Source: Butyricicoccus sp. Marseille-Q5471 (GTDB lineage: Bacteria > Bacillota > Clostridia > Oscillospirales > Butyricicoccaceae). Taken from it: a stretch of DNA of 64,000 nucleotides. Below, piece by piece: positions 1 through 64,000 of this stretch; position 1 is the first letter of the stretch, and every line of letters starts with the position of its first letter. The position numbers and the translations under genes are program-made. The notes beneath the pieces were generated by a model that had not been told where the DNA came from, searched no databases, and worked only from the letters and a program-made list of their open reading frames with translations. The stretch lies in NCBI RefSeq assembly GCF_951230135.1, contig NZ_CATNVC010000003.1, positions 62,001 to 126,000 of the forward strand. Direction: 5' to 3'.

Positions 1-1
1 A

Positions 2-1294
2 CTCGACGATGTGCTGTCAAGCAAGGCAGATTACGCCCGTTCGGTCAAAATGCAGTACGACGAGCAGGACTTTGTGACCGGCAAGGCCATTTTACAGCGC
101 CACGGCAAGCGCGTGCTCGTCCAGAACCCGCCTGCAAAACCGCTTACCACCGAGGAAATGGATCGCGTTTACGCGCTTCCTTATCAGCGCACCTATCATC
201 CCTCCTACGAGGCCGAGGGCGGCGTGCCCGCCATTCAGGAGGTGCAGTTTTCCATCATCCACAACCGCGGCTGTTTCGGCGCGTGCAATTTCTGCGCACT
301 GGCCTTCCATCAAGGGCGTTATATCTCGGCGCGCAGCCACGACAGCGTAATTGAGGAAGCCAAGCAGATTGCCGCAATGCCTGAATTTAAGGGCTATATC
401 CATGATGTGGGCGGGCCGACGGCGAATTTCCGTTTCCCCTCCTGCAAAAAGCAAGACAAGCACGGCCTGTGCCGCGACAAGCGCTGCCTGTTCCCGAACG
501 CGTGCAGTAATCTCGAAGCCGATCACTCGGATTATCTCGCGCTACTGCGCGAGCTGCGGCAGATTGAGGGCGTGAAAAAGGTGTTCGTGCGCTCGGGTCT
601 GCGGTATGATTATATGATGGCCGACCACAATGATGCGTTCTTCCGCGAGTTGGTGGAGCACCACATTTCGGGTCAGCTCAAGGTGGCACCCGAGCACATG
701 AGCGATAACGCTCTGTATTATATGGGCAAACCATCATTCTCCGTATATGAACAATTCCGCGAACGTTATGCCCGCATCAATCAAAAGCTGGGGCGCAAAC
801 AGTATTTGGTGCCCTATCTGATGTCGTCCCACCCCGGCGCGGGACTGGACGACGCGATTTTGCTTGCCGAGTACCTGAACAAGGTTGGCTATATGCCCGA
901 GCAGGTGCAGGATTTCTATCCCACGCCCGGCACGCTGTCGACTGCGATGTATTATTCCGAAATCGATCCTCGCACGATGAAACCGGTGTTCGTCGCCAAA
1001 ACGGCCGAGGAAAAGGCCATGCAGCGCGCGCTTTTGCAGTGGCGCAGGCCGGACAAACGCCCGATTGTGCTTGCCGCACTGAAAAAAGCAGGGCGCGAGG
1101 ATTTGATTGGCTTCGGGAAAGAGTGCCTTGTCCGCCCGAACCGCGGAGAAAAGCCGCCTGTTGCGGCGAAAAAGCCCGAAAAGCCCGCCAAAAAGGCCGC
1201 TGCACCGACGAGAACGCCTGCCTCCGGCGGCAGCGCTGCACGCAAGCCTGCCCCCTCCAAGAAGGGTTGGGCAAAATCCAAGCGGAAAAAGTAA
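2..1294 (+). CDS. YgiQ-family radical SAM protein, 5' end outside window
   Basis: The frame is already open at the window edge, so this is the C-terminal part of a longer protein; YgiQ proteins are usually above 600 residues and about 430 are seen. Counting from the first GTG at 11, a CX3CX2C cluster lies at C88, C92 and C95 (context [11 protein letters not shown]). This is the radical SAM 4Fe-4S motif that reductively cleaves SAM. Further Cys pairs ([16 protein letters not shown]) follow, as is usual in YgiQ. The last 60 residues are rich in Lys, Ala and Pro and look disordered. The substrate of this family is not known to me. The gene ends just before the marR promoter and shows no coupling to it. 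Confidence 0.88.
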
Positions 1295-1309
1295 ATCTTC
1301 GGAAAGCCG

Positions 1310-1339
1310 TTGACAAAACGGCTTTCTGTTTGATATAAT
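1310..1339 (+). promoter_or_regulatory. Sigma-A promoter of marR
   Basis: TTGACA at 1310-1315 and TATAAT at 1334-1339 are separated by 18 bp. The expected start point near 1346 lies inside the inverted repeat described next. Confidence 0.8.
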
Positions 1340-1341
1340 TT

Positions 1342-1355
1342 CGTAGCAAGCTACG
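1342..1355 (+). promoter_or_regulatory. Putative MarR operator, copy 1
   Basis: CGTAGC-AA-GCTACG is a perfect 6+2+6 palindrome placed directly behind the -10 box of marR. A closely related palindrome lies at 1824-1835 in front of the efflux pump gene. The pair suggests autoregulation plus control of the pump. Confidence 0.65.
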
Positions 1356-1370
1356 TAATGGAGGTGTGAT

Positions 1371-1802
1371 ATGCCGAAAAGCAGATTTCCCGGCGAGTAT
1401 TTCAAGCTAATCCACATCCACGCAATCTCCAAGGCAGATGCCGCCCTGCGCCCGCTCGGCCTGACGACTGCCCAAAGCGATGTACTGCGTTTTCTCGAGC
1501 TGCGCGGAGATGAACCGGCCACCGTGCAGGACATCAGCACGCATTTTGGACTCCGCCACCCAACGGTAATTGGTATCCTGCACCGTTTGGAGAGCAAAGG
1601 CTTTATCACGACCGCTCCCTCCGCACAGGATCGCCGCTGCCGCATCGTGCGGACAACGACCAAGGCCGCCGAGGTCAGCCGTGTGATGGAACAAATGCGC
1701 GATGAGCTGGACGAGCAATCCGCACGCGGCTTTTCCGATGAGGAGCTGCTGCTGCTGCGAGACTTTCTGGCACGCGTCTATCAAAACGTCAGCGGATGCT
1801 GA
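1371..1802 (+). CDS. MarR-family transcriptional regulator
   Basis: A 143-residue protein of the usual MarR length. The winged-helix part spans about residues 30-100, with the DNA-recognition stretch around TVQDISTHFGLRHPTVIGILHRLESKG followed by the wing (TAPSAQDRRCRIVRTT). Helices at both ends would form the dimer interface. GGAGG at 1360-1364 precedes ATG 1371. The gene has its own promoter with an overlapping palindrome and is followed after 63 bp by a MATE transporter, so it is probably a local repressor of that pump and of itself. The inducing ligand cannot be read from the sequence. Confidence 0.88.
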   Translation: MPKSRFPGEYFKLIHIHAISKADAALRPLGLTTAQSDVLRFLELRGDEPATVQDISTHFGLRHPTVIGILHRLESKGFITTAPSAQDRRCRIVRTTTKAAEVSRVMEQMRDELDEQSARGFSDEELLLLRDFLARVYQNVSGC

Positions 1803-1823
1803 CGTTTTCTTTCGGCCATTTAT

Positions 1824-1835
1824 GTAGTGAACTAC
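1824..1835 (+). promoter_or_regulatory. Putative MarR operator, copy 2
   Basis: GTAGT-GA-ACTAC is a 5+2+5 palindrome. Aligned with the marR-promoter copy it shares GTAG-YRA-RCTAC and the flanking TA. It lies between marR and the MATE gene, 18 bp before the ribosome binding site of the latter. Confidence 0.55.
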
Positions 1836-1865
1836 CTAATTTTCAGATATACAGGAGGTAATATA

Positions 1866-3239
1866 ATGAATAAAAACAACGAATCGCTATTCAAAGATGC
1901 GCCCATCCCCAAGGCTGTTGCCCAAATGGCCATCCCGACCGTGCTCAGCATGCTGGTCGTGGTCATTTACAATATGGTGGATACCTTTTTCGTAGGCCAG
2001 ACGGGCGACGCCAATCAGGTCGCGGCCGTTTCGGTGGCAACGCCCATTTTCCTGATTTTCATGGCCTTCGGCAACATGTTCGGCATCGGTGGCTCTTCCA
2101 TGATTTCCCGCCTGCTCGGCGCGGGCGAGCCCGAGCGTGCCAAGCATGTCAGCGCATTCTGCTGCTATGCTTCGCTCATTTGGGGCGTGCTGATGGTCGT
2201 CGTTTTCCTATCCGCCATGCCGGTTCTTCTGACCGCCATCGGCACGAGCGCGAACACCGTCGGCTATGCGGAGGACTATCTGCGCTGGATTGCGCTCGGC
2301 GCACCGTTTATTATTTTCTCCACCGCCTTTGGCAATCTCATCCGCGCAGAGGGGGCGGCGACCGCTTCGATGATTGGCAACATAGTCGGCACGGTGGTCA
2401 ACATCGTGCTCGACCCCATTATGATTCTGTCGCTCGGCTGGGGTGTTAAGGGCGCGGCGATTGCCACTGTCATCGGCAATATGGCGGCAAGTCTGTTCTA
2501 TCTGTGCTATTTTCTGCGCGGCAAGACCATGCTCTCCATTCGCGTGCGCGATTTTGCGGTGCGTGGCATCCTCAGCGGCGTCATCGCCATCGGCCTGCCC
2601 GCCTCGCTCAACAACATCCTGATGAGCGCGACCAACATCCTGCTCAACAACTTCCTCAGCTCCTACGGTGATGCTTCTGTCGCCGCAATGGGCGTCGCGA
2701 CCAAGGCCAACATGCTCGTGATTTTCGTACAGCTTGGCCTTGCAATGGGCGTACAACCGTTGATTGGCTATGCTTACGGTGCGAAAAATGTCTCCCGTCT
2801 GAAGAGCGTGACCACTTTTTCCGTGCTGTGCACCACGCTGATGGGCGTTGTGCTCACCGCCGTGTACTGGTTCGGGGCGGACCGTATTATTTCGGTCTTT
2901 ATCGCCGACCCCACCGTCATCTCGGCCGGCGTACCTATGCTACGCGCGCTGATGTGGTCGGCGCCTGTGCTCGGCGTGCTGTTCGTGCTCACCAACGCCC
3001 TGCAGGCCATGGGGCGCGTGGCGGCTTCCCTCGTGCTTTCGGTCAGCCGCCAGGGTTTCATTTTTGTGCCGTGCCTATTCCTCTTCAACGCGCTGTTTGG
3101 CTTAGACGGCATCATTTATACTCAGCCGATTGCCGACCTTTGCTCGATTGTCATGGCGATTTTGATGTTCCGCCACATCACCCGCAAGCTTTCGCAGCAA
3201 GCGCCTGCTCCCTCCCCGCAGCCCGAGCCGGCTTCCTGA
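1866..3239 (+). CDS. MATE-family multidrug/cation antiporter
   Basis: A 457-residue membrane protein with about twelve hydrophobic segments in two similar halves, as in MATE (NorM/DinF) exporters that use Na+ or H+ gradients to expel organic cations or drugs. The early segment AIPTVLSMLVVVIYNMVDTFFVGQ is typical of TM1 and its following loop. I chose ATG 1866 rather than the upstream ATG at 1827 because AGGAGG at 1853-1858 sits at proper spacing before it. The gene lies behind marR with a second copy of the MarR palindrome between them, which points to substrate-induced expression. The C-terminus is a Pro/Gln-rich tail. The substrate is unknown. Confidence 0.9.
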   Translation: MNKNNESLFKDAPIPKAVAQMAIPTVLSMLVVVIYNMVDTFFVGQTGDANQVAAVSVATPIFLIFMAFGNMFGIGGSSMISRLLGAGEPERAKHVSAFCCYASLIWGVLMVVVFLSAMPVLLTAIGTSANTVGYAEDYLRWIALGAPFIIFSTAFGNLIRAEGAATASMIGNIVGTVVNIVLDPIMILSLGWGVKGAAIATVIGNMAASLFYLCYFLRGKTMLSIRVRDFAVRGILSGVIAIGLPASLNNILMSATNILLNNFLSSYGDASVAAMGVATKANMLVIFVQLGLAMGVQPLIGYAYGAKNVSRLKSVTTFSVLCTTLMGVVLTAVYWFGADRIISVFIADPTVISAGVPMLRALMWSAPVLGVLFVLTNALQAMGRVAASLVLSVSRQGFIFVPCLFLFNALFGLDGIIYTQPIADLCSIVMAILMFRHITRKLSQQAPAPSPQPEPAS

Positions 3240-3328
3240 TTTTTTGCACACCTTTTCTTAAAAACAAAATAAAATCAGGCAGTCCCACGTGCAAAACCAA
3301 CAAAATCCCGAAAGACGCTTCATTTTAT

Positions 3329-3357
3329 TTGACAGTCGCCCCGCAAAAGTCTATAAT
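3329..3357 (+). promoter_or_regulatory. Sigma-A promoter of the lrp-type gene
   Basis: TTGACA at 3329-3334 and TATAAT at 3352-3357 are exactly 17 bp apart, a consensus promoter. Transcription should start near 3364, immediately before a terminator-like hairpin. Confidence 0.85.
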
Positions 3358-3370
3358 ATGAAATGAACAA

Positions 3371-3409
3371 AGGAGTTCGCCTCAAGGGGCGAGCTCCTAT
3401 TTTTTATTT
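3371..3409 (+). terminator. Terminator-like hairpin in the lrp leader (possible attenuator)
   Basis: An 11-bp stem (3371-3381 with 3388-3398, one G-U pair, 6-nt loop) is followed by ATTTTTTATTT. It begins about 7 nt after the predicted start point, so most transcripts could stop after about 45 nt. It may be a leader attenuator or may define a tiny RNA. Confidence 0.65.
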
Positions 3410-3437
3410 CCTAATAAAGGAAGGAACGACGGCAACC

Positions 3438-3869
3438 ATGGACGAAATTGATATGAAACTGCTGCAGCTGCTGCAGAAAAACTCCCGCTCACCGATTAAA
3501 TATCTGGCAAAAGAAGTGAGTCTCTCCTCGCCCGCCGTTTCCGCGCGCATCGAACGCTTGGAAAAGCGCGGCGTGATTCGCGGCTACACGCTTGACCTTG
3601 ACCCGCTTCAGCTGGGTCAGCACATTCTGGCCTACATCAATCTGGACATGCAGCCGGCGCAAAAGACGGAGTTCTATCCGTTTATCGGGTCGTGCGCCAA
3701 CGTACTCGAGTGCAACTGCGTGACCGGCAATTATTCGATGCTGATTAAGGTCTCCTTTCCGTCCACACAGGATTTGGACAGCTTTATCGGTCAGCTTCAG
3801 AAATTCGGCAAAACCGAAACGCAAATTGTGTTTTCCGCACCCGTGCCGCCGCGCGGTCTTGTGCTGTAA
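3438..3869 (+). CDS. Lrp/AsnC-family transcriptional regulator
   Basis: A 143-residue protein with an N-terminal helix-turn-helix (about residues 1-50, beginning MDEIDMKLLQLLQ) and a C-terminal RAM/ligand-binding domain (about residues 65-140). This is the standard Lrp/AsnC layout; members bind amino acids and form octamers on DNA. I use ATG 3438, where similarity starts, rather than 3363, which lies in the hairpin leader. The next gene begins 186 bp downstream under its own promoter, so this looks monocistronic. The target genes and effector are not evident. Confidence 0.88.
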   Translation: MDEIDMKLLQLLQKNSRSPIKYLAKEVSLSSPAVSARIERLEKRGVIRGYTLDLDPLQLGQHILAYINLDMQPAQKTEFYPFIGSCANVLECNCVTGNYSMLIKVSFPSTQDLDSFIGQLQKFGKTETQIVFSAPVPPRGLVL

Positions 3870-3927
3870 ACACACCCAAGACACTGCACATACCTTTCTA
3901 CACTCCTATTTCTTACTCTTTCTCTGG

Positions 3928-3955
3928 AACAGGCTGCATGAATGTGCGGCCTGTT
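3928..3955 (+). terminator. Weak terminator-like hairpin after the lrp gene
   Basis: AACAGGC (3928-3934) can pair with GCCTGTT (3949-3955), followed by a T-containing but imperfect run. The call is weak. Confidence 0.35.
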
Positions 3956-3978
3956 TCGCTGTCTTGACACAATTTTGA

Positions 3979-4007
3979 TTGCGTACAGCACCGTTTGGTG
4001 ATAAAAT
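3979..4007 (+). promoter_or_regulatory. Promoter of the methyltransferase-ECF gene group
   Basis: TTGCGT at 3979-3984 and TAAAAT at 4002-4007 are separated by 17 bp. An alternative TTGACA at 3964 has no matching -10 box at good spacing. Confidence 0.5.
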
Positions 4008-4055
4008 AGATGCTGATATATTGTGTATTTAACACCCGAATGAGGTATGTATTTT

Positions 4056-4922
4056 ATGTGGATTGCGAACAATTGGAAAGACTATGCCGTACTGGACTGC
4101 GGAGACGGCGAAAAGGTGGAGCGTTGGGGTAACCAAATCCTCGTCCGCCCCGACCCGCAGGCCATCTGGCCCAAGGAGCAGAGCTGCCGCGCATGGGACA
4201 AGCCCAACGCCATTTATCACCGATCGAACGCAGGCGGCGGCAAGTGGGAAATCCGCAAGCTGCCCGAGCAGTGGGCGGTTTCCTACAAGGATTTGACCTT
4301 TCAGCTCAAGCCGATGTCGTTTAAGCACACCGGTCTGTTCCCCGAGCAAGCTGCCAACTGGGACTTTATCGACCAGATGGTACGCGGCGCGGGGCGTCCG
4401 GTCAATGTGCTGAACCTATTCGCCTACACGGGCGGCGCAACGCTGGCGGCAGCAAACGCGGGCGCAAATGTGTGCCACGTGGACGCATCAAAGGGCATGG
4501 TGCAGTGGGCGCGCGAGAACGCGGCTTCCTCCGGCCTTGGCGAGGCATCCATCCGCTGGATTGTGGACGACTGCAAAAAGTTTGTGCAGCGTGAAATCCG
4601 CCGCGGACGCAAGTATGATGCAATCATCATGGACCCGCCCAGCTACGGACGCGGCCCCTCGGGTGAAACGTGGAAGATTGAAGAGGACATCGCCGACTTT
4701 GTCAAGCTGACAATGGAGCTTTTGTCCGACAAGCCGCTGTTCGTGCTGATTTCCAGCTACTCGACCGGCCTTGCCCCCGCGGTGATGAGCTATCTGCTCG
4801 GCATCACGGCAGGACGGCGCGCGGCAGGCAAGATTGACGCGCAGGAACTGGGTCTGCGGGTCGAATCGACCGGCCTTGTGCTGCCGTGCGGCTCAAGCGC
4901 GCGGTTTATTGCAGAGGAATAA
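4056..4922 (+). CDS. Class I SAM-dependent RNA methyltransferase (RlmI/RlmK-like fold)
   Basis: A 288-residue protein. The SAM-binding motif I is LNLFAYTGGAT (about residue 125), the acidic end of strand 2 is HVDASKG, and the catalytic motif IV is DPPSYGRG (about residue 193), which is typical of rRNA methyltransferases related to YccW/RlmI. The expected substrate is a base in 23S rRNA, but the exact position cannot be read here. GAGG at 4042-4045 is only one base from ATG 4047, so I prefer ATG 4056 at ten bases. It is followed closely by a small membrane protein gene and ecfA1, and the group may be co-transcribed. Confidence 0.8.
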   Translation: MWIANNWKDYAVLDCGDGEKVERWGNQILVRPDPQAIWPKEQSCRAWDKPNAIYHRSNAGGGKWEIRKLPEQWAVSYKDLTFQLKPMSFKHTGLFPEQAANWDFIDQMVRGAGRPVNVLNLFAYTGGATLAAANAGANVCHVDASKGMVQWARENAASSGLGEASIRWIVDDCKKFVQREIRRGRKYDAIIMDPPSYGRGPSGETWKIEEDIADFVKLTMELLSDKPLFVLISSYSTGLAPAVMSYLLGITAGRRAAGKIDAQELGLRVESTGLVLPCGSSARFIAEE

Positions 4923-4925
4923 CCG

Positions 4926-5048
4926 ATGTTCAGTATCACGAATTTGACCATTCTGATCTGTTTTATTGCATTCCCCTCGTTTATCATTTTTCTGGCCATC
5001 TGCTATCTGGTGCAGCGCCACCGAAAGAACAAGGACAAAAAGGACTGA
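4926..5048 (+). CDS. 40-residue single-pass membrane protein
   Basis: A short ORF beginning MFSITNLTILICFIAF, with one continuous hydrophobic stretch (about residues 8-29) and a very basic C-terminus (QRHRKNKDKKD). The shape is one transmembrane helix with a positive cytoplasmic tail. AGAGGAA lies 5' of the ATG inside the end of the methyltransferase gene, and ecfA1 starts 4 bp after its stop, so it is tightly embedded in the operon. I do not recognise a named family. Its position raises the possibility of a small partner of the ECF transporter, but this is inference from position only. Confidence 0.6.
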   Translation: MFSITNLTILICFIAFPSFIIFLAICYLVQRHRKNKDKKD

Positions 5049-5052
5049 AACC

Positions 5053-5898
5053 ATGTCTGAAATCATCAAAACCGAAGCGCTCACATACGCCTATCCCACC
5101 GAAAACGGCCTGTCCGCCCCTGTTTTAAAGGGCGTTGACCTGCAAATCCGCCGCGGTGAATTTGTCGCCGTGCTCGGTCACAACGGTTCGGGTAAATCGA
5201 CTCTCGCGGGTCATTTCAACGCCATCCGTCTGCCAACCGGCGGCGTGTGCTACGTCGACATGATGGACACGCGGGACGAAAGCAACACCTATGAGGTACG
5301 CAAAACCGTGTCCATGGTGTTCCAGAACCCCGACAACCAGCTGGTTGCGACCGTGGTGGAGGAGGATGTGGCCTTCGCGCTCGAAAATATGGGCGTGCCG
5401 CCCGCCGAAATCCGCAAACGCGTGGACGATGCGCTCAAGTCGGTCGGCATGTACGAATACCGCACGCAAGCGCCGCATCGGCTGTCCGGCGGACAGAAAC
5501 AGCGCATCGCCATCGCAGGCGTCATCGCCATGATGCCCCGTTGCGTCGTGCTGGACGAGCCCACCGCCATGCTTGACCCACAGGGTCGGCGCGAGGTGAT
5601 GGAGGTCGTGCGCGAGCTCAACCACAAATACGGCATCACGGTCATCCTCATCACCCATCATATGGACGAGGCCGTGCAGGCACAGCGCGTGGTGGTCATG
5701 CACCGCGGCAATGTGCTGCTCGACGGCGCACCGCGGGAGATTTTCACCCAGGTGGACACCCTGCGCGACGCGCGGCTGACCGTGCCGCAGACCATCGAAA
5801 TCCTGCATGAACTGAACGTGAAAGATGGTGCAAACCTGAAAATCGATGCACTTTCCGTCACCGAATGCGCGGATATTCTAGAGCAGTATTTACAGTAA
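5053..5898 (+). CDS. ecfA1: Energy-coupling factor transporter ATPase EcfA1
   Basis: A 281-residue ABC ATPase with Walker A GHNGSGKST (about residue 40), signature LSGGQKQR, Walker B CVVLDEPTAMLDP and the switch His in LITHHMDEA. It is one of two ATPases that power group II ECF transporters, which import vitamins and metals through interchangeable S-components. ATG 5053 is chosen because the 29 upstream residues in frame belong to the small membrane gene. The order ecfA1-ecfA2-ecfT-truA is the common Firmicutes arrangement and fixes the assignment. No S-component gene is present in the window, so substrate specificity is encoded elsewhere. Confidence 0.92.
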   Translation: MSEIIKTEALTYAYPTENGLSAPVLKGVDLQIRRGEFVAVLGHNGSGKSTLAGHFNAIRLPTGGVCYVDMMDTRDESNTYEVRKTVSMVFQNPDNQLVATVVEEDVAFALENMGVPPAEIRKRVDDALKSVGMYEYRTQAPHRLSGGQKQRIAIAGVIAMMPRCVVLDEPTAMLDPQGRREVMEVVRELNHKYGITVILITHHMDEAVQAQRVVVMHRGNVLLDGAPREIFTQVDTLRDARLTVPQTIEILHELNVKDGANLKIDALSVTECADILEQYLQ

Positions 5899-5915
5899 AA
5901 TCGGAGGACAACCCA

Positions 5916-6782
5916 TTGTCAACCATTCTTGAAACGCGGGGCCTGACTTACGTTTACGGAGCAGGCACCCCATTTGAGCGCAAAGCGCTCGACAATGTCA
6001 ATCTGCAAATTGAAAAGGGCGAAATTCTGGGCGTCATCGGTCACACCGGCTCGGGCAAATCGACCTTGATTCAGCATCTCAACGGCCTGCTGAAACCCTT
6101 TTCGGGCGAAATCCTGCTCGATGGGCAGTCCATCTGGAACGAAAAGGGCAAGTGCAGCCGCGAGACGCGCTTTCGCGTCGGTCTGGTATTCCAGTACCCC
6201 GAATATCAACTGTTTGAGGAGACGATTGCACGCGACATCGCCTTCGGCCCGACCAATATGGGGCTGGGGCAGGACGAAATTGCCGTGCGCGTGCGCGAAT
6301 CCATGCAGGCTGTCGGTCTGGATGCGTCGCTTGCCGAGCAGTCCCCCTTCGCGCTTTCGGGCGGACAGAAGCGCCGCGTTGCTATTGCAGGCGTGATTGC
6401 CATGCGCCCCGACGTACTTGTGCTCGACGAACCGACCGCGGGACTCGACCCCGGAGGACGCGACGAAATCCTCGGCATGGTCAAGGACTACCACGACCAG
6501 TCGGGCGCGACCGTGCTGATTGTCTCCCACTCGATGGAGGATATCGCGCAGCTTGCCAACCGTCTGCTCGTGATGGATCACAGCCGTGTGCTGTTCTGCG
6601 ACACGCCGCGCGAGGTATTCTCGCACGCCGATGAAATCATCGCCGCCGGACTGGACATTCCGATGGTCACCAAGGTCATGCTTGAGCTCAAAAAGCGCGG
6701 CATCGACGTGGATACCTCGGTCTTCACCGTCGAGCAGGCGCTTGCTGCCGTGCGCAGCTACAAGCAAGGGGGTGCACGCTGA
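5916..6782 (+). CDS. ecfA2: Energy-coupling factor transporter ATPase EcfA2
   Basis: A 288-residue ABC ATPase with Walker A GHTGSGKST, signature LSGGQKRR, Walker B VLVLDEPTAGLDP and switch His in VSHSMEDI. It pairs with EcfA1 as the second nucleotide-binding subunit. The start is TTG at 5916: GGAGGA at 5903-5908 is well placed, similarity begins there, and no ATG is nearby. It starts 17 bp after ecfA1, and its TGA overlaps the ATG of ecfT (TGATG), so translation is coupled. Confidence 0.92.
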   Translation: MSTILETRGLTYVYGAGTPFERKALDNVNLQIEKGEILGVIGHTGSGKSTLIQHLNGLLKPFSGEILLDGQSIWNEKGKCSRETRFRVGLVFQYPEYQLFEETIARDIAFGPTNMGLGQDEIAVRVRESMQAVGLDASLAEQSPFALSGGQKRRVAIAGVIAMRPDVLVLDEPTAGLDPGGRDEILGMVKDYHDQSGATVLIVSHSMEDIAQLANRLLVMDHSRVLFCDTPREVFSHADEIIAAGLDIPMVTKVMLELKKRGIDVDTSVFTVEQALAAVRSYKQGGAR

Positions 6783-7585
6783 TGCTCAAGGACATTACCA
6801 TCGGCCAATTTTTCCCCGGCACAAGCGCCGTACACCGGCTTGATCCCCGCGTCAAAATCGTGCTGACGGTCGCCATGATTATCACGCTTTTTCTTGCCGC
6901 AGGACCCATTTCCTATGTGATCATCATCGGCTTTCTCGCCGCGATTATCGGCATTTCCGGTATTTCCCCCAAGCTTATCGTGCGCGGACTCAAACCCGTG
7001 CTGTTCATCATTATCTTTACGGCGGTGCTCAATCTGTTCTACACGCCGGGCGATTATATCTGGCAGTGGGGCTTTCTGCATATTTCCAAGGAGGGCATCA
7101 AAATCGCCTTCTTTATGGTGCTGCGCCTGATGCTGCTCATCATCGCCACCTCGATGCTGACCTACACGACCTCGCCCATTCAGCTGACCGACGGACTCGA
7201 GCGCCTGCTTGGCCCGCTTAAAAAGGTGCACGCGCCTGTGCACGAGCTTTCGATGATGATGTCGATCGCACTGCGCTTCATCCCGACGCTGATCGAGGAG
7301 ACCGAAAAGATCATCTCGGCGCAGAAGGCGCGCGGAGCGGACTTTGAATCAGGCAATATCGTGCAGCGCGCCAAAGCCATGGTACCCATTCTGGTGCCGC
7401 TGTTCGTTTCGGCCTTCCGCCGTGCGGACGAGCTTGCAACTGCGATGGAATGCCGGCTGTACCGCGGCGACGTCGGCCGCACGCGCATGAAGCAGCTGAA
7501 AATCGAGCGCGTGGACGTCTGTGCTATGGTCATCAGCGCGGTCGTGCTCGGCTCGGTCATCACGCTCGGCCGTTTTGGCCTGTAA
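6782..7585 (+). CDS. ecfT: Energy-coupling factor transporter transmembrane protein EcfT
   Basis: A 267-residue membrane protein with several N-terminal hydrophobic helices and a long cytoplasmic coupling region. That region carries the Ala-Arg-Gly coupling motif (AQKARGADFESG) that docks into the two ATPases. It is the scaffold that binds EcfA1/EcfA2 and a vitamin- or metal-binding S-component. It overlaps ecfA2 by one base and is followed after 13 bp by truA, as in many Firmicutes. Confidence 0.92.
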   Translation: MLKDITIGQFFPGTSAVHRLDPRVKIVLTVAMIITLFLAAGPISYVIIIGFLAAIIGISGISPKLIVRGLKPVLFIIIFTAVLNLFYTPGDYIWQWGFLHISKEGIKIAFFMVLRLMLLIIATSMLTYTTSPIQLTDGLERLLGPLKKVHAPVHELSMMMSIALRFIPTLIEETEKIISAQKARGADFESGNIVQRAKAMVPILVPLFVSAFRRADELATAMECRLYRGDVGRTRMKQLKIERVDVCAMVISAVVLGSVITLGRFGL

Positions 7586-7598
7586 AACGAGGGCATAC

Positions 7599-8372
7599 AT
7601 GAATATCGCATTGATTTTATCCTATAACGGCACCAATTATCACGGCTGGCAGGTGCAGAAGAACGGAGCTTCCATCCAGCAGACGCTGGAGGAGGCCATC
7701 CACCGCCTGCTCGGACAGAAAACGCACGTTTCGGGCGTCGGCCGCACCGATGCCGGTGTGCATGCCCGCCGCTATGTCGCAAATTTTAAGGCGGACTGCA
7801 CCATTCCGATGGAGCGCCTGCCCTTCGCACTCAACGCACAGCTACCCGAGGACATTGCCGTCACCGGCGCAGTGTGCGTGCCCGAGGACTTCGATGCACG
7901 CTTTGACTGCACCAAGAAGGAATACGCGTATTACGTCTATCCTTCGCCGATGCGCGACCCCTTTCTCTCGGGCAGAGCCTATCGTTACAATTATCCGCTT
8001 GACGTTGCCAAAATGCAGGCAGCCGCGCAGCGGTTTGTCGGCAAGCAGGATTTTGCTGCCGTGCGCAGCCAAGGCACGCCGGTCAAATCGACCGTGCGAA
8101 CCGTGTTCTGGTGCGAGGCGGAGCAGGATGAGCAAGGCCTTATCCGCATCCGCGTATGCGGGGACGGCTTTCTTTACAACATGGTGCGTGCGATTTCGGG
8201 CACGTTGGTCTACGCCGGCGGCGGTAAGCTCTCGCCGGACGATGTGACCGCCATCCTGCAATCGGGCGACCGCGAGCTTGCCGGGCCTACGCTGCCCGCC
8301 TGCGGCCTGTTCATGAACCGCCTATGGTATGACCATACCCCGGAGCTTGACAGGTTTGCACTTTTTAAGTAA
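7599..8372 (+). CDS. truA: tRNA pseudouridine(38-40) synthase TruA
   Basis: A 257-residue protein of normal TruA length. It contains the catalytic-Asp motif GRTDAGVHA near residue 52, an early YNGTNYHGWQ motif, and the late conserved stretch FLYNMVRAISGTL. TruA isomerises uridines 38, 39 and 40 in the anticodon arm of many tRNAs. ATG 7599 is chosen because similarity begins there; the 26 residues upstream in frame are only antisense to ecfT. It is the last gene of the ECF operon. Confidence 0.93.
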   Translation: MNIALILSYNGTNYHGWQVQKNGASIQQTLEEAIHRLLGQKTHVSGVGRTDAGVHARRYVANFKADCTIPMERLPFALNAQLPEDIAVTGAVCVPEDFDARFDCTKKEYAYYVYPSPMRDPFLSGRAYRYNYPLDVAKMQAAAQRFVGKQDFAAVRSQGTPVKSTVRTVFWCEAEQDEQGLIRIRVCGDGFLYNMVRAISGTLVYAGGGKLSPDDVTAILQSGDRELAGPTLPACGLFMNRLWYDHTPELDRFALFK

Positions 8373-8440
8373 TTTTTTGATATTCACTTTTTATTTACAT
8401 TTCGCAGTCCCGAACGCGTTACAATGAGGAGGTGGGACTT

Positions 8441-9697
8441 TTGGGCGGACACGTCAAAAACAAGGGAAACGTCATCCGGTTTCCGCGCTCGGCCAGCGAG
8501 CGCAAGAAAATCCTCCGCGAAAGCGAGGATAAGCGCGTGCGGCTTTGCCTGACACTGCGCATTGCCACCGGTTGGCTGCTCGTGATAGCAACCTTTTTCT
8601 TTCTGCTGGTCAATTATCGCATGTTCACGCCTTCCGCAATTCAGCGGTTGGCGAGCACGGCCATCTCTGGCCTGCGTCAGCACGAAGGTGATGTGACCAC
8701 CATCGTATACGAGAACGGTTCTTTTTCCGATGCCGCACTGTATGGCAACGGCCTGGCCTATGCCGACAGCGACACGCTGTATATGGCGCGTCCGGGCGGA
8801 CTGGTCTCACAGCGCCGCCAGCTGGCCTATTCCTCCATGGTGGTTGAGTCGGCAGGCGACTATGTGCTTGCCTACGACCGCGGCGGCCACGGCGCAACAC
8901 TGCTCAACTCCGTCGCGCCGACAGCTGAGCTGACGCTTTCCTCCGCCATCTCCACCGGCTCGCTGAGCGCGAGCGGCCAATTCGTCCTCATTACGGACGA
9001 GCAGGGCTACCGCACCGCCGCCGCCGTTTACAATGCACGCGGCGAAGAGGTGTTTAAATGGAATTCGTCGGAATACTATATCGTATCGGCGACGCTTTCT
9101 CCGGACGGCAAGACGCTTGCCGCCCTCTGTTTCAAGCAAAACGGTGTTTCACTTGATTCACATGTGCTGTTCTTCTCGGTATCCGGCGGCGCACAGACGG
9201 GCGATGCTGTGATTCCGAGTGCACTCGGTCTGAACCTCATCCCGCTTTCCGGCACGACGGTCGCCGCCCTGTGTGACGATGGCCTGTACCTTACCGACCG
9301 CGGCAGCAAGACCGCCAAAGAACTGCTGACCTATTCTCCAAGCGATTTACTGGCGTTTTCGGCCAATGACGGCATGCTTGCGCTGGCAACGCGTTCCTAC
9401 TCGGGCACAGCGCGCGCCGATATCCGCGTGCTGTCCGAGAATGGCAAGCTGAGCGAGCCGATTTCCATCGCCGAGGAGCCCTCCGCGCTTGCCGTATCCA
9501 GAGCAGGTACCGCCGTACTGACCTCGACCGGCGTTTCGGTTTTCGGCAGCGACCTTACACCGCTCTGGATGAACGGTGAGGCCGTCGGTGCGCGCCGCGT
9601 GCTGCTGACCGATGACGGCACAGTCTATGCCCTGTACGCCAAAAACACCCGTCTGTTCACCGCAAACTCGACCGAATCTGAGGAATTAACGCAATGA
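8441..9697 (+). CDS. DUF5711-like membrane-anchored beta-propeller protein
   Basis: A 418-residue protein with a short basic N-terminus, one transmembrane helix (about residues 44-64, TGWLLVIATFFFLLV) and a long extracytoplasmic part. The repeated strands (such as LSPDGKTLAAL, VLITDEQGYRTA, LYLTDRGSKT) look like a WD40/PQQ-type propeller. The family is common in Clostridia next to cvpA; its function is unknown. The first possible start is GTG 8432, but GAGGAGG (8425-8431) abuts it, so TTG 8441 is preferred. Its stop overlaps the ATG of cvpA (ATGA). Confidence 0.7.
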   Translation: MGGHVKNKGNVIRFPRSASERKKILRESEDKRVRLCLTLRIATGWLLVIATFFFLLVNYRMFTPSAIQRLASTAISGLRQHEGDVTTIVYENGSFSDAALYGNGLAYADSDTLYMARPGGLVSQRRQLAYSSMVVESAGDYVLAYDRGGHGATLLNSVAPTAELTLSSAISTGSLSASGQFVLITDEQGYRTAAAVYNARGEEVFKWNSSEYYIVSATLSPDGKTLAALCFKQNGVSLDSHVLFFSVSGGAQTGDAVIPSALGLNLIPLSGTTVAALCDDGLYLTDRGSKTAKELLTYSPSDLLAFSANDGMLALATRSYSGTARADIRVLSENGKLSEPISIAEEPSALAVSRAGTAVLTSTGVSVFGSDLTPLWMNGEAVGARRVLLTDDGTVYALYAKNTRLFTANSTESEELTQ

Positions 9698-10302
9698 CAT
9701 CTACGCCCGATACCCTGACAAACCTTTTTAACCTTCCCGATCTGATCATACTGGCCATCGTGCTGGTCAACATCGTGCTCGGCCTGCGGCAGGGCTTTGT
9801 CCGCTCCCTGTGCGGACTGGTCGGCAAGCTGGCCGCCATCGCGGGCGCGATTTTCGCCGCCCGCACGCTCGCCCCGGGACTCGCCCGTTTTGTGGTGACG
9901 CCGATTGTGGGCAAGGTCTTCGAGACCCGCGTCCAGAATTTTGGCGGCAGTGCGCTGCAGGGTCTGCAGCAAACGGTCACCGAGGCCGCCGCCGGCATGG
10001 CGGAAAGCGTCGCGTTCATCGCGCTGCTGATTCTGTTTTCCGTGCTGTTCGGCTGGTTGGTCACGCTCGCGTCCAAGGGACTGCACTTTCTTGCACACCT
10101 CACGCCGCTCGGCATTCTGGACTCGCTCGGCGGCGGCGTGATTGGCGCGGCCAGTGGTCTGGTGCTGGTTTCGCTCATCCTGATCGGCATCGAATGGTTT
10201 TCGCCCATCACCTATACGACGCTCGGCTGGCTTTCCCCGCAGCGCGTCGAGGACACGGTGCTGCTGGCCCGCCTGATTGGCCTGCTGCCTGTTGCCATCT
10301 AA
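9694..10302 (+). CDS. CvpA-family membrane protein
   Basis: A 202-residue protein with four predicted transmembrane helices (about residues 16-34, 44-62, 107-130 and 145-170) and the conserved glycine-rich entry motif VLGLRQGFVRSLCGLVGK. This matches CvpA/colicin V production proteins, whose role in Gram-positives is linked to envelope homeostasis but not settled. Translation is coupled to the upstream gene by a 4-bp overlap, and a Clp ATPase gene follows after 22 bp. Confidence 0.8.
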   Translation: MTSTPDTLTNLFNLPDLIILAIVLVNIVLGLRQGFVRSLCGLVGKLAAIAGAIFAARTLAPGLARFVVTPIVGKVFETRVQNFGGSALQGLQQTVTEAAAGMAESVAFIALLILFSVLFGWLVTLASKGLHFLAHLTPLGILDSLGGGVIGAASGLVLVSLILIGIEWFSPITYTTLGWLSPQRVEDTVLLARLIGLLPVAI

Positions 10303-10324
10303 TCCCCAAAGGAGATTTGCTTAT

Positions 10325-12619
10325 ATGAATATGCCAATGTGCTCCCGCTGCAAAAAAAATGTGGCGGTCGTCTTTATCACCAAAATCGAGGGGCCTGACA
10401 AGACCTCGCAGGAGGGGTTGTGCCTCAAATGCGCCCGTGAGCTGGGTGTCAAGCCGCTCGACAACATCATGGAGCAAATGGGCATCACCGAGGACGATAT
10501 CGAAGCACTCGCAGGCGAGATTAACTCGCTTGAGGATTTGAACGGCCTCGTCCCCGCAGGGCCCGATGATACGGACGAGGATGCACCGCACGAATCGTCC
10601 ACCGAACCGTCGCTGCCCTCGATTTTTGGCCCGCAAAGCCCGCTTCGCTCCTCCGAAGGCACCCGCACCCGCTCTCAAAACCCGCCTAAGGAAGACAAAA
10701 AGCGCAAATACCTGAACACCTACTGCGACGACCTGACCCGCAAGGCGCGTGAAGGCCGCGTTGACCTGATTGTAGGCCGTGACCGCGAGACCGACCGCGT
10801 GATTCAGATTTTGAACCGCCGCCAGAAGAACAATCCCTGTTTGATCGGCGACCCCGGTGTCGGCAAGACCGCCGTTGCCGAGGGACTGGCCGTACGCATT
10901 GCAGAGGGACGTATCCCCTTTAAAATGCGCAATCTGGAGGTACACCTGCTCGACCTGACCGCGCTCGTCGCGGGCACACAGTTCCGCGGCCAGTTTGAAA
11001 GCCGCATGAAGGGACTGATTGAGGAAGTGCGTGCCCTTGGCAACATCGTACTCGTGATTGACGAGGTGCATAACATCGTTGGCGCGGGCGATTCGGAAGG
11101 CTCGATGAACGCTGCGAATATCCTGAAGCCTGCGCTCTCGCGCGGCGAAATTCAGGTCATCGGCGCGACAACCTTCGCCGAGTACCGCAAATATATTGAA
11201 AAAGACGCGGCACTGGAACGCCGCTTTCAGCCGGTGCACATCGGCGAGCCGAGTGTCCATGACACCGCTGAGATTTTAAAGGGCATCCGCTCGTACTACG
11301 AGACCTACCATGGCGTGGTCGTGCCCGACGAAATCTGCGACATGGCGGCTCAGATGTCCGAGCGCTATATCACCGACCGTTTTCTGCCCGACAAGGCAAT
11401 CGACTTGATTGACGAGGCCTGTTCGCGGCTCAACCTTGATTCTCCGCAGCTGTCCGAGATTCCTGCCCTGCAGGCCGAACTGGAGAGCCTGCAGACACAG
11501 CTTGATTTATTGACCCAGACCGCACAGAGCAACGAAGCGGAGGATGTTTACGCCCGTATGGCTTCGTGCCGCTCGCGTCTGCTGCAGGTGGAAGGCCGTC
11601 TGCACGATTTGCTGACCAAACCCGCCCCGAGCGTCGACGAGCAGGGACTGGCTGAGGTCATCGAGCTTTGGACTGGCATTCCGGCATCCAAGGTACGTGC
11701 GCAGGAAAGCGCACGGCTCGGCGGACTGGAAAGTCGTCTGAAAAGCCATGTGGTTGGTCAGGATGAGGCAATTTCGTCTATCGCCGCCGCCATTCGACGC
11801 TCCCGTGCGGGCATCAGCCCCAAGAAAAAGCCGGTTTCCTTCCTCTTCGTCGGCCCGACTGGCGTGGGCAAGACCGAATTGGTCAAACAGCTCGCGCTCG
11901 ACCTGTTTGACTCGCCCGACGCGCTCGTGCGGCTCGATATGTCCGAATATATGGAGAAGCATGCGGTATCCCGCCTGATTGGCTCGCCGCCGGGTTATGT
12001 CGGCTACGATGAGGCCGGTCAGCTGACCGAGAAAATCCGCCGCCGCCCGTACTCCGTCGTACTGTTTGACGAAATCGAGAAAGCGCACCCCGATATTCTC
12101 AACGCCCTGCTTCAGATTCTGGACGACGGCCGCATCACCGATGCGCAGGGTCGCGTGGTGAATTTTGAAAACACGGTCATCGTCATGACCTCGAACGCCG
12201 GCTCGTCCACCAATTCGACGCCGGTCGGCTTCGGCAAGAGCGTGACCGAGCAGAGTAAGGAACGCGCAATGAAGGCGCTTGAGCAGATCATGCGTCCCGA
12301 ATTTTTGAACCGTGTCGACGAAATCATCGCCTTCAATCAGCTTTCGGAGGCGAATTTCCGCGCCATTGCCGCAATCATGCTGGGCGAGCTGGCCGCCAAC
12401 CTTGCCGACAAGCACATCCGCCTGACGTGGGAGGACAGCATTGTCGATTATCTGACCGAAAAGTCATTCTCCGTCAAGTTTGGCGCGCGTAATCTGCGCC
12501 GCCAGATTGAAAAAGAGATTGAAAATCCGCTTGCAACCGATATGGTTACAGCCGATTTTGCGCTGAGCGGCGCACATCTCACCACGACTGACGGCAAAAT
12601 CAAGATTGATACCATTTAA
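10325..12619 (+). CDS. Clp-family AAA+ chaperone with N-terminal zinc finger (ClpE/ClpC type)
   Basis: A 764-residue class I Hsp100 protein. Two CXXC pairs at the N-terminus (CSRC and CLKC, residues 6-9 and about 33-36) form a ClpE/McsA-like zinc finger. An acidic linker follows, then AAA1 (Walker A GDPGVGKTA, Walker B VLVIDEVHN), a short coiled middle segment (about residues 395-450), and AAA2 (Walker A GPTGVGKTE, Walker B VVLFDEIEKAH). It would unfold proteins for ClpP. The double Clp N-domain of ClpC is absent, which favours a ClpE-like identity. ATG 10325 follows GGAG at 10311; the upstream in-frame ATG at 10277 lies inside cvpA. It ends at a strong terminator. Confidence 0.85.
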   Translation: MNMPMCSRCKKNVAVVFITKIEGPDKTSQEGLCLKCARELGVKPLDNIMEQMGITEDDIEALAGEINSLEDLNGLVPAGPDDTDEDAPHESSTEPSLPSIFGPQSPLRSSEGTRTRSQNPPKEDKKRKYLNTYCDDLTRKAREGRVDLIVGRDRETDRVIQILNRRQKNNPCLIGDPGVGKTAVAEGLAVRIAEGRIPFKMRNLEVHLLDLTALVAGTQFRGQFESRMKGLIEEVRALGNIVLVIDEVHNIVGAGDSEGSMNAANILKPALSRGEIQVIGATTFAEYRKYIEKDAALERRFQPVHIGEPSVHDTAEILKGIRSYYETYHGVVVPDEICDMAAQMSERYITDRFLPDKAIDLIDEACSRLNLDSPQLSEIPALQAELESLQTQLDLLTQTAQSNEAEDVYARMASCRSRLLQVEGRLHDLLTKPAPSVDEQGLAEVIELWTGIPASKVRAQESARLGGLESRLKSHVVGQDEAISSIAAAIRRSRAGISPKKKPVSFLFVGPTGVGKTELVKQLALDLFDSPDALVRLDMSEYMEKHAVSRLIGSPPGYVGYDEAGQLTEKIRRRPYSVVLFDEIEKAHPDILNALLQILDDGRITDAQGRVVNFENTVIVMTSNAGSSTNSTPVGFGKSVTEQSKERAMKALEQIMRPEFLNRVDEIIAFNQLSEANFRAIAAIMLGELAANLADKHIRLTWEDSIVDYLTEKSFSVKFGARNLRRQIEKEIENPLATDMVTADFALSGAHLTTTDGKIKIDTI

Positions 12620-12642
12620 TTCGCGCGATTGACACGAAAACG

Positions 12643-12681
12643 AGCACCTCCGACCACATCAGACGGTCGGAGGTGCTTTTT
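12643..12681 (+). terminator. Intrinsic terminator after the Clp gene
   Basis: A perfect 13-bp stem (12643-12655 with 12665-12677) is followed by TTTTTG. It ends the DUF5711-cvpA-clp transcript. Confidence 0.88.
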
Positions 12682-12720
12682 GTCTGATACGGTTCGGGAT
12701 AATTTTGCGCGCCGTCGGTA

Positions 12721-12749
12721 TTGACATCCCACAGACAGTGCACTATACT
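12721..12749 (+). promoter_or_regulatory. Sigma-A promoter of the GNAT gene
   Basis: TTGACA at 12721-12726 and TATACT at 12744-12749 have exactly 17 bp between them. The predicted start near 12756 leaves a leader of about 207 nt before the coding region. Confidence 0.82.
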
Positions 12750-12755
12750 GAGAGC

Positions 12756-12927
12756 ATCTGAAGAGAAAAAGGAAGTGTCTGTTTGCCGGTTCTGTAAGTG
12801 CTGTTTGATTGCACGCAGAAAAGCGGCCCTGTAAAGGGTCTGGTTTTTTGCGCCACATCATGCCTTGCAGAACGAAACGTCAAGCACTTTGTTTGCTTTG
12901 GGCGCGGTTTCTGCCGTGCCCTTTTTT
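12756..12927 (+). ncRNA. Structured leader RNA with terminator (orphan riboswitch candidate)
   Basis: The leader holds three nested elements. A long-range helix pairs 12796-12808 with 12880-12889 (two-base bulge on the 5' side). Inside it, 12815-12822 pairs with 12844-12851 and encloses a CCCT-GTAA-AGGG hairpin (12827-12838). After it comes a terminator: an 8-bp stem (12900-12907 with 12914-12921, one G-U pair) and six Ts. Promoter, aptamer-like domain and terminator ahead of one gene is riboswitch architecture. I could not match it to a known class, and no T-box consensus is present. Confidence 0.5.
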
Positions 12928-12962
12928 CGTCCCGCAGGGCGACGGAAGAAAGGATTTTATCC

Positions 12963-13577
12963 ATGAATAACCTGATTTTACGTCCTGAAACCCCAAGTGA
13001 CTACCGCGCGGTCGAGCAACTGACGCGCGAAGCGTTCTGGGATGTGTTCAAGCCCGGCTGCGACGAGCACTACCTGATCCACATTTTCCGCTCCCATCCG
13101 GATTTCATTCCAGAGCTGTCCATCGTGGCAGAGCAGGACGGTGCAATCGTCGGCCACATTGCGTACAGTCATGCCGCGATTGTACAACCGAATGGCGACA
13201 GATGGCCGATGCTGACCTTCGGTCCGCTGAGTGTGCGGCCGGACTGCCAGCGGACGGGCGTTGGTTCTGCGCTGATGCATTTTACGCTCCCGAAGGCCAA
13301 AGAGATGGGCGCATCCGCCGTCGCGCTGTGCGGACGGCCGGAATACTATCCCCGCTTCGGCTTCCGACCCGCGGGTTCCTATGGCATCACTGACGCCGAC
13401 GGCCAGTCACCAGATTATTTGATGGCCTTAGAGCTGCACGAGGATGCGCTTGCCGGCATTTCGGGCGTGTTTTGTGAAAGCGAAGCCTTTTTCTCGCTCC
13501 CGCCCGATGAGGTAGCGCGATTTGACGCCACCTTCCCGCCTCGTGAAAAGCACGTGCTGCCCACGCAGATTTTCTAA
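12963..13577 (+). CDS. GNAT-family N-acetyltransferase (YhbS-like)
   Basis: A 204-residue acetyl-CoA-dependent N-acetyltransferase. It has the GNAT fold with motif A at LSVRPDCQRTGVGSALM (about residues 88-104; the Q/RxxGxG/A pyrophosphate-binding loop is QRTGVG). It is followed by LCGRPEYYPRFGFRPA, typical of YhbS-like members. ATG 12963 follows GAAAGGA. The substrate is unknown. The gene stands alone between terminators behind a long structured leader with its own terminator, so it is probably controlled by transcription attenuation. Confidence 0.82.
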   Translation: MNNLILRPETPSDYRAVEQLTREAFWDVFKPGCDEHYLIHIFRSHPDFIPELSIVAEQDGAIVGHIAYSHAAIVQPNGDRWPMLTFGPLSVRPDCQRTGVGSALMHFTLPKAKEMGASAVALCGRPEYYPRFGFRPAGSYGITDADGQSPDYLMALELHEDALAGISGVFCESEAFFSLPPDEVARFDATFPPREKHVLPTQIF

Positions 13578-13658
13578 TTTCCGCAGCACCTGGCGATGAA
13601 ATACACCCTATTTTCTTGCTTTTTTTGAAATAGATCTGCGCGCTGCAGCATGCGAACC

Positions 13659-13710
13659 GGACAAAGAAGGATAAAAATATCTTCTTTGTCCGATTCTTTA
13701 AAATTTTTTC
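13659..13710 (+). terminator. Terminator-like hairpin after the GNAT gene
   Basis: A 14-bp stem with one bulge (13659-13673 with 13678-13691, AAAA loop) is followed by a T-rich tract that is interrupted by a few other bases. Confidence 0.6.
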
Positions 13711-13718
13711 ATTTTTTG

Positions 13719-13747
13719 TTGACAAGATGTGTTTTCCTTGTTATACT
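13719..13747 (+). promoter_or_regulatory. Promoter of the tRNA cluster
   Basis: TTGACA at 13719-13724 and TATACT at 13742-13747 are separated by 17 bp, 21 bp before tRNA-Gly. Confidence 0.85.
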
Positions 13748-13767
13748 ATATAAGCGTCAGAAAACCC

Positions 13768-13841
13768 GCGGGTGTAGTTCAATGGTAGAATGTCAGCCTT
13801 CCAAGCTGAACACGTGGGTTCGATTCCCATCACCCGCTCCA
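13768..13841 (+). tRNA. tRNA-Gly (anticodon TCC)
   Basis: A 74-nt cloverleaf with acceptor GCGGGTG/CACCCGC, anticodon loop CTTCCAA giving anticodon TCC, T-loop GTTCGATTC, discriminator T and encoded CCA. It is first in the cluster, directly behind the promoter. Confidence 0.96.
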
Positions 13842-13868
13842 ATTTTTATTTGGGCTTGGAATTGATAT

Positions 13869-13945
13869 GCGCCAGTAGCTCAGTCGGATAGAGCAACTGC
13901 CTTCTAAGCAGTAGGCCGGGGGTTCGAATCCCTCCTGGCGTGCCA
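13869..13945 (+). tRNA. tRNA-Arg (anticodon TCT)
   Basis: A 77-nt cloverleaf with acceptor GCGCCAG/CTGGCGT, anticodon loop CTTCTAA (anticodon TCT), T-arm GGGGGTTCGAATCCCTC, discriminator G and encoded CCA. Confidence 0.96.
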
Positions 13946-13970
13946 GTCTTTCCGCTGATTAACTTCATAT

Positions 13971-14048
13971 GGTGGATATAGCTCAGTTGGTTAGAGCATC
14001 GGATTGTGGTTCCGAGGGTCGAGGGTTCGAATCCCTTTATCCACCCCA
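13971..14048 (+). tRNA. tRNA-His (anticodon GTG)
   Basis: The anticodon loop TTGTGGT gives anticodon GTG. The gene encodes the extra G at position -1 (13971) opposite discriminator C, the identity element of tRNA-His. Acceptor GTGGATA/TATCCAC, and CCA is encoded. Confidence 0.96.
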
Positions 14049-14117
14049 TATTACCCTACGACGCGCTGCTGATCGCAGCGCGTTGTCTCTAAGGGCAGCA
14101 TTCCGACCCGCGAATAC

Positions 14118-14192
14118 AGGGGCGTCGCCAAGCGGTAAGGCATCGGCCTTTGACGCCGACATTCGCTGGTTCGAATCCAGCCGTCCCTGCCA
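14118..14192 (+). tRNA. tRNA-Gln (anticodon TTG)
   Basis: A 75-nt cloverleaf with acceptor AGGGGCG/CGTCCCT (one G-T pair), anticodon loop CTTTGAC (anticodon TTG), discriminator G and encoded CCA. The last 21 nt plus 3 flanking bases recur 103 bp downstream. Confidence 0.95.
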
Positions 14193-14274
14193 ATTTCATT
14201 CTAGGATTCGAAAGGCGGCTCTTAGCAATATGCCGGTGGCATATTGTAACCGCCGTGGCTTTTCCGAGGAAAAG

Positions 14275-14298
14275 CGAATCCAGCCGTCCCTGCCAATT
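14275..14298 (+). repeat. 24-bp duplicate of the tRNA-Gln 3' end
   Basis: This stretch is identical to 14172-14195, which covers the T-arm, acceptor strand and CCA of tRNA-Gln plus three bases. The 79 bp between the two copies hold an inverted repeat (GCAATATGCC against GGCATATTGT, around 14227-14247). The pattern fits either a scar of an element once integrated in the tRNA gene or a small tRNA-end duplication. Confidence 0.75.
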
Positions 14299-14310
14299 AA
14301 AACCCCTTAC

Positions 14311-14386
14311 GATCCAGTAGCTCAGTCGGCAGAGCACCTGCCTTTTAAGCAGGGTGTCCGGGGTTCGAATCCCCGCTGGATCACCA
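14311..14386 (+). tRNA. tRNA-Lys (anticodon TTT)
   Basis: A 76-nt cloverleaf with acceptor GATCCAG/CTGGATC, anticodon loop CTTTTAA (anticodon TTT), T-arm CGGGGTTCGAATCCCCG, discriminator A and encoded CCA. It is last in the cluster and borders the prophage remnant. Confidence 0.96.
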
Positions 14387-14393
14387 ACATTGA

Positions 14394-14427
14394 AGCATTC
14401 AAACACTGCGTTTGGATGCTTTTTGTT
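14394..14427 (+). terminator. Terminator of the tRNA cluster
   Basis: An 11-bp stem with one G-T pair (14394-14404 with 14410-14420) is followed by TTTTTGTTTT. Confidence 0.85.
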
Positions 14428-14545
14428 TTATATATTAAACTTTTAAGCGTATATCGATGTTGTTGTAACTTAGGCTGACATGTGCCTTTTATAGCTATTT
14501 TACGCCGTTTAGTGTGTCACCTAGTGTGTCACCTATTTGCGCACA

Positions 14546-14573
14546 TTGACACCCGCCCGCCAAGTGCTATAAT
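14546..14573 (+). promoter_or_regulatory. Promoter-like site at the prophage edge
   Basis: TTGACA (14546-14551) and TATAAT (14568-14573) have 16 bp between them. No convincing gene follows. A GC-rich hairpin (CCCCCGGC with GCCGGGGG, about 14592-14627) comes at once, so any transcript would be short. Upstream, at 14513-14534, the sequence GTGTGTCACC occurs twice in tandem, which may be the remnant of an integrase 3' end. Confidence 0.5.
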
Positions 14574-14702
14574 AAACCCATCAATACAACAACCCCCCCC
14601 CGGCCTATCCGATGGACAAGCCGGGGGCATCTTTAATCTCTCTGGTATTTTTCCAGCGCAGGGACTAGGCATTCTATGGCGGTGCGCCAGTGTGACTTTC
14701 TC

Positions 14703-14787
14703 AGTTGACAAATATTCAATTTTGTGCGCGCTAGTTGACATCATGCCGTGTCAACTGGTTTTCGATTCCGGTAGGATTTTGTCAACT
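14703..14787. repeat. Four AGTTGACA half-sites in symmetric array
   Basis: AGTTGACA occurs at 14703-14710 and 14733-14740, and its reverse complement TGTCAACT at 14749-14756 and 14780-14787. The four sites are mirror-symmetric about position 14745 (outer pair 30-31 bp from the inner pair, inner pair an 8-bp-spaced palindrome). This looks like a repressor operator set or recombinase arm-type sites next to the tRNA-Lys gene. Confidence 0.7.
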
Positions 14788-14792
14788 AAATG

Positions 14793-14815
14793 AAAAAGGC
14801 CGCCCCGGAGGGCGG
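14793..14815 (-). terminator. Terminator of the two-TM gene (minus strand)
   Basis: Read on the minus strand, CCGCCC-TCCG-GGGCGG is followed by CCTTTTT. It lies downstream of the minus-strand genes at 14852-15962. Confidence 0.7.
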
Positions 14816-14851
14816 TGTGAGACATCGTATTCATTATCTAAATGCGCGCAG

Positions 14852-14947
14852 CTATGCTCTAGAATAAAGCTCGTTCCTCAAATCACGCATGCGTTTTTCG
14901 GCGGCCTTCGACTTCTCAAAAATCTCTTTCTTTGTCAGAAGAGTCAT
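14852..14947 (-). CDS. Possible 31-residue peptide downstream of the two-TM gene
   Basis: A short ORF starting MTLLTKKEIFEKSKAAEK, highly charged and helical in appearance. AGAGAGAT lies a few bases before the ATG. It begins 40 bp after the stop of the two-TM gene and ends before the shared terminator. The reading frame is open further upstream across the end of that gene. No family is recognised and it could be chance. Confidence 0.3.
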   Translation of the reverse strand: MTLLTKKEIFEKSKAAEKRMRDLRNELYSRA

Positions 14948-14987
14948 GTTTATCTCTCTGATTAAAGCCGTTTGATTTTTTTTTGCA

Positions 14988-15962
14988 TCAACGCGAAATG
15001 GACAAACATTCGTAGCGTTCATTGATCGCATCTCCATTCTTTAGGGAGTCAGCAATGGTCTCTTGCAAAAGCCTCTGATTAAAAGCGACTCGCAGTACCT
15101 CTCGGTATGGAATCAAATTTTCATCACAAAACTTCTCCATCTCGTCATGCTGACCGAATTGATTTTTAGTATATGTGCATATCTGTAAAACAAATCCAAC
15201 CGTATCAATTCCGGTAATTCCACGTATTCCAATATACTGTTTGGTTGTGATTTTGTGACCCTTTATCCTAATGAATTTTTTGTTTACCTGATCTTCGTTC
15301 TCAAGGATAACATAATCGTCATCGGCATTCAAGAAAACATTGCAGAAAAATGGAAGTTTTTTATCGGATTCTAAGCAATGCATCTGCTGATAGCTGTCCG
15401 CCTTATCTAACTTTGCGCTTTTTTCAGCAATCATTTTGATATGTGCGCGGCCTTCCTGTTGAAATTGCTGAAAAACCGATACCTTGAATCTATTATTTCC
15501 AAATCGATTCTTGAGCATACCAAATACCGAAGCACACACGTTTTCAGCTACCGATTCAAAGTATTGTGTCCGAGAAAACGTATCAAACGATGGATCGTTT
15601 ACAATCGATTGCTGAAGCACATCACCATATTTCTTCATTCCATATAGCAGGGTCGATAAGTCGGTAACCAAAGCCGCACTGTTTTTGTATGAAAGGCATT
15701 CCTGAGATTTATATTGGTTTATCCTATAAAAAACACATAGTGCGATAATGTAGGCGATTCCAAAGCAAACAATAAACGTCCAGTTCCACACTCCGTTTTG
15801 AAACGCTCCCACGCTCGCCACGATCGGTGCCGCAAAATGAAAGAAGCCTTGGACAATGTCAGATCTAAGAAACTGGTACATAAATGCAAGAAAATGCCCC
15901 GTGGCCGTATCTTTTCTTGACTTCATTGCCAACTTGCGTATTACATCATTTGTCACACCCAC
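14988..15962 (-). CDS. AT-rich two-TM protein with GAF-like C-terminal domain, unknown function
   Basis: A 324-residue protein. Two hydrophobic segments lie near residues 43-56 and 61-82. A cytoplasmic part of about 240 residues follows; it ends with an alternating strand/helix pattern (YIGIRGITGIDTVGFVLQICTY, then a long helix EMEKFCDENLIPYREVLRVAF) that resembles a GAF-type sensor fold. The start is GTG 15962 behind AGAGGGGG. It has its own consensus promoter and terminator and is clearly AT-richer than its neighbours, so it looks acquired. Placed between a tRNA gene and phage lysis genes it fits a prophage cargo ('moron') or defence gene. No function is proven. Confidence 0.6.
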   Translation of the reverse strand: MGVTNDVIRKLAMKSRKDTATGHFLAFMYQFLRSDIVQGFFHFAAPIVASVGAFQNGVWNWTFIVCFGIAYIIALCVFYRINQYKSQECLSYKNSAALVTDLSTLLYGMKKYGDVLQQSIVNDPSFDTFSRTQYFESVAENVCASVFGMLKNRFGNNRFKVSVFQQFQQEGRAHIKMIAEKSAKLDKADSYQQMHCLESDKKLPFFCNVFLNADDDYVILENEDQVNKKFIRIKGHKITTKQYIGIRGITGIDTVGFVLQICTYTKNQFGQHDEMEKFCDENLIPYREVLRVAFNQRLLQETIADSLKNGDAINERYECLSISR

Positions 15963-15989
15963 ATATTATCCCCCTCTGTCAATAAAGAC

Positions 15990-16018
15990 ATTATAAAGGA
16001 AAATATTTCAATTATCAA
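15990..16018 (-). promoter_or_regulatory. Promoter of the two-TM gene (minus strand)
   Basis: On the minus strand, TTGATA (16018-16013) and TATAAT (15995-15990) are separated by 17 bp, followed by the GGGGG ribosome binding site and the GTG start at 15962. Confidence 0.82.
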
Positions 16019-16067
16019 CATTTTATCGTAAAATAACATAAATTTTATGCTTATACTAAATACGGAA

Positions 16068-16097
16068 AAGCCCCTCCAGCCATGGCCAGAGGGGCTT
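16068..16097 (-). terminator. Terminator of the phage lysis cassette
   Basis: AAGCCCCTC (16068-16076) pairs with GAGGGGCTT (16089-16097). On the minus strand it is followed by TTCC only, but the stem is strong and it ends the lysin gene. Confidence 0.65.
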
Positions 16098-16131
16098 CTT
16101 TGCGTCCGGGGTCAGAATCTGACACCGGTAT

Positions 16132-17445
16132 TTACTTTACCGCTGCCGCCAGTTTGTAAATCAACTCTGCGCCGTACTCATAGGCCAGCAGATACCCCAT
16201 TGTGTCGTTGTCCAGTCCCGCAGCCTTCTGCACCTTGTCCATTGCGTCCTGCAATTTCTCCACGGCTGCGCCTTCATCGGCGGGTGTGACATATGCGATT
16301 CCCAGCGTCTTCAGCACGCCCTTAGCGTAGGCCACGCCCATTGCACGCTGTTCTGCGACCGTGTCAAACTTGGTGTGATCCGCGCCGTCCACGAAGAAGC
16401 CTTCCAGCAGCACGGACGGAGCCTTAGTCGACCGAACCCACATAAATCCGGTGCTGGTCTTAATGCCTCGGCTGCTCTGTCCGATGGCCTTCACTTCGGA
16501 TTCGATGTTCTCGGCCATTTTACGGCCGGTTGCGCTGCCGGGGTAGATATACGCTTCAAATCCCTTGCCGCCGCCCGCATTGTTATGTACCTCGACCGCG
16601 AGGTCAGGGCCGTATGCATTGCACTCGGAAACTTCCTGCGCGACGGTGTCGTTCTCGTCCTTCTCTCGGCTCATACGCACCTCTACACCGTGACGCACCA
16701 GCTCGTCGCATAACGCCTGAGCCATGGTCAGATTCACAGTCTTTTCAACCAGACCGTTTGCCGCTGCTCCCGGATCGCTGCCGCCGTGGCCTACACCGAT
16801 GAATACCTTCTTACCCACCTTGCTGTCCTCCTGCTTTTTGTTTTTTGCCTTAATGCAGACCACGCTGCACACCGGCCTGCCGTTTGTACCTTCCTTTTGT
16901 GGGGCAAACAGATATCCATCCGACGCCCGGTACATGCCCGTGCTGCCGCCTGCGTCCTGCACCAGCAGCAATGCAACAGTGTACTTACCGTTGACATACC
17001 GCGCGACCTCGTCCTCCGTGCAACCGTCCGAGGACTGCACGTGAATATACCGGCCATCCGCCAGCATTCCGCACATGTTGCGGCTGCATGCGTTTACGCG
17101 GCTGGTGGTCAATCCCTTCTGCACCACGCAGTCCTTAATTGCAACCTTAACACCGGACACGTAGTTCCCGCTGTCCAATGTCAAACGTTCCGCTGTTCCT
17201 CCGTATCCGCACATCACACCCTTGCAGCGCAGGTCTTGCAACGTGCGGCCCTTGATAACGCCGTATTGATCGTTTCCCTTGCCAACCATATTGAACCAAG
17301 CAAGGTTATACGTGATGTCCGCGCCCTGCTCCTGCGCCCACTGCCTTAGTGTTTTTGCAGGTTTAACGGTCGCATCGGCCGGTGCAGCCGCAAACCAGAT
17401 ATCGTATTCATTTCGGTCGTAAACGTCGATTCTGATGCTACCCAT
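16132..17445 (-). CDS. Phage lysin: NAGPA-like domain fused to Amidase_3
   Basis: A 437-residue protein. Residues 1-200 resemble phosphodiester glycosidase (NAGPA/DUF2233) domains, with ITYNLAWFNM and the glycine-rich LLVQDAGGSTGMY. Residues 212-395 form an N-acetylmuramoyl-L-alanine amidase (Amidase_3) with zinc ligands H220 (GVGHGG), E234 and H287 (EVHNNA) and catalytic E348. It would cleave peptidoglycan between MurNAc and the stem peptide. ATG 17445 is chosen because GGAAGG is well spaced before it; the holin gene ends two bases upstream. It is the last gene of the cassette and appears intact. Confidence 0.85.
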   Translation of the reverse strand: MGSIRIDVYDRNEYDIWFAAAPADATVKPAKTLRQWAQEQGADITYNLAWFNMVGKGNDQYGVIKGRTLQDLRCKGVMCGYGGTAERLTLDSGNYVSGVKVAIKDCVVQKGLTTSRVNACSRNMCGMLADGRYIHVQSSDGCTEDEVARYVNGKYTVALLLVQDAGGSTGMYRASDGYLFAPQKEGTNGRPVCSVVCIKAKNKKQEDSKVGKKVFIGVGHGGSDPGAAANGLVEKTVNLTMAQALCDELVRHGVEVRMSREKDENDTVAQEVSECNAYGPDLAVEVHNNAGGGKGFEAYIYPGSATGRKMAENIESEVKAIGQSSRGIKTSTGFMWVRSTKAPSVLLEGFFVDGADHTKFDTVAEQRAMGVAYAKGVLKTLGIAYVTPADEGAAVEKLQDAMDKVQKAAGLDNDTMGYLLAYEYGAELIYKLAAAVK

Positions 17446-17446
17446 G

Positions 17447-17623
17447 TTAACCATCCTTCCGCGTGAAGAAATATGTAATGATTGCGCCGTAGCTAGTGCA
17501 GAACAGTGCCAACGCATCCTGCGACACTTCATGTGTACCAAACAGAATGCCGACCATAGCGCCTGTCAGGGTCAGCGTAACAAGGCTTTTGACCTCAAGC
17601 AGCTTTGCGATTTTCTCTTTCAT
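17447..17623 (-). CDS. Phage holin (58 residues)
   Basis: A short protein beginning MKEKIAKLLEVKSLVTLTLT and ending FTRKDG. It has two hydrophobic helices (about residues 12-29 and 38-52) separated by a polar turn (THEVSQDA). This is the class II holin shape of small Clostridial phage holins, which open the membrane to let the lysin out. Its ATG overlaps the stop of the XhlA-like gene (ATGA), and the lysin gene starts directly after its stop, so translation is coupled through the cassette. Confidence 0.75.
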   Translation of the reverse strand: MKEKIAKLLEVKSLVTLTLTGAMVGILFGTHEVSQDALALFCTSYGAIITYFFTRKDG

Positions 17624-17868
17624 TTTGCATCCTCCAAATCCTGAATCCGATGGTTAATCACCTTGATTTGTTCTTCAACAACCGGCATTCGCTTTGCGAA
17701 GTTGTTATGCTCGCGCACTTCTCGCGTCAGGTCGTCCAACTTTGTGTCGGTGACGGCCTGCGATACGCGGATATTGTTTTCGGTGCGCTGGGCGGCCGAC
17801 CGATTAGAAGCAACCACCCCCAATAGAGACAAACCACCCGTAATGATGGCAACCAAGACCTCGTTCAA
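17620..17868 (-). CDS. XhlA-like phage lysis accessory protein
   Basis: An 82-residue protein with one N-terminal hydrophobic helix (VLVAIITGGLSLLGVVAS) followed by a coiled coil (about residues 25-80, with heptad-like LDDLTREVREHNNF and VVEEQIKVINHRIQDLE). The layout matches the small XhlA/hemolysin-type proteins that accompany holins in Firmicutes phages. It overlaps the holin gene by 4 bp and follows the CmpB-like gene after 3 bp. Confidence 0.65.
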   Translation of the reverse strand: MNEVLVAIITGGLSLLGVVASNRSAAQRTENNIRVSQAVTDTKLDDLTREVREHNNFAKRMPVVEEQIKVINHRIQDLEDAK

Positions 17869-17871
17869 TTT

Positions 17872-18282
17872 TCACCTCCGGCGCGATTGCGCCCAATCTA
17901 TAATGTCATGCAGCCGATTTTCTGCCCAGATTGCAACGCCGGACAGGAAAAACCATGCTACTGTAAACTGTGGGCAAATCTGCCCCAACACATTGCCGGG
18001 GACGGCGGAGTAATCCCACACATTCCAGCCCAGCCAAACGTTGACGATAAGGCCGATAACTAATTCGCTAGCGGTAATGACCAATGCACCTATCAGCATC
18101 TGCACAATCAGCGGCGGAGGGTTGTATACCCTCCATTCGTCAAACATTCCGATAGTCACAAAGCAAACGCCCCCGAGCACGCCCATACTCCAGTGCGTAT
18201 ACCCGCGCCATAGGATTTCCACCAGCATGTACAGCAGGCCGCCAATCATAAAGATCGGGATATGGTACAGTGTTTTACGCAT
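17872..18282 (-). CDS. CmpB-type (PF06541-like) integral membrane protein
   Basis: A 136-residue protein with four hydrophobic helices. The conserved segment WDYSAVPGNVLGQICPQFTV fits the signature of the putative ABC-transporter type IV (CmpB) family, in which a W-x-Y-x2-x-P-x-N-x2-GQIC pattern precedes a helix. Such genes often sit in Clostridial prophage lysis cassettes, where their role is unknown. ATG 18282 lies 8 bp inside the end of the tail-gene remnant. A longer in-frame extension to 18372 is only a shadow of that gene. Confidence 0.65.
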   Translation of the reverse strand: MRKTLYHIPIFMIGGLLYMLVEILWRGYTHWSMGVLGGVCFVTIGMFDEWRVYNPPPLIVQMLIGALVITASELVIGLIVNVWLGWNVWDYSAVPGNVLGQICPQFTVAWFFLSGVAIWAENRLHDIIDWAQSRRR

Positions 18283-18664
18283 TACCAAGCACCGCCTCCA
18301 TATTTGCTGCCAGATCCTCCGGCAGCGCCGCGCCATATGCAATACCCTGCAGCTCGTCCACCGACTCTGCACGACGTGCCCACGTCATGATGTGGTTGCA
18401 GTAGGTAGTGTGATACAGCTTATGCTTAGTGGCTGCCGTGCCGATGGCAACGATATCAGCCGCTGGATACAACCGGCACAGCTGACCGTCTGCGTGGTAG
18501 GGGTACGCGGTTGCGCCCTGCTCACAGGCAGCGACCGCGGTTGATAGATTGATTTGGTCGGTTTCCATCAGACTAAAATGCTCCACCGTTCCGTCAGTCA
18601 GCGTCACATCACATCCGGCGGTAATGGCGGTGTTACAGGCGGTGGATAGTTCGGATATGAGATT
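18275..18664 (-). pseudogene. Phage tail protein, C-terminal fragment (DUF4376-like)
   Basis: About 130 residues resembling the C-terminal domain of phage tail or baseplate proteins of the DUF4376 type, with ELSTACNTAITAG, DGTVEHFSL and DQINLSTAV in order. The 5' part is missing. At about 18665 the sequence changes abruptly into the sense strand of a tetR fragment, so the frame open to 18817 is a chimera and its first 50 residues are not tail protein. This marks the edge of a deletion. Downstream coupling to the lysis genes is intact. Confidence 0.65.
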
Positions 18665-19021
18665 ATTATGTCTATACTGGAAAAGAAACACGAAATGTAC
18701 TTGGAGAACATCAAATATTTCAGAATATTCAGTCAGACCTTGGATTGCATGTACCTCAATAAAACCATTGTTGATACAGACGCGTTGTGGCTTCGACAGA
18801 GCGTCCCATACTACCACTTGCTGCAGAAGGGCATAAAGGACGGGAGCATTCGCCCTGATCTCGATCCCGTCAGGGCTTCAGCTCTGATTTGAACCACGTA
18901 TATCAGCGTTGCGCAAATGCTATCCTCCATGTCCTATATGGAGGACGAAACGCATGTAATGTATGAAAAAAACATTTTTGCCGATGCACAGGATATGATT
19001 TCCCGCTACCTAAATCGATAG
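18653..19021 (+). pseudogene. TetR/AcrR-family regulator, C-terminal fragment with internal stop
   Basis: From about 18653 the plus strand encodes residues typical of the ligand-binding half of a TetR regulator (MSILEKKHEMYLENIKYF, then LLQKGIKDGSIRPDLDP). A TGA at 18893-18895 interrupts the frame, which continues with TTYISVAQMLSSMSYME to the true stop at 19019. The N-terminal DNA-binding half is missing because the fragment is fused head-on to the truncated phage tail gene. It cannot act as a repressor. Confidence 0.65.
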
Positions 19022-19110
19022 ACGTCCAGAACCCGCTGTGTCTGCAACGAACATTCCGTCAAATGATTCCCCGATTAAATAACAACTTATGAAGGTATTA
19101 TTTTTAATTT

Positions 19111-19135
19111 TGCATGTCCCACGGTGGGACATGCA
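19111..19135. promoter_or_regulatory. 11-bp perfect palindrome, operator candidate
   Basis: TGCATGTCCCA-CGG-TGGGACATGCA is an 11+3+11 inverted repeat. A second palindrome, TTGTCA-A-TGACAA, follows close by (near 19147-19160). No T-tract follows on either strand, so a terminator is unlikely. The pair lies about 60-110 bp before the first signalling gene. Confidence 0.5.
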
Positions 19136-19221
19136 ATGTCTTTCATTATTTGTCAATGACAATGGCGGTGCGCATACCAAGGACGGCGCAGCGCAGGATT
19201 CATACTGTGGGGGGCACCAAT

Positions 19222-22200
19222 ATGCGAAAGAGAATATTAATCGTCGATGATCAGTTCATAAACCGAAAAATATTAGGGAAGCTATTGTGCGACCAATATG
19301 ACATTTTGGAAGCGGAAAACGGACAAACCGCGCTTGCTATTTTAAATGAGCAAGGCGATACAATTTCGGCAATCCTTCTGGATCTTATTATGCCGGAGAT
19401 GGACGGCTATGCCGTTTTAGAGACCATTGCCCGCAATGCAAAAATGTCCGCTATTCCGGTCATTGTGGCTTCGCAGACAGATAAAAACCAAACAGAAGAA
19501 AAAGCTCTCCGACTCGGTGCTCGGGACTTTGTAGCCAAGCCGTATAACCCTGCGGTTCTGCGCAAGCGGCTTGCAAACTTGATTGAGCTGTATGAGACCA
19601 ATACGACGCTCCTTCGCATTGAGCGCGATGATCTGACGGGTCTTTACAACAAGGATGGATTTTACCGCCGTGCTGTGGAGATTCTACAGCAGGACACCGA
19701 CAATAACTACACACTGGTGGTCACGGATATTGAGCGGTTTAAGCTGGTCAACGACAGTTTTGGCACAAAGGCGGGCGATGAACTGCTGCAATATGTTGCA
19801 AAACAATTGGCACATGACGTGCATCGAAGCAATGGAACATGCGCCAGACTAAACGCCGATCATTTTGCGGCGCTGTTGCCGGCGATTTTTGATGCGGATA
19901 GTTTTCAGCGCGTTGTAGAGGGTGCTGAAAATAATTTGCGTACTTATCCCCTTAATATGAAAATATCTCTGAAATTCGGTTTGTATCCGGTCACGGAAAA
20001 GAACGTTCCCATTGAACTGATGTGCGACCGTGCCATGCTGGCTGCCGACAGTGTCAAGGGGCAGTATCAATGCATCTGCGCTTTTTATGATGATTCCATT
20101 CGTCAGCAGCTGCGCCTGGAACAGGAAATCATCAACAGTATGCTCAGCGCACTTTCGGAAAACCAGTTTCAGGTCTATCTTCAGCCTAAGTATGAGATAC
20201 ACAGCGAGCAGATTGCCGGAGCTGAAGCGTTGGTGCGCTGGGTGCACCCGACACTGGGCATGCTGAGCCCGGGTGAGTTTATCCCGCTGTTTGAGAAAAA
20301 CGGCTTTATCTCAGAGCTGGATCGTTATATTTGGGACAAGTCCTGTGAAATTATCGCGCATTGGATTGCGGCCGAAAAAAAATATGTATCCGTGTCCGTC
20401 AATGTCTCCCGCAAGGATATTTATCAGATTGATCTGCCCGAAACGCTGATTGAAATCGTCCAAAAGCATAGTCTTCCCCCGAATCAGCTGCACCTAGAAA
20501 TCACTGAAACCGCTTATACAGAAAATCCGCAGCAGCTCATTGAGGTCGTTGGCAGGCTCAAGGGTTTGGGGTTTATCATTGAAATGGATGACTTCGGAAA
20601 CGGATATTCCTCCCTCAATATGCTCTCGGAGCTTCCGATTGATATCTTGAAACTGGACATGCGCTTTATTCAGAAGGAGTCCGGCATAAACGGCAGCCGA
20701 AATATTCTGAGCTTCATCATCAGCCTTGCCAAATGGATGAATCTTTTGGTCACCGCGGAGGGCGTCGAAACGCAGGAACAGGTGGAGCTGCTGCGCAACA
20801 TGGACTGCAATTATGTACAGGGGTATTATTATGCAAAGCCCATGCCGGTGGAGCAATTCACGGAGTTGCTCAGAACCACACAGCTTGCAACCCCGGTGAC
20901 CGAGCCGAAAAAGGACTGTCAGGACGGCACTTTGCTCATCGGTGAAAAAACCGGCAATCAGGTCATGCTCATTGTGGACGACGTGCAGCTGAACCGTCAG
21001 ATTTTAGCAGAGTATTTTAGCGGGGCTTACAGCATCGTCGAAGCAGATAACGGACAGGCTGCCTATGGATATATCGAAGAGCACTGCGAGGATATTGCCA
21101 TTATCCTGTTGGATCTCATCATGCCGGTGATGGACGGCTTTCAGCTGCTGAAATTACTGCGTGAAACGCCCCGGTTTGCCTCTATCCCTGTGATTCTAAC
21201 CTCGCAGGCAGGCGAAACCAGCGAGGCTCATGCGTTCGAGCTGGGCGCCAGCGACTTTCTCTCAAAGCCGTACAATATGGATGTTGCCCTGCATCGGGTG
21301 CAGAATGTGACCGCACGCAATACCATACAGACGTTGGAACGGGAAAAGCGCATGCTGTTAAAAATGCAGCAGATGGCAACGGAAGCCAAGCTTGACCCTA
21401 TGACCGGCGTGTACAACCGCATGGAGATGGAGCGGCAGGTGCAGGATTTCTTTGCCGCAGGCCAAAACCGCGGCGCTGTATTCTTTATGCTTGATATTGA
21501 TAACTTCAAAAAGGTAAATGACCAGTATGGTCATGGGCGCGGTGACGAAGCCATTCGTCAGGTTACAGGCACACTGCAAACGCTGTTCTGTGAGGAGGAC
21601 TCCATCTGCCGTATGGGCGGAGACGAGTTTGCCGTTTTTATGCGGACAGCGCTCACGCAGGAAAAATTGCTGCACCGCTTGGATGAAATGCGCACAAAGC
21701 TGAATTTCCGCATTGAGGAGACCGAGGTCAGCTGCTCTATCGGAGTCTGCATGGTGCCAGAGTATGGCAGAAGCTATCAGGAGATCTACAGCAACGCCGA
21801 TTTGGCGCTGCTGATTGCAAAGCGTCTGGGGAAAAACTGTTGGCACATTTACGGCGGTGAGGAGACGCTGCCGGAGCAGATGCTGCACCGCAACATGGAC
21901 TGGCTGCTGGATGAGTCCAGTGACGCGATTGTAGTTTGTGATGCCGAAACTTACAAGCTCCACTACATCAACGACGTGGCCTGCACCTTGGCGGGAAAGG
22001 ACCGTAAGACCTGCCTGTCCATGCCCTGCTATAAGGCGATTTGGGGTAACGCCGCGCCCTGCAGCCATTGTATCAAAATCAACCAGATGACGCATGAGTA
22101 CTATGAGCAGGAAATCCAGCCGGAAAATTCCGATAAAAGCTATATCGTGAAGAGCAAGCTGTTCCCCTGGGGCGGCCGGGAAGCCCGTGTCCACTACATC

Positions 22201-23013
22201 CATGACAATACAAAGCGGTTTCAGCTTGCCCGAGAGATGTCAAGGCTCGCGACGGATAGGCAGATGCTTCTGGATTTGCTGCCGGGTGGCCTGTTTCGCT
22301 ATGATGCACACACGCAGGAGTTTAGCTTTGTCAGCGAAAACATGCTGCGTATGCTAGGCTACACGCGAGAAGAATTTGACGAGAAGTTTGGCAACCGTTT
22401 TGATAATCTCGTCTGGCAGGAGGATCGGGCAAGGGTGCTGAACGAAATTGACAAGCAGATTGCCGTTTCAAGCTTCGATACCTGTGAATACCGGATCGAG
22501 AAAAAGGACGGCACGCTGTGCTGGGTATTTGACGCGGGATATCTCCACGCAGATGACAACGGCGACGAGTTTTATGTCATCGTGACGGATAACACGCATC
22601 TCAAGCAAATGGAACGGCAGAATCAGCAGCTGATCGAGCGCATCGCCAGCCTGGTGGACAACGTGCCCGGGGCATTGTGTCTCTATCAGTGGGATGGGCA
22701 TCAGCTTGAAACCCTTGCATGCAGCAATCAGTTCCATGAAATCGTCGGCTGTGACCGGGCGCAGGCCTATGAAAACACGCAGAAGTTGCTGACCGATCAT
22801 GTCCATCCGGCGGATTTAGAACAGCTGCGCGACGCTATGAAGGGTGTCCTGCACCGGGGCGAAGCGGCAGACTGTGTCTTTCGCGTGTTTCATGGAATGA
22901 AGCAGGACTATGTTTGGCTGCGCATGCAAACAAACACCAAACTGCAGCCGGACGGCAGTCAGCGGATATTTGCCCTGTACACCGACCAGACCGAGCTGCG
23001 GACATCCCTATAA
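19222..23013 (+). CDS. Multi-domain response regulator: REC-GGDEF(degenerate)-EAL-REC-GGDEF-PAS-PAS
   Basis: A 1263-residue protein. REC1 has phospho-acceptor D54. A degenerate GGDEF-like domain (about residues 130-290) has LNADHF in place of the active loop. An EAL domain (about 295-550) keeps E335 in AEALVRW plus DDFGNGYSS and EGVETQEQ, so it is probably an active c-di-GMP phosphodiesterase. REC2 has D631. A second GGDEF has an intact GGDEF (799-803) and should make c-di-GMP. The last 400 residues contain PAS-like sensors, one with a Cys cluster (APCSHC). Opposing activities in one chain suggest a switchable enzyme. ATG 19222 follows GGGGGG. Confidence 0.88.
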   Translation: MRKRILIVDDQFINRKILGKLLCDQYDILEAENGQTALAILNEQGDTISAILLDLIMPEMDGYAVLETIARNAKMSAIPVIVASQTDKNQTEEKALRLGARDFVAKPYNPAVLRKRLANLIELYETNTTLLRIERDDLTGLYNKDGFYRRAVEILQQDTDNNYTLVVTDIERFKLVNDSFGTKAGDELLQYVAKQLAHDVHRSNGTCARLNADHFAALLPAIFDADSFQRVVEGAENNLRTYPLNMKISLKFGLYPVTEKNVPIELMCDRAMLAADSVKGQYQCICAFYDDSIRQQLRLEQEIINSMLSALSENQFQVYLQPKYEIHSEQIAGAEALVRWVHPTLGMLSPGEFIPLFEKNGFISELDRYIWDKSCEIIAHWIAAEKKYVSVSVNVSRKDIYQIDLPETLIEIVQKHSLPPNQLHLEITETAYTENPQQLIEVVGRLKGLGFIIEMDDFGNGYSSLNMLSELPIDILKLDMRFIQKESGINGSRNILSFIISLAKWMNLLVTAEGVETQEQVELLRNMDCNYVQGYYYAKPMPVEQFTELLRTTQLATPVTEPKKDCQDGTLLIGEKTGNQVMLIVDDVQLNRQILAEYFSGAYSIVEADNGQAAYGYIEEHCEDIAIILLDLIMPVMDGFQLLKLLRETPRFASIPVILTSQAGETSEAHAFELGASDFLSKPYNMDVALHRVQNVTARNTIQTLEREKRMLLKMQQMATEAKLDPMTGVYNRMEMERQVQDFFAAGQNRGAVFFMLDIDNFKKVNDQYGHGRGDEAIRQVTGTLQTLFCEEDSICRMGGDEFAVFMRTALTQEKLLHRLDEMRTKLNFRIEETEVSCSIGVCMVPEYGRSYQEIYSNADLALLIAKRLGKNCWHIYGGEETLPEQMLHRNMDWLLDESSDAIVVCDAETYKLHYINDVACTLAGKDRKTCLSMPCYKAIWGNAAPCSHCIKINQMTHEYYEQEIQPENSDKSYIVKSKLFPWGGREARVHYIHDNTKRFQLAREMSRLATDRQMLLDLLPGGLFRYDAHTQEFSFVSENMLRMLGYTREEFDEKFGNRFDNLVWQEDRARVLNEIDKQIAVSSFDTCEYRIEKKDGTLCWVFDAGYLHADDNGDEFYVIVTDNTHLKQMERQNQQLIERIASLVDNVPGALCLYQWDGHQLETLACSNQFHEIVGCDRAQAYENTQKLLTDHVHPADLEQLRDAMKGVLHRGEAADCVFRVFHGMKQDYVWLRMQTNTKLQPDGSQRIFALYTDQTELRTSL

Positions 23014-23150
23014 CCGCGCAATCCTCGTACAGCGGCAGCGCACTGCAGCCTGCCCGGCTACCGAATCTCTGCCAGCGAGCGGCATGACGCAACGGTATTC
23101 CTGCACTCAATAAGATGTTACAAAGCACCATACGGGCATGGAGGCAATAA

Positions 23151-26100
23151 ATGAAAGAAAAGATCATGTTGATTGTCGATGATATTGATGTCAACCGCGC
23201 GGTGTTGGAAGAATGCTTTCGCGGAGAATTTTCCATCCTTCATGCGCAGGGCGGGCATCAGGCAGTCCAAATTATCGAACAATATAAAAGCAGAATTACC
23301 ATGATACTGCTGGATATTATGATGCCGGACATGGATGGACTTGCGGTGCTGCGTTGGTTAAAGCAGTGGGGATATGACACGATTCCTGTGATTGCCGTGA
23401 CCGCAGAATCGGACTACCAGCTTGAGGCGCTGGAGGCCGGTGCGTGGGATTTGATTCCAAAGCCTGCCGACAATCGGATTATCCGCGCCCGCGTCCACAA
23501 CGTGCTGGGGCGCAGCGACTTCGAGGGCGAGCGCCGGCACAGCAAGCAGCTGCTGAAAGCCACCCACGAGATGGATAATCTCGTCAACAGCATTCCGGGC
23601 GGCATCGCAATCTATAAGCTGACCGAGCGGCGCTTTGAAACCCTATACTTTTCAGATGGAGTCGCCCAACTCACCGGACACACCCGCGAGGAGTATGCAC
23701 AGATTATCGGAGACGATGCCGCATCCATCGTCTATGCTGAGGACAGGCACCGCCTTGCAGCCGCCGCAATCGCAACGCTGCAAAGCGGAAAACCAATTGA
23801 TGAAACCTACCGCATTTATCATAAAAACGGAAGCTTGGTATGGGTGCGGCTCAACGGCATTGTGATTGGGAAAGAGGATGGAAAACCGCTCATCCACGCG
23901 GTCTTTCAGATCCCGCAGCGGATGGTACAGCTTTATGACAATCTGGTCAACGAGACGCCGAGCCTCATCTATGTCAGTGACGTCCATAACTACAATCTTC
24001 TGTATATCAACCATACCGGCCTTCGCAAACTTGGGAAGGAAACCATCGACTACGCCGGCAAAAAATGCTACGACTTTTTAATGAATCGAACCTCGCCGTG
24101 TCCATTCTGCAAGTTGAAAAAAATGAGTGCGGATGCGTATTTAGAACGGGAATTCCAATCCCCCCAAAGCGGAGCCATCTATTCCATGCGCGGCAGACTG
24201 GCTGATTGGAACGGGATTCCCGCCCACGTGGAGTACATTCAGGATGTAACCGAAACCCGTGCGGCAGAACAGAAAAATGTGGAGCTGACAAAGCAGCTGC
24301 AGTCCGTGATGGAACATATCCCCGGCGGAATGTGTATGTACCGGATTGATGCAGCCGGAAGCCGTCCCGCGGTTTATAATCAGGCGTTTATCGATATCTT
24401 CGGATACTTGCCGGAGCATCAGGCGGACGCCCTGAAAAAAACGGATTATTCAAGGGTGAATCCGGAGGATTTTCCGGAGCTTAAGCGCAAGCTGGATGAG
24501 GCCATTGAGGCAAACGCGCGCGTCAATCACACCTACCGCTCCTTCAGCGAGGTGGCGGACAAGTATATCTGGATTAACTTAAACGGCGTGATTGTCCCGC
24601 AGGAGGACGGATCGAAGCTCTGCTACGCAAGCTATGCCGATGTGACAGCAGAGCGCGAGGCGCAGGAAAAGCTGATTTATACGCAGCACATCATGGATGA
24701 CCTGCGGCAGAAGGCGCAAAGCGCTTTGAACAACTACCAGGTGTTGGTCAACGCAGTACCCGGCGGCATTGCGCAGTATGAGATGCTCAACGGACAAGTG
24801 CTGACGCGCTTTGTCAGCGACGGTCTGTGTGAGCTATCGGGTTATGCACGGGAAGAACGAGAACTGATGGACAGCCGGGATATGCTCTCCATTACCTATG
24901 ATGAAGATTATGACCGGCTGTTAGGGGCCATCCATACTGCCATTGCAAGCAGAGAAAACTTGACCATCACTTATCGAATACGCACCAAAAGCGGACAGCC
25001 GCGCTGGGTGAATCTGAATGCCGCCTATGCCCCCGGCCCGCAGGGTGAGTGCTTTTATCAGGCTGTGTTCACCGATGTGGATAAGCTCAAGAAAATTGAA
25101 CAGGAGCTTCAGGAAAACCAGCTTCGCTATGAGGTGGCCATCAAGAGCGCCGGAATTAATATTTGGGAGTACGATATCCAAAAGGATTGTCTCTATGTCA
25201 TTTCAAATTCCTCACGCATCAAGCAAAACTGCTTTTATATTGAAAACTATATTCAGTCAACCTTGGATCACTGCTATGTGCGCGCGGACTCTATCCCGCG
25301 TTTCCTGCGGGTTTTTGAACGGCTGCGCAAGGGGGAGGCCGAGGTAACCGAGGACATCTGGTATAAGACCACCGACGAGGCCGGATGGTGGTGTGAACGC
25401 GTTGGCTACACCACTGTTTATGATGACGCAGGGAAACCCGTTAAAGCCTTTGGCGCAGGCAGAGACGTGACGCGTGAGCGAGAGGCAGAAAAGAAATTTC
25501 ACGAAGAACTATCCTATCGGAAAGCCGGTCAAAGCGACAATCTATCCACCATTATTGTGGACTTGACAGCTAATTGCATTTTGGAAGTCAGCAGCACATT
25601 TCAAACCATATTGAATCTGGCTGGCGGTACGGCAGAAGAATATTTTTCGCAGACCGCAAAGATGATCATGGGTGACGAGCGGCGCAGACGATTTAATGAC
25701 GTATTTACCCCCCAGGCTCTGCTCCATAGTTTTGGCAGCGGAGAGTTTATGATATCCATGGAGCTGACACGGCTGTATGATACCAACAAGGTCTATTGGG
25801 TTAATTACAGTGTGCATCTCATTCAGAATCCCGAGACGAAACACGTGGTCGCACATATCTCCTGTGTGGACATCACGCAGGAGAAAGTGATGCAGACCAT
25901 TATGGAGACCGTTACGAAAACAGACTATGATTCCTTCGTGGTCGTGGACGGGTCTACCGACTCTGCCCTTGATTACGGAATCGGCTCGGAAACGCATCTT
26001 TATAACGAGCATCTGTCCTTTGAAGCACAGAATGAGGCGTGGCTCAACGCGCACGTCTGCCCAGAGGATTTGGAGCGTGTGATTGCGGGCTGTAAAATCA

Positions 26101-27470
26101 CACACGTCTGGGCGCAGATTCAGGATGGCAATATTTATAAATTCAGCTTTGGTATGCGCATGCCGGACGGCACAGTTCGCCGCAAGCAGCTGCAGTTTAC
26201 AGAGATTGATCCCAGCCGCAAAACCTTCCTGATGTCCCAAATTGATGTGGAGAGCATCTATGCCGAGCAGGAAGCGGCGAGAACCGCCTTGCAGCAGGCA
26301 CTGGAGCAAGCGGAGCAGGCGACCCGCGTCAAAACGGAGTTTTTAAGCCGCATGAGTCACGACATACGCACCCCGATGAACGCAATTATCGGATTTTCCG
26401 GCTTCGGGCTGGAGAGCAATCAGCTCCCGGAAGCCAAGGATTGCTTCCGCAAAATCCAAGACTCCAGCAAGTATCTGCTTCAGCTCATCAACGACACTCT
26501 GGATTTGAGCAAGCTGGAGGCGAATACGCTGACGGTTTACCCCGAGCCGTATATGAGTTCGGATTTTATTAAAACGCTTGAGAATATGCTGCGGCCGAAG
26601 GCGGAGAAAAAAGGCGTTGCATTTACCATTGAAAATAAGCTGTCCAATCCCAAAGCCTTAATGTTTGACAAGCTGCGCTTACAGCAGATTTTTATCAACC
26701 TGCTCAATAATGCCATTAAGTTTACCCCTGCCGGCGGGCATGTCTCGTTTAGGATTGATGTGAAGCCGAGCCGAGAAGACAATCAGCGGTGCTGCGCAAT
26801 TTTCACCGTCACAGACGACGGCATCGGCATGACGGAAAAGTTTCAGCAGAACAGGCTCTATAAACCTTTTGAGCAGGAGCGCCGCATCGAAAACACAGAG
26901 AGCGGAACAGGGCTTGGCTTGGCCATCGTCAAGGAATTGGTGACGGCAATGGACGGAACCATCTCCTGCCAAAGTGCGCCGGGAACAGGCACTGTCTTTA
27001 CGGTGACCCTTTTCCCCGAAATTGCAGATGCGTCGGACGCTTCCAAGGATTGCGCCGACGTAAGCAGCTACCATTTGGATGGAAAAAGAGTGCTTCTTTG
27101 TGAAGATCATCCGCTGAATCGTGAGATTGCCCGTAAGCTGCTGAAAAAAATCGGCGTCAGCGTGGAAATCGCGGAAAACGGGCAAGTAGGTCTCGACCTG
27201 TTTCAAGCATCCAAATACGGATACTACCATGCGATTCTGATGGATATTCGCATGCCGGTGTGCGATGGACTGGAAGCCACAAGGAAGATTCGTGCGCTTG
27301 CCCGTCCGGATGCTAAAGGCGTTCCGATTATCGCCATGACGGCAAATGCCTTTTATGAGGATGAACATAAGAGCCTGGCTACCGGTATGAATGCGCATCT
27401 GGCAAAGCCCATTGAACCGCAAAAGCTGTATCAAACGCTCCAGACCTTGATTGGGTTAAGCGAAATCTGA
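23151..27470 (+). CDS. Giant hybrid sensor histidine kinase: REC-multiple PAS-HisKA-HATPase-REC
   Basis: A 1439-residue protein. It has an N-terminal REC (D55), then about six PAS-type sensor domains (about residues 140-1040); several start with a repeated NSIPGGIAIY-like motif and one has a CPFC pair. Next come HisKA with H1070 (RMSHDIRTPMN) and HATPase_c (N box NLLNNAIKF, G1 DDGIGM, G2 GTGLGLAI), then a C-terminal REC with D1365. No transmembrane segment is visible, so it is probably cytoplasmic. GGAGG at 23139 precedes ATG 23151. It sits between two EAL response regulators and is the likely partner kinase. Confidence 0.9.
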   Translation: MKEKIMLIVDDIDVNRAVLEECFRGEFSILHAQGGHQAVQIIEQYKSRITMILLDIMMPDMDGLAVLRWLKQWGYDTIPVIAVTAESDYQLEALEAGAWDLIPKPADNRIIRARVHNVLGRSDFEGERRHSKQLLKATHEMDNLVNSIPGGIAIYKLTERRFETLYFSDGVAQLTGHTREEYAQIIGDDAASIVYAEDRHRLAAAAIATLQSGKPIDETYRIYHKNGSLVWVRLNGIVIGKEDGKPLIHAVFQIPQRMVQLYDNLVNETPSLIYVSDVHNYNLLYINHTGLRKLGKETIDYAGKKCYDFLMNRTSPCPFCKLKKMSADAYLEREFQSPQSGAIYSMRGRLADWNGIPAHVEYIQDVTETRAAEQKNVELTKQLQSVMEHIPGGMCMYRIDAAGSRPAVYNQAFIDIFGYLPEHQADALKKTDYSRVNPEDFPELKRKLDEAIEANARVNHTYRSFSEVADKYIWINLNGVIVPQEDGSKLCYASYADVTAEREAQEKLIYTQHIMDDLRQKAQSALNNYQVLVNAVPGGIAQYEMLNGQVLTRFVSDGLCELSGYAREERELMDSRDMLSITYDEDYDRLLGAIHTAIASRENLTITYRIRTKSGQPRWVNLNAAYAPGPQGECFYQAVFTDVDKLKKIEQELQENQLRYEVAIKSAGINIWEYDIQKDCLYVISNSSRIKQNCFYIENYIQSTLDHCYVRADSIPRFLRVFERLRKGEAEVTEDIWYKTTDEAGWWCERVGYTTVYDDAGKPVKAFGAGRDVTREREAEKKFHEELSYRKAGQSDNLSTIIVDLTANCILEVSSTFQTILNLAGGTAEEYFSQTAKMIMGDERRRRFNDVFTPQALLHSFGSGEFMISMELTRLYDTNKVYWVNYSVHLIQNPETKHVVAHISCVDITQEKVMQTIMETVTKTDYDSFVVVDGSTDSALDYGIGSETHLYNEHLSFEAQNEAWLNAHVCPEDLERVIAGCKITHVWAQIQDGNIYKFSFGMRMPDGTVRRKQLQFTEIDPSRKTFLMSQIDVESIYAEQEAARTALQQALEQAEQATRVKTEFLSRMSHDIRTPMNAIIGFSGFGLESNQLPEAKDCFRKIQDSSKYLLQLINDTLDLSKLEANTLTVYPEPYMSSDFIKTLENMLRPKAEKKGVAFTIENKLSNPKALMFDKLRLQQIFINLLNNAIKFTPAGGHVSFRIDVKPSREDNQRCCAIFTVTDDGIGMTEKFQQNRLYKPFEQERRIENTESGTGLGLAIVKELVTAMDGTISCQSAPGTGTVFTVTLFPEIADASDASKDCADVSSYHLDGKRVLLCEDHPLNREIARKLLKKIGVSVEIAENGQVGLDLFQASKYGYYHAILMDIRMPVCDGLEATRKIRALARPDAKGVPIIAMTANAFYEDEHKSLATGMNAHLAKPIEPQKLYQTLQTLIGLSEI

Positions 27471-27570
27471 CGGCGTTGCCATCACCTTGCACAAATCACG
27501 TCCGGCAGGACGGCTATCCCAATGAACAAATGACTCGCGAAGCGACTATGGCGATATCAGGAAGAATTTG

Positions 27571-27599
27571 TTGATTTTAGGAGAATATTCGTGTACAAT
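27571..27599 (+). promoter_or_regulatory. Promoter of the riboswitch-controlled surface gene
   Basis: TTGATT (27571-27576) and TACAAT (27594-27599) are separated by 17 bp. The predicted start near 27606 lies about 55 nt before the aptamer. The 469-bp gap between the kinase and surface genes holds only this promoter, the riboswitch and its terminator. Confidence 0.65.
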
Positions 27600-27659
27600 A
27601 AACAATAGCCGCGGGTGTATCACCCGTTGATGCCAAGCAAAGAGCAATCATTCCTACAA

Positions 27660-27750
27660 TTTCATAATTTAGCAAAGCTGTTTGAAAATCAGTGACGCAA
27701 AGCTATAGGGGCTTCTCCGAATAGGAATGCCAGCCAGTTGCAATATGTAA
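27660..27750 (+). ncRNA. Cyclic-di-GMP-I (GEMM) riboswitch aptamer
   Basis: The core matches the c-di-GMP-I consensus. There is a GCAAAG entry, a short hairpin with a GAAA loop (27673-27693), the invariant GACGCAAAGC (27694-27703), and a second hairpin containing TATAGGGGC and ending TGCCAGCCAGTTGC (27704-27741). A closing P1 helix pairs 27660-27666 with 27744-27750 (6 of 7 pairs). It lies inside an island of c-di-GMP enzymes, directly upstream of a surface-protein gene, a typical target of this riboswitch class. Confidence 0.88.
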
Positions 27751-27790
27751 CAGACTTTGCCACAGGTGGGGTCTGTTCTTTTTGTGTTTT
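27749..27790 (+). terminator. Riboswitch expression-platform terminator
   Basis: AACAGAC (27749-27755) pairs with GTCTGTT (27771-27777) around an inner CCAC/GTGG pairing, followed by CTTTTTGTGTTTT. CTGTT in the aptamer's GAAA hairpin (27678-27682) could alternatively pair with AACAG. That would make aptamer folding favour termination (an OFF switch), but this direction is only inferred. Confidence 0.75.
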
Positions 27791-27939
27791 GCTCTTTTGA
27801 AAAGCAACTGCCGTTTTACAATTTCGTCTTAGGGGAAGCGGCGTGTCACAGAATGGAATTTGTTCGGCGAGGAGGCTGATACAGTAAAATGTGCTTTAGC
27901 ACAACATTAAACAAATAGACCTATTAAACGAGAGAAAAA

Positions 27940-30696
27940 ATGAAAACAAAAGGACGAAGGCTTTTATCCATTGTCCTAACCATCTGTATGATGATTCCTC
28001 TGGTGCCGTCGTCCTTTGCGGTGTCGGCGGCAACCGGTTTGCACCTGATGAGCCGGTCAGCCGCCAGCAGATGGCCGCGTTTATGGCGCGGTACATCGAA
28101 TACTACACGGCAAAACACAAGGTGACCTTTGCCGGCACCGGCTCTGCCGCAGCCTTCAGCGATGCCGGCCAAATCGCCGAATACGCCGCCGGTGCCGTTA
28201 CGCTTTGCCGCTCCTACGGTCTCATCAACGGCAACGCCGATGGCAGTTTTGGCCCGAACGCGCTGTCCACCCGTGCTCAGGTCGCGGCAGTGGTTCACCG
28301 TCTGGCGCTGCTGCTGAGCACCGGCAAAACCGTCACCACACCCAGCAGCGGCGGCGGCAGTGTCAGCTCCTCCGTTTCCAACAGCGCCAATACCGCCGTC
28401 GGCTTTATCGAGGCTGCACAGAAGAGTGCGACAAATGTCACAGCAACGATTGAATCGACCAACAGCATCACAGTAAACGACGATATCTCGATTACCAATG
28501 ATGGCGTCCGCACTCTGACCCTGAATCTGGGCAGCGCCAGCATTGGGGACCTGACCGTCAATTCCACCGGCGCGGCACAAATCTACCTAAATGGTGCAAC
28601 GGCCTCAGTGTCCTCTCTGACGGTCAACGCGCCCAATGCCACCGTAACGAATCGTGTAACGGTGAACGGCTCAATCAATATTCATGCCGTATCTCAGAAC
28701 ACCTTTAATAATGATGCTCTCGTCAGCGCAACATCAATTTCCTGGGTGCAGGCGCACTGAATGATACAAGCGCAAATCCGGCTTCCGTTGTTGTGCGCAC
28801 CAATCAACTGGTGGCCGTGCGCGGCAACTCCACCGAAATCAATGTAACTGCGGATGGCGCTTCTCTCACACTCGCTACCACCGGGAGCGCTCCCACCATC
28901 ACCAGTTCGGCTAGCGGCGTATCACTGACTGTAAATACTGCCGCAGCTACCATCGGCGGCACGGCGGGGACGGTTACTGCAAATTCCTCTGCCCCGTCTC
29001 TGACGGTCAACGGTACTGTCGGAACTTTGAATGCCGGGATCTCCAATGGCGGCATTACCCTCAGCGGCGGCGGCGCGGTCAGCGATTTGACCGCGGGCGG
29101 CAATGTTACAATCTCCGCTGAGAGCACCGCGCTCACTGTCGCCACGATTAAGACCGCCGGCAGTGCCACCATCACTGCACCGAACAGCCAGATTGGGACT
29201 GTGGCGGTTGCGGCGGGTGGCACGCTGACACTGAACGCCAACGTGAATACCGTCACGACGCCAGCAGACGCTGAGGTTGCTATAGGCGAAAATCAAACCG
29301 TAAACACCGTCGAAGCAGGCGGTAATCTCACTTTGAGCGGCAGCGGTACCGTTGGCAGCATCGATGTAACAAAAACTGCAACGATCGCAGTCAGCGCCGG
29401 AGCTGCGGTTTCCGTCACCCAGATTACCGCGCCCGAGGGTGTAACCGTCACTACCACAGCAGCCCCCGTTACCGTCAAGGCTGTAAAACCCACCGGCGTC
29501 AGCTTTACGCCTCCCACCACCATCGGTGGGATGGGCACGATTACCGGCGTAACCGACAAAATGGAATACAAGTCGGTCGCCGCTGATTCTTGGACGTCTG
29601 TGGATGCCGACGCACCGGTCACCGCCAATGCGGGGATCTATCAGGTGCGCGTGAAGGCAACAGATACCGCACTGGCCAGTGAGGCCGTGACTGTCACCAT
29701 CCCTGCCGCTGTGGGTTTGAGTTCCGCCGCGATTCAGGGCACGCCCTGCGTGGGCCAGACCCTCACCGCCGCAGTCAATGCCGATGCCACCGGCACGCTG
29801 TCCTATGTGTGGAAGGCGGGCGGCGCTGAAATTACCGGCGCGACCGGGAAAACCTTTACCCTGACCGATGACCAGATTGGCCAAACCGTCACGGTGACCA
29901 TTTCCAACTATGGCGCAGAGGCTAGTCAACCAGCGAAGCTACCGCTGCTGTCACCGTGGACAAGACCGCGCTGACCAAGTTGATTGCCAATGGTACATGG
30001 ACGGGTACACTGTTTGCGGCGGTCGAAAATGCCGCAATCAAAAATCTGACCCTGAACGCCACCATCAACAATTCGTCCACCACTGCAAACATTGCCGGTA
30101 TCGCGGGCATTTCCAATGGTACGACTTATGAAAATGTGACGGTTACCGGATCCAACACCTCTTATCGGCCTTCCGGCATTACCTGCTACTCTGTGGACGA
30201 TAGCTTTCAGAGCTGCGACGTTTCCATGGCTTTGACAGCCCAATGCAAGAGCGGAAAATCGGCCATCGTGGGCGGTCTTGCCCAGCAAATCAGTGGAACC
30301 AGCGCAGACACTCCAGTGGTGATTGAGAATTGCCGCTATTCCGGCATAATTACCATCGACGCCGCCGCAGGCCCCAGTTCTGTGTGGGCCGGCGCAATGT
30401 ACGGCGGCACGTCCTATGAACAGGATTCGAGCGATCAATCAATTTATTTCCCGCTGACGGTGCAAGATTGCACATTCTCCGGCACGCTGAACATCAGCAA
30501 CGCCGGTGATACGAGTGTTGCAGCCTATGGCTCATGGGCAACGGAAACCTCCGGCTCTAAGACAGCGTATTTTGAAGGTCTGCTCGGCCGTGCGCACAAG
30601 GACCTTACGGTCACCGTAGCGCAGGGCGAAGACTCTAAGACGAGTGAGGCAGGTTCCCTGACGTACTCCAGCTCCGCAGCGCCTACTAACGAATAA
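27940..30696 (+). pseudogene. SLH-domain surface protein, interrupted by three frameshifts
   Basis: ATG 27940 begins a signal peptide (MKTKGRRLLSIVLTICMM, cleavage near VSAA). The frame then breaks three times. After about 28035 it shifts into an SLH domain (FAPDEPVSRQQMAAF, later YGLINGNADGSFGPN). Near 28730 it shifts into long Ser/Thr/Val-rich beta repeats, a bacterial Ig-like segment (GQTLTAAVNADATGTLSY) and more. Near 29935 it shifts into a final region (DKTALTKLIANGTWTG) that ends at 30696. Restoring single bases joins all parts. The product would be an S-layer-type adhesin under riboswitch control. Decay or sequence errors are both possible. Confidence 0.75.
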
Positions 30697-30765
30697 GCGA
30701 TCCTTCGCGGCACAGACGGGGCGCTATCCCTAACGCGCGAACAAGCCTTTTGAAATACCCCCTAC

Positions 30766-30838
30766 TGCCCCCGGACTGTTTTCCTTCCGCGGCCTTCTTA
30801 AATTTCGCCGCTTGAAAACCGGCTCCGGGGGCAATTTT
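30766..30838 (+). terminator. Terminator-like hairpin after the surface gene
   Basis: TGCCCCCGG (30766-30774) pairs with CCGGGGGCA (30825-30833) around a 50-nt loop with secondary pairing, followed by ATTTTAAAT. The loop is long, so efficiency is uncertain. Confidence 0.5.
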
Positions 30839-30866
30839 AAATCCGTTTCGGTTTAGGAGTACCATC

Positions 30867-33029
30867 ATGAAGAGAGAACAAATTTTACTGGTGGAGGATC
30901 ATCCGATCAACCGCGCAGTAATCATAAAAATACTGTCCGACTCCTATGAGGTGGTGGAGGCCGAAAACGGACGTGCGGCGCTGGACTATCTCGCATCAGC
31001 GTATCCATCGGTTTCGGGCATTCTTCTGGATTTGCTGATGCCGGTCATGAATGGGTTGGAGTTTTTGAAAGTCTACTCTCAAACCCCCGCCTATGCTAAC
31101 ATCCCCGTCCTCGTGGCGACATCGGCGCAGGACGGAAGTGATGAAAAAGAGTGTCTGAAACTGGGGGCGTGGGACTTTATCCGCAAACCTATTGATGCGG
31201 ACCTGCTGAAGCTGCGGCTGAAAAATACGATTGGCCGCAGTCAAAATGCCCTTTCCAATCAAATTCGCCATATGGCGGAACACGACGAACTGACCGGACT
31301 TTACAACCGCAAGCAGTTCCTATCAGTCACACGCCGTATGCTGGACGAAACAGATTCGGGACAGGTCTATGCGCTGATTCACGTGGATGTCAAGCGCTTC
31401 CGGCTAGTCAACAGCTTCTTTGGCGCGAGTGCGGGCGACGCGCTGCTGAAATTTTTGGCAGAGCAGCTTCGCGAGCAGTTTGCTCCTATCCACCAGTGTA
31501 CCCTCGGGCGGTTGGAAGCGGATGTGTTCTGTGCCTGCGCGCCGCTGAACAAAGAACAGATTGCTGCGATGGCCGCTCAACTGCAGCGTCAATTTGCAAC
31601 GTATCGAGCAAATTACTATCAGGAGCTGTCCTTCGGTGTCTACTGTATCACGGACCGTACCACCCCCGTTGAGGCGATGTGCGACTGTGCGGGAGAGGCG
31701 GCGAAGCTTACCAAGAACGGCTTTCAGTCGCCGGTGGTATATTATCAGCAGACAATGAGCGAGGCCGTCGTAATCGAGCAGAAAATCATGAGCGAAGCGC
31801 AGGCAGCGCTGGACAGTGAGCAGTTCGAGGTCTATCTGCAGCCAAAGTACGACCTTGCCCGGAAATGTGTTTACGGCGCAGAGGCACTGGCTCGTTGGAA
31901 CCATCCTGCACGGGGTCTGATTTCTCCGGGGCAATTCATCCCCATATTCGAGAAAAACGGGTTCATCGCCAAGCTGGACTTTTATATGTGGGAACGCACC
32001 TGCCGCCTGCTGCGCAAATGGAGCGATGCGGGGCTGAACCCCGATCCGGTCTCCGTCAACATCTCTCGCGTCAATATGTATAACCCCCATCTCGTGGAAA
32101 TTCTGCGGGCGTTGGTGGGCAAATACGGTCTCTCCCCCTCCCTTTTAAATCTGGAGCTCACAGAAAGCGCTTACATGGATAATCCGGAGCAGATGAAGAA
32201 GACGGTGGAGAAGCTGAAAAAGGCCGGATTTGTCATCATGATGGATGATTTCGGTAGCGGCTACTCCTCGCTGAACACGCTGAAAGACGTGCCAATCGAC
32301 GTACTGAAGGTTGACATGCGGTTTTTACCGGCCAACAGTTCAGACAGCCGAAGCGAGCGCATTCTGGCATCGGTAATTCGCATGGCGGGCTGGTTGGGGC
32401 TGGATGTTATTGTGGAGGGCGTGGAAACCAAGGGGCAGTTGGATTTTTTGGAGAGCGTGGGCTGCGGCTATGTACAGGGCTTCTATTTTGCCAAACCCAT
32501 GCCGGCGGAGGAATATGAAGTGTCTGTCAAAGCGCATGCCATCGACTCGCCCATCCTCAGTGAAAAACAGAAGCCGGATAATAAGGTTCTGGATTTGATA
32601 TGGTCATCCTCGGAACAGGCCAGCCGACTGTTTGACAGCATCATGAATCCGCTGGCCGTCTTTGAATTCGGCCACAACTACTGCAATCCCATGCGGGTGA
32701 ACACAGCGTTTCGCGTAATGTTCGGAGCGCTGCGGCAGGATCTGAATCAGCAGATGATTTCTACGCTGTCTAAGGCAGATACGGAGCGGATAATCAATGC
32801 GTTCCGGGCGGCTGCCGGGCAAAGAGGTGACGCGGCGACGGAGTTCTGGATGCACAACAGCACCGGGGGTCTGCTGCGATGCAGACTGCAGCTACGGTAC
32901 ATTCAGGACAGTGGAAACGGCGTTCTGCTCATGGCGCTCTTTACCACGCTCTTTGATGCGGAAACACGAAAAGATGTACCGCTGCCGACGGAGGAATGGA
33001 AGTCAGAACACAGTTCCGCCACAGAGTAG
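30867..33029 (+). CDS. Response regulator with degenerate GGDEF and EAL domain
   Basis: A 720-residue protein. REC (about 1-122) has phospho-acceptor D55. The GGDEF-like domain (about 135-290) has LEADVF at the active loop, so it probably does not make c-di-GMP. The EAL domain (about 305-560) keeps E339 in AEALARW, LELTESAY, DDFGSGYSS and VEGVETKGQ, consistent with an active phosphodiesterase. The last 150 residues look PAS-like. It resembles the first half of the regulator at 19222, so the two are probably paralogues. ATG 30867 follows TTAGGAG. Confidence 0.87.
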   Translation: MKREQILLVEDHPINRAVIIKILSDSYEVVEAENGRAALDYLASAYPSVSGILLDLLMPVMNGLEFLKVYSQTPAYANIPVLVATSAQDGSDEKECLKLGAWDFIRKPIDADLLKLRLKNTIGRSQNALSNQIRHMAEHDELTGLYNRKQFLSVTRRMLDETDSGQVYALIHVDVKRFRLVNSFFGASAGDALLKFLAEQLREQFAPIHQCTLGRLEADVFCACAPLNKEQIAAMAAQLQRQFATYRANYYQELSFGVYCITDRTTPVEAMCDCAGEAAKLTKNGFQSPVVYYQQTMSEAVVIEQKIMSEAQAALDSEQFEVYLQPKYDLARKCVYGAEALARWNHPARGLISPGQFIPIFEKNGFIAKLDFYMWERTCRLLRKWSDAGLNPDPVSVNISRVNMYNPHLVEILRALVGKYGLSPSLLNLELTESAYMDNPEQMKKTVEKLKKAGFVIMMDDFGSGYSSLNTLKDVPIDVLKVDMRFLPANSSDSRSERILASVIRMAGWLGLDVIVEGVETKGQLDFLESVGCGYVQGFYFAKPMPAEEYEVSVKAHAIDSPILSEKQKPDNKVLDLIWSSSEQASRLFDSIMNPLAVFEFGHNYCNPMRVNTAFRVMFGALRQDLNQQMISTLSKADTERIINAFRAAAGQRGDAATEFWMHNSTGGLLRCRLQLRYIQDSGNGVLLMALFTTLFDAETRKDVPLPTEEWKSEHSSATE

Positions 33030-33257
33030 GCTGCGCCCATTCACTGACAGGCAGCAACCAATCAATCGAACCCCATGTAATTCTGTGCCGAGCTTTTGAT
33101 TGCAATCCGCCGTTTGATGCCTGCCGCCCTTCTTTTTGCGTTTTTGTCGGGCGCGAGGTCACTTCTCCTAATTCTCAAATCGAAAACGGCTTCCCGCATT
33201 TATTGCGCCCATGCGTTTACCACTTATTGCTTTTTTATGTGGTGCTTTTTCATGCGC

Positions 33258-33268
33258 TATGCTATAAT
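33258..33268 (+). promoter_or_regulatory. Extended -10 promoter of rfbA
   Basis: TGCTATAAT (33260-33268) is an extended -10 element without a clear -35 box. The 290 bp between the EAL gene and rfbA hold nothing else that I can identify. Confidence 0.5.
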
Positions 33269-33319
33269 AAACAAAGGGCTTGGCCTTGCCCTAATTTTTT
33301 TCGAGATAGAGGATGTTTT

Positions 33320-34177
33320 ATGAAAGGTATCATTTTAGCAGCCGGCAAAGGCTCTCGCCTGTACCCCATGACCCGCCCGGTCTGCAAGCCGCTTCTGCCC
33401 GTTTATGACAAGCCGATGATCTATTATCCGCTTGCTGTGCTCATGCAGGCCGGTGTCCGCGACATCATGATTATCATCCCGCCCGGAGAAGAGGGTCCGT
33501 TTTACCGCTTGCTTGGAAACGGCGCACGCTTTGGCGTCAACATCACCTACGCCGTGCAGGAGGTTGCCCGCGGCATTGCGGATGCCCTGCTCATCGGCGA
33601 GCAGTTCGTGGGTGGCGACAAGGTTTGCCTGGTCCTGGGCGATAATATTTTTTACTCGCTCGACTTTGAACACTACCTCAATCAGGCGCTGACCTGCAAG
33701 GAAAGTGCCTGCGTTTTCGGCTACTATGTGACCGACCCCCGCGCGTTCGGCGTGGTCGAGTTCGATGAGGACGGCGCGGCTGTCTCCATCGAGGAGAAAC
33801 CCCGTTTCCCGAAATCCAACTACATCATCCCCGGCCTGTATTTTTACGATAATGAGGTCATGGAGATTGCGCACAATCTGACTCCCTCGGCGCGCGGCGA
33901 GCTCGAAATCACCGACGTCAACCTCGAATACCTGCGTCGCGGCGATTTGCACGTGGTAAAGCTTGACCGCGACTTCGTTTGGCTCGACGCGGGCACGGCA
34001 GATAACCTGCTGTCCTCCGGACTGGAGGTCAAGCGCGTGCAGGACGACACCGGACGCTATATCGCGTGTCTGGAAGAGATCGCTTACAACCGCGGCTACA
34101 TCAGCCGCGAACAGCTGGAGATGCTTGCGCGCGATTTGGACAAAACGCTGTATGGGCAATATTTGCAGTGTCAATAA
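33320..34177 (+). CDS. rfbA: Glucose-1-phosphate thymidylyltransferase
   Basis: A 285-residue nucleotidyltransferase with the N-terminal nucleotide-binding motif AAGKGSRLYPMT, the conserved PVYDKPMIYYPL, the sugar-binding LGDNIFY and EEKPRFPKSNY. It joins dTTP and glucose-1-phosphate to give dTDP-glucose, the first step to dTDP-rhamnose for surface polysaccharides. ATG 33320 follows GAGG at 33309. The other dTDP-rhamnose genes (rfbB, rfbC, rfbD) are not in the window, so it is an isolated copy. It is followed by yjbQ after 16 bp. Confidence 0.9.
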   Translation: MKGIILAAGKGSRLYPMTRPVCKPLLPVYDKPMIYYPLAVLMQAGVRDIMIIIPPGEEGPFYRLLGNGARFGVNITYAVQEVARGIADALLIGEQFVGGDKVCLVLGDNIFYSLDFEHYLNQALTCKESACVFGYYVTDPRAFGVVEFDEDGAAVSIEEKPRFPKSNYIIPGLYFYDNEVMEIAHNLTPSARGELEITDVNLEYLRRGDLHVVKLDRDFVWLDAGTADNLLSSGLEVKRVQDDTGRYIACLEEIAYNRGYISREQLEMLARDLDKTLYGQYLQCQ

Positions 34178-34193
34178 AAGGAGAACCAGCTTC

Positions 34194-34646
34194 ATGGCAG
34201 TATATACCGATACCAAAACCTATCAAACCAAGGCGCATATGGGCATGATTGACGTGACGGACGATTTTCGCGCCGCCATTTCAAACGCCTGCCGCGAGAC
34301 CGGCATGAAGTCCGGCATCATCACCGGCTTTACCACCGGCGGCGTCGCAGGACTGACCACGCTCGAGTTCGAGCCGGGCATGGTGCACCACGACCTCAAG
34401 GCCGCGATGGACGTTTTTTCGCCCTATCGGGACGAAACCGGCCGCGTGATTCACTACCACCACCACGATACATGGCACGATGACAACGGCTCGAGCCACA
34501 TCAAGGCGGCACTGCTCTCACCGTTCATCACCGTGCCGTTTGTCAACGGCGAGCTGACAATCGGTCCGTGGCAGAACCTAACCCTGATCGAGTGCGACAC
34601 GCGCAACCGCGTGCGCGACATCGTGTTTCAGGTTATGGGAGAATAA
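34194..34646 (+). CDS. YjbQ/UPF0047-family protein (secondary thiamine-phosphate synthase type)
   Basis: A 150-residue single-domain protein with the family's His-rich core (IHYHHHDTWHDDN, then SSHIKAALL). Members form a compact metal-binding trimer. Some rescue thiamine-phosphate synthase loss, but the true reaction is unsettled. AAAGGAGAA precedes ATG 34194. It is probably co-transcribed with rfbA and ends at a good terminator, without obvious functional link. Confidence 0.85.
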   Translation: MAVYTDTKTYQTKAHMGMIDVTDDFRAAISNACRETGMKSGIITGFTTGGVAGLTTLEFEPGMVHHDLKAAMDVFSPYRDETGRVIHYHHHDTWHDDNGSSHIKAALLSPFITVPFVNGELTIGPWQNLTLIECDTRNRVRDIVFQVMGE

Positions 34647-34650
34647 GCAA

Positions 34651-34677
34651 AAAAGAGCGCTTTATGGCGCTCTTTTT
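34651..34677 (+). terminator. Terminator after yjbQ
   Basis: AAAAGAGCGC (34651-34660) pairs with GCGCTCTTTT (34667-34676), ending in a T-run. Confidence 0.85.
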
Positions 34678-34710
34678 CAATTTTTGACCGTTTTTGTTAG
34701 GAGGTTTTTT

Positions 34711-36786
34711 ATGCCGCTGTCACATGCCGCGCCCGAACCGCTGCCGCCCACCCACCAAATCGGCGGCTATTCGGTGCGCCCCGGCCTGTTTCTGTCCAAC
34801 GGTGCATCCCTCGTGCCGGGCGGGGTCAACTTCACCCTCCACTCGTGCTACGCGACGCACTGCGAGCTGTGCCTGTTTCACCGCACCGAGCAGCAGCCCT
34901 TTGCCGTACTGCCGTTTCCGGAGGGCTTCCGCGTCGGCAACACTTATTCGATGATTGTGTTCGGCCTCAACATTGAGGAGTTCGAGTACGCTTACCGTTT
35001 GGACGGCCCGCACGATCCCGCACGCGGTCTGCTGTTCGACCGCTCCAAATTCCTGCTCGACCCCTACGGCCGCGCGGTGACCGGACAGAGCGTCTGGGGA
35101 CAGCAGATGACCGAGGAGCACGGCTACCACAGCCGCGTTGTCCGCAGCAATTTCGACTGGGGGGAATTCGTCAATCCGCGCCTGCCGTTTCAGGACATGG
35201 TGATTTATGAAACACATGTGCGCGGCTTTACCAAGCACGAATCCGCAGGTGTTTCGCATCCGGGCACGTTTGCCGGGCTGCTCGAAAAACTGCCCTATCT
35301 GAAGAAACTGGGTGTGAACGCGGTCGAGCTGATGCCGGTATTTGAGTTTGATGAATTGGCGGACGCCCGCAAAATCGACGGTGAAACACTGTACAACTAC
35401 TGGGGGTATTCGACGGTCAGCTTCTTTTCGCCCAACACCTCCTACACCGCCGAGGTCGAATACAACCGCGAGGGCCGCGAGCTCAAAACGCTCATTAAAA
35501 CACTCAACGAGAACGGTATCGAGGTCATTTTGGACGTGGTGTTCAACCACACCGCCGAGGGCGACGAACGCGGCCCCTGCTTTTGCTTCCGCGGCATTGA
35601 CAACAACGTTTACTACATGCTCACGCCGGACGGCAAATACTACAATTTCTCCGGCTGCGGCAACACACTCAACTGCAACCACCCGACCGTGCGGCAGTTC
35701 ATCCTCGACTGCCTGCGCTACTGGGTGACCGAGTACCGCGTCGACGGTTTCCGCTTCGATTTGGCCACCATTCTCGGCCGTGACGAAACCGGCGGCCCGC
35801 TCTCCTCCCCGCCGCTGCTCGAAAGTCTGGCGTTTGACCCAATTTTGTCAGGCGTCAAGCTGATTGCCGAGGCCTGGGACGCGGGTGGATTGTATCAGGT
35901 CGGCTCGTTTCCATCGTGGAACCGCTGGGCTGAGTGGAACGGCCGTTATCGCGATGATTTGCGCCGCTTTCTCAAAGGCGACGGCGGTATTGCACAGGCG
36001 GCGGTGCAGCGCATTTTAGGCTCGCCCGACCTGTATCCTGACCGCAAAAACGCATCCGTCAACTTTTTAACCTGCCACGACGGCTTTACGCTGCACGATT
36101 TGTATGCCTTCAACCAAAAGCACAACGAAAAGAACGGCTGGGACAACACGGACGGCGCGGATGACAACAACAGCTGGAACTGCGGTGCGGAGGGTGCGAC
36201 CGACGATTCCGCAATCCTTGCGCTGCGCTCACGGCTGCGCAAAAACGCCTTTGCAGTGCTGCTGTCCAGTCGGGGTGCAGCGATGTTTCTCGCGGGCGAC
36301 GAGTTCGCCAACTCGCAGTTCGGCAACAACAACGCCTACTGTCAGGACAACCTCATTTCGTGGCTTAATTGGTCGGATTTGGACACGAACGCCGACTTAT
36401 TTGACTTTGTGCGCCGTATGATTGCGTTCCGCAAAGCACATCCCGTGCTGCGCGGGTCGACCGCGCCCGCCCACGCGGGATGGGCGGATGTCAGCCTGCA
36501 TTGCGGCGAGGTCTGGAACGACCACATCACGCCTGACACTCGGCAAATCGGCATTCTGTTCACAGGGCGCAATGCAGAGGACACCGCAGACGATTTTGTG
36601 CTGCTCGCGGTCAATGCGCACTGGGAGGCGCACCGGCAGGCGCTGCCCACGCTGCCGACCGGATTTTCGTGGCATCTGACGATGCACACGGCCTGTGATG
36701 CGCCGTTTGCTCCCGACACGTCCATCGAGCAAGGGGCGTTCACAGTCGGCGCACGATCGGTTGCGCTGTTAATTGGTGAAGCCTGA
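34711..36786 (+). CDS. glgX: Glycogen debranching enzyme GlgX (isoamylase-type, GH13)
   Basis: A 691-residue protein. An N-terminal CBM48-type beta domain (about residues 15-130) precedes a GH13 barrel. The barrel carries the conserved regions DVVFNHT, VDGFRFDLA (catalytic nucleophile Asp), LIAEAWD (acid/base Glu) and FLTCHDGFTL (third Asp region), and a C-terminal beta domain follows. It hydrolyses alpha-1,6 branches in glycogen-type polysaccharide. ATG 34711 follows AGGAGG at 34700. It stands alone, converging on ppdK with a shared terminator. Confidence 0.9.
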   Translation: MPLSHAAPEPLPPTHQIGGYSVRPGLFLSNGASLVPGGVNFTLHSCYATHCELCLFHRTEQQPFAVLPFPEGFRVGNTYSMIVFGLNIEEFEYAYRLDGPHDPARGLLFDRSKFLLDPYGRAVTGQSVWGQQMTEEHGYHSRVVRSNFDWGEFVNPRLPFQDMVIYETHVRGFTKHESAGVSHPGTFAGLLEKLPYLKKLGVNAVELMPVFEFDELADARKIDGETLYNYWGYSTVSFFSPNTSYTAEVEYNREGRELKTLIKTLNENGIEVILDVVFNHTAEGDERGPCFCFRGIDNNVYYMLTPDGKYYNFSGCGNTLNCNHPTVRQFILDCLRYWVTEYRVDGFRFDLATILGRDETGGPLSSPPLLESLAFDPILSGVKLIAEAWDAGGLYQVGSFPSWNRWAEWNGRYRDDLRRFLKGDGGIAQAAVQRILGSPDLYPDRKNASVNFLTCHDGFTLHDLYAFNQKHNEKNGWDNTDGADDNNSWNCGAEGATDDSAILALRSRLRKNAFAVLLSSRGAAMFLAGDEFANSQFGNNNAYCQDNLISWLNWSDLDTNADLFDFVRRMIAFRKAHPVLRGSTAPAHAGWADVSLHCGEVWNDHITPDTRQIGILFTGRNAEDTADDFVLLAVNAHWEAHRQALPTLPTGFSWHLTMHTACDAPFAPDTSIEQGAFTVGARSVALLIGEA

Positions 36787-36799
36787 TAGACCAATAAAA

Positions 36800-36835
36800 A
36801 AGAGCGGTATCCACAGGGTTGTGGATACCGCTCTT
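36800..36835. terminator. Bidirectional terminator between glgX and ppdK
   Basis: A 16-bp perfect stem (36800-36815 with 36820-36835) has T-rich flanks on both strands, serving convergent glgX and ppdK. Confidence 0.88.
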
Positions 36836-36846
36836 ACTTTTGGAAG

Positions 36847-39477
36847 TTACGCCTTGCCAAGCTCCTTAACACGCGCCTGCGCCGCTGCCAGACGGGCAAT
36901 CGGAACGCGGAAGGGCGAGCAGGAAACATAGTTCAGACCCACGTTGTGGCAGAACTCGACGGACGACAGGTCGCCGCCATGCTCGCCGCAGATGCCCAGC
37001 TTGATGTCCGGGCGAACCTTGCGGCCGTTCTCCACTGCGTACTTAACCAGCTTGCCAACGCCGTTCTGGTCAAGACGGGCAAATGGATCGCTCTCGAGAA
37101 TCTTCTTCTCGAAGTAGCAGTCGAGGATACGTCCCACGTCGTCGCGGGAGAAGCCGTAGGTCATCTGGGTCAGGTCATTCGTGCCGAAGGAGAAGAACTC
37201 GGCCTCGGTCGCGATCTCGTCAGCCGTGACGGCTGCACGCGGGGTCTCAATCATGGTGCCGATCATATACTTCATTCTCTGGCCGGATGCTTCAATCAGC
37301 TCGTCAGCCTTGGTCTTGACGACCTTCTTGACATAACGCAGCTCGTTGATTTCAGATACCAGCGGAATCATGATTTCGGGAACGATGTTCAGGCCGTCCT
37401 TGGAGACGTTGAGTGCGGCAGAAATGATTGCCTCGGTCTGCATCTCGGCAATTTCGGGATACAGTACATCCAGACGACAGCCGCGGGTGCCGAGCATCGG
37501 GTTAAATTCGTGCAAATCCTCGACCTTGCCCTTGAGCTTTTCAAAGGAAATGCCCATTTCAGCAGCAAGCTCCTGAATCTCGTCATCCTCGTGCGGCAGG
37601 AACTCGTGCAGCGGGGGATCGAGCAAGCGGATGGTAACCGGCAGGCCGCCCATCGCGCGGTAGATGCCTTCAAAGTCGCCGCGCTGCATCGGCAGAATCT
37701 TAGCCAGTGCCGCCTTGCGCTGCTCGACCGTGTCGGACACAATCATCTCACGCACCGCCTTGATGCGCTCCGGCTCGAAGAACATATGCTCGGTACGGCA
37801 CAGACCAATGCCTTCCGCGCCGAACTTGCGTGCCTGCGTTGCGTCGCGCGGGGTATCGCCGTTGGTGCGGACGTGCAGGGTGCGGATTTCATCCGCCCAG
37901 CCCATGAAGCGGCCGAAGTCACCCGTCAGCTCGGCTTCATGTGTCTCGATGCAGCCGAGGTATACGTTGCCGGTCGAGCCGTCGAGCGAAATGAAATCGC
38001 CCTCATGCGCGACGGTGCCGTCGGCAAAGGTCAGGGTCTTGGCGCTCTCAGATACCTTAATGCCGCCAACGCCGGCAACACAGCAGGTGCCCATGCCGCG
38101 CGCGACAACCGCCGCGTGCGAGGTCATGCCGCCGCGGGCGGTCATGATGCCCTCGGAAACGGCCATGCCGTCAATGTCCTCAGGCGAGGTCTCCTGACGC
38201 ACCAGAACAACCTTTTCGCCCTTCTTATGCGCGGCAGCGGCTTCCTCCGCCGTGAAGTAGACTGCGCCGCAGGCAGCGCCGGGGGATGCCGGCAGTCCGG
38301 TGGTAATCGGCTTTGCAGCCTCGAGTGCGGCAGGCACGAACGTCGGATGCAGCAGCGCGTCGAGCTGCTTGGGCTCGACCTTCATGATGGCCTGCTCCTT
38401 GGTGCAAACGCCCTCATCCACAAGGTCAACCGCGACCTTCAAAGCGGCCTGCGCGGTGCGCTTACCGTTACGGGTCTGCAGCATGTAGAGCTTGGCGTTT
38501 TCAATCGTAAACTCCATGTCCTGCATATCGCCGTAGTGCTGCTCCAAACGGGAGGAAATGTCCACAAACTGCTGATAAACCTCAGGCATGGTGTCCGCCA
38601 GTGCGGAAATCGGCTGCGGCGTGCGGATGCCGGCAACCACGTCCTCGCCCTGTGCATTCATCAGGAACTCGCCGTACAGCTTCTTTTCGCCGGTAGCAGG
38701 GTTGCGGGTGAAAGCAACGCCGGTGCCCGAAGTCTCGCCCATGTTGCCGAATACCATCGACTGGACGTTGACAGCGGTGCCCCAGGAATGCGGAATGTCG
38801 TTCATGCGGCGGTAAGTATTGGCACGCGGGTTATCCCACGAGCGGAATACCGCACGGACGGACTCCATCAGCTGTACCTTGGGATCCTGCGGGAAGTCCG
38901 AGCCGAGGGATTTCTTATAATGATCCTTAAACAGCACGATCAGTTCGGACATATCGTCCGCATCGAGCTCATTATCGAGTTTGACACCCTTCTTGTCCTT
39001 TACCTGATCAATAAACTGCTCAAACGAGGACTTGGGCAGCTCCATCACGACATCCGAGAACATCTGGATGAAGCGGCGGTAGGAGTCGCGGGCAAAGCGG
39101 GGATTATTCGTCAGCGCGGCGACCGCCTGACAGATTTCATCATTCATGCCGAGGTTCAAAATGGTGTCCATCATGCCGGGCATGGACGCACGCGCACCCG
39201 AGCGGACGGAAACCAGAAGCGGCTGTGCGGGATCACCGAGGGTTTTGCCGGTGGCCTTTTCCAGCTTGTCGAGATATTCCATAATCTGTTCCTGGATGTC
39301 AGGATAGATCGTCTTCCCGTCTTCATAGTAACGGGTGCAGGCTTCGGTAGTAATGGTAAAACCCTGAGGTACCGGCATACCAAGGCCGGTCATTTCCGCC
39401 AGGTTTGCGCCCTTACCGCCGAGCAGTTCACGCATCGATCCATTGCCTTCCGGGAACATGTAAACATACTTCTTCAT
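36847..39477 (-). CDS. ppdK: Pyruvate, phosphate dikinase
   Basis: An 876-residue enzyme of standard length. It has an N-terminal ATP-grasp domain (starting KKYVYMFPEG, with LLGGKGANLAEM), a central swivelling His domain (catalytic His in GGMTSHAAVVARGMG, about residue 450) and a C-terminal PEP/pyruvate barrel (QMTYGFSRDD, GICGEHGGD). It interconverts pyruvate+ATP+Pi and PEP+AMP+PPi, a main glycolytic or gluconeogenic step in many Clostridia. ATG 39477 is preferred over 39495 because GAGGAAA lies between them at the right spacing. Confidence 0.95.
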   Translation of the reverse strand: MKKYVYMFPEGNGSMRELLGGKGANLAEMTGLGMPVPQGFTITTEACTRYYEDGKTIYPDIQEQIMEYLDKLEKATGKTLGDPAQPLLVSVRSGARASMPGMMDTILNLGMNDEICQAVAALTNNPRFARDSYRRFIQMFSDVVMELPKSSFEQFIDQVKDKKGVKLDNELDADDMSELIVLFKDHYKKSLGSDFPQDPKVQLMESVRAVFRSWDNPRANTYRRMNDIPHSWGTAVNVQSMVFGNMGETSGTGVAFTRNPATGEKKLYGEFLMNAQGEDVVAGIRTPQPISALADTMPEVYQQFVDISSRLEQHYGDMQDMEFTIENAKLYMLQTRNGKRTAQAALKVAVDLVDEGVCTKEQAIMKVEPKQLDALLHPTFVPAALEAAKPITTGLPASPGAACGAVYFTAEEAAAAHKKGEKVVLVRQETSPEDIDGMAVSEGIMTARGGMTSHAAVVARGMGTCCVAGVGGIKVSESAKTLTFADGTVAHEGDFISLDGSTGNVYLGCIETHEAELTGDFGRFMGWADEIRTLHVRTNGDTPRDATQARKFGAEGIGLCRTEHMFFEPERIKAVREMIVSDTVEQRKAALAKILPMQRGDFEGIYRAMGGLPVTIRLLDPPLHEFLPHEDDEIQELAAEMGISFEKLKGKVEDLHEFNPMLGTRGCRLDVLYPEIAEMQTEAIISAALNVSKDGLNIVPEIMIPLVSEINELRYVKKVVKTKADELIEASGQRMKYMIGTMIETPRAAVTADEIATEAEFFSFGTNDLTQMTYGFSRDDVGRILDCYFEKKILESDPFARLDQNGVGKLVKYAVENGRKVRPDIKLGICGEHGGDLSSVEFCHNVGLNYVSCSPFRVPIARLAAAQARVKELGKA

Positions 39478-39540
39478 TTGGGTCGTTTCCTCCATTTCAT
39501 TTCTTTGCCTCTTCTTGAACTCACTTCATTTAACAACGCT

Positions 39541-39549
39541 ATTATAACA
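39541..39549 (-). promoter_or_regulatory. Extended -10 promoter of ppdK
   Basis: On the minus strand TGTTATAAT (39549-39541) is an extended -10 element, 64 bp before the ppdK start. The rest of the 380-bp gap up to 39857 is AT-rich and I see nothing else in it except the terminator of the next gene. Confidence 0.55.
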
Positions 39550-39812
39550 CGCTGCCTATTCTATGTTCCATTGTGGGAATATACCGATTTCCAATATCTA
39601 TATTGTTTAATTTGACGGAAAATTATTCTTTTATTCCCAATCACTCTTTTTTTACTTTTTTAATTGCGTTTTGCAAACGATTGCGTAACAATATTAATTT
39701 ATATTTATCGCATTTTTCGCAATATTTTACCTGATTTTGTGAAATGAAACGAAAATGCTCGTTATGTCTGCATCCACTCTTTCTTCACGCAGGATTTCCT
39801 GCAAAACTTCGC

Positions 39813-39848
39813 AAAAAAACAGGAGGCCGCACTCTTTTGGCGGTCTCC
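39813..39848 (-). terminator. Terminator of the SLH-protease gene
   Basis: On the minus strand GGAGACCGC and GCGGCCTCC form a 9-bp stem with one mismatch, followed by TGTTTTTTT. Confidence 0.8.
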
Positions 39849-39857
39849 TTTCAAGTT

Positions 39858-41474
39858 TTAGGTATTGCTCAGGCTGATTAGGACATACTCATCCACCCCG
39901 GCCTTGCCCGCGCCGATGGTCAGCATGAGGGTATAGCTCTGCTGATAATAGGTCAGGCTGCTGTAACCGGTCTGCTCCTGACTGCCCGCAAAGACGAATC
40001 CATTCTGCGTCAGCAGGTTCAGATAGCCGGAAATGACCGTATTCGCGGTTCCCTTGATATCGGACGCGCGATAGGCGTAGGTGGTCACGCCCTTGGCGGT
40101 GTCGGTCTGATAGGCAGATACCCCCGCGTACGCACCGAAATCTGGCGCAGGATAAAATCCGGCATAGGTAGCGGCCGTTGTGGTGACCTTGTTCGATTCC
40201 GCTACAATTGCGGACAACGTCACCAGACTGCTTGTTTTCAGCTCCTCCAGATAGCGCACCGGAATGGCAAGGTTCAGATTCTGACCGCCTTCAATATACG
40301 CAGAAGTGATGCCGATCAGCTCGCCCTTGGTATTGAGCAGTGCGCCGCCCGAAGAGCCATGCGAAATGGCGGCCGTGGTCTGGATATAGTCCATGCCCTC
40401 AATGGTACGGTGCGCGCTGGAAATAATGCCGTTGGACAGCGTGTTCTCAAGCCCCTGCGGACTGCCGATGGCATACACGGCCGCGCCGGTCGTCAGGTTC
40501 TGGCTGTCGCCGAGCGGCAGACTGTGAAAGCCGCTGCCCTTGACCTGAATCCGCGCCAAGTCCAAATCCGCGTCATAGGCATATACGCCGGAAACATCGT
40601 ACACCTTGCCCTCGCTCGTGCGGATTTTGGCTGAGCTTGCGCCCTCAATCACGTGATAGTTGGTCACGGCCTCGCCGCTTTCCGACAAAAACACGCCGCT
40701 GCCCGACGCGATGGCCGAGCCTGCCTTGTCATACACCACGATGTAAAACACGGCGGGCGAACACTGGGCAAAGAGCTGCTCACTGGTCAGCTCGACAGAT
40801 GCGGTGCGAAGCAGAGACACACTGCGGCGCAGCGATTGATCCGCCATACGCGTGACAATAGCGGCAACCTCTGCGCGCTGAATGGACGCAGACGGACGGA
40901 AGCTGCCCGCAGTATCCGACCCGGTCAGCACGCCTGCACGGTACAGCTGATAAACCGACGCGGCATACAGGCTGGCGGTCGAGACATCCGGAATCGCGCC
41001 GTCCTCTACATCGTTAATGACGGGCAGCGCTTCGTCCGGCAGTGCGGCAGCAAGGATAACGGCAAACTGCGCACGGGTGACTGCGGCATCATAATTGGCA
41101 TAGCCTGCCGTGATGAGGCCGTTTTGCAGCGCATAGCTGACATAGGTCTGATACCACGGCGTTGATGCCTCAAACGCCGCACTGCCGCTCGTGTAAATGC
41201 GGTGCAGCACGGCGGACAGCTTGATGGCCTCGCCGACCGTCAGGCTGCCCGAGGGGGTAAAGGCATTCGCGCTGCTGCCATTAATCAGGCCGAGCTCATA
41301 CGCGGTTTTGACGTTTTCCGCATACCATGCGTCAGCAGCAACATCGGTAAACTGCCCCTGCGCATAGGTTGCGATGGTGGTGAAGTTGTTGTATCCCTCA
41401 GCCGCAAACGCGGGCGGCACCGATGCCGCGAGCAGCGAAAGCGACAGCAGCAGGGACAGCAATCTCTTTTTCAA
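39858..41474 (-). CDS. Secreted SLH-domain trypsin-like (HtrA/S1C) serine protease
   Basis: A 538-residue exported protein. It has a signal peptide (KKRLLSLLLSLSLLAASVPPAFA), three SLH repeats (about residues 30-215; YELGLINGSSANAFTPSG, then YALQNGLITAG, then YRAGVLTGSDTAGSFRPS) that bind wall polymer, and an S1C protease (about 235-430). The triad is His in TNYHVIEG, Asp in DADLDLARI and Ser in SHGSSGGAL. No PDZ domain is seen; the last 110 residues are of unknown fold. The start is TTG 41474 behind GGGGAGG, because no ATG fits. A MITE begins 25 bp upstream of the start codon. Confidence 0.82.
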   Translation of the reverse strand: MKKRLLSLLLSLSLLAASVPPAFAAEGYNNFTTIATYAQGQFTDVAADAWYAENVKTAYELGLINGSSANAFTPSGSLTVGEAIKLSAVLHRIYTSGSAAFEASTPWYQTYVSYALQNGLITAGYANYDAAVTRAQFAVILAAALPDEALPVINDVEDGAIPDVSTASLYAASVYQLYRAGVLTGSDTAGSFRPSASIQRAEVAAIVTRMADQSLRRSVSLLRTASVELTSEQLFAQCSPAVFYIVVYDKAGSAIASGSGVFLSESGEAVTNYHVIEGASSAKIRTSEGKVYDVSGVYAYDADLDLARIQVKGSGFHSLPLGDSQNLTTGAAVYAIGSPQGLENTLSNGIISSAHRTIEGMDYIQTTAAISHGSSGGALLNTKGELIGITSAYIEGGQNLNLAIPVRYLEELKTSSLVTLSAIVAESNKVTTTAATYAGFYPAPDFGAYAGVSAYQTDTAKGVTTYAYRASDIKGTANTVISGYLNLLTQNGFVFAGSQEQTGYSSLTYYQQSYTLMLTIGAGKAGVDEYVLISLSNT

Positions 41475-41499
41475 AATGTGATCCTCCCCAAAGGGTAAA

Positions 41500-41671
41500 G
41501 GCAACACCGCACAATTCTAAGTGCGGGATTGCGCAGTCAGATTTTTTGCCAGATGTGTCAAAAAGCGCGGCAAATACTTTGTGTATTTGCGAGCATTTTT
41601 GGCGCATATGACGGAAAAGATGCAAGCAAGCGTGCGCTTAAGGCGCTAGCAGCGAATTGTGCGGTGTTGCC
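41500..41671. mobile_element. 172-bp MITE with 18-bp perfect terminal inverted repeats
   Basis: Positions 41500-41517 and 41654-41671 are perfect 18-bp inverted repeats (outer end GGCAACACCGC). The element is flanked on both sides by TAAA (41496-41499 and 41672-41675), a likely 4-bp target duplication. It encodes no protein and contains further internal pairing. This is the anatomy of a miniature inverted-repeat transposable element moved by a transposase encoded elsewhere. Confidence 0.85.
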
Positions 41672-41734
41672 TAAACTCTGTTTTTTCTATTCTACCTGAT
41701 GCGTTTGTATAGTGTGTGATCAAATTGTGACTTT

Positions 41735-42238
41735 TTAGCCTTGATATGCCGCAATGATTTCCCCAATGTACATCGTGTGGAAGTCACGGTCGCCATACCA
41801 CTTGTCGATGGTTGCCTCCTGCAGGATATCCTCGGGCGCAATTTCGCTCTTGCAGCGTTTTTTGCATACGAGCACCAGCTTCGCCTCCGCAAAGGCCGGC
41901 TGACCATCCACAAAAATCGGGGTCAGGCCGCTTTCGTGCATTTTATCGATGGCACGGCCCGACTGGGTGCCCATTTTATTGAGCGCGTCACGGTGTCCGT
42001 CCTGTAAAAACGTTAATGTAAAATACTCTGAGTTATCAACAAACTCCTTTGTATAACGACTGTGACGAATATAGGCTGTTACCGAAGGCTTGCCCCAGAT
42101 GACGCCAACGCCGCCCCAGCTTGCGGTCATGGTGTTCCATTTGTTGACGTTGCCCGCGGAAATGAGCATCCAGTCCTTCCCCATCAGCTCAAAGGGGTTA
42201 AACGACTGCTCTGCGATGTTGATTTTGGTCAGTGCCAT
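41735..42238 (-). CDS. Flavin reductase-family protein
   Basis: A 167-residue FMN-binding split-barrel protein (flavin reductase-like domain). Conserved features are MTASWGGVGVIWGKPSVTAYIR near residues 37-58 and TLTFLQDGHRDAL. Members reduce flavin with NAD(P)H or act as redox carriers; the physiological substrate is unknown. It reads in the same direction as ftsK, 58 bp behind it, with GGGAGGAA before the ATG. The MITE lies just beyond its 3' end. Confidence 0.82.
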   Translation of the reverse strand: MALTKINIAEQSFNPFELMGKDWMLISAGNVNKWNTMTASWGGVGVIWGKPSVTAYIRHSRYTKEFVDNSEYFTLTFLQDGHRDALNKMGTQSGRAIDKMHESGLTPIFVDGQPAFAEAKLVLVCKKRCKSEIAPEDILQEATIDKWYGDRDFHTMYIGEIIAAYQG

Positions 42239-42296
42239 AATAAATTCCTCCCAATAAAATCATAAATAACGGCGAACAACGTTCCCTCGCCTTCCA

Positions 42297-44771
42297 CTAA
42301 ATATCGTGTCGGCGCAGCTTCATTGCCTGCCAGTCCTCGCGTGAAATCAGAATCTGCCGCGGTTTTGACCCTTCATTCGGGCCGATAATGCCGCGCTCCT
42401 CAATCTGGTCGATGATGCGCGCCGCACGGGAATAGCCGAGCTTCAAGCGGCGCTGGAGCATCGAGGTGGATGCCTGTCGGCAGTCCATAATGACGTCAAT
42501 CGCTTCCTCAATCATCTCATCCTCATCGCCCGCAGCATCGCCGCCTGCTCCGCCGCCGCCCTTTTCAGAGGCTTCGGCCACGCGCTCGATGTGTTCGAGG
42601 ATCTCTTCATTGTATTCAGCGGTGCTTGTCTCCTTGATTCGCGTGATAACGGCCTCAATTTCGTCCGACGAAATGAAGCAGCCCTGCACACGGGTGGGCT
42701 TGCCCTCGCCAAGCGGCGCATAGAGCATATCGCCCTTGCCAATCAGCTTTTCCGCGCCGGTGGTGTCAAGAATAATACGCGATTCAATCTGGCTTGCCAC
42801 CGCAAAGGCGATGCGCGAGGGAATGTTCGCCTTCATAATGCCGGTGATGACGTCCGCCGAGGGGCGCTGCGTGGCAACGATGAGGTGCATGCCTGCGGCA
42901 CGCGCCTTCTGGGCGATACGGCAGATGGAGGTTTCGACCTCCTTCGCGGCAACCATCATCAGGTCGGCCAGCTCGTCGATGACGATAACAATCTGCGGCA
43001 GCACATTATACTGATCGGGCACGCCGCCCTCTTCCTTCTCGGCTTCGGCACGCTTGGCACGCATCAAATCGTTGTAGCCGACGAGGTTGCGCACGTAATT
43101 GTCCGCAAACAGCTTATAGCGGCGCTCCATTTCGCCCACCGCCCAGTTGAGCGCGCCCGCCGCCTTCTTAGGATCGGTCACGACCGGGATGAGCAGGTGT
43201 GGAATGCCATTATAGTTGCCCAGCTCGACCATTTTCGGGTCGACCATAATCAAGCGAACTTCTTCGGGCGTGGATTTATACAGCAATGAAATCAGCATTG
43301 AGTTGATGCAGACCGATTTACCTGAACCGGTCGTACCGGCAATCAGCATATGGGGCATCTTGGCGATGTCACCGATGACAGGCTTGCCCGTGATATCCTT
43401 GCCGACGGCAAAGGACAGACGGCTCTTGGCGCTGCCAAATGCGGCGGACGAGATGCATTCGCGGATGAACACGGTGTTGACGGACTTGTTGGGCACCTCA
43501 ATACCGACCGCGACCTTGTCCGGAATGGGCGCGATACGCACCGAAACCGCGCCGAGCGACAGCGCAATATCATCCGCAAGCGCCGTGATGCGCGAGATTT
43601 TCACGCCGCGCGGGATGGTCAGCTCAAACCGCGTGACCGACGGGCCGCGCACGATGCCGATAATCTGCGCATCTACGCCGAAGGACTGCAGGGTGTCAAT
43701 CAGGCAGGCCGAGCTTTCCTGCAGCTCGTGCTCGGCGTTGGCGACGGGCGTGTGCTTGCCGACCGTCAGCAGGTCGAGCGGCGGATAATCATACACCGGC
43801 ACGGGCGCCTTCTGGCTTTCGTCCATCGCGGCGTTGAGGGCGCTTTGCTCGTCCTCGGATATTTTTTCGGGCTTGGCCGCCTTTTCGGCAGGCTTGTCCA
43901 TCGGGAAGGGCGGCTCATCGTCCTCCTCCGGTTTGGGGCGCACCAAATCCATGATGCTGCCCGACTCACCCGCGCCCGGCTGATTGTTGATTGTGCGCAG
44001 ATATTCGTCGGGCGGGATGGGCTTTTTCTGAGGTGGTTCGGCTGCCGACGGTGTATCATCCAGCGGGATGTCAATATTAACCTTGCGCTCCGCACGCTTT
44101 TGTGCACGGGCGGCCGCAACCTCATGTACATTGGGGAGCTTGACGGGCGCTTCATACTTTTCGCGCTCGTCCTCGTCTTGATAGTCGTATTCGGGCGCCT
44201 TGAACATTTCGAACAGGGCGGCAGGCGTGATGCGCAGCGCAAGCAGCGAGGCCGCGACCAAGAGCACCAGCAGAATCAGCAGCGCTCCGATTGAGGAGAG
44301 TGCCCATTCGAGCACAAGATACAGCCCGCCGGACAGCAGCCCGCCTGATTTTGCATCCATGCCGGTTGAAACCAGCGAGCCGAGCGTTGCCATCGAGAAA
44401 TCATAGTCGTTGGCGCTCGTAAACGCATGTACGATTGCGCCGATAATCAACGGCAGCAGCGCAACCGCCGTACCGCGCAGGCGCACCGGGCCTTTCTCAC
44501 GCACAAACAGCAGACCGGCCAGCGCAAACAGGGCGAAGGGCAGCACATACACGCCTGTGCCGATGAGCGCGCCGATACACTGACGCAGAGCCTTGAGCAC
44601 GAAACCGTCAATCGGCAGCAGGGCAAGCAGGCACAGCAGACCGATTAAGGCGTAAACGACCGCCCATGCCACGCGTGACATGATCGGCTCATGCACAGGC
44701 TCGACACGTTTTGCCGCCGTACCATTCTTACGGGGCGCGGTTTTTTTTGTTGGGGATTTTCTAGCAGCCAC
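42297..44771 (-). CDS. ftsK: DNA translocase FtsK/SpoIIIE
   Basis: An 824-residue protein. Four N-terminal transmembrane helices (about residues 28-190) are followed by an acidic/proline-rich linker, then the RecA-like motor with Walker [10 protein letters not shown] and Walker [13 protein letters not shown]. The C-terminal winged-helix gamma domain ([24 protein letters not shown]) reads KOPS/SRS-type sequences. It pumps chromosomal DNA through the division or sporulation septum. The start is GTG 44771 behind AGAGG. It follows uppP by 15 bp and is probably co-transcribed with it. Confidence 0.93.
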
Positions 44772-44786
44772 AGATTGAAACCTCTC

Positions 44787-45620
44787 TTATACCATTTGAA
44801 TGAGCGAAACAACAAGGGTAATCACGCCAATCAGCGCACAGTAGACCGCGAACGGACGGAAATTGCCGCTCTTGGACACGTACTTGACCAGACGGATTGC
44901 GATCAGCCCGGCCACCGTAGCGACCAGAATGCCGACAAAATAGATGTAAAACGGAACGGCCTGCGCGGGCGGCGACTGAATCGCGTCCGCCAGCTCCAGT
45001 ATGTTCGCGCCCAGCACAACGGGCAGCGACATGATGAAGGCGAACCGCACCGCAAACTCCCGCGAGAAGCCGCGGAACAGACCGGCGCAGATGGTAGTGC
45101 CCGAGCGCGACAGTCCGGGCAGAACCGCAAAGCACTGCGCCACGCCGACGAGCAGCGCGTCCAACCAGGTGGCGTCCTTCTCGGTTTTGTGCTTTTTGGG
45201 CGCTTTTTCGGAAAGCAGCAGCAGCACCGCGGTCACGAGCAGCAGCAGACCGACGAGCAGCGGACTGGAAAACGCGCTTTCCAGCTTGGATTTGAACGGC
45301 AGCACCGCAAACATCGGCACGATGGTAATCAGCAGCATCACGATGAAGCGGCGGTAGGGATGGCCGTTTATCTTGAAGCCGTCCCGCACCCAGCCGAAGA
45401 ACTCGACGAACAGCTCCCGAATGTCCTTCCAGAACGCAACGACCACGCTCAACAGCGTGCCGAAGTGCAGCAGCACATCGAACAGCATATAATCGGCCTC
45501 AACATTGGCCGCGCCGCCGAACAGCGTCTGCGCGAGCACCAGATGGCCGGAGGACGACACGGGGAGAAACTCGGTCAGGCCCTGCACAAGGCCGAGCACG
45601 ATTGCAAGCAGCAAGCTCAT
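44787..45620 (-). CDS. uppP: Undecaprenyl-diphosphate phosphatase
   Basis: A 277-residue integral membrane protein of the BacA/UppP family. It carries the two catalytic motifs LTEFLPVSSSGHL (near residue 20) and PGLSRSGTTI (near residue 170). It recycles undecaprenyl pyrophosphate to the monophosphate carrier for wall synthesis. ATG 45620 is chosen over 45647 because GAGAGGAGAG lies just before it. ftsK follows after 15 bp. Confidence 0.93.
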   Translation of the reverse strand: MSLLLAIVLGLVQGLTEFLPVSSSGHLVLAQTLFGGAANVEADYMLFDVLLHFGTLLSVVVAFWKDIRELFVEFFGWVRDGFKINGHPYRRFIVMLLITIVPMFAVLPFKSKLESAFSSPLLVGLLLLVTAVLLLLSEKAPKKHKTEKDATWLDALLVGVAQCFAVLPGLSRSGTTICAGLFRGFSREFAVRFAFIMSLPVVLGANILELADAIQSPPAQAVPFYIYFVGILVATVAGLIAIRLVKYVSKSGNFRPFAVYCALIGVITLVVSLIQMV

Positions 45621-45718
45621 AATGACTCTCCTCTCGATTGGGAACATTTTAACATATGGTAATATTATAGCATAATCTGCCTGCGGATACCACCTGTTTT
45701 TCGGGCGGAAAAGAGGCG

Positions 45719-45754
45719 AAAAAAGGCTTCCCGTCCAGATGGGAAGCCTTTTTT
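45719..45754. terminator. Bidirectional terminator after the HAD gene
   Basis: A 14-bp perfect stem (45719-45732 with 45741-45754) with A6 and T6 ends works on both strands. It ends the minus-strand HAD gene. Confidence 0.88.
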
Positions 45755-45758
45755 CTGC

Positions 45759-46574
45759 TTATTCGGCCAGAATGCGCTCAATCGCGGCAGCCACGCCCTC
45801 CTCGGCGTTGGTTTTGGTCGTGCGGCGGCAGGCGGCCTTGACCGCGTCCGTCGCGTTGCCCATTGCAATCGGCAGGGCGACCGCGCGGAGCATCTCCAAA
45901 TCGTTCTCGCTGTCCCCGATCGCCGCGGCGCGCGACAGACCGGTGCCCAACATACGGCACAGCATGCCAAGCGCCATGCCCTTGTCCGCAATGGGCGAGA
46001 TAATCTCCAGATTGTCGCTCGCTGACGACATAACACGCACACCGGGTATCTGCGTCAGCTGCTCGCGAGCGTTGCGGAGCATGAAATTGTCCCGGCTGCG
46101 CACGAAAATCTTGTCGATTGACAGGTGCTCGTTTGCGATATGCTCGGCCACCGAGGGCACAACCTGCTTGACCGCAAGATAGCCTTCGTTCGACTTGTAT
46201 TTGCCGAATTCCAGATCGTCATAGGGCGTGATGAGCAGCGTTTCCCCCGCATAGACCATGGCGGTCATGCCGACGCGCTCAACCACCGCTGCCGCGCGCA
46301 CGGCAGGCTCCCACGGCATCGAAATGCGCATGGTGCAGTTGCCGTATTTCGCCGAGGACAGCGTCGCCCCGCCCGAGGTGACCATCAGGTCGTCCGCCCC
46401 CATTTGCAGTGCAAACTCCCGCGCTTCCCCGCAGATGCGCCCGGTCGCGACGACGACATGCAAGCCGGCTGCCCGTGCCCGCGCGACGGCTCTGCGTGTT
46501 TCATCCGATACAACATTGCCCGGCGAGAGGGCCGTTCCGTCCAAATCGAGGGCGATTAGATCGATTTCTCTCAT
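45759..46574 (-). CDS. HAD-superfamily Cof-type phosphatase
   Basis: A 271-residue Cof/YidA-type hydrolase. It has motif I DLDGT (residues 10-14, nucleophile Asp), motif II region VVATGR, a Lys in the DKG segment, and motif IV GDSENDLEML (Mg2+ binding). It probably dephosphorylates a sugar phosphate or flavin; the substrate is not predictable. ATG 46574 gives better spacing from GGAG than ATG 46577. It is transcribed divergently from the phage head cassette. Confidence 0.88.
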   Translation of the reverse strand: MREIDLIALDLDGTALSPGNVVSDETRRAVARARAAGLHVVVATGRICGEAREFALQMGADDLMVTSGGATLSSAKYGNCTMRISMPWEPAVRAAAVVERVGMTAMVYAGETLLITPYDDLEFGKYKSNEGYLAVKQVVPSVAEHIANEHLSIDKIFVRSRDNFMLRNAREQLTQIPGVRVMSSASDNLEIISPIADKGMALGMLCRMLGTGLSRAAAIGDSENDLEMLRAVALPIAMGNATDAVKAACRRTTKTNAEEGVAAAIERILAE

Positions 46575-46610
46575 CATTAACTCCTTTTTTGTGTTTTTCC
46601 TTCTGTTATT

Positions 46611-46639
46611 AGCATACCCTACCCAGCCAAAAATTGCAA
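46611..46639 (-). promoter_or_regulatory. Promoter of the HAD gene (minus strand)
   Basis: On the minus strand TTGCAA (46639-46634) and TATGCT (46616-46611) are 17 bp apart. Confidence 0.6.
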
Positions 46640-46650
46640 GAAAAAGTTAT

Positions 46651-46664
46651 CGAACATTTGTTCT
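46651..46664. promoter_or_regulatory. LexA-box-like palindrome before the phage head cassette
   Basis: CGAACATTTGTTCT fits the Firmicutes LexA consensus CGAAC-N4-GTTYC in 12 of 14 positions. Its core AACATTTGTT recurs on the minus strand at 63053-63063 in the lexA promoter. It lies 8 bp upstream of the -35 box at 46673, between two divergent promoters. Confidence 0.62.
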
Positions 46665-46672
46665 CATTTTCA

Positions 46673-46701
46673 TTGACAAATTTCGGACCTGCGGCTATTC
46701 T
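46673..46701 (+). promoter_or_regulatory. Promoter of the phage head cassette
   Basis: TTGACA (46673-46678) and TATTCT (46696-46701) have 17 bp between them. The start near 46708 leaves a short leader before the GGAGGAG site at 46741. Confidence 0.75.
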
Positions 46702-46755
46702 ATGCCTCACGGGCTGGGTAAGCAAATCCACCACCCGAAAGGAGGAGATGCCATC

Positions 46756-46968
46756 TTGCGACATACAGAAGCCGACGCGGACGCACTCGTGCGGATGCTC
46801 TACGACATCGCCGAGGATGCGGAGGCCCCTGCGGCGAGCAGGCTGTCCGCGATCAAGGAGATTCTCGACCGCACGGTCGGCAAAGGAACGCTGCTGATTC
46901 CGGACGAGAGCGCGAGCGAGCAGCCGTTTCGCGTCGAGATCGAGGTTGTGGACTCCGACTGCGACTGA
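46756..46968 (+). CDS. Small terminase-like or DNA-packaging accessory protein (70 residues)
   Basis: A TTG start at 46756 lies nine bases after GGAGGAG (46741-46747). The protein begins MRHTEADADALVRMLYD and continues with a helical segment (APAASRLSAIKEILDRTVGKG) reminiscent of the helix-turn-helix neighbourhood of small terminase-type proteins. Its position directly before terL supports that role, but it is shorter than most small terminases. An alternative ATG at 46748 is in another frame and gives no sensible product. Confidence 0.5.
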   Translation: MRHTEADADALVRMLYDIAEDAEAPAASRLSAIKEILDRTVGKGTLLIPDESASEQPFRVEIEVVDSDCD

Positions 46969-46979
46969 CCGACCGGCAA

Positions 46980-48263
46980 ATGGCCTTTGCACAGTCGGAG
47001 GCGTTTGAAACGCTGTTCGGCGGCGCGGCAGGCGGCGGCAAGAGCCACGGACAATTGGTCGATGCACTGCTGTTCGCGCTGCGCTATCCGGGTTCGCGCC
47101 AGCTGATGCTGCGCCGGACGATGCCCGAGCTGGAACGCTCGCTCGTCCCCGCGTCGCTCAGGCTTTATCCGCAGGCGGTTGCAAGCTATAAGGTGAGCGA
47201 CCACCGCTGGGAGTTTAAGAACGGTTCGGTGCTCGAATTTGGCTACTGCGATGCGGAGAGCGATGTGACCCGCTATCAAAGCGCCGAATATGACGTATTG
47301 CGCTTTGACGAGCTGACACACTTCACCGAAAGCCAGTTCACCTATCTCATCTCCCGCGTGCGCGGGGCAAACGGCTACCCCAAGCAGGTCAAAAGCACAA
47401 CAAACCCCGGCGGCGTGGGACATGCCTGGGTGAAAGCGCGGTACATCGACCCGATGCCGCCCGACACCCCGACCGAATTCGATGGCGGCGCACGGCTCTT
47501 TCTGCCCGCCAAGCTGTCCGACAATCCGTTTCTGCGCCGCGCCGACCGCGATTATGAGAAGCGGCTGCGCCTGCTGTCCCCGAACGACCGCCGTGCCCTG
47601 CTCGACGGCGTTTGGGAGCTGGACGAGGGGCGGTATTTCGGCGAATTCTCCGTGCCGCTGCACGTGGTGCCGCCACACGCCATCCCGCGGAACTGGCGGC
47701 GGTATCTGACCATTGACTACGGTCTGGACATGCTTGCCGCGCTCTGGATTGCGCAGTCGCCCGGCGGACACAGCGTGGTTTACCGCGAGCTGTATCGGCC
47801 AAATCTGATTATCTCGGAAGCCGCGGTGCAGATTCTCGCGCAGGAGGCCGAAAACGAGGTGATTTATGCCCGTCTCGCCCCGCCCGACCTGTGGAATCGG
47901 CGACAGGAAACAGGAAAAAGCGCAGTCGAGCTGTTTGCGGAGAGCGGACTTGCCTTTGAAAAGAGCGACAACAACCGCGTTTCCGGCTGGCTCGCGCTGC
48001 ATGAGCTGCTCGCGCCCCGCGCGGACGAGCAGGGCATTCTGTGCCCAAAGCTCACCATTTTCGACACCTGCCGCAACCTGATTCGCACACTGCCCGCACT
48101 GCAGCACGACAAGCGCAATCCCTCGGACGTGTCCGGCTCCCCGCATGAGCTGACCCACGCGCCCGATGCGCTGCGCGGCTATGCGGCAACCGTGCGCGAG
48201 CCGCCCGCCGAAGCGCGTCCGACCGTGTACGACGGCGAAATCGGCGCGTTTCTCGGCTACTGA
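46980..48263 (+). CDS. Phage terminase large subunit
   Basis: A 427-residue motor-nuclease. It has Walker A GGAAGGGKS (residues 14-22), Walker B VLRFDELTHF (about 102-111), the coupling motif TNPGG, and an RNase H-type nuclease starting at LTIDYGLDM (about 243) and ending with the Asp of HAPDALRG. It cuts and pumps phage DNA into procapsids. Similarity to family members seems to extend upstream of ATG 46980 (LTDRQ-type residues in frame), where no ATG, GTG or TTG exists. The true start could therefore be non-canonical or coupled to the preceding gene. No disruption is seen. Confidence 0.9.
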   Translation: MAFAQSEAFETLFGGAAGGGKSHGQLVDALLFALRYPGSRQLMLRRTMPELERSLVPASLRLYPQAVASYKVSDHRWEFKNGSVLEFGYCDAESDVTRYQSAEYDVLRFDELTHFTESQFTYLISRVRGANGYPKQVKSTTNPGGVGHAWVKARYIDPMPPDTPTEFDGGARLFLPAKLSDNPFLRRADRDYEKRLRLLSPNDRRALLDGVWELDEGRYFGEFSVPLHVVPPHAIPRNWRRYLTIDYGLDMLAALWIAQSPGGHSVVYRELYRPNLIISEAAVQILAQEAENEVIYARLAPPDLWNRRQETGKSAVELFAESGLAFEKSDNNRVSGWLALHELLAPRADEQGILCPKLTIFDTCRNLIRTLPALQHDKRNPSDVSGSPHELTHAPDALRGYAATVREPPAEARPTVYDGEIGAFLGY

Positions 48264-48280
48264 ACAAGGAGGAAAGACCA

Positions 48281-48472
48281 TTGACCATCATTTTATACTG
48301 CCTTTGTGCAGTCGCGCTCGTTGTGACGGGTGCGGTTGTCTCAGGCGGGCTGCGGCTGCCGCGCAGGCGCGAGTCCACGGCGGAAGCTGCCGCCGCTGAC
48401 GACGATCAGCTGACGCGCGACATCCGCGCCATGCTCACCTACGGCGGAGAGGAGGAGACCGATGAAATTTGA
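48281..48472 (+). CDS. Small phage-cassette membrane protein (63 residues)
   Basis: A TTG start at 48281 follows AGGAGGAAAG. The product has an N-terminal hydrophobic helix (IILYCLCAVALVVTGAVVSGG), a basic RRR patch and an acidic tail ending GGEEETDEI. It overlaps the portal gene by 11 bp, so it is translationally linked to the packaging genes. It is too short and single-pass to call a holin with confidence, and its function is unknown. Confidence 0.6.
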   Translation: MTIILYCLCAVALVVTGAVVSGGLRLPRRRESTAEAAAADDDQLTRDIRAMLTYGGEEETDEI

Positions 48473-50006
48473 CCCGTCACCCGCCGCGCTCTGGCGCAAG
48501 TACGAGCGCGGACAGGACTACAAGCGCTCGATTGGTTTGTATGATCGCGTGCGCAAGAACGAAGCCTTCTACCTCGGCCGCCAGTGGGAGGGATTACGCG
48601 TGCAGTCCCTCGATCCGCTGATTTTCAATGTGCTGCGCCGCTGCGTCAACCTGTTCGTATCCATGCTGGTGTCGGACGACGTTGCAGTGCACGCCAAACC
48701 CTTCGACACGGACGCGGAAAGCCAAAAGACCGCCCGCGTGCTCGACCGCGCCTTTGCTTCGGCAATCGAGCGGTCGGGCGTGAAAACCCTCGGCCGCAGC
48801 CTGCTGAAAAACGCCTGCGTGGACGGCGACAGCTGCTTTTACATCCACTTTGACCCGAGTCTGGAGACCGGACAGGCGGTCAAGGGCGATTTGGCGGTCG
48901 AACTGATCGACTCCACCAACATTTATTTTGGCAACACCGCGTCCGACGAGGTGCAGAAGCAGCCTTACATCATCATTGCGATGCGCCGTGACGTGGACGA
49001 GGTGCGGCGCGAGGCCCGCGCAAACGGTCTGCCGCGCGACGAGGTGAACGCCATCGTGCCCGACGCAGAAGCCGAGCGCATGACCGTTTACGAGGAGGAC
49101 GACCGCCGCGTGACCGTGCTGCTGCACATGCGCAAGGTTGAAGGCGGCGTGGCCTTCTGCAAAACCACCCGCACTGCGGCCGTCATGCGCGAAAAAACGC
49201 TGCCCTACCGCCTGTACCCGGTCACCTATCTGTCCTGGAACCGCGTGCGCAACTCGTGCCACGGCGAAAGCCCCATTACCGAAGCCATCCCCAACCAGAT
49301 CGCGATTAACAAGCTGTATTCGATGTACGTGCAGTGCATCAAGCAGGTCGCGTTCCCCAAAATCGTATACGACATGACACGCTTCCCCGGCGGTTGGTCG
49401 AACGACGTGGGCAAGGCCGTCGGCATGCGCGGCAATCCGAACGAGGCCATCGCGACCGCGTTCCGTGCGCCGGAAATCTCGACGCAGGTACTCGGTCTGC
49501 TGAACCAGATGATGAAGGACACGATGGAGCTGATGGGTGCGTCCGAAGCCGCGCTCGGCACGGTTAAGGCGGAAAACACCTCGGCGATTGTGGCGGTGCA
49601 GAATGCGACTGCCGCGCCGATGGAGCTGACCCGCATGGAGTTTTACCGCTTCACCGAGGACTGGGCGCGCATCTTCCTCGACTTGATGGGCGCACATTAC
49701 GGCGTGCGCCGTCTCGCCGTGCCGAACGAAGCGGGTGAGGAACCCGAGATGCAGGCCTTTGACTTCGGCACGCTCGCCGGACTTGATCTGCGCTTACAGG
49801 TCGACGTGGGTGCGGCAAGCTACTGGTCTGAAACCATGCAGACGGTCACGAACGATCATCTGCTCGAAAGCGGCGTAATCTCCGACCCGCTCATCTATCT
49901 GGAAAACGTGCCTGACTATCAGGTGCGCGGCAAACACGACCTGCTGCACGCCCTGCGCGTACAGCGCGACACACAAAAGGAGGAACCCGTCCATGAACCA
50001 ACCTAA
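48462..50006 (+). CDS. Phage portal protein (P22/podovirus-like)
   Basis: A 514-residue protein of portal size. Features are an N-terminal YDRVRKNEAFYLGRQW segment, the conserved RNSCHGESPITEAIPNQIAINK core (about residues 260-285), and a stem/crown helix region (STQVLGLLNQMMKDTMELMGASEAALG). Portals form the dodecameric ring at one capsid vertex through which DNA passes. The layout and neighbours (terL, coat, connector, hub) fit the P22-like group. Its 5' end overlaps the small membrane gene and its 3' end overlaps the next gene by 14 bp. Confidence 0.85.
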   Translation: MKFDPSPAALWRKYERGQDYKRSIGLYDRVRKNEAFYLGRQWEGLRVQSLDPLIFNVLRRCVNLFVSMLVSDDVAVHAKPFDTDAESQKTARVLDRAFASAIERSGVKTLGRSLLKNACVDGDSCFYIHFDPSLETGQAVKGDLAVELIDSTNIYFGNTASDEVQKQPYIIIAMRRDVDEVRREARANGLPRDEVNAIVPDAEAERMTVYEEDDRRVTVLLHMRKVEGGVAFCKTTRTAAVMREKTLPYRLYPVTYLSWNRVRNSCHGESPITEAIPNQIAINKLYSMYVQCIKQVAFPKIVYDMTRFPGGWSNDVGKAVGMRGNPNEAIATAFRAPEISTQVLGLLNQMMKDTMELMGASEAALGTVKAENTSAIVAVQNATAAPMELTRMEFYRFTEDWARIFLDLMGAHYGVRRLAVPNEAGEEPEMQAFDFGTLAGLDLRLQVDVGAASYWSETMQTVTNDHLLESGVISDPLIYLENVPDYQVRGKHDLLHALRVQRDTQKEEPVHEPT

Positions 50007-50457
50007 CGAAGCACTGCTCTTCGCCGACCCGAACGCGCAGCAGCCGCCCGAGCAGCCCGCCGAACCGACGTATCCGGTCACTGTAGACGGCGAAACGCGC
50101 GAGCTGACTCTCAATGAGCTGACCGAAGCCGCCGCGCAGGGACTTTCCAAGCAGAACGCCGTCATCCGCCGCAACCGCGCGGCAAACGGTATGCCAAACG
50201 GTCAAATTTACGCATCCTTTGTCGAGGAATATCCTGACGTGCGCCCCGAGGACATCCCCGCACAGGTCTGGGAATGGGCACAGCAGGAGGGCTCGCTCGT
50301 CTCGGCGTTCCGCAAATGGGAGCTGCTCGAGCTGCGCGACGAGCTTGCCGCCCTTGAGCAGAACACGAAAAACCGCAAGCAGGCCGTCGGGCCGGCAAGC
50401 GGCGATGGCGAGCCTGCAGGCATCGACCCCGTCACCCTGGCCCTGCTCGGGAAGTAA
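49993..50457 (+). CDS. Putative capsid scaffolding protein
   Basis: A 154-residue protein. The first 30 residues are Pro/Gln-rich, a middle part (TVDGETRELTLNELTEAAAQGLSKQNAVIRR) resembles phage scaffold or minor-head starts, and a charged helix (RKWELLELRDELAALEQNTKNR) precedes a short C-terminal tail. Between portal and coat genes a scaffolding protein is expected, and the size and helix content fit, but sequence similarity is weak. Confidence 0.55.
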   Translation: MNQPNEALLFADPNAQQPPEQPAEPTYPVTVDGETRELTLNELTEAAAQGLSKQNAVIRRNRAANGMPNGQIYASFVEEYPDVRPEDIPAQVWEWAQQEGSLVSAFRKWELLELRDELAALEQNTKNRKQAVGPASGDGEPAGIDPVTLALLGK

Positions 50458-50491
50458 TTACAATTTATAATATTTAGGAGGAATTATACAT

Positions 50492-51514
50492 ATGGCTATC
50501 AATCTTGCAAGCAAATACTCTGACCAGATTGCCGAGGTATTCACCCGCTCGTCCTTTATCAAGGGCAAAACCGCGACGACCTTCGACCTGACGGGCGTCA
50601 AGACGCTCAAGGTGTACACACCCATCACCGTCGAGGAGGTCGATTACGACCGCGACGGCGGCCTTGCCCGCTACGGTGATGTGAGCGAAATGCAGGACGT
50701 GGTGCAGGAGCTGACCATGACGCAGGACAAGGCGTTCACGCTGACCATTGACAAGGGCAACAACCTCGACCAGAACCTCGTCAAGAACGCAGCCGACATG
50801 CTGCGCTTACAGCTCAACGAAAAATCCACCCCGACCGCCGATAAATACGCCTTTTCACGCTTTGTCACGATGGCAGGCACGCTGTGCGCCAGCGAAAAGC
50901 CGACCAAGGCCAACATCATCTCCAAAATCGCGGACGCATCACAGGCACTGGACGACGCGCTTGTGCCCGATGACAACCGCTATCTCTATCTGACGAGTGA
51001 AATGTACAAGCTGGTCTGCACCTCGGACGAGTTTTCCGGCGTGGACGTGCTCGCCCGCCAGTCCATCGCCAAGGGCGTGTGCGGCGAGGTGTTCGGCATG
51101 AACGTCGTGCGCGTGCCCAAGAGCTATCTGCCCTCCAACGTGTATTTTCTGGTGGCGCACAAGGATGCGGTGCTCATGCCGTACAAAATCGCGGACGCCA
51201 AGGTGCACGAGGATCCGGTCGGTGTGTCCGGTGCGCTGATCGAAGGCCGTCACTACTATGACGCCTACGTGCTCGGCGCGAAGTGCGGCGGCGTATACGC
51301 GCTGGTCGCCACTGGCGCCGTCTCGACCGCCCCGACCATCTCGAACAGCCAGATTACGGGCAGCGGCACCATCCGCTACACGCTCGACGGCACCGACCCG
51401 CGCTACTCGGATTCCGCCAAGGAATACGTTTCCGGCACGCTCACGCCCGAAACCGGTAAGTCCATCCGCGCCTACGCGGTGCAGACGGGCAAATACCCCT
51501 CTGTCGTCGCCTGA
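50492..51514 (+). CDS. Major capsid protein with C-terminal CHB_HEX-like domain
   Basis: A 340-residue protein. Residues 1-280 are consistent with the HK97/P22-type coat fold (LASKYSDQIAEVFTRSSF at the start, then ELTMTQDKAFTLTIDKGNN and SEMYKLVCTSDEF). Residues 285-340 form a separate beta domain with GTIRYTLDGTDPRYS, the pattern of chitobiase/HexA C-terminal Ig-like domains. That domain could decorate the particle surface and bind carbohydrate. AGGAGGAA precedes the ATG. It is the only obvious coat gene in the window. Confidence 0.82.
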   Translation: MAINLASKYSDQIAEVFTRSSFIKGKTATTFDLTGVKTLKVYTPITVEEVDYDRDGGLARYGDVSEMQDVVQELTMTQDKAFTLTIDKGNNLDQNLVKNAADMLRLQLNEKSTPTADKYAFSRFVTMAGTLCASEKPTKANIISKIADASQALDDALVPDDNRYLYLTSEMYKLVCTSDEFSGVDVLARQSIAKGVCGEVFGMNVVRVPKSYLPSNVYFLVAHKDAVLMPYKIADAKVHEDPVGVSGALIEGRHYYDAYVLGAKCGGVYALVATGAVSTAPTISNSQITGSGTIRYTLDGTDPRYSDSAKEYVSGTLTPETGKSIRAYAVQTGKYPSVVA

Positions 51515-51570
51515 TTCACGCTGCCGCGCGGCCGCGTTGCCGGCCGCGCACCTTTTAAAGGAGGTATTCC

Positions 51571-51939
51571 ATGACCGGAACCGAATGCTACGCCGCCGCC
51601 CTCGCCCTGCTGAGCGAAACCCGCGACAGCGGCGCTTATTATGAAACCTTTGCCGTGCCTGCCCTAAACCAGCTGCTGGCCAACTGCCTGCGCGAAATCA
51701 ACGCGCTGCGCGAGATGGACGGACAGCCGCCCTTTGCCGTCCCGCCGCGCATGACCGGACTCACCGAGCACATCCCGGCGGACGATGCACTCGTTGCCGA
51801 GTGTTTTCCCTACGGTCTGGCCGCGCTGCTCGTCGCAGAGGATGACAAGGACAAATTCAACTGGGCGGGCAGTGAATTTTCCTCTCGCCTGCTCGCGCAC
51901 TGTCCGGCGTGCATGACGGCGGTGCAGGAGATGATTTAA
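51571..51939 (+). CDS. Head-completion/connector protein
   Basis: A 122-residue mostly helical protein (YAAALALLSETRDSGAYYETFAVP, then LNQLLANCLREINALRE) placed between coat and hub genes. Size, position and helix content fit the adaptor proteins (gp4 of P22, gp6 of HK97) that bind below the portal. Its stop overlaps the next start (TAATG). Confidence 0.6.
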   Translation: MTGTECYAAALALLSETRDSGAYYETFAVPALNQLLANCLREINALREMDGQPPFAVPPRMTGLTEHIPADDALVAECFPYGLAALLVAEDDKDKFNWAGSEFSSRLLAHCPACMTAVQEMI

Positions 51940-53759
51940 TGAAGCCCTACCAGTTTCCGCAGACCGAAGCCGTGCAGCAGACCGTCGTGCGCAGCTTCGG
52001 CGGCGCGGATTTCCGCACCCATCCGACCAAGGTGTCGCTGTCCCGCTCGCCCGATCTCAAGAACCTCATTTGCGAGCAGAACGAGTTTCTGGTCAAGCGC
52101 ACCGGCTATCAGACGCAGGCGACCTTTAGCGGACCGATTTTCGGCCTGTTCGCCCTGCCCGACGGCACCGGCACGGTCGTCCACGCGGGTGAAGCGCTGC
52201 AATGCCGCCTGTGGGACGGCACAACGACCGAGCTCTGCATCGGTATGCAGCAGGATTTTTCGCAGTCCTTCACCATGAAGGGCGCACTCTACCTGCTCGA
52301 CGGGCTGACCTACCGCGTGGTGCGCCGCAACGAAGACGACACCGCGTGGGAAGCCGTTCCCGTCAACGAAACCGCGTTCGTGCCGACCACGACCATCTCC
52401 GCTGCCCCAACCGGCGGCGGCACCAGCTACGAAGCCGTTAACCTGCTCACGCCCAAGCGCATCAACACCTTTATCGGCAACGGCTCGGCCACGCAGTTTC
52501 AGGTGGACGCCAAGGAGCTTGACGACCAGCCAGTGACCGCGACCGTGAACGGCACGGCCGCGACTGTCTCCTCGGTCAACCGCGCGACCGGCATGGTCAC
52601 GCTGTCCGCCGCGCCCGCAAACGGCAACGGCCTTGCCAATGTTGCCATCACCTTTTCCAAAACCGTCGAGGGACATCTCGCGCGCATCAACAAATGCCGC
52701 TTTGCCGGTTTGTACGGCGGCAAAAACGACACGCGCGTCTTTCTCTCGGGCAATCCGGACGAGCCTGCCTGCGACTGGCAGAGCGGGCTGTACGATCCCA
52801 CCTATTTCCCCGACACCGGCTACACCCAAATGGGCACGGATGCGTCTGCGATTATGGGTTACCTCAAGCAGTACGAAAGCCAGATGATTGTCAAAGCAGG
52901 CGGTGCACAGGAGGCGACTAGCTTTCTGCGCACCTATCTGATGGCTGACGACGGCACGGCGCTCTATCCGCTCGGACAGGGCGCACAGGGCGAGGGCGCG
53001 ATAGCCCGCCGCAGCTTCGCGACACTGAATGATTTGCCGCTCTTTCTCTCGGCGCGGGGCGTGATGGGCGCATACGGCACGGCTGTTGCCGAACAGCGCA
53101 CGCTGCGCAACGTCTCCGAGGCCGTCAGTCCCCGCCTGTCTGCCGAGCCCGATCTCCAAAACGCCTGCGCCGTCGTGCACGAGGGCAAATACTATCTCGC
53201 GGTGGGCGGTCATGTCTACATCGCGGACGGCAGTCTGAGCGAAGCCGACGGTGCACCCGCGTGGTTTTACTGGGACAATGTGCCCGCACAGTGCCTTGCC
53301 GTGCTCGACGGCCGACTGTGGTTCGGCACGCAGGACGGACGGCTGTGCCGTTTTTGCCTTGCGGACGACCAGCACGCTTACCTCGACGACGGAAAGGCAA
53401 TCGACGCTTACTGGCGTACGCCCACCCTGCCGCTCGGGCAGTGGGCGCGGTTCAAGTCCATCCGCGATGTCATTCCGACGCTCATGCCCTATTCCCGCTC
53501 GGGCGCTACCGTGCGGTACGAGAACGAAAACGGCGTGCTGCTCGCACTTTCGCGGAACATGGATTTGTTTTCCTTCGAAACGCTAGATTTTTCGCGCCTT
53601 TCCTTCCGCTGCATGCCGGGCGCAATCAGCTACCGCACCCGCTGGCGGCAGCACAGGGTGCCGCAGTTTGCCGTGCGCATCGGCAACGACCGTCCGGACG
53701 AGCCGTTTGGCCTGCTCGCGCTGACCATCCTCTGGACAACGGGAAAAATCATTCACTAG
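51939..53759 (+). CDS. DNA-stabilisation/tail-hub protein (P22 gp10-like)
   Basis: A 606-residue beta-rich protein with repeated WD/propeller-like blades (for instance LFALPDGTGTVVHAG, LWFGTQDGRLCRF), as in the P22 gp10 and T7 gp12 class that plugs the portal vertex after packaging. It ends with TRWRQHRVPQFAVRIGNDRPDE. ATG 51939 overlaps the stop of the connector gene. It is the most distal structural gene that can be assigned; no tailspike, fibre or needle gene follows. Confidence 0.65.
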   Translation: MKPYQFPQTEAVQQTVVRSFGGADFRTHPTKVSLSRSPDLKNLICEQNEFLVKRTGYQTQATFSGPIFGLFALPDGTGTVVHAGEALQCRLWDGTTTELCIGMQQDFSQSFTMKGALYLLDGLTYRVVRRNEDDTAWEAVPVNETAFVPTTTISAAPTGGGTSYEAVNLLTPKRINTFIGNGSATQFQVDAKELDDQPVTATVNGTAATVSSVNRATGMVTLSAAPANGNGLANVAITFSKTVEGHLARINKCRFAGLYGGKNDTRVFLSGNPDEPACDWQSGLYDPTYFPDTGYTQMGTDASAIMGYLKQYESQMIVKAGGAQEATSFLRTYLMADDGTALYPLGQGAQGEGAIARRSFATLNDLPLFLSARGVMGAYGTAVAEQRTLRNVSEAVSPRLSAEPDLQNACAVVHEGKYYLAVGGHVYIADGSLSEADGAPAWFYWDNVPAQCLAVLDGRLWFGTQDGRLCRFCLADDQHAYLDDGKAIDAYWRTPTLPLGQWARFKSIRDVIPTLMPYSRSGATVRYENENGVLLALSRNMDLFSFETLDFSRLSFRCMPGAISYRTRWRQHRVPQFAVRIGNDRPDEPFGLLALTILWTTGKIIH

Positions 53760-53847
53760 CAGCAGGCGATATGCCTGTTTTCTTGTAGACTTATGGCATA
53801 TTGTGCTCTGTTTATACAAAGCCACCAAAAATGAAAGGAGGATTTCT

Positions 53848-54759
53848 ATGGCAACTTATCAAAAAGATTTTGACTACTCAGAAGCCATCGCAAACGAATC
53901 CGACGAAGGAAAACGACAGCAGTTGCTCGTCGAGCGTCAAAATAAGATTGACGCGGAAGGCCTCGCAGGCAAGGTTGCGGGCAACGACGCCGTCTCCACC
54001 TGGACGAGCGGCTACCGCCCCTATTCCGCATCGAGCACCAAATCCGGCGGGCTGACGGTCAGCGCCCTGTACGATGCGGCGGAGCAGTCTCGCCTCTCCC
54101 AATTTGAGGCTGCGCGCCGCCGCATTGCACGGCAGCTGAAAAGCAACCTGTCCTCGATTGACAACGACTACACCGCCGGCATGACGCAAACCGACATCAA
54201 CGCCCGCAAATCCGTCATTGGAAACGAGGAGAAGATGGCCGCGCTGGGACTCAATATGGGCAGCCGCTATTCCGATGCAACCTCGGGTGCGGCCGAAACC
54301 AGCCGCATCGCAGTCGATAACCAGTACCGCAGCGACCTGAACACCCTTGGCACAGCTCGTCTTTCCGCACGCGCCGCCGCGCAGCAAAGCGCGGACGACC
54401 AACTGGATTCCCTGTCCGGCAGCTACTATGCCGCATCGTCTGACGCGGCGCTTCAGCAGGCGCAGGCCGCGCTGCAGCAGTATAACGCCGACCGCGATTA
54501 CAGCCTGTCGGTCGCCGGTCTGTCCGGCTTTTTAAACGGCACGCCCACGCTTGCCTATCGGCAGTATCAGACCGATCAAACCACCGCGCAAACGCAGGCG
54601 GCCTACGAGCAGGCTGTCAACCGCTGGAAGACCTACGGCTACGTCGTTCAGGGCGACGCGGACATCCTCGGCGTACCATCCGGCACGCCGACCGCTGACG
54701 TGCGCTACAAAAACGCCACGCTCTCCCTCCAGCGCTGGAAGGCAGGCTACGGCTATTAA
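53848..54759 (+). CDS. Putative internal/ejection protein of the phage cassette
   Basis: A 303-residue Ala/Gln/Ser-rich helical protein. Coiled regions lie around residues 60-110 and 165-230 (AARRRIARQLKSN, ARAAAQQSADDQL, DAALQQAQAALQQYNADRDY), and the C-terminus resembles LysM-linker or ejection-protein tails. AAAGGAGG precedes ATG 53848. In podoviruses ejection proteins lie after the hub, which fits. No family is recognised with certainty. It ends at a strong hairpin that closes the cassette. Confidence 0.5.
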   Translation: MATYQKDFDYSEAIANESDEGKRQQLLVERQNKIDAEGLAGKVAGNDAVSTWTSGYRPYSASSTKSGGLTVSALYDAAEQSRLSQFEAARRRIARQLKSNLSSIDNDYTAGMTQTDINARKSVIGNEEKMAALGLNMGSRYSDATSGAAETSRIAVDNQYRSDLNTLGTARLSARAAAQQSADDQLDSLSGSYYAASSDAALQQAQAALQQYNADRDYSLSVAGLSGFLNGTPTLAYRQYQTDQTTAQTQAAYEQAVNRWKTYGYVVQGDADILGVPSGTPTADVRYKNATLSLQRWKAGYGY

Positions 54760-54760
54760 T

Positions 54761-54799
54761 CAAGCGAAGGGGGACGGGCATACCGTCCCCTTTCGCTTG
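54761..54799 (+). terminator. Hairpin closing the phage head cassette
   Basis: A 17-bp stem with one G-T pair (54761-54777 with 54783-54799). No T-run follows, so it may act as an RNA-end stabiliser rather than a full terminator. The remaining 300 bp to the next gene hold an inverted repeat and a promoter. Confidence 0.6.
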
Positions 54800-54899
54800 C
54801 ATGATACAAAAATGAGTAAATTACCCATCCGCAGCCGCATCGTCCGCATTCGTGCAGAATCCACCTGACATGTTGGCAAAATTCTGGTGCGCTTTTTGG

Positions 54900-54937
54900 C
54901 TATTTTGCAAGTTTTTATTTCACATCTTGCAAAATAG
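54900..54937. promoter_or_regulatory. 12-bp inverted repeat, operator candidate
   Basis: CTATTTTGCAAG (54900-54911) and CTTGCAAAATAG (54926-54937) are perfect inverted copies 14 bp apart. They lie 11 bp upstream of the -35 box of the following gene, a position typical for an activator. Confidence 0.55.
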
Positions 54938-54948
54938 AGAAAAACCAG

Positions 54949-54978
54949 TTGACGCGAAGGCTCATTTTGTTGTATGCT
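54949..54978 (+). promoter_or_regulatory. Promoter of the DUF4914-like gene
   Basis: TTGACG (54949-54954) and TATGCT (54973-54978) are 18 bp apart. An overlapping extended -10 (TGCTATAAA, 54975-54983) is an alternative. Confidence 0.55.
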
Positions 54979-55100
54979 ATAAATGAACTAAAATTGGCCT
55001 TGTGAGGAATACTACCTCATGGATCTGCCATGTTCCGCATCGGCCGCATCCGCGCATTTCAGGCGCGAAGCTCCCGTACGATGCCAAAGGAGGAAATCTG

Positions 55101-56972
55101 ATGAACCCGCTTCTGACAAAATTCACTTTTTCTGACGAGTTGATCGACGTCATCGAAAACTGCAAGGGCGTTTCGGTGCCGACGACCAAGGCCGAGCTCT
55201 ATGATATGTGCTTCGGCCCCGACCACGAGGCTCGCTACAACGTTGTGTTCGACGTTGCCGGCAAGGGCCCTGTGAAGGAAGCCGACGTTACCCGCTGCAA
55301 GAACGGCGCTGCCGTCAACTATGTAGAGGACTACATGCGCCGCCGCGACCCCGACTGCATGCGCATCGCCGACGACGGCCCGACCGACAAGCCCCGTTTT
55401 GCCGACAAGTACGGCTATCCCTTCGAAAAGCTGCGCAAGGAAACCATGGACTGGTTCAAGACGCAGGAGTTGATCCTGATGCCCTTTAACTCGGGCGGTA
55501 ACGTCTACGGCTACGGCTCCTTGCTGGTCTGCCCGAAGAACGCTGCGTTCTTTGCCTTTGCACTGGCGCACCTGCAGGGCTTTGTCTCTGCCGAGGAGAC
55601 CGAAGGCTACGCACCCCGCGCAATCGTCTACGTTGCACCTCCCTTCCGCCACACCCACTTTGACGGCCGTCAGGTCTGCGTACACAACCGCTCGGCTGAG
55701 TGCCACGAGGTATTTTCCTATAACCTTTATCCCGGCCCGTCCGCGAAGAAGGGCGTTTACTCCGTGCTGCTCGACATCGGCGAGCACGAAGGCTGGGTCA
55801 CTGCGCACGCTTCCTGCGGCCGCATTGTCACCCCGTATGAGAACGAAATCGTCATCATGCACGAGGGCGCATCCGGCGGCGGCAAGAGCGAAATGCTGCA
55901 GGACATCTCCCGCCTGGAGGACGGCACCGTTCTGCTGTCCCACAACACGGTCACCGCTGAGGATACCATCATCAATATCGGTCAGACCTGCTCCATCGAG
56001 CCTGTTTGTGACGATATGGCGACCTGCTATTCTACGCTCCAGAACAACTCGGGCAAGCTTGTGCTTGTTGACGGCGAGGACGGCTGGTTCCTCCGTATGG
56101 ACGGCGTGACGCACTACGGCTGCGACCCGGTTTACGAGCGCATCTGCACCGAGCCCGACGAGCCGCTCTGCTTCTTCAACATGGAAGCACACCGCAACGC
56201 GACCTGCCTGATTTGGGAGCACACGCTTGACTCCAACGGTCAGCCCTGCCCCAACCCGCGCGCCATTGTACCGCGCGACAAGGTGCCGCACATCGTGCAC
56301 CAGCCGGTCGAGGTTGACGTACGCTCCTTCGGCGTTCGTATGCCCCCCTCCACTGCGGAGAACCCGAACTACGGCATTATGGGCATGCTGCACATCATCC
56401 CGCCTGCACTGGCGTGGCTGTGGCGTCTGGTTGCTCCCCGCGGCTTTAAGAACCCGTCCATCGTGGGCGGCGGCGAGCTCAAGAGCGAGGGCGTTGGCTC
56501 CTACTGGCCGTTTGCGACCGGTCTGCGCGTCAAGCAGGCAAACCTGCTGCTTGAGCAGATTACGAACTGCCCGAACACCCGCTATGTGCTCATCCCGAAC
56601 CAGCACATCGGTGTTTACAAGGTCGGCTTTGCCGCAGAGTGGATTTCCCGTGAATTCCTCGCACGCCACAACGGCCGCATCAAGCCTGAGCATCTCGAGC
56701 CGGCACGCTGCTCGCTGCTCGGCTACGCGCTCAAGGACATGAAGATCGACGGACAGAAGATCCGCTCCAAGTTCCTGCGCTGCGATACACAGGACCGTAT
56801 GGGCGAGGCAGGCTATGACGCCGGTGCCAAGATTCTGACCGATTTCTTCAAGAAGGAACTGCAGAAGTTCGATACGCCTGAGCTCAGCCCGCTCGGCAAG
56901 CAGATTATTGACGTCTGCATGAACGACGGCACGATGGAGGATTACCTCCGTCTGACCCCGATTAATCTGTAA
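55101..56972 (+). CDS. DUF4914-family protein with PEPCK-like P-loop kinase domain
   Basis: A 623-residue protein. A Walker A sequence of the PEPCK/HPr-kinase kind (EGASGGGKSEM, about residue 262) is followed by LVDGEDGWF and a long C-terminal domain. The overall order resembles DUF4914 proteins, which are distant relatives of phosphoenolpyruvate carboxykinase with unknown activity. The classical PEPCK oxaloacetate-binding signature is not obvious, so I do not call it pckA. ATG 55101 follows AAAGGAGG. It has its own promoter behind an inverted repeat and ends at a consensus terminator, so it is separate from the phage cassette. Confidence 0.65.
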   Translation: MNPLLTKFTFSDELIDVIENCKGVSVPTTKAELYDMCFGPDHEARYNVVFDVAGKGPVKEADVTRCKNGAAVNYVEDYMRRRDPDCMRIADDGPTDKPRFADKYGYPFEKLRKETMDWFKTQELILMPFNSGGNVYGYGSLLVCPKNAAFFAFALAHLQGFVSAEETEGYAPRAIVYVAPPFRHTHFDGRQVCVHNRSAECHEVFSYNLYPGPSAKKGVYSVLLDIGEHEGWVTAHASCGRIVTPYENEIVIMHEGASGGGKSEMLQDISRLEDGTVLLSHNTVTAEDTIINIGQTCSIEPVCDDMATCYSTLQNNSGKLVLVDGEDGWFLRMDGVTHYGCDPVYERICTEPDEPLCFFNMEAHRNATCLIWEHTLDSNGQPCPNPRAIVPRDKVPHIVHQPVEVDVRSFGVRMPPSTAENPNYGIMGMLHIIPPALAWLWRLVAPRGFKNPSIVGGGELKSEGVGSYWPFATGLRVKQANLLLEQITNCPNTRYVLIPNQHIGVYKVGFAAEWISREFLARHNGRIKPEHLEPARCSLLGYALKDMKIDGQKIRSKFLRCDTQDRMGEAGYDAGAKILTDFFKKELQKFDTPELSPLGKQIIDVCMNDGTMEDYLRLTPINL

Positions 56973-56978
56973 AAAGAA

Positions 56979-57007
56979 AAAGGCGGTTCTTCGGAACCGC
57001 CTTTTTT
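56979..57007 (+). terminator. Terminator after the DUF4914-like gene
   Basis: An 11-bp stem closed by a TTCG tetraloop (56979-56989 with 56994-57004) ends in a six-T run. Confidence 0.92.
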
Positions 57008-57027
57008 CACTTTCAACACTCTAATGC

Positions 57028-57070
57028 TAAAAAAACAGCGGCAATCACGTAACCTGTGATTGCCGCTGTT
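57028..57070 (-). terminator. Terminator of the oadB operon (minus strand)
   Basis: A 15-bp perfect stem (57034-57048 with 57056-57070) is followed on the minus strand by a run of Ts. Confidence 0.88.
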
Positions 57071-57075
57071 TTGCA

Positions 57076-57204
57076 TTATCCTTGCTTGTTGCTGTCCAGC
57101 CGCCCGAGCAGCGCCACCGTCAGCGCAATGATGATCAGCACGGTGAAAATGCCCGCCATGCCGCGTCCCAGCAGCTCAATCGCTGCCGCTAAATTTGCTT
57201 CCAT
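57076..57204 (-). CDS. OadG-like small membrane subunit (42 residues)
   Basis: A small protein beginning MEANLAAAIELLGRGMAGIF, with one transmembrane helix (about residues 18-35, FTVLIIIALTVALLG) and the tail RLDSNKQG. A short helix before a single membrane span, with the Gly-Met-x-Gly-Ile-Phe turn, is the plan of OadG-related small subunits of Na+-translocating decarboxylases. It lies 18 bp behind oadB with a good GGAG-type site. It lacks the long acidic, metal-binding tail of classical OadG. Confidence 0.7.
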   Translation of the reverse strand: MEANLAAAIELLGRGMAGIFTVLIIIALTVALLGRLDSNKQG

Positions 57205-57222
57205 ACCGCAACGCTCCTTTCG

Positions 57223-58353
57223 TCAGCCCATGAAATACTGTAAAATCACGCCGCCCGCGACAACAGAGGCAATCTGTCCCGCAACATTTGCGCCGACTGC
57301 ATGCATTAGCAGGTGGTTTTGGTTATCGGCCTCCATGCCGAGCTTTTCAACCACACGCGCCGACATCGGGAAGGCCGAGATGCCTGCCGCGCCAATCATC
57401 GGGTTTACCTTATTCTTGCAGAACAGGTTGAGCAGCTTGGCGAACAGCACGCCGCCGACCGAGTCAAGCACGAAGGCGACCAGTCCCAAGCCGAGGATAA
57501 TCAGCGTTTGCAGCGAGACAAACTGCTCCGCGCGCATAGAAAACGAAATGGTAATGCCGAGCAGCAGCGTAATCAGGTTGGCAAGCTCGTGCTGTGCTGT
57601 TTCAGACAGGCTGTTCAGCACGCCGCATTCACGAATGAGGTTGCCGAACATCAAAAAGCCAACGAGCGATACCGATGCAGGCGCGACCAGTCCGGCCACG
57701 ATGGACACCAGAATCGGGAACAGGATACGCGTGCGGCGGCTGACCTTGCCGCTGGCATAGGGCATGCGCATGGCGCGTTCCTTTTTGGTGGTCACCAGCT
57801 TGATGGCAAACGGCTGAATGATGGGCACAAGCGCCATATAGCTGTACGCCGCTACCGCGATCGGCCCTACATAGCTCGATTTGAGTACCTGCGACACCAG
57901 AATCGAGGTCGGGCCGTCCGCCGCGCCGATGATGCCGACCGAGGCCGCGTCCCTGATGTCAAATCCGCAAAACACCGCGACGATGATGGTCAGAAAAATG
58001 CCGATCTGCGCCGCCGCGCCGAACAGGAACAGCTTTGGGTTGGCCAAAAGCGGTCCGAAGTCAATCATCGCACCGATGCCGATGAACAGCAGCAGCGGAA
58101 ACGCCTCGGAAATCTCGATGCCGTTTTCAAACAGCCATTGAATGATGCCGTGTGTCTCACCCACGCCCTGCGTAATCTGGTTGATGACGCCGGACGCGGG
58201 CAGGTTGACCAGAATCGCGCCGAAGCCCATCGGCAGCAGCAGCGCGGGTTCGTACTGCTTCTGCACCGCAAGATAAATCAGCAGACCACCCACGCAGTAC
58301 ATGACGAGCTGCTGCCAGGTAATCGACAGCAGTCCCTCCCATAAAAATTCCAT
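57223..58353 (-). CDS. oadB: Na+-translocating decarboxylase beta subunit (OadB/GcdB family)
   Basis: A 376-residue membrane protein with about eleven hydrophobic segments. It has the conserved functional motifs FIGIGAMIDFGPLLANP, GIIGAADGPTSIL (the invariant Asp region used in Na+ transport) and NPMIGAAGISAFPMSARV. It decarboxylates carboxybiotin and exports Na+ as part of oxaloacetate, malonyl-CoA or glutaconyl-CoA decarboxylase. The carboxyltransferase and biotin subunits are not in the window, so the exact complex is open. A riboswitch-type leader precedes it. Confidence 0.92.
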   Translation of the reverse strand: MEFLWEGLLSITWQQLVMYCVGGLLIYLAVQKQYEPALLLPMGFGAILVNLPASGVINQITQGVGETHGIIQWLFENGIEISEAFPLLLFIGIGAMIDFGPLLANPKLFLFGAAAQIGIFLTIIVAVFCGFDIRDAASVGIIGAADGPTSILVSQVLKSSYVGPIAVAAYSYMALVPIIQPFAIKLVTTKKERAMRMPYASGKVSRRTRILFPILVSIVAGLVAPASVSLVGFLMFGNLIRECGVLNSLSETAQHELANLITLLLGITISFSMRAEQFVSLQTLIILGLGLVAFVLDSVGGVLFAKLLNLFCKNKVNPMIGAAGISAFPMSARVVEKLGMEADNQNHLLMHAVGANVAGQIASVVAGGVILQYFMG

Positions 58354-58390
58354 AAATGCACCTCTTTTATCAGTTTACCCTTTTTGTATG

Positions 58391-58430
58391 AAAAAAGACC
58401 TGTGTTTCCCCGCAAGGAAACACAGGTCTG
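58391..58430 (-). terminator. Leader terminator before oadB (minus strand)
   Basis: A 14-bp perfect stem (58430-58417 with 58409-58396) is followed on the minus strand by TTTTTT. Its 5' arm uses the same bases as the 3' end of the riboswitch aptamer, so the two structures exclude each other. Confidence 0.88.
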
Positions 58431-58527
58431 GTCATTTCAGGCAACAGCCAGAGCGGAATCAAACGCTCCGCACATGCTTGTTGGCGATGCCGCGCGGCAA
58501 AGCCGCGCCGACTACTCCCCTTTGTTT
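58418..58527 (-). ncRNA. yybP-ykoY (Mn2+) riboswitch aptamer, candidate
   Basis: On the minus strand the leader begins AAACAAAGGGGAGTAG, matching the invariant AAAGGGGAGUAG of the yybP-ykoY class. A GCGCGGC-TTT-GCCGCGC hairpin follows, then the L3-type TCGCCAA, and it ends GACCAGACCTGTGTTT, matching the conserved AGACCU 3' part. AAACAAAGG and CCTGTGTTT close P1 (8 of 9 pairs). P1 overlaps the terminator arm, so ligand binding should allow read-through (ON). Known members sense Mn2+ and control metal transport genes. Confidence 0.75.
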
Positions 58528-58533
58528 GGCTGT

Positions 58534-58563
58534 ATCGTAACACATTGCGGGGCACGCTGTCAA
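58534..58563 (-). promoter_or_regulatory. Promoter of the riboswitch-oadB unit (minus strand)
   Basis: TTGACA (58563-58558) and TACGAT (58539-58534) are 18 bp apart. The predicted start near 58527 is exactly the first base of the aptamer. The sequence from 58564 to 58789 shows nothing I can identify. Confidence 0.75.
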
Positions 58564-58789
58564 GGAATATTTTGGTCTGTTATACTTGCACTTGCTTTCC
58601 AGTCCATTTCGTTTAAACTATATCTTTTTATACTAATTGTATAACTCTATTCTCGTATGAAAAATGTTCCGCTTGTTTTGGTATCCTGACGCGCAGGAAG
58701 GGTATTCTAATGTTGTTTGCGGCTCTTGAAACGGCTTCGCGCGATGCAAACGCGCCCGCTTTGTTGCAAATTGTTTACACCTTCCCTCG

Positions 58790-58818
58790 TTGACAGTCCC
58801 CACCATTTGCGCTATGCT
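58790..58818 (+). promoter_or_regulatory. Promoter of the barnase-barstar gene group
   Basis: TTGACA (58790-58795) and TATGCT (58813-58818) have 17 bp between them. Confidence 0.7.
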
Positions 58819-58852
58819 AACAGTACCCACCCAGGATGTAAGGAGACCTTCC

Positions 58853-59290
58853 ATGCGAAAATCCACTGCGTTCGTGTTCGCGCTGTGCGGCACAGCTCTG
58901 CTGGTGCTGCTGTTTATCGCCGGACGCCTGATTTATATTAACATGCATGAGCAAACGCTTGCGCAAATCGCCGGAAGCGGCGTGCAAAGCGAGCTTAAGC
59001 TTGCCGAAAATGATGTTCCCATCGCCGACCTGACCGAGCGCGCGCAGATTGACGCGGTGCTTACGGCGCTCGGCGGCTATACCTACACCGAATATCCCAA
59101 GCTGCTGCATCCGTCCGACCGTTCGCTCGGCGGCAGCACGCTGACGGTGACCTTTGGCAATGAAAGCTCCATCGGCGTGAGTGCAGATGGCTTCGTCTTT
59201 GTAGACGGCAAGCTGCGCGACGTGGAAGGCAGCCGCGGCAAGGAGCTGTATCACAAACTTTACGTGCTGTTCTACCCGAACGCGGAATGA
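58853..59290 (+). CDS. Membrane-anchored protein upstream of barnase, unknown function
   Basis: A 145-residue protein with a basic N-terminus and one hydrophobic helix (about residues 7-28, FVFALCGTALLVLLFIAG). An outside domain of mixed strands follows (LTVTFGNESSIGVSADGFVFVDGKLRD). It resembles small Clostridial lipoprotein-like or anchored proteins, but I recognise no family. AAGGAG precedes ATG 58853. It is 13 bp before the ribonuclease gene, so a shared role in secretion or wall localisation is possible. Confidence 0.7.
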   Translation: MRKSTAFVFALCGTALLVLLFIAGRLIYINMHEQTLAQIAGSGVQSELKLAENDVPIADLTERAQIDAVLTALGGYTYTEYPKLLHPSDRSLGGSTLTVTFGNESSIGVSADGFVFVDGKLRDVEGSRGKELYHKLYVLFYPNAE

Positions 59291-59303
59291 AAGGCAGAAT
59301 ACA

Positions 59304-59870
59304 ATGAAACAACTGAAAAAACCACTGTCCCTGCTGCTCGCACTGTTGATGACGGTGCTGCCGCTCGGCGCGTGCAGTCCGCAGAATGCGGCTGACCCCG
59401 GCAGTCCGAACAACGCAACCGTTGCCACGCCGCAGGACGCGGGACAGAGTGCAGACACCCAAACGCCCGCGCTCGGCCCTGCCGTCACGGCGATACAGAC
59501 GCTCGCCTTGGGCGACACCCCGCTTGACGAGGAAGGCTGGTACACCGGTAAGGAGGAGGTTGCCCTCTATCTGATGCAGTACGGCAGTCTGCCCGGCAAT
59601 TACATGACCAAGTCGGACGCACAGGCGCTCGGCTGGGAGGGCGGTTCGCTGGACGCCTTCGCGCCGGGCAAGGCGATTGGCGGCGACCGGTTCGGCAACT
59701 ATGAAGGCTCGCTGCCCGAGGAGGACGGCCGCACCTATACTGAATGCGATATTGACACACAAGGCACGGAGGATCGGGGCGCAAAACGCATCGTTTTCTC
59801 CAACGACGGACTGATTTTCTATACCGACGACCACTACGAGACGTTCACACTGATTCAGGGGGAGGAATGA
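59304..59870 (+). CDS. Secreted lipoprotein ribonuclease of the barnase family
   Basis: A 188-residue protein. A lipoprotein signal (LLALLMTVLPLGAC) places the lipid-bearing Cys at C24, a Thr/Pro-rich linker follows, and a barnase domain covers residues 78-186. All catalytic residues of barnase are present: the general base E147 (TYTECDI), R158 and R162 (EDRGAKRIVF) and the general acid H177 (DDHYETF). It should cleave single-stranded RNA, mainly after G. The lipid anchor is unusual, since classical barnase is released. The barstar gene follows after 3 bp. Confidence 0.88.
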   Translation: MKQLKKPLSLLLALLMTVLPLGACSPQNAADPGSPNNATVATPQDAGQSADTQTPALGPAVTAIQTLALGDTPLDEEGWYTGKEEVALYLMQYGSLPGNYMTKSDAQALGWEGGSLDAFAPGKAIGGDRFGNYEGSLPEEDGRTYTECDIDTQGTEDRGAKRIVFSNDGLIFYTDDHYETFTLIQGEE

Positions 59871-59873
59871 ATC

Positions 59874-60140
59874 ATGCGGGATCTGCTGCTCGATGCGGAA
59901 ACGCTGTACACACGCGATCAGCTGCACGACGCGTTTGCGGGCGCGTTTGGCTTTCCGGCAGGCTACGGACGCAATCTGGATGCGCTGTATGATCTGCTCA
60001 CCGCACTGCCGCGCACGCGGCTGACCCTGCGGCATGCCGAGATGCTTGTCATCAACCTCGGCAACTACGGCGACTTAACCCTGCGCGTGCTTGCCGGCGC
60101 GGCAGCAGAAAACCCCGGCTTTATTCTGATTACAGAGTGA
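59874..60140 (+). CDS. Barstar-family ribonuclease inhibitor
   Basis: An 88-residue protein matching barstar. The inhibitory helix and loop are in GYGRNLDALYDLLTALP; D36 and D40 occupy the positions of barstar D35 and D39, which plug the barnase active site. It would protect the cytoplasm before the enzyme is exported. GGGGGAGG lies before ATG 59874, 3 bp after the ribonuclease stop, so both are made from one mRNA. It has no signal peptide, as expected. Confidence 0.88.
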   Translation: MRDLLLDAETLYTRDQLHDAFAGAFGFPAGYGRNLDALYDLLTALPRTRLTLRHAEMLVINLGNYGDLTLRVLAGAAAENPGFILITE

Positions 60141-60150
60141 TTTTCCACAC

Positions 60151-60186
60151 AAAAAGGGAGCAAACAATGTTTGCTCCCTTTTTTAT
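60151..60186. terminator. Bidirectional terminator between barstar and pth
   Basis: A 10-bp stem (60156-60165 with 60169-60178) with A5 and T6 ends works on both strands. Confidence 0.9.
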
Positions 60187-60824
60187 TTGACTCTCTTGCC
60201 GTTAAACTCCTGCGCCGCAGCAGGGCAGCCTTTGGAAATGATGCACGCCGCCGCGTCCACCGCGTCCGCACAGGCTTTGTCGATGGCCTGCTGCTCGTCC
60301 GCCGTAAAGCGGGACAGCACCCAGTCGGCCAAATCATACTCCGGATGCGGCTTTTGTCCCACGCCGATTTTCACACGCGGGAACTCGTCCGTGCCGAGGT
60401 GCTGAATGATGTTTTTCAGGCCGTTCTGTCCGCCTGCCGAACCCTTTGCACGCACGCGCAGCGCACCCACATCGAGCGAAATATCGTCGCTGAGCACGAT
60501 GACGCGTTCGGGTGGGATGTTGTAAAACGCCGCCGCATCCCGCACCGCCTCACCCGACAGGTTCATGAAGGTCTGCGGCTTCATAAACAGCACGCGCGCC
60601 CCGCCGAGCATGCCCTCACCGATGAGTGCCTTGTATTTGATTTTATCAATCTTCTGACCGGTGCGGCTACAATAGCCCTCCAGTGCACGAAAGCCCGCGT
60701 TGTGGCGCGTGCCCTCGTACTTCGCGCCGGGATTGCCCAGTCCGACCACCAGCCATTCGATCGGCTGCGCGGCCTTGGCCGTCTTTTCCCGGTCCAGTTT
60801 TGCAAAAATATCGAATACCGACAT
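60183..60824 (-). CDS. pth: Peptidyl-tRNA hydrolase
   Basis: A 213-residue enzyme. Conserved features are GLGNPG, the catalytic His in TRHNAGF, the MKPQTFMNLSG motif and SAGGQNGLKNIIQ. It releases tRNA from peptidyl-tRNA that drops off ribosomes. ATG 60824 (MSVFDIF) is preferred over 60833 because GGAG is 8 nt away. The first 20 residues extend beyond the usual start at WLVVGLGNPG, which is somewhat long for Pth. It follows the fakA terminator. Confidence 0.93.
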   Translation of the reverse strand: MSVFDIFAKLDREKTAKAAQPIEWLVVGLGNPGAKYEGTRHNAGFRALEGYCSRTGQKIDKIKYKALIGEGMLGGARVLFMKPQTFMNLSGEAVRDAAAFYNIPPERVIVLSDDISLDVGALRVRAKGSAGGQNGLKNIIQHLGTDEFPRVKIGVGQKPHPEYDLADWVLSRFTADEQQAIDKACADAVDAAACIISKGCPAAAQEFNGKRVK

Positions 60825-60837
60825 ACCATTCACTCCA

Positions 60838-60861
60838 AAAAGCCTCCCCCAAAGGGGAGGC
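60838..60861 (-). terminator. Terminator between fakA and pth (minus strand)
   Basis: On the minus strand GCCTCCCC-TTTG-GGGGAGGC is followed by TTTTTGG. It closes the asp23-fakA transcript. The pth ribosome binding site begins right after it. Confidence 0.82.
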
Positions 60862-60903
60862 CATTTTCATATCTAAGTGGGACAGCATCCCCCTTGGAAG
60901 ATT

Positions 60904-62550
60904 TTATTCTACTGACAGGATATAATAATACACCGGCTGACCACCGTCAACAACCGTAATCTCCATATCCTTATTCTCGCGGCGCAGCAGCGCTTCAACC
61001 TCGGCAGCCTGCTCCTCGGTCACACCTTCGCCGTAAATAACGGTGGCAAACGCGCTGTCCTCACGCACAAGATCACGCACCAGACGCTTGAGCACCGCGT
61101 TTTCGCGGCCGTTGGCACACAGCTTGCCCTCGCACAGGCTCAGGAATTCGCCTTCCTTGATTTTCTTGCCGTCAAATTCGGAATCGCGCGCGGCATAGGT
61201 CACCTGACCGCTGCGCACGTTGCCCGCGGCTTCCTTCATTGCAGCAGTGATTTCATTTTCCTCGCCGTCGGTATCAACCACGAGCAGCGCGGAAATGCCC
61301 TGCGGAATGGTCTTGGTCGGCACGACTACAATCTTCTTGGTCTCGGACAGGTAAACGGCCTGCTCCGCGGCCATGATGATGTTCTTATTATTGGGCAGCA
61401 CGAACACAATTTCGGCCGGAACCGCATCCACCGCACGGAGAATGTCGTCCGTCGAGGGGTTCATGGTCTGACCGCCCTGCACGACCACGTCGCAGCCGAG
61501 GTCGGTAAAGACGTTTTTCAGGCCTGCGCCCGCAGCAACGGCAACAAAACCGTACTTCTTCTCGGGCGGCACGATGACACGCTCCTTGGGTGCGTCTGCC
61601 GTGCCCTCCACCACCTTGGCGGTGTGCTGCTCGCGCATGTTCTCAATCTTGACGGTCAGCAGCGGGCCAAACTTCAGCCCTTCACCGATTGCCTTGTTGG
61701 GCTCGTCGGTATGGACGTGCACCTTAACGATGTCGTCATCCTCAACCACGACCAGACTGTCGCCGATTTCGCTCAAAATCTGGCGCATACGGCCAACATT
61801 GCGCGCCTTGTCGCGGCGCTCGGCGATGAACTCGGTGCAGTAGGTGAAGGTGATGTCCTCATCCGAAATTGCTGAAAAATCAGCCGCTGTTTTTGTCGTT
61901 TCCACTGCCGCAGTTCGCTCCTTCTGGATGCCGCGGAATGCATCAAACATGCCTTCCAGAATGGCGAGGAAGCCAAAGCCGCCCGCATCGACCACACCCG
62001 CCTTTTCCAGCACGGGGTTCTGGTGCACGGTTTCCTCCAGCGCTGTCTTGCCGCGCTCAAGTACGGCCTCAAACACCGCTTCGACCGAAAGCCCCGGCTC
62101 TGCCTGGCACTTTTCGACCGCGTACTGTGCGGAAACGCGCGAAACGGTCAGGATTGTGCCCTCAGCCGGCTTCATAACGGCCTTGTAGGCAGTGTCGACG
62201 CCCTCGCGCAGAGCAAGCGCGAAATCACGGCCGCCGGCCTCAGCCAGCTCGTGCAGGCGCTTGGCCAGACCGCGGAACAGCAGTGACAGGATAACGCCCG
62301 AGTTGCCGCGCGCACCGCGCAGCAGCGCGGACGCCGCCCCGTCAACCGCCTTGGCGAGCGTCGGCTCGGAGAGCTTCTGCATCTCAGCCATGGCGGAGGC
62401 CATGGTCAGCGACATATTGGTGCCGGTGTCGCCGTCGGGCACCGGAAATACGTTCAGTTCATTGGCCTGCTGCTTCTTTTCGGCAATGGCCAACGCGCCC
62501 TCAGTCACCATCGACTGAAACAGCGCACCCGTGATTTTCTTGTCTGACAT
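60904..62550 (-). CDS. fakA: FakA-type fatty acid kinase ATPase subunit (DAK2 domain)
   Basis: A 548-residue protein. The N-terminal DAK2/DhaL-like ATP-binding domain (about residues 8-200) has NVFPVPDGDTGTNMS (Mg-ATP ligands) and GARGNSGVILS. A middle domain and a C-terminal DegV-interacting domain (about 320-548) follow. With a FakB lipid carrier it phosphorylates exogenous fatty acids for phospholipid synthesis. No FakB/DegV gene is in the window. It lies 17 bp behind the Asp23-family gene, the usual Firmicutes order. Confidence 0.88.
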   Translation of the reverse strand: MSDKKITGALFQSMVTEGALAIAEKKQQANELNVFPVPDGDTGTNMSLTMASAMAEMQKLSEPTLAKAVDGAASALLRGARGNSGVILSLLFRGLAKRLHELAEAGGRDFALALREGVDTAYKAVMKPAEGTILTVSRVSAQYAVEKCQAEPGLSVEAVFEAVLERGKTALEETVHQNPVLEKAGVVDAGGFGFLAILEGMFDAFRGIQKERTAAVETTKTAADFSAISDEDITFTYCTEFIAERRDKARNVGRMRQILSEIGDSLVVVEDDDIVKVHVHTDEPNKAIGEGLKFGPLLTVKIENMREQHTAKVVEGTADAPKERVIVPPEKKYGFVAVAAGAGLKNVFTDLGCDVVVQGGQTMNPSTDDILRAVDAVPAEIVFVLPNNKNIIMAAEQAVYLSETKKIVVVPTKTIPQGISALLVVDTDGEENEITAAMKEAAGNVRSGQVTYAARDSEFDGKKIKEGEFLSLCEGKLCANGRENAVLKRLVRDLVREDSAFATVIYGEGVTEEQAAEVEALLRRENKDMEITVVDGGQPVYYYILSVE

Positions 62551-62567
62551 TCCTAAAAACTCTCCCT

Positions 62568-62918
62568 TTAATCGGCTTTGATGCTCTCAACGTAGATGTC
62601 GACGTTTTTCACGTCCACGCCGGTCAGGCGTTCTACATTGTAACGCACCTCGCCGATGATCGAGCGGCAGACCGCCGCGATATTGACGCCATGCTCAACC
62701 GCGATGTGCAGGTCGATGTTGACGCCGCCATCCGCCGCTTCCAGCACGCGCACGCCGCGCGACTGGTTCTCCCGGCGCAGCAGATGCGCCAGACCGTCCG
62801 TCACCGAGCGCATGGTCATGCCCTTGACGCCGAAACAGCTGGAGGCTGCATAGCCTGCGATGCCGGCCAGCACTTCATTTGTGATTTCGATATATCCCAG
62901 ATCGGTTTTGATTGTCAT
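62568..62918 (-). CDS. Asp23/Gls24-family envelope stress protein
   Basis: A 116-residue protein of the Asp23 family, starting MTIKTDLGYIEITNEVLAGIAGYAA. The conserved core is VNIDLHIAVEHGVNI, with the VERLTGVDVKNVDIYV end. These proteins sit at the membrane under the wall. AGGAGGG precedes ATG 62918. It is the first gene of the fakA transcript and is divergent from lexA. Confidence 0.88.
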   Translation of the reverse strand: MTIKTDLGYIEITNEVLAGIAGYAASSCFGVKGMTMRSVTDGLAHLLRRENQSRGVRVLEAADGGVNIDLHIAVEHGVNIAAVCRSIIGEVRYNVERLTGVDVKNVDIYVESIKAD

Positions 62919-63050
62919 AAAAGAACCCTCCTGACGATCAGTGGAATGCGTTTGCATTTTGGTTACTCTTTATTTTATAACAAATGATGCACAAATACAA
63001 GTAAAATAGTCATGCGGCACTTTTCTGCAATTTTTTTGCTTACAATACAG

Positions 63051-63065
63051 AAACAAATGTTTGCT
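63051..63065. promoter_or_regulatory. LexA-box-like site 1 at the lexA promoter
   Basis: The minus strand reads GCAAACATTTGTTTC, overlapping the -35 box. Its AACATTTGTT core is the same as in the site at 46651 before the phage head cassette. Confidence 0.5.
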
Positions 63066-63089
63066 TTTTGGTTTCATTCACGATATAAT
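63061..63089 (+). promoter_or_regulatory. lexA promoter
   Basis: TTGCTT (63061-63066) and TATAAT (63084-63089) are 17 bp apart, with LexA-type sites on both sides. Confidence 0.75.
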
Positions 63090-63099
63090 GGTTAAAACA

Positions 63100-63113
63100 C
63101 GAACTAATGTTCC
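63100..63113. promoter_or_regulatory. LexA box 2 at the lexA start point
   Basis: CGAACTAATGTTCC matches CGAAC-N4-GTTYC and lies just behind the -10 box, consistent with autorepression. Confidence 0.75.
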
Positions 63114-63139
63114 TTTCTGTCTGACAAGGAGTACCTGAT

Positions 63140-63733
63140 ATGATGAAGAAAATCTCCGCCAAACAGCAGCGGATTCTCGATTTCATCAGCGAATTTTCGC
63201 TGGAACACGGCTATCCGCCCTCGGTGCGTGAAATCTGCGCCGAAATGGATTTGCGCTCCCCCTCAACCGTGCACGCGCACCTGAAAAAACTGCAGGAGGC
63301 CGGCTATCTGGAGGGTAGCGACCACAAATCCCGTGCCCTGTCTCCCACCGGCGGGCCATCCATGGTGCCGCGCGTGCCCATCCTCGGCCGAGTCACTGCC
63401 GGCATGCCCATCCTCGCCGTTGAGGAGCACATCGGCTACGTCCCGTTTGAGGGCGCGGTCGGCGGCGGCGAATACTACGCCCTGCGCATCCGCGGCGAGT
63501 CCATGATCGGCGTGGGCATAATGGACGGCGATCTCGTTATCGTGCGGCAGGATTTGTCCGCTCGAAACGGGGATATCGTCATCGCCCTGCTTGAAGATGA
63601 AGCCACCTGCAAAACCCTGTCCGTCACGTCGGACGGCGTGTGGCTGCTGCCCGAAAACCCCGCCTATCCCCCGATTGACGGCACCGGCTGCCAGATTCTT
63701 GGCGTGGTCAAGGCGGTTTACCGAGAATATTAA
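63140..63733 (+). CDS. lexA: SOS repressor LexA
   Basis: A 197-residue repressor. A winged-helix DNA-binding domain (about residues 1-65; PPSVREICAEMDLRSPSTVHAHL) precedes an S24-type self-cleavage domain. The cleavage site is A87-G88 (VTAGMP), with nucleophile S121 (RGESMIG) and base K158 (EATCKTL). After RecA activation it cleaves itself and frees SOS genes. GGAG stands 8 nt before ATG 63140. LexA-type boxes flank its own promoter, and a further one precedes the phage head cassette 16 kb away. Confidence 0.95.
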   Translation: MMKKISAKQQRILDFISEFSLEHGYPPSVREICAEMDLRSPSTVHAHLKKLQEAGYLEGSDHKSRALSPTGGPSMVPRVPILGRVTAGMPILAVEEHIGYVPFEGAVGGGEYYALRIRGESMIGVGIMDGDLVIVRQDLSARNGDIVIALLEDEATCKTLSVTSDGVWLLPENPAYPPIDGTGCQILGVVKAVYREY

Positions 63734-63804
63734 TGCGGCGCGCCCGGAGCTCCCCGATTCCGGGAGAAAACCGGGCGCGTCTGTCCGTCTGGAGGAGACT
63801 TTTC

Positions 63805-64000
63805 ATGCCCGCACTCGATGACAGCGTACAGTTTGCCAAGGGAATTGGTCCGAAAAAGGCAAAGCTGCTCGAAAAACTGCATATCCGCACGCTGCGCGAC
63901 GCGTTGGAAACCTATCCACGCGACTATGAGGATCGCACGAAAATCACTCTCATCGCCGACATCGACGAGGAGGACAAATACTGCGTGCGCGGCATCGTCG
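63805..64000 (+). CDS. recG: ATP-dependent DNA helicase RecG, 3' end outside window
   Basis: The first 65 codons are visible: MPALDDSVQFAKGIGPKKAK, then LEKLHIRTLRDALETYPRDYEDRT. This is the N-terminal wedge region of RecG, which remodels stalled replication forks. GGAGGAG precedes ATG 63805. A GC-rich hairpin (63738-63772) lies between it and lexA. The helicase motifs are outside the window, so the call rests on the N-terminus only. Confidence 0.82.
   Translation, partial: MPALDDSVQFAKGIGPKKAKLLEKLHIRTLRDALETYPRDYEDRTKITLIADIDEEDKYCVRGIV

Follow-up and report, generated by a model that had tools for sequence, protein, structure and literature searches.

A conserved podovirus-type head and packaging cassette behind a LexA-type operator in Agathobaculum, probably part of a gene-transfer-agent-like system

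Introduction

PBSX of Bacillus subtilis, an element of the Bacillota, is SOS-induced, packages host DNA and has a full set of tail and lysis genes. Capsid-forming satellites of the cf-PICI type carry an integrase and attachment sites and vary in occupancy. The gene transfer agents (GTAs) of Alphaproteobacteria are siphovirus-like, are encoded by a larger cluster that includes tail genes and are controlled differently from the cassette described here. In the available text on RcGTA and other alphaproteobacterial GTAs, these are, like the present cassette, domesticated clusters of tailed-phage head genes that are inherited vertically, and RcGTA has a TerS without the N-terminal helix–turn–helix (PMC6854486; PMC9662315). 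The definition given in the latter source describes a GTA as composed of Caudoviricete-derived proteins, recognised by similarity or images, which form caudovirion-like particles, encapsidate mainly random host DNA and deliver it to other cells; its genome is wholly endogenised, often at several loci, its head is too small for the whole genome, and its inheritance is chiefly vertical, co-diversifying with the host (PMC9662315).

FpGTA of Faecalibacterium prausnitzii is a podovirus-like GTA-like element published in January 2026 (PMC12946183). According to the available text of that paper, it is present in all twelve Faecalibacterium genomes that its authors examined, is without replication genes and comprises FpGTA I, with ten ORFs in 10.5 kb, and a second 5.5-kb operon for a fibre, a receptor-binding protein, a holin and an endolysin; its particles, its packed DNA of about 9 kb (8.4–8.9 kb) and its proteomics were demonstrated (PMC12946183). 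A search of open PubMed Central text for Agathobaculum together with prophage and capsid returned only a virome association study. Here, a head and packaging cassette recurring in Agathobaculum is described and compared with these systems.

Results

The window, a stretch of 64,000 nucleotides from the genome of Butyricicoccus sp. Marseille-Q5471 (contig NZ_CATNVC010000003.1), which is counted here among the Agathobaculum genomes, contains nine closely packed genes on the + strand (46756–54759; 8.0 kb). All nine frames are open and housekeeping genes lie on both sides, namely an HAD phosphatase gene (45759–46577, −) and a DUF4914 gene (55092–56972, +; PF16260, E 0), as the original prediction from the letters of this DNA had stated. 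The prediction also took the base composition to be host-like, which is corrected by a cassette G+C content of 61.9% against 57.4 and 57.6% in the flanks. Because the same nine genes recur across the genus in identical order and strand, the cassette is more than a chance arrangement. The unit ends in a terminator-like hairpin (54761–54799, +; dG −34.4 kcal/mol, z −9.0); a strong T run is absent 3′ of it.

The TerS-like protein encoded by the first gene (46756–46968, +; 70 aa, TTG start) matches phrog_10899 weakly (E 9.5e-4) and has no helix–turn–helix match. Pfam searches returned no match up to E 0.1 for the five cassette TerS tested, and the four prophage TerS examined all matched HTH_23 (E 1.1e-6 to 7.1e-10); a short TerS is not diagnostic, because some viral contigs (L041 and L042) also have short TerS-like genes, identified by eye, 5′ of terL. 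The large terminase gene terL (46980–48263, +; 427 aa; phrog_979, E 1.8e-44) has intact Walker and nuclease motifs. Walker A is identical and the first nuclease motif is intact in 31 of 31 cassettes, and eight acidic residues are invariant across all 82 aligned TerL. Between terL and the portal gene lies a gene for a small protein (48281–48472, +; 63 aa), judged by eye only to be a putative membrane protein and without a family match in profile searches.

The P22-like portal (48462–50006, +; 514 aa) matches phrog_156 (E 7.3e-25) and P22_portal (PF16510, E 7.2e-14). The following scaffold-like protein (49993–50457, +; 154 aa), named from its place in the portal–coat interval, has phrog_14606 as its sole match (E 0.007). 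The major coat protein (50492–51514, +; 340 aa; phrog_422, E 4.9e-39) carries an Fn3_assoc/CHB_HEX_C_1 domain at its C-terminus; when the coat alignment was compared with PDB sequences, the best matches reached only E 0.2 and 0.3. Position and conservation suggest a connector or adaptor for the next product (51571–51939, +; 122 aa), which has no family match in profile searches. The hub/nozzle-like protein (51909–53759, +; start possibly ATG 51939) matches the virion structural protein family phrog_3287 (E 1.2e-25), and its N-terminus matches a tail tubular protein B, a podovirus nozzle protein (9k09_U, E 1.2e-4). The last product (53803–54759, +; start possibly ATG 53848) appears to be a long helical hairpin and may be an ejection protein; its sole match is DUF722 (E 0.055), and a BFVD fold search gave nothing at E ≤ 0.001 (best 2.1e-3). 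The hub and the last protein weakly resemble ejection parts.

Profile searches of the nine proteins found no integrase, repressor, holin, lysin, tail-fibre or receptor-binding gene in the cassette, and the first five were also absent, by eye, from the neighbouring ORFs. The integration, replication, lysis and tailspike genes of a P22-like prophage are likewise absent from the cassette and, by eye, from the neighbouring ORFs. These results bear out the original prediction of a set without integrase, repressor, holin or lysin; its further claim that tail genes are missing applies to the tail fibre but not fully to the hub, with its nozzle-like N-terminus.

A LexA/SOS-type operator, CGAACATTTGTTCT (46651–46664, +), lies upstream of a predicted sigma-A-type promoter of the cassette (TTGACA-17-TATTCT; 46673–46701, +). 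Among 19 aligned Agathobaculum upstream regions, the −10 element TATTCT is invariant, and GAACN4GTTC is perfect in 12 and has one mismatch in seven. The sole other perfect GAACN4GTTC in the window (63101–63112, +) precedes lexA, the predicted regulator (63140–63733, +; ORF with a PF01726 match at G000:C3:125143-125337). Of 16 genus genomes surveyed, 15 gave a member of the lexA family (G009 gave none), and a box of this kind precedes each of these 15 lexA genes as well as all 16 recA genes. Strain Marseille-Q5471 has 30 perfect GAACN4GTTC sites in its genome, versus 78 for a control pattern; those judged to lie between genes and to be followed by a gene of some size precede lexA, the cassette, spoIID (PF08486), a SorC-type regulator (Sugar-bind, PF04198) and a BrkB-like/DUF1273-like pair named by eye. 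Behind these perfect sites there was no lysis or tail gene that would mark another phage locus under a LexA-type box. Furthermore, a perfect box was found in none of nine Butyricicoccus cassette copies. Judged from these motifs, the cassette is apparently switched on by DNA damage under SOS control, with LexA presumably binding the operator.

Of 25 Agathobaculum genomes, 23 have a close copy of the cassette, that of strain Marseille-Q5471 included (G004 is represented by two contigs, L083 and L096); species with named carrier strains are A. desmolans, A. butyriciproducens and A. massiliense. It stands beside ftsK/uppP/HAD in 19 of the 19 Agathobaculum loci whose contig reaches the upstream flank. 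HAD adjoins DUF4914 in the two genomes without the cassette. In Intestinibacillus and G078, too, DUF4914 adjoins the cassette; it was not found within the downstream stretch examined at other Agathobaculum loci, and the downstream neighbour is variable within the genus. Coat matches revealed sister copies in 11 of the 12 genomes of the Butyricicoccus group (g10), in both of the Intestinibacillus group (g12) and in G078, of another genus, and the sister loci keep traces of one ancestral neighbourhood across genera.

The cassette tree shared 8 of 13 splits with the ftsK+HAD tree, with three strong conflicts, compared with a mean of 0.34 and a maximum of 4 common splits in 1000 label shuffles. 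The recA tree had only 2 of 9 splits in common with the cassette tree (nine strong conflicts) and 3 of 8 with the flank tree (two conflicts). Support for Agathobaculum in the TerL tree was 0.45 (midpoint re-rooted, support labels approximate). By the flank tree and the constant upstream flank, the cassette is a vertically inherited chromosomal fixture, with the recA tree running against this.

The original prediction had named a complete prophage at the locus in relatives, relaxed dN/dS and frequent disruptions as signs against selection for making heads. The locus holds the bare cassette, and no complete prophage, in all 19 assessable Agathobaculum loci, which rules out a recent prophage deletion. 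Disruptions were observed only outside the genus, namely a decayed copy in Intestinibacillus massiliensis and a Butyricicoccus copy interrupted by a phage, though two genus members are without the cassette; because of these two members and the decayed Intestinibacillus copy, the cassette is dispensable. Median omega was 0.090 for coat, 0.098 for portal, 0.131 for terL and 0.129 for scaffold, against 0.177 for ftsK, 0.154 for uppP and 0.150 for HAD in the flanks. Coat, portal and terL are thus under stronger purifying selection than the flanking genes, the opposite of relaxed selection, which these values rule out for the core genes, whereas TerS (0.250) and the small protein (0.378, 20 genus sequences) evolve faster than the flanks. 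The low omega values and the absence of a complete prophage support the predicted selection for head making, as in a GTA or domesticated particle.

The medians refer to pairs with dS of 0.05–1, to tblastn-aligned ranges instead of whole genes and to 20–24 sequences per core gene; the pairs kept were 265/276 for coat, 248/253 for portal, 152/190 for terL, 203/253 for scaffold, 166/253 for hub, 153/253 for connector, 58/231 for the last protein, 153/171 for TerS, 165/190 for the small protein, 163/171 for ftsK, 130/136 for uppP and 81/136 for HAD. Within the aligned ranges, eight of the nine genes have no internal stop, and the single stop of the ninth precedes its start codon.

The genome of strain Marseille-Q5471 also has an apparently complete podovirus-type prophage (G000:C1, L088/L089/L097), in which terL, portal, scaffold, coat and hub are homologous to those of the cassette and identically ordered (coat 48–51% and terL 48–49% identical). 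Unlike the cassette, it has an integrase, a repressor, a collagen-like fibre, a holin, an amidase and a longer TerS with a helix–turn–helix; the first five rule it out as another such cassette, and this relative shows what the cassette lost. Holin family PF05105 occurs in no more than 11 of the 25 genus genomes, so that the cassette has no conserved holin partner from that family. In 19 of the 25, a cysteine-synthase-like gene has a conserved orphan endolysin gene next to it, which is a candidate second locus and has no LexA-type box.

Discussion

In gene content the cassette resembles FpGTA, as the available text describes it: both have a core operon that encodes TerL, portal, scaffold, coat and podovirus-type proteins and a TerS in which no DNA-binding domain is obvious. 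Its length of 8.0 kb is close to the 8.4–8.9 kb packed by FpGTA; it differs in its nine genes, its LexA-type box and the lack of any second operon found (PMC12946183). Loss of the TerS helix–turn–helix is reported for both RcGTA and FpGTA, and the cassette TerS is alike. The cassette is a new variant, and GTA-like systems of a similar kind are already known; of the undescribed system for which it was originally a candidate, the variant stands as new, with FpGTA already published with a core operon of the same kind. With regard to the GTA definition, TerL, portal, coat and hub are similar to Caudoviricete proteins, and the genes are endogenised at a fixed chromosomal locus at which no integrase was seen. 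Inheritance is mostly vertical by the flank tree and the constant upstream flank, with the recA tree against it, and the TerS without a helix–turn–helix match bears on random host cargo only indirectly.

We propose that the cassette is probably the core operon of a domesticated, SOS-controlled, podovirus-type GTA-like system, whose particles would most likely carry the cell's own DNA and not a virus. DNA damage would inactivate LexA and derepress the single promoter, and the nine proteins would be made. The coat and scaffold may assemble the head on the portal, and TerL, together with a TerS without a site-specific DNA-binding domain, may fill it with largely non-specific chromosomal DNA. The adaptor, the nozzle-like hub and the helical, ejection-protein-like last product would close the vertex, and release ahead of delivery would depend on lysis from elsewhere: cell death, a resident prophage or the orphan endolysin, which is not linked to the cassette. 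Several observations count against a GTA-like system: the cassette is without a holin, endolysin, fibre or receptor-binding gene and without a conserved PF05105 partner, the orphan endolysin has no LexA-type box and the nine Butyricicoccus copies no perfect one, a short TerS is not diagnostic, the recA tree conflicts, TerS and the small protein evolve fast, the cassette is dispensable and its downstream neighbour varies.

The SOS-type control and the lack of a tail fibre or receptor-binding gene would also suit PBSX-like particles, that is, SOS-induced heads that pack host DNA without delivering it and benefit the cell by killing or another particle effect. PBSX itself has a full tail and lysis set, neither of which is in the cassette, so a killing device made from the cassette would be without its targeting part; with weakly ejection-like features in the hub and last protein, we consider this explanation unlikely. 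In its favour, the available text of PMC12946183 treats PBSX as a GTA-like element that does not inject. It is quite improbable that the cassette serves as an anti-phage module, in which related podoviruses, on infection, would have their assembly poisoned or diverted by the coat, portal or terminase made in the SOS response: the retained packaging functions, among them the TerL nuclease motifs and the nozzle-like hub, go beyond the needs of interference, and identity to the resident phage proteins is only about 50%, even if a prophage with homologous head genes in the genome and strong cassette conservation agree with such a role.

A capsid-forming satellite or mobile element packing its own DNA could have such a compact head and packaging set, as these satellites do, but no integrase, replication or excision gene was seen, and an upstream flank constant in 19 of 19 loci and a cassette carried by 23 of the 25 genus genomes, always at one locus wherever this could be assessed, are unlike a mobile island; for the missing integrase and the fixed occupancy we reject this very improbable reading. 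A decaying prophage remnant without function is strongly disfavoured, to the point of being barely credible: omega of 0.09–0.13, frames intact across 20–24 sequences per core gene and the conserved operator outweigh the two genus members without the cassette and the decayed copy in I. massiliensis.

Beyond the probable GTA-like core operon, a joint reading is possible though doubtful. The cassette may belong to an old host-kept packaging system found across much of the order of Agathobaculum, with FpGTA as one member; it may have been domesticated in Butyricicoccaceae before three to four genera split, come under LexA control in one branch, be released by the dispersed orphan endolysin and itself be attacked by phages, whose integration into the coat gene switches the cassette off. 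The order-wide part of this reading draws on terL genes of the cassette's family, which are mostly single-copy, often in host-like surroundings and sometimes in terS–terL pairs apart from other recognised head genes. The cassette is a small, genus-wide and cultivable test case for a minimal GTA and could be used to test whether packaging becomes non-specific when TerS loses its DNA-binding domain. If the proposed GTA-like system is real, common butyrate-producing gut bacteria would answer DNA damage with DNA-filled particles, and stress would be directly tied to gene exchange in the gut.

Results

The genome (2.94 Mb, 43 contigs, 99.8% complete) that holds the window on its contig C3 was assigned to Agathobaculum (Butyricicoccaceae in NCBI) from named records holding the same loci. 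Nine genes, all on the plus strand, lie between a HAD phosphatase gene (minus) and a DUF4914 gene (plus), and encode a TerS-like protein (start 46756), TerL (46980), a small protein (48281), a portal (48462), a scaffold-like protein (49993), a coat (50492–51514), a connector-like protein (51571), a hub (51909), and a last protein (53803–54759). A promoter (46673–46701) precedes them and a strong hairpin (54761–54799; dG −34.4, z −9.0) follows. None of the nine is an integrase, repressor, replication, holin, lysin, or fibre gene. The coat C-terminus is an Fn3_assoc/CHB_HEX_C_1 domain, which is possibly surface-exposed on the head. The G+C content of the cassette is 61.9%, versus 57.4–57.6% in the flanks. 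Elsewhere in the window, positions 15000–28000, after a tRNA cluster (13768–14386), have lower G+C (39.6–54.8% per kb) and hold two very large proteins (19114–27470) whose starts, by eye, resemble response regulators.

The cassette is inherited and not of recent acquisition. The coat occurs at 86–91% identity in 22 of the 24 other Agathobaculum genomes, with all nine genes found save where a contig ends. The upstream flank was ftsK with uppP and/or HAD in 19 of 19 loci reaching that side (18 fetched plus the window; four other cassette-bearing genomes, with short contigs, are left out of this count). In the window, in both Intestinibacillus copies, and in genome G078, the gene after the cassette is DUF4914, which was not found in the downstream stretches fetched for other Agathobaculum loci; the conserved flank is therefore the upstream one only. 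Median identities to the window were 89 for coat, 82 for terL, and 82 for portal, and 74 for HAD, 74 for ftsK, and 76 for uppP. In the two genomes without the cassette, G010 and G024, HAD adjoins DUF4914, whose orientation is reversed relative to the window. Across 16 species, the terL, portal, coat, and hub tree shared 8 of 13 splits with the ftsK and HAD tree (1000 label shuffles: mean 0.34, maximum 4), and the three strong conflicts all concerned the placing of genomes G018 and G019. The cassette matched the recA tree poorly (12 species; 2 of 9 splits, nine strong conflicts); the flank shared 3 of 8 splits with recA, with two conflicts, making recA alone a weak yardstick here.

Nei–Gojobori estimates show that the cassette is under selection, with median dN/dS of 0.090 for coat, 0.098 for portal, 0.129 for scaffold, 0.131 for terL, 0.153 for hub, 0.190 for connector, 0.218 for the last protein, 0.250 for TerS, and 0.378 for the small protein; flank genes gave 0.150–0.177.

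Counting split and partial copies, close coat matches (62–80%) occurred in 11 of 12 genomes of the Butyricicoccus group (identified by named records), both Intestinibacillus genomes, and one of seven genomes of group g9 (G078). In the re-rooted TerL tree, the cassette copies of the four genera, together with two viral-database contigs that fall inside Butyricicoccus, formed one group separate from prophages (support 0.97). In Butyricicoccus, the cassette usually has as neighbours a GntR/ABC pair (named by eye) and a pair made up of an Na/H-exchanger and a Clp-ATPase. Intestinibacillus has the GntR/ABC pair close to HAD, and its exchanger is found past DUF4914. These shared neighbours suggest that both neighbourhoods derive from one ancestral neighbourhood. 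The Intestinibacillus massiliensis copy (L130:8376–9357) is decayed, its coat being split over two frames and its last gene truncated.

Upstream of terS, CGAACATTTGTTCT is, together with the −10 box, among the best-conserved stretches, and this region matches the LexA-type box GAACN4GTTC perfectly in 12 of 19 copies and with one mismatch in seven. The box merges into the −35 box in most species and lies 8 bases ahead of it in the window. The same kind of box precedes lexA in 15 of 15 cases (13 perfect, two with one mismatch) and recA in 16 of 16 (one mismatch). The only two perfect boxes in the window are those of the cassette and of lexA itself, and genome-wide there are 30, against 78 matches to a control pattern. 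A perfect box also precedes the cassette in the three Intestinibacillus/G078 copies, but was absent from all nine Butyricicoccus copies and from 14 further regions upstream of terL genes of the same family. From these matches, we infer that LexA would bind the cassette's box.

No lysis gene is linked to the cassette. In 19 of 25 Agathobaculum genomes, the present one included (L342:9126–9620, contig C9; other loci among L312–L338), an Amidase_2 gene stands next to a cysteine-synthase-like gene, and in four more a similar gene occupies another position. The protein, leaderless by eye, is 44–45% identical to endolysins of the g9 clusters; the present copy has only 164 aa, 54% identical to a 240-aa reference, to which some others show 48–60% identity. 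The two cassette-less genomes have the cysteine-synthase-like gene (87%) and no such endolysin beside it, a co-absence counting as one event because the regions compared between these two genomes are nearly identical. No LexA-type box was found at the Amidase_2 gene; upstream lies an inverted repeat, conserved for the most part, which reads GATTGACCAAATTGTGTCAATC in several species. This gene may be regarded as a candidate release enzyme, nothing more.

Discussion

A prophage of the cassette's type (coat 48–51%, terL 48–49% identity) lies on contig C1 of the same genome; it encodes a serine integrase, repressor, collagen-like fibre, SLH/S8 protein, holin, and amidase. The functions that the cassette appears to have lost are those seen in this prophage, and other genera show in-between states. 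Two g9 loci (L134 and L136; partly also L091 and L137) share a location whose stand-alone head cluster includes a holin and Amidase_2 endolysin, L136 additionally having a beta-helix tailspike-like gene; no integrase was seen near the g9 clusters (these four loci and L135), which are perhaps a fuller gene transfer agent (GTA)-like cluster. A cluster found in genomes of group g4 includes a collagen-like fibre. TerL relatives (E 1e-60 or better) occur in at least 165 of 394 genomes of the order, mostly one per genome, and outside the close cassettes are about 40–61% identical among the matches listed. Several of 20 fetched order-level terL regions sit among host-like genes, including L284–L286 from another family, where terL has a short upstream frame and blastp recognised no portal, coat, or other head gene in the 20 kb fetched.

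The packaging cassette is real, conserved, under selection, and preceded by a LexA-type box, and is probably the core of a GTA-like system that would form particles, take up random cargo, and deliver it. Set beside FpGTA, the podovirus-like GTA-like element of Faecalibacterium (PMC12946183), by description, it matches the FpGTA core in kind. Novel features of the present case are its hosts, an operator of the LexA type, a smaller set of genes, a vertical history that spans several genera, and a phage insertion into the coat gene; no earlier report of such a system in Agathobaculum was found in the open full-text literature.

That insertion, an element encoding a large, 477-aa serine recombinase (Resolvase 2.5e-39; phrog_95 integrase 4.7e-119), lies after about codon 83–86 of coat in one Butyricicoccus-group genome, G071 (L128:8069–9536 and L127:10550–20000), and two viral-database contigs (L023:3559–5273; L024:4537–6251). 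The G071 element is likely a prophage because it carries a phage lysozyme gene. The coat gene of the cassette thus seems to be an attachment site, and, if so, insertion would switch the cassette off.
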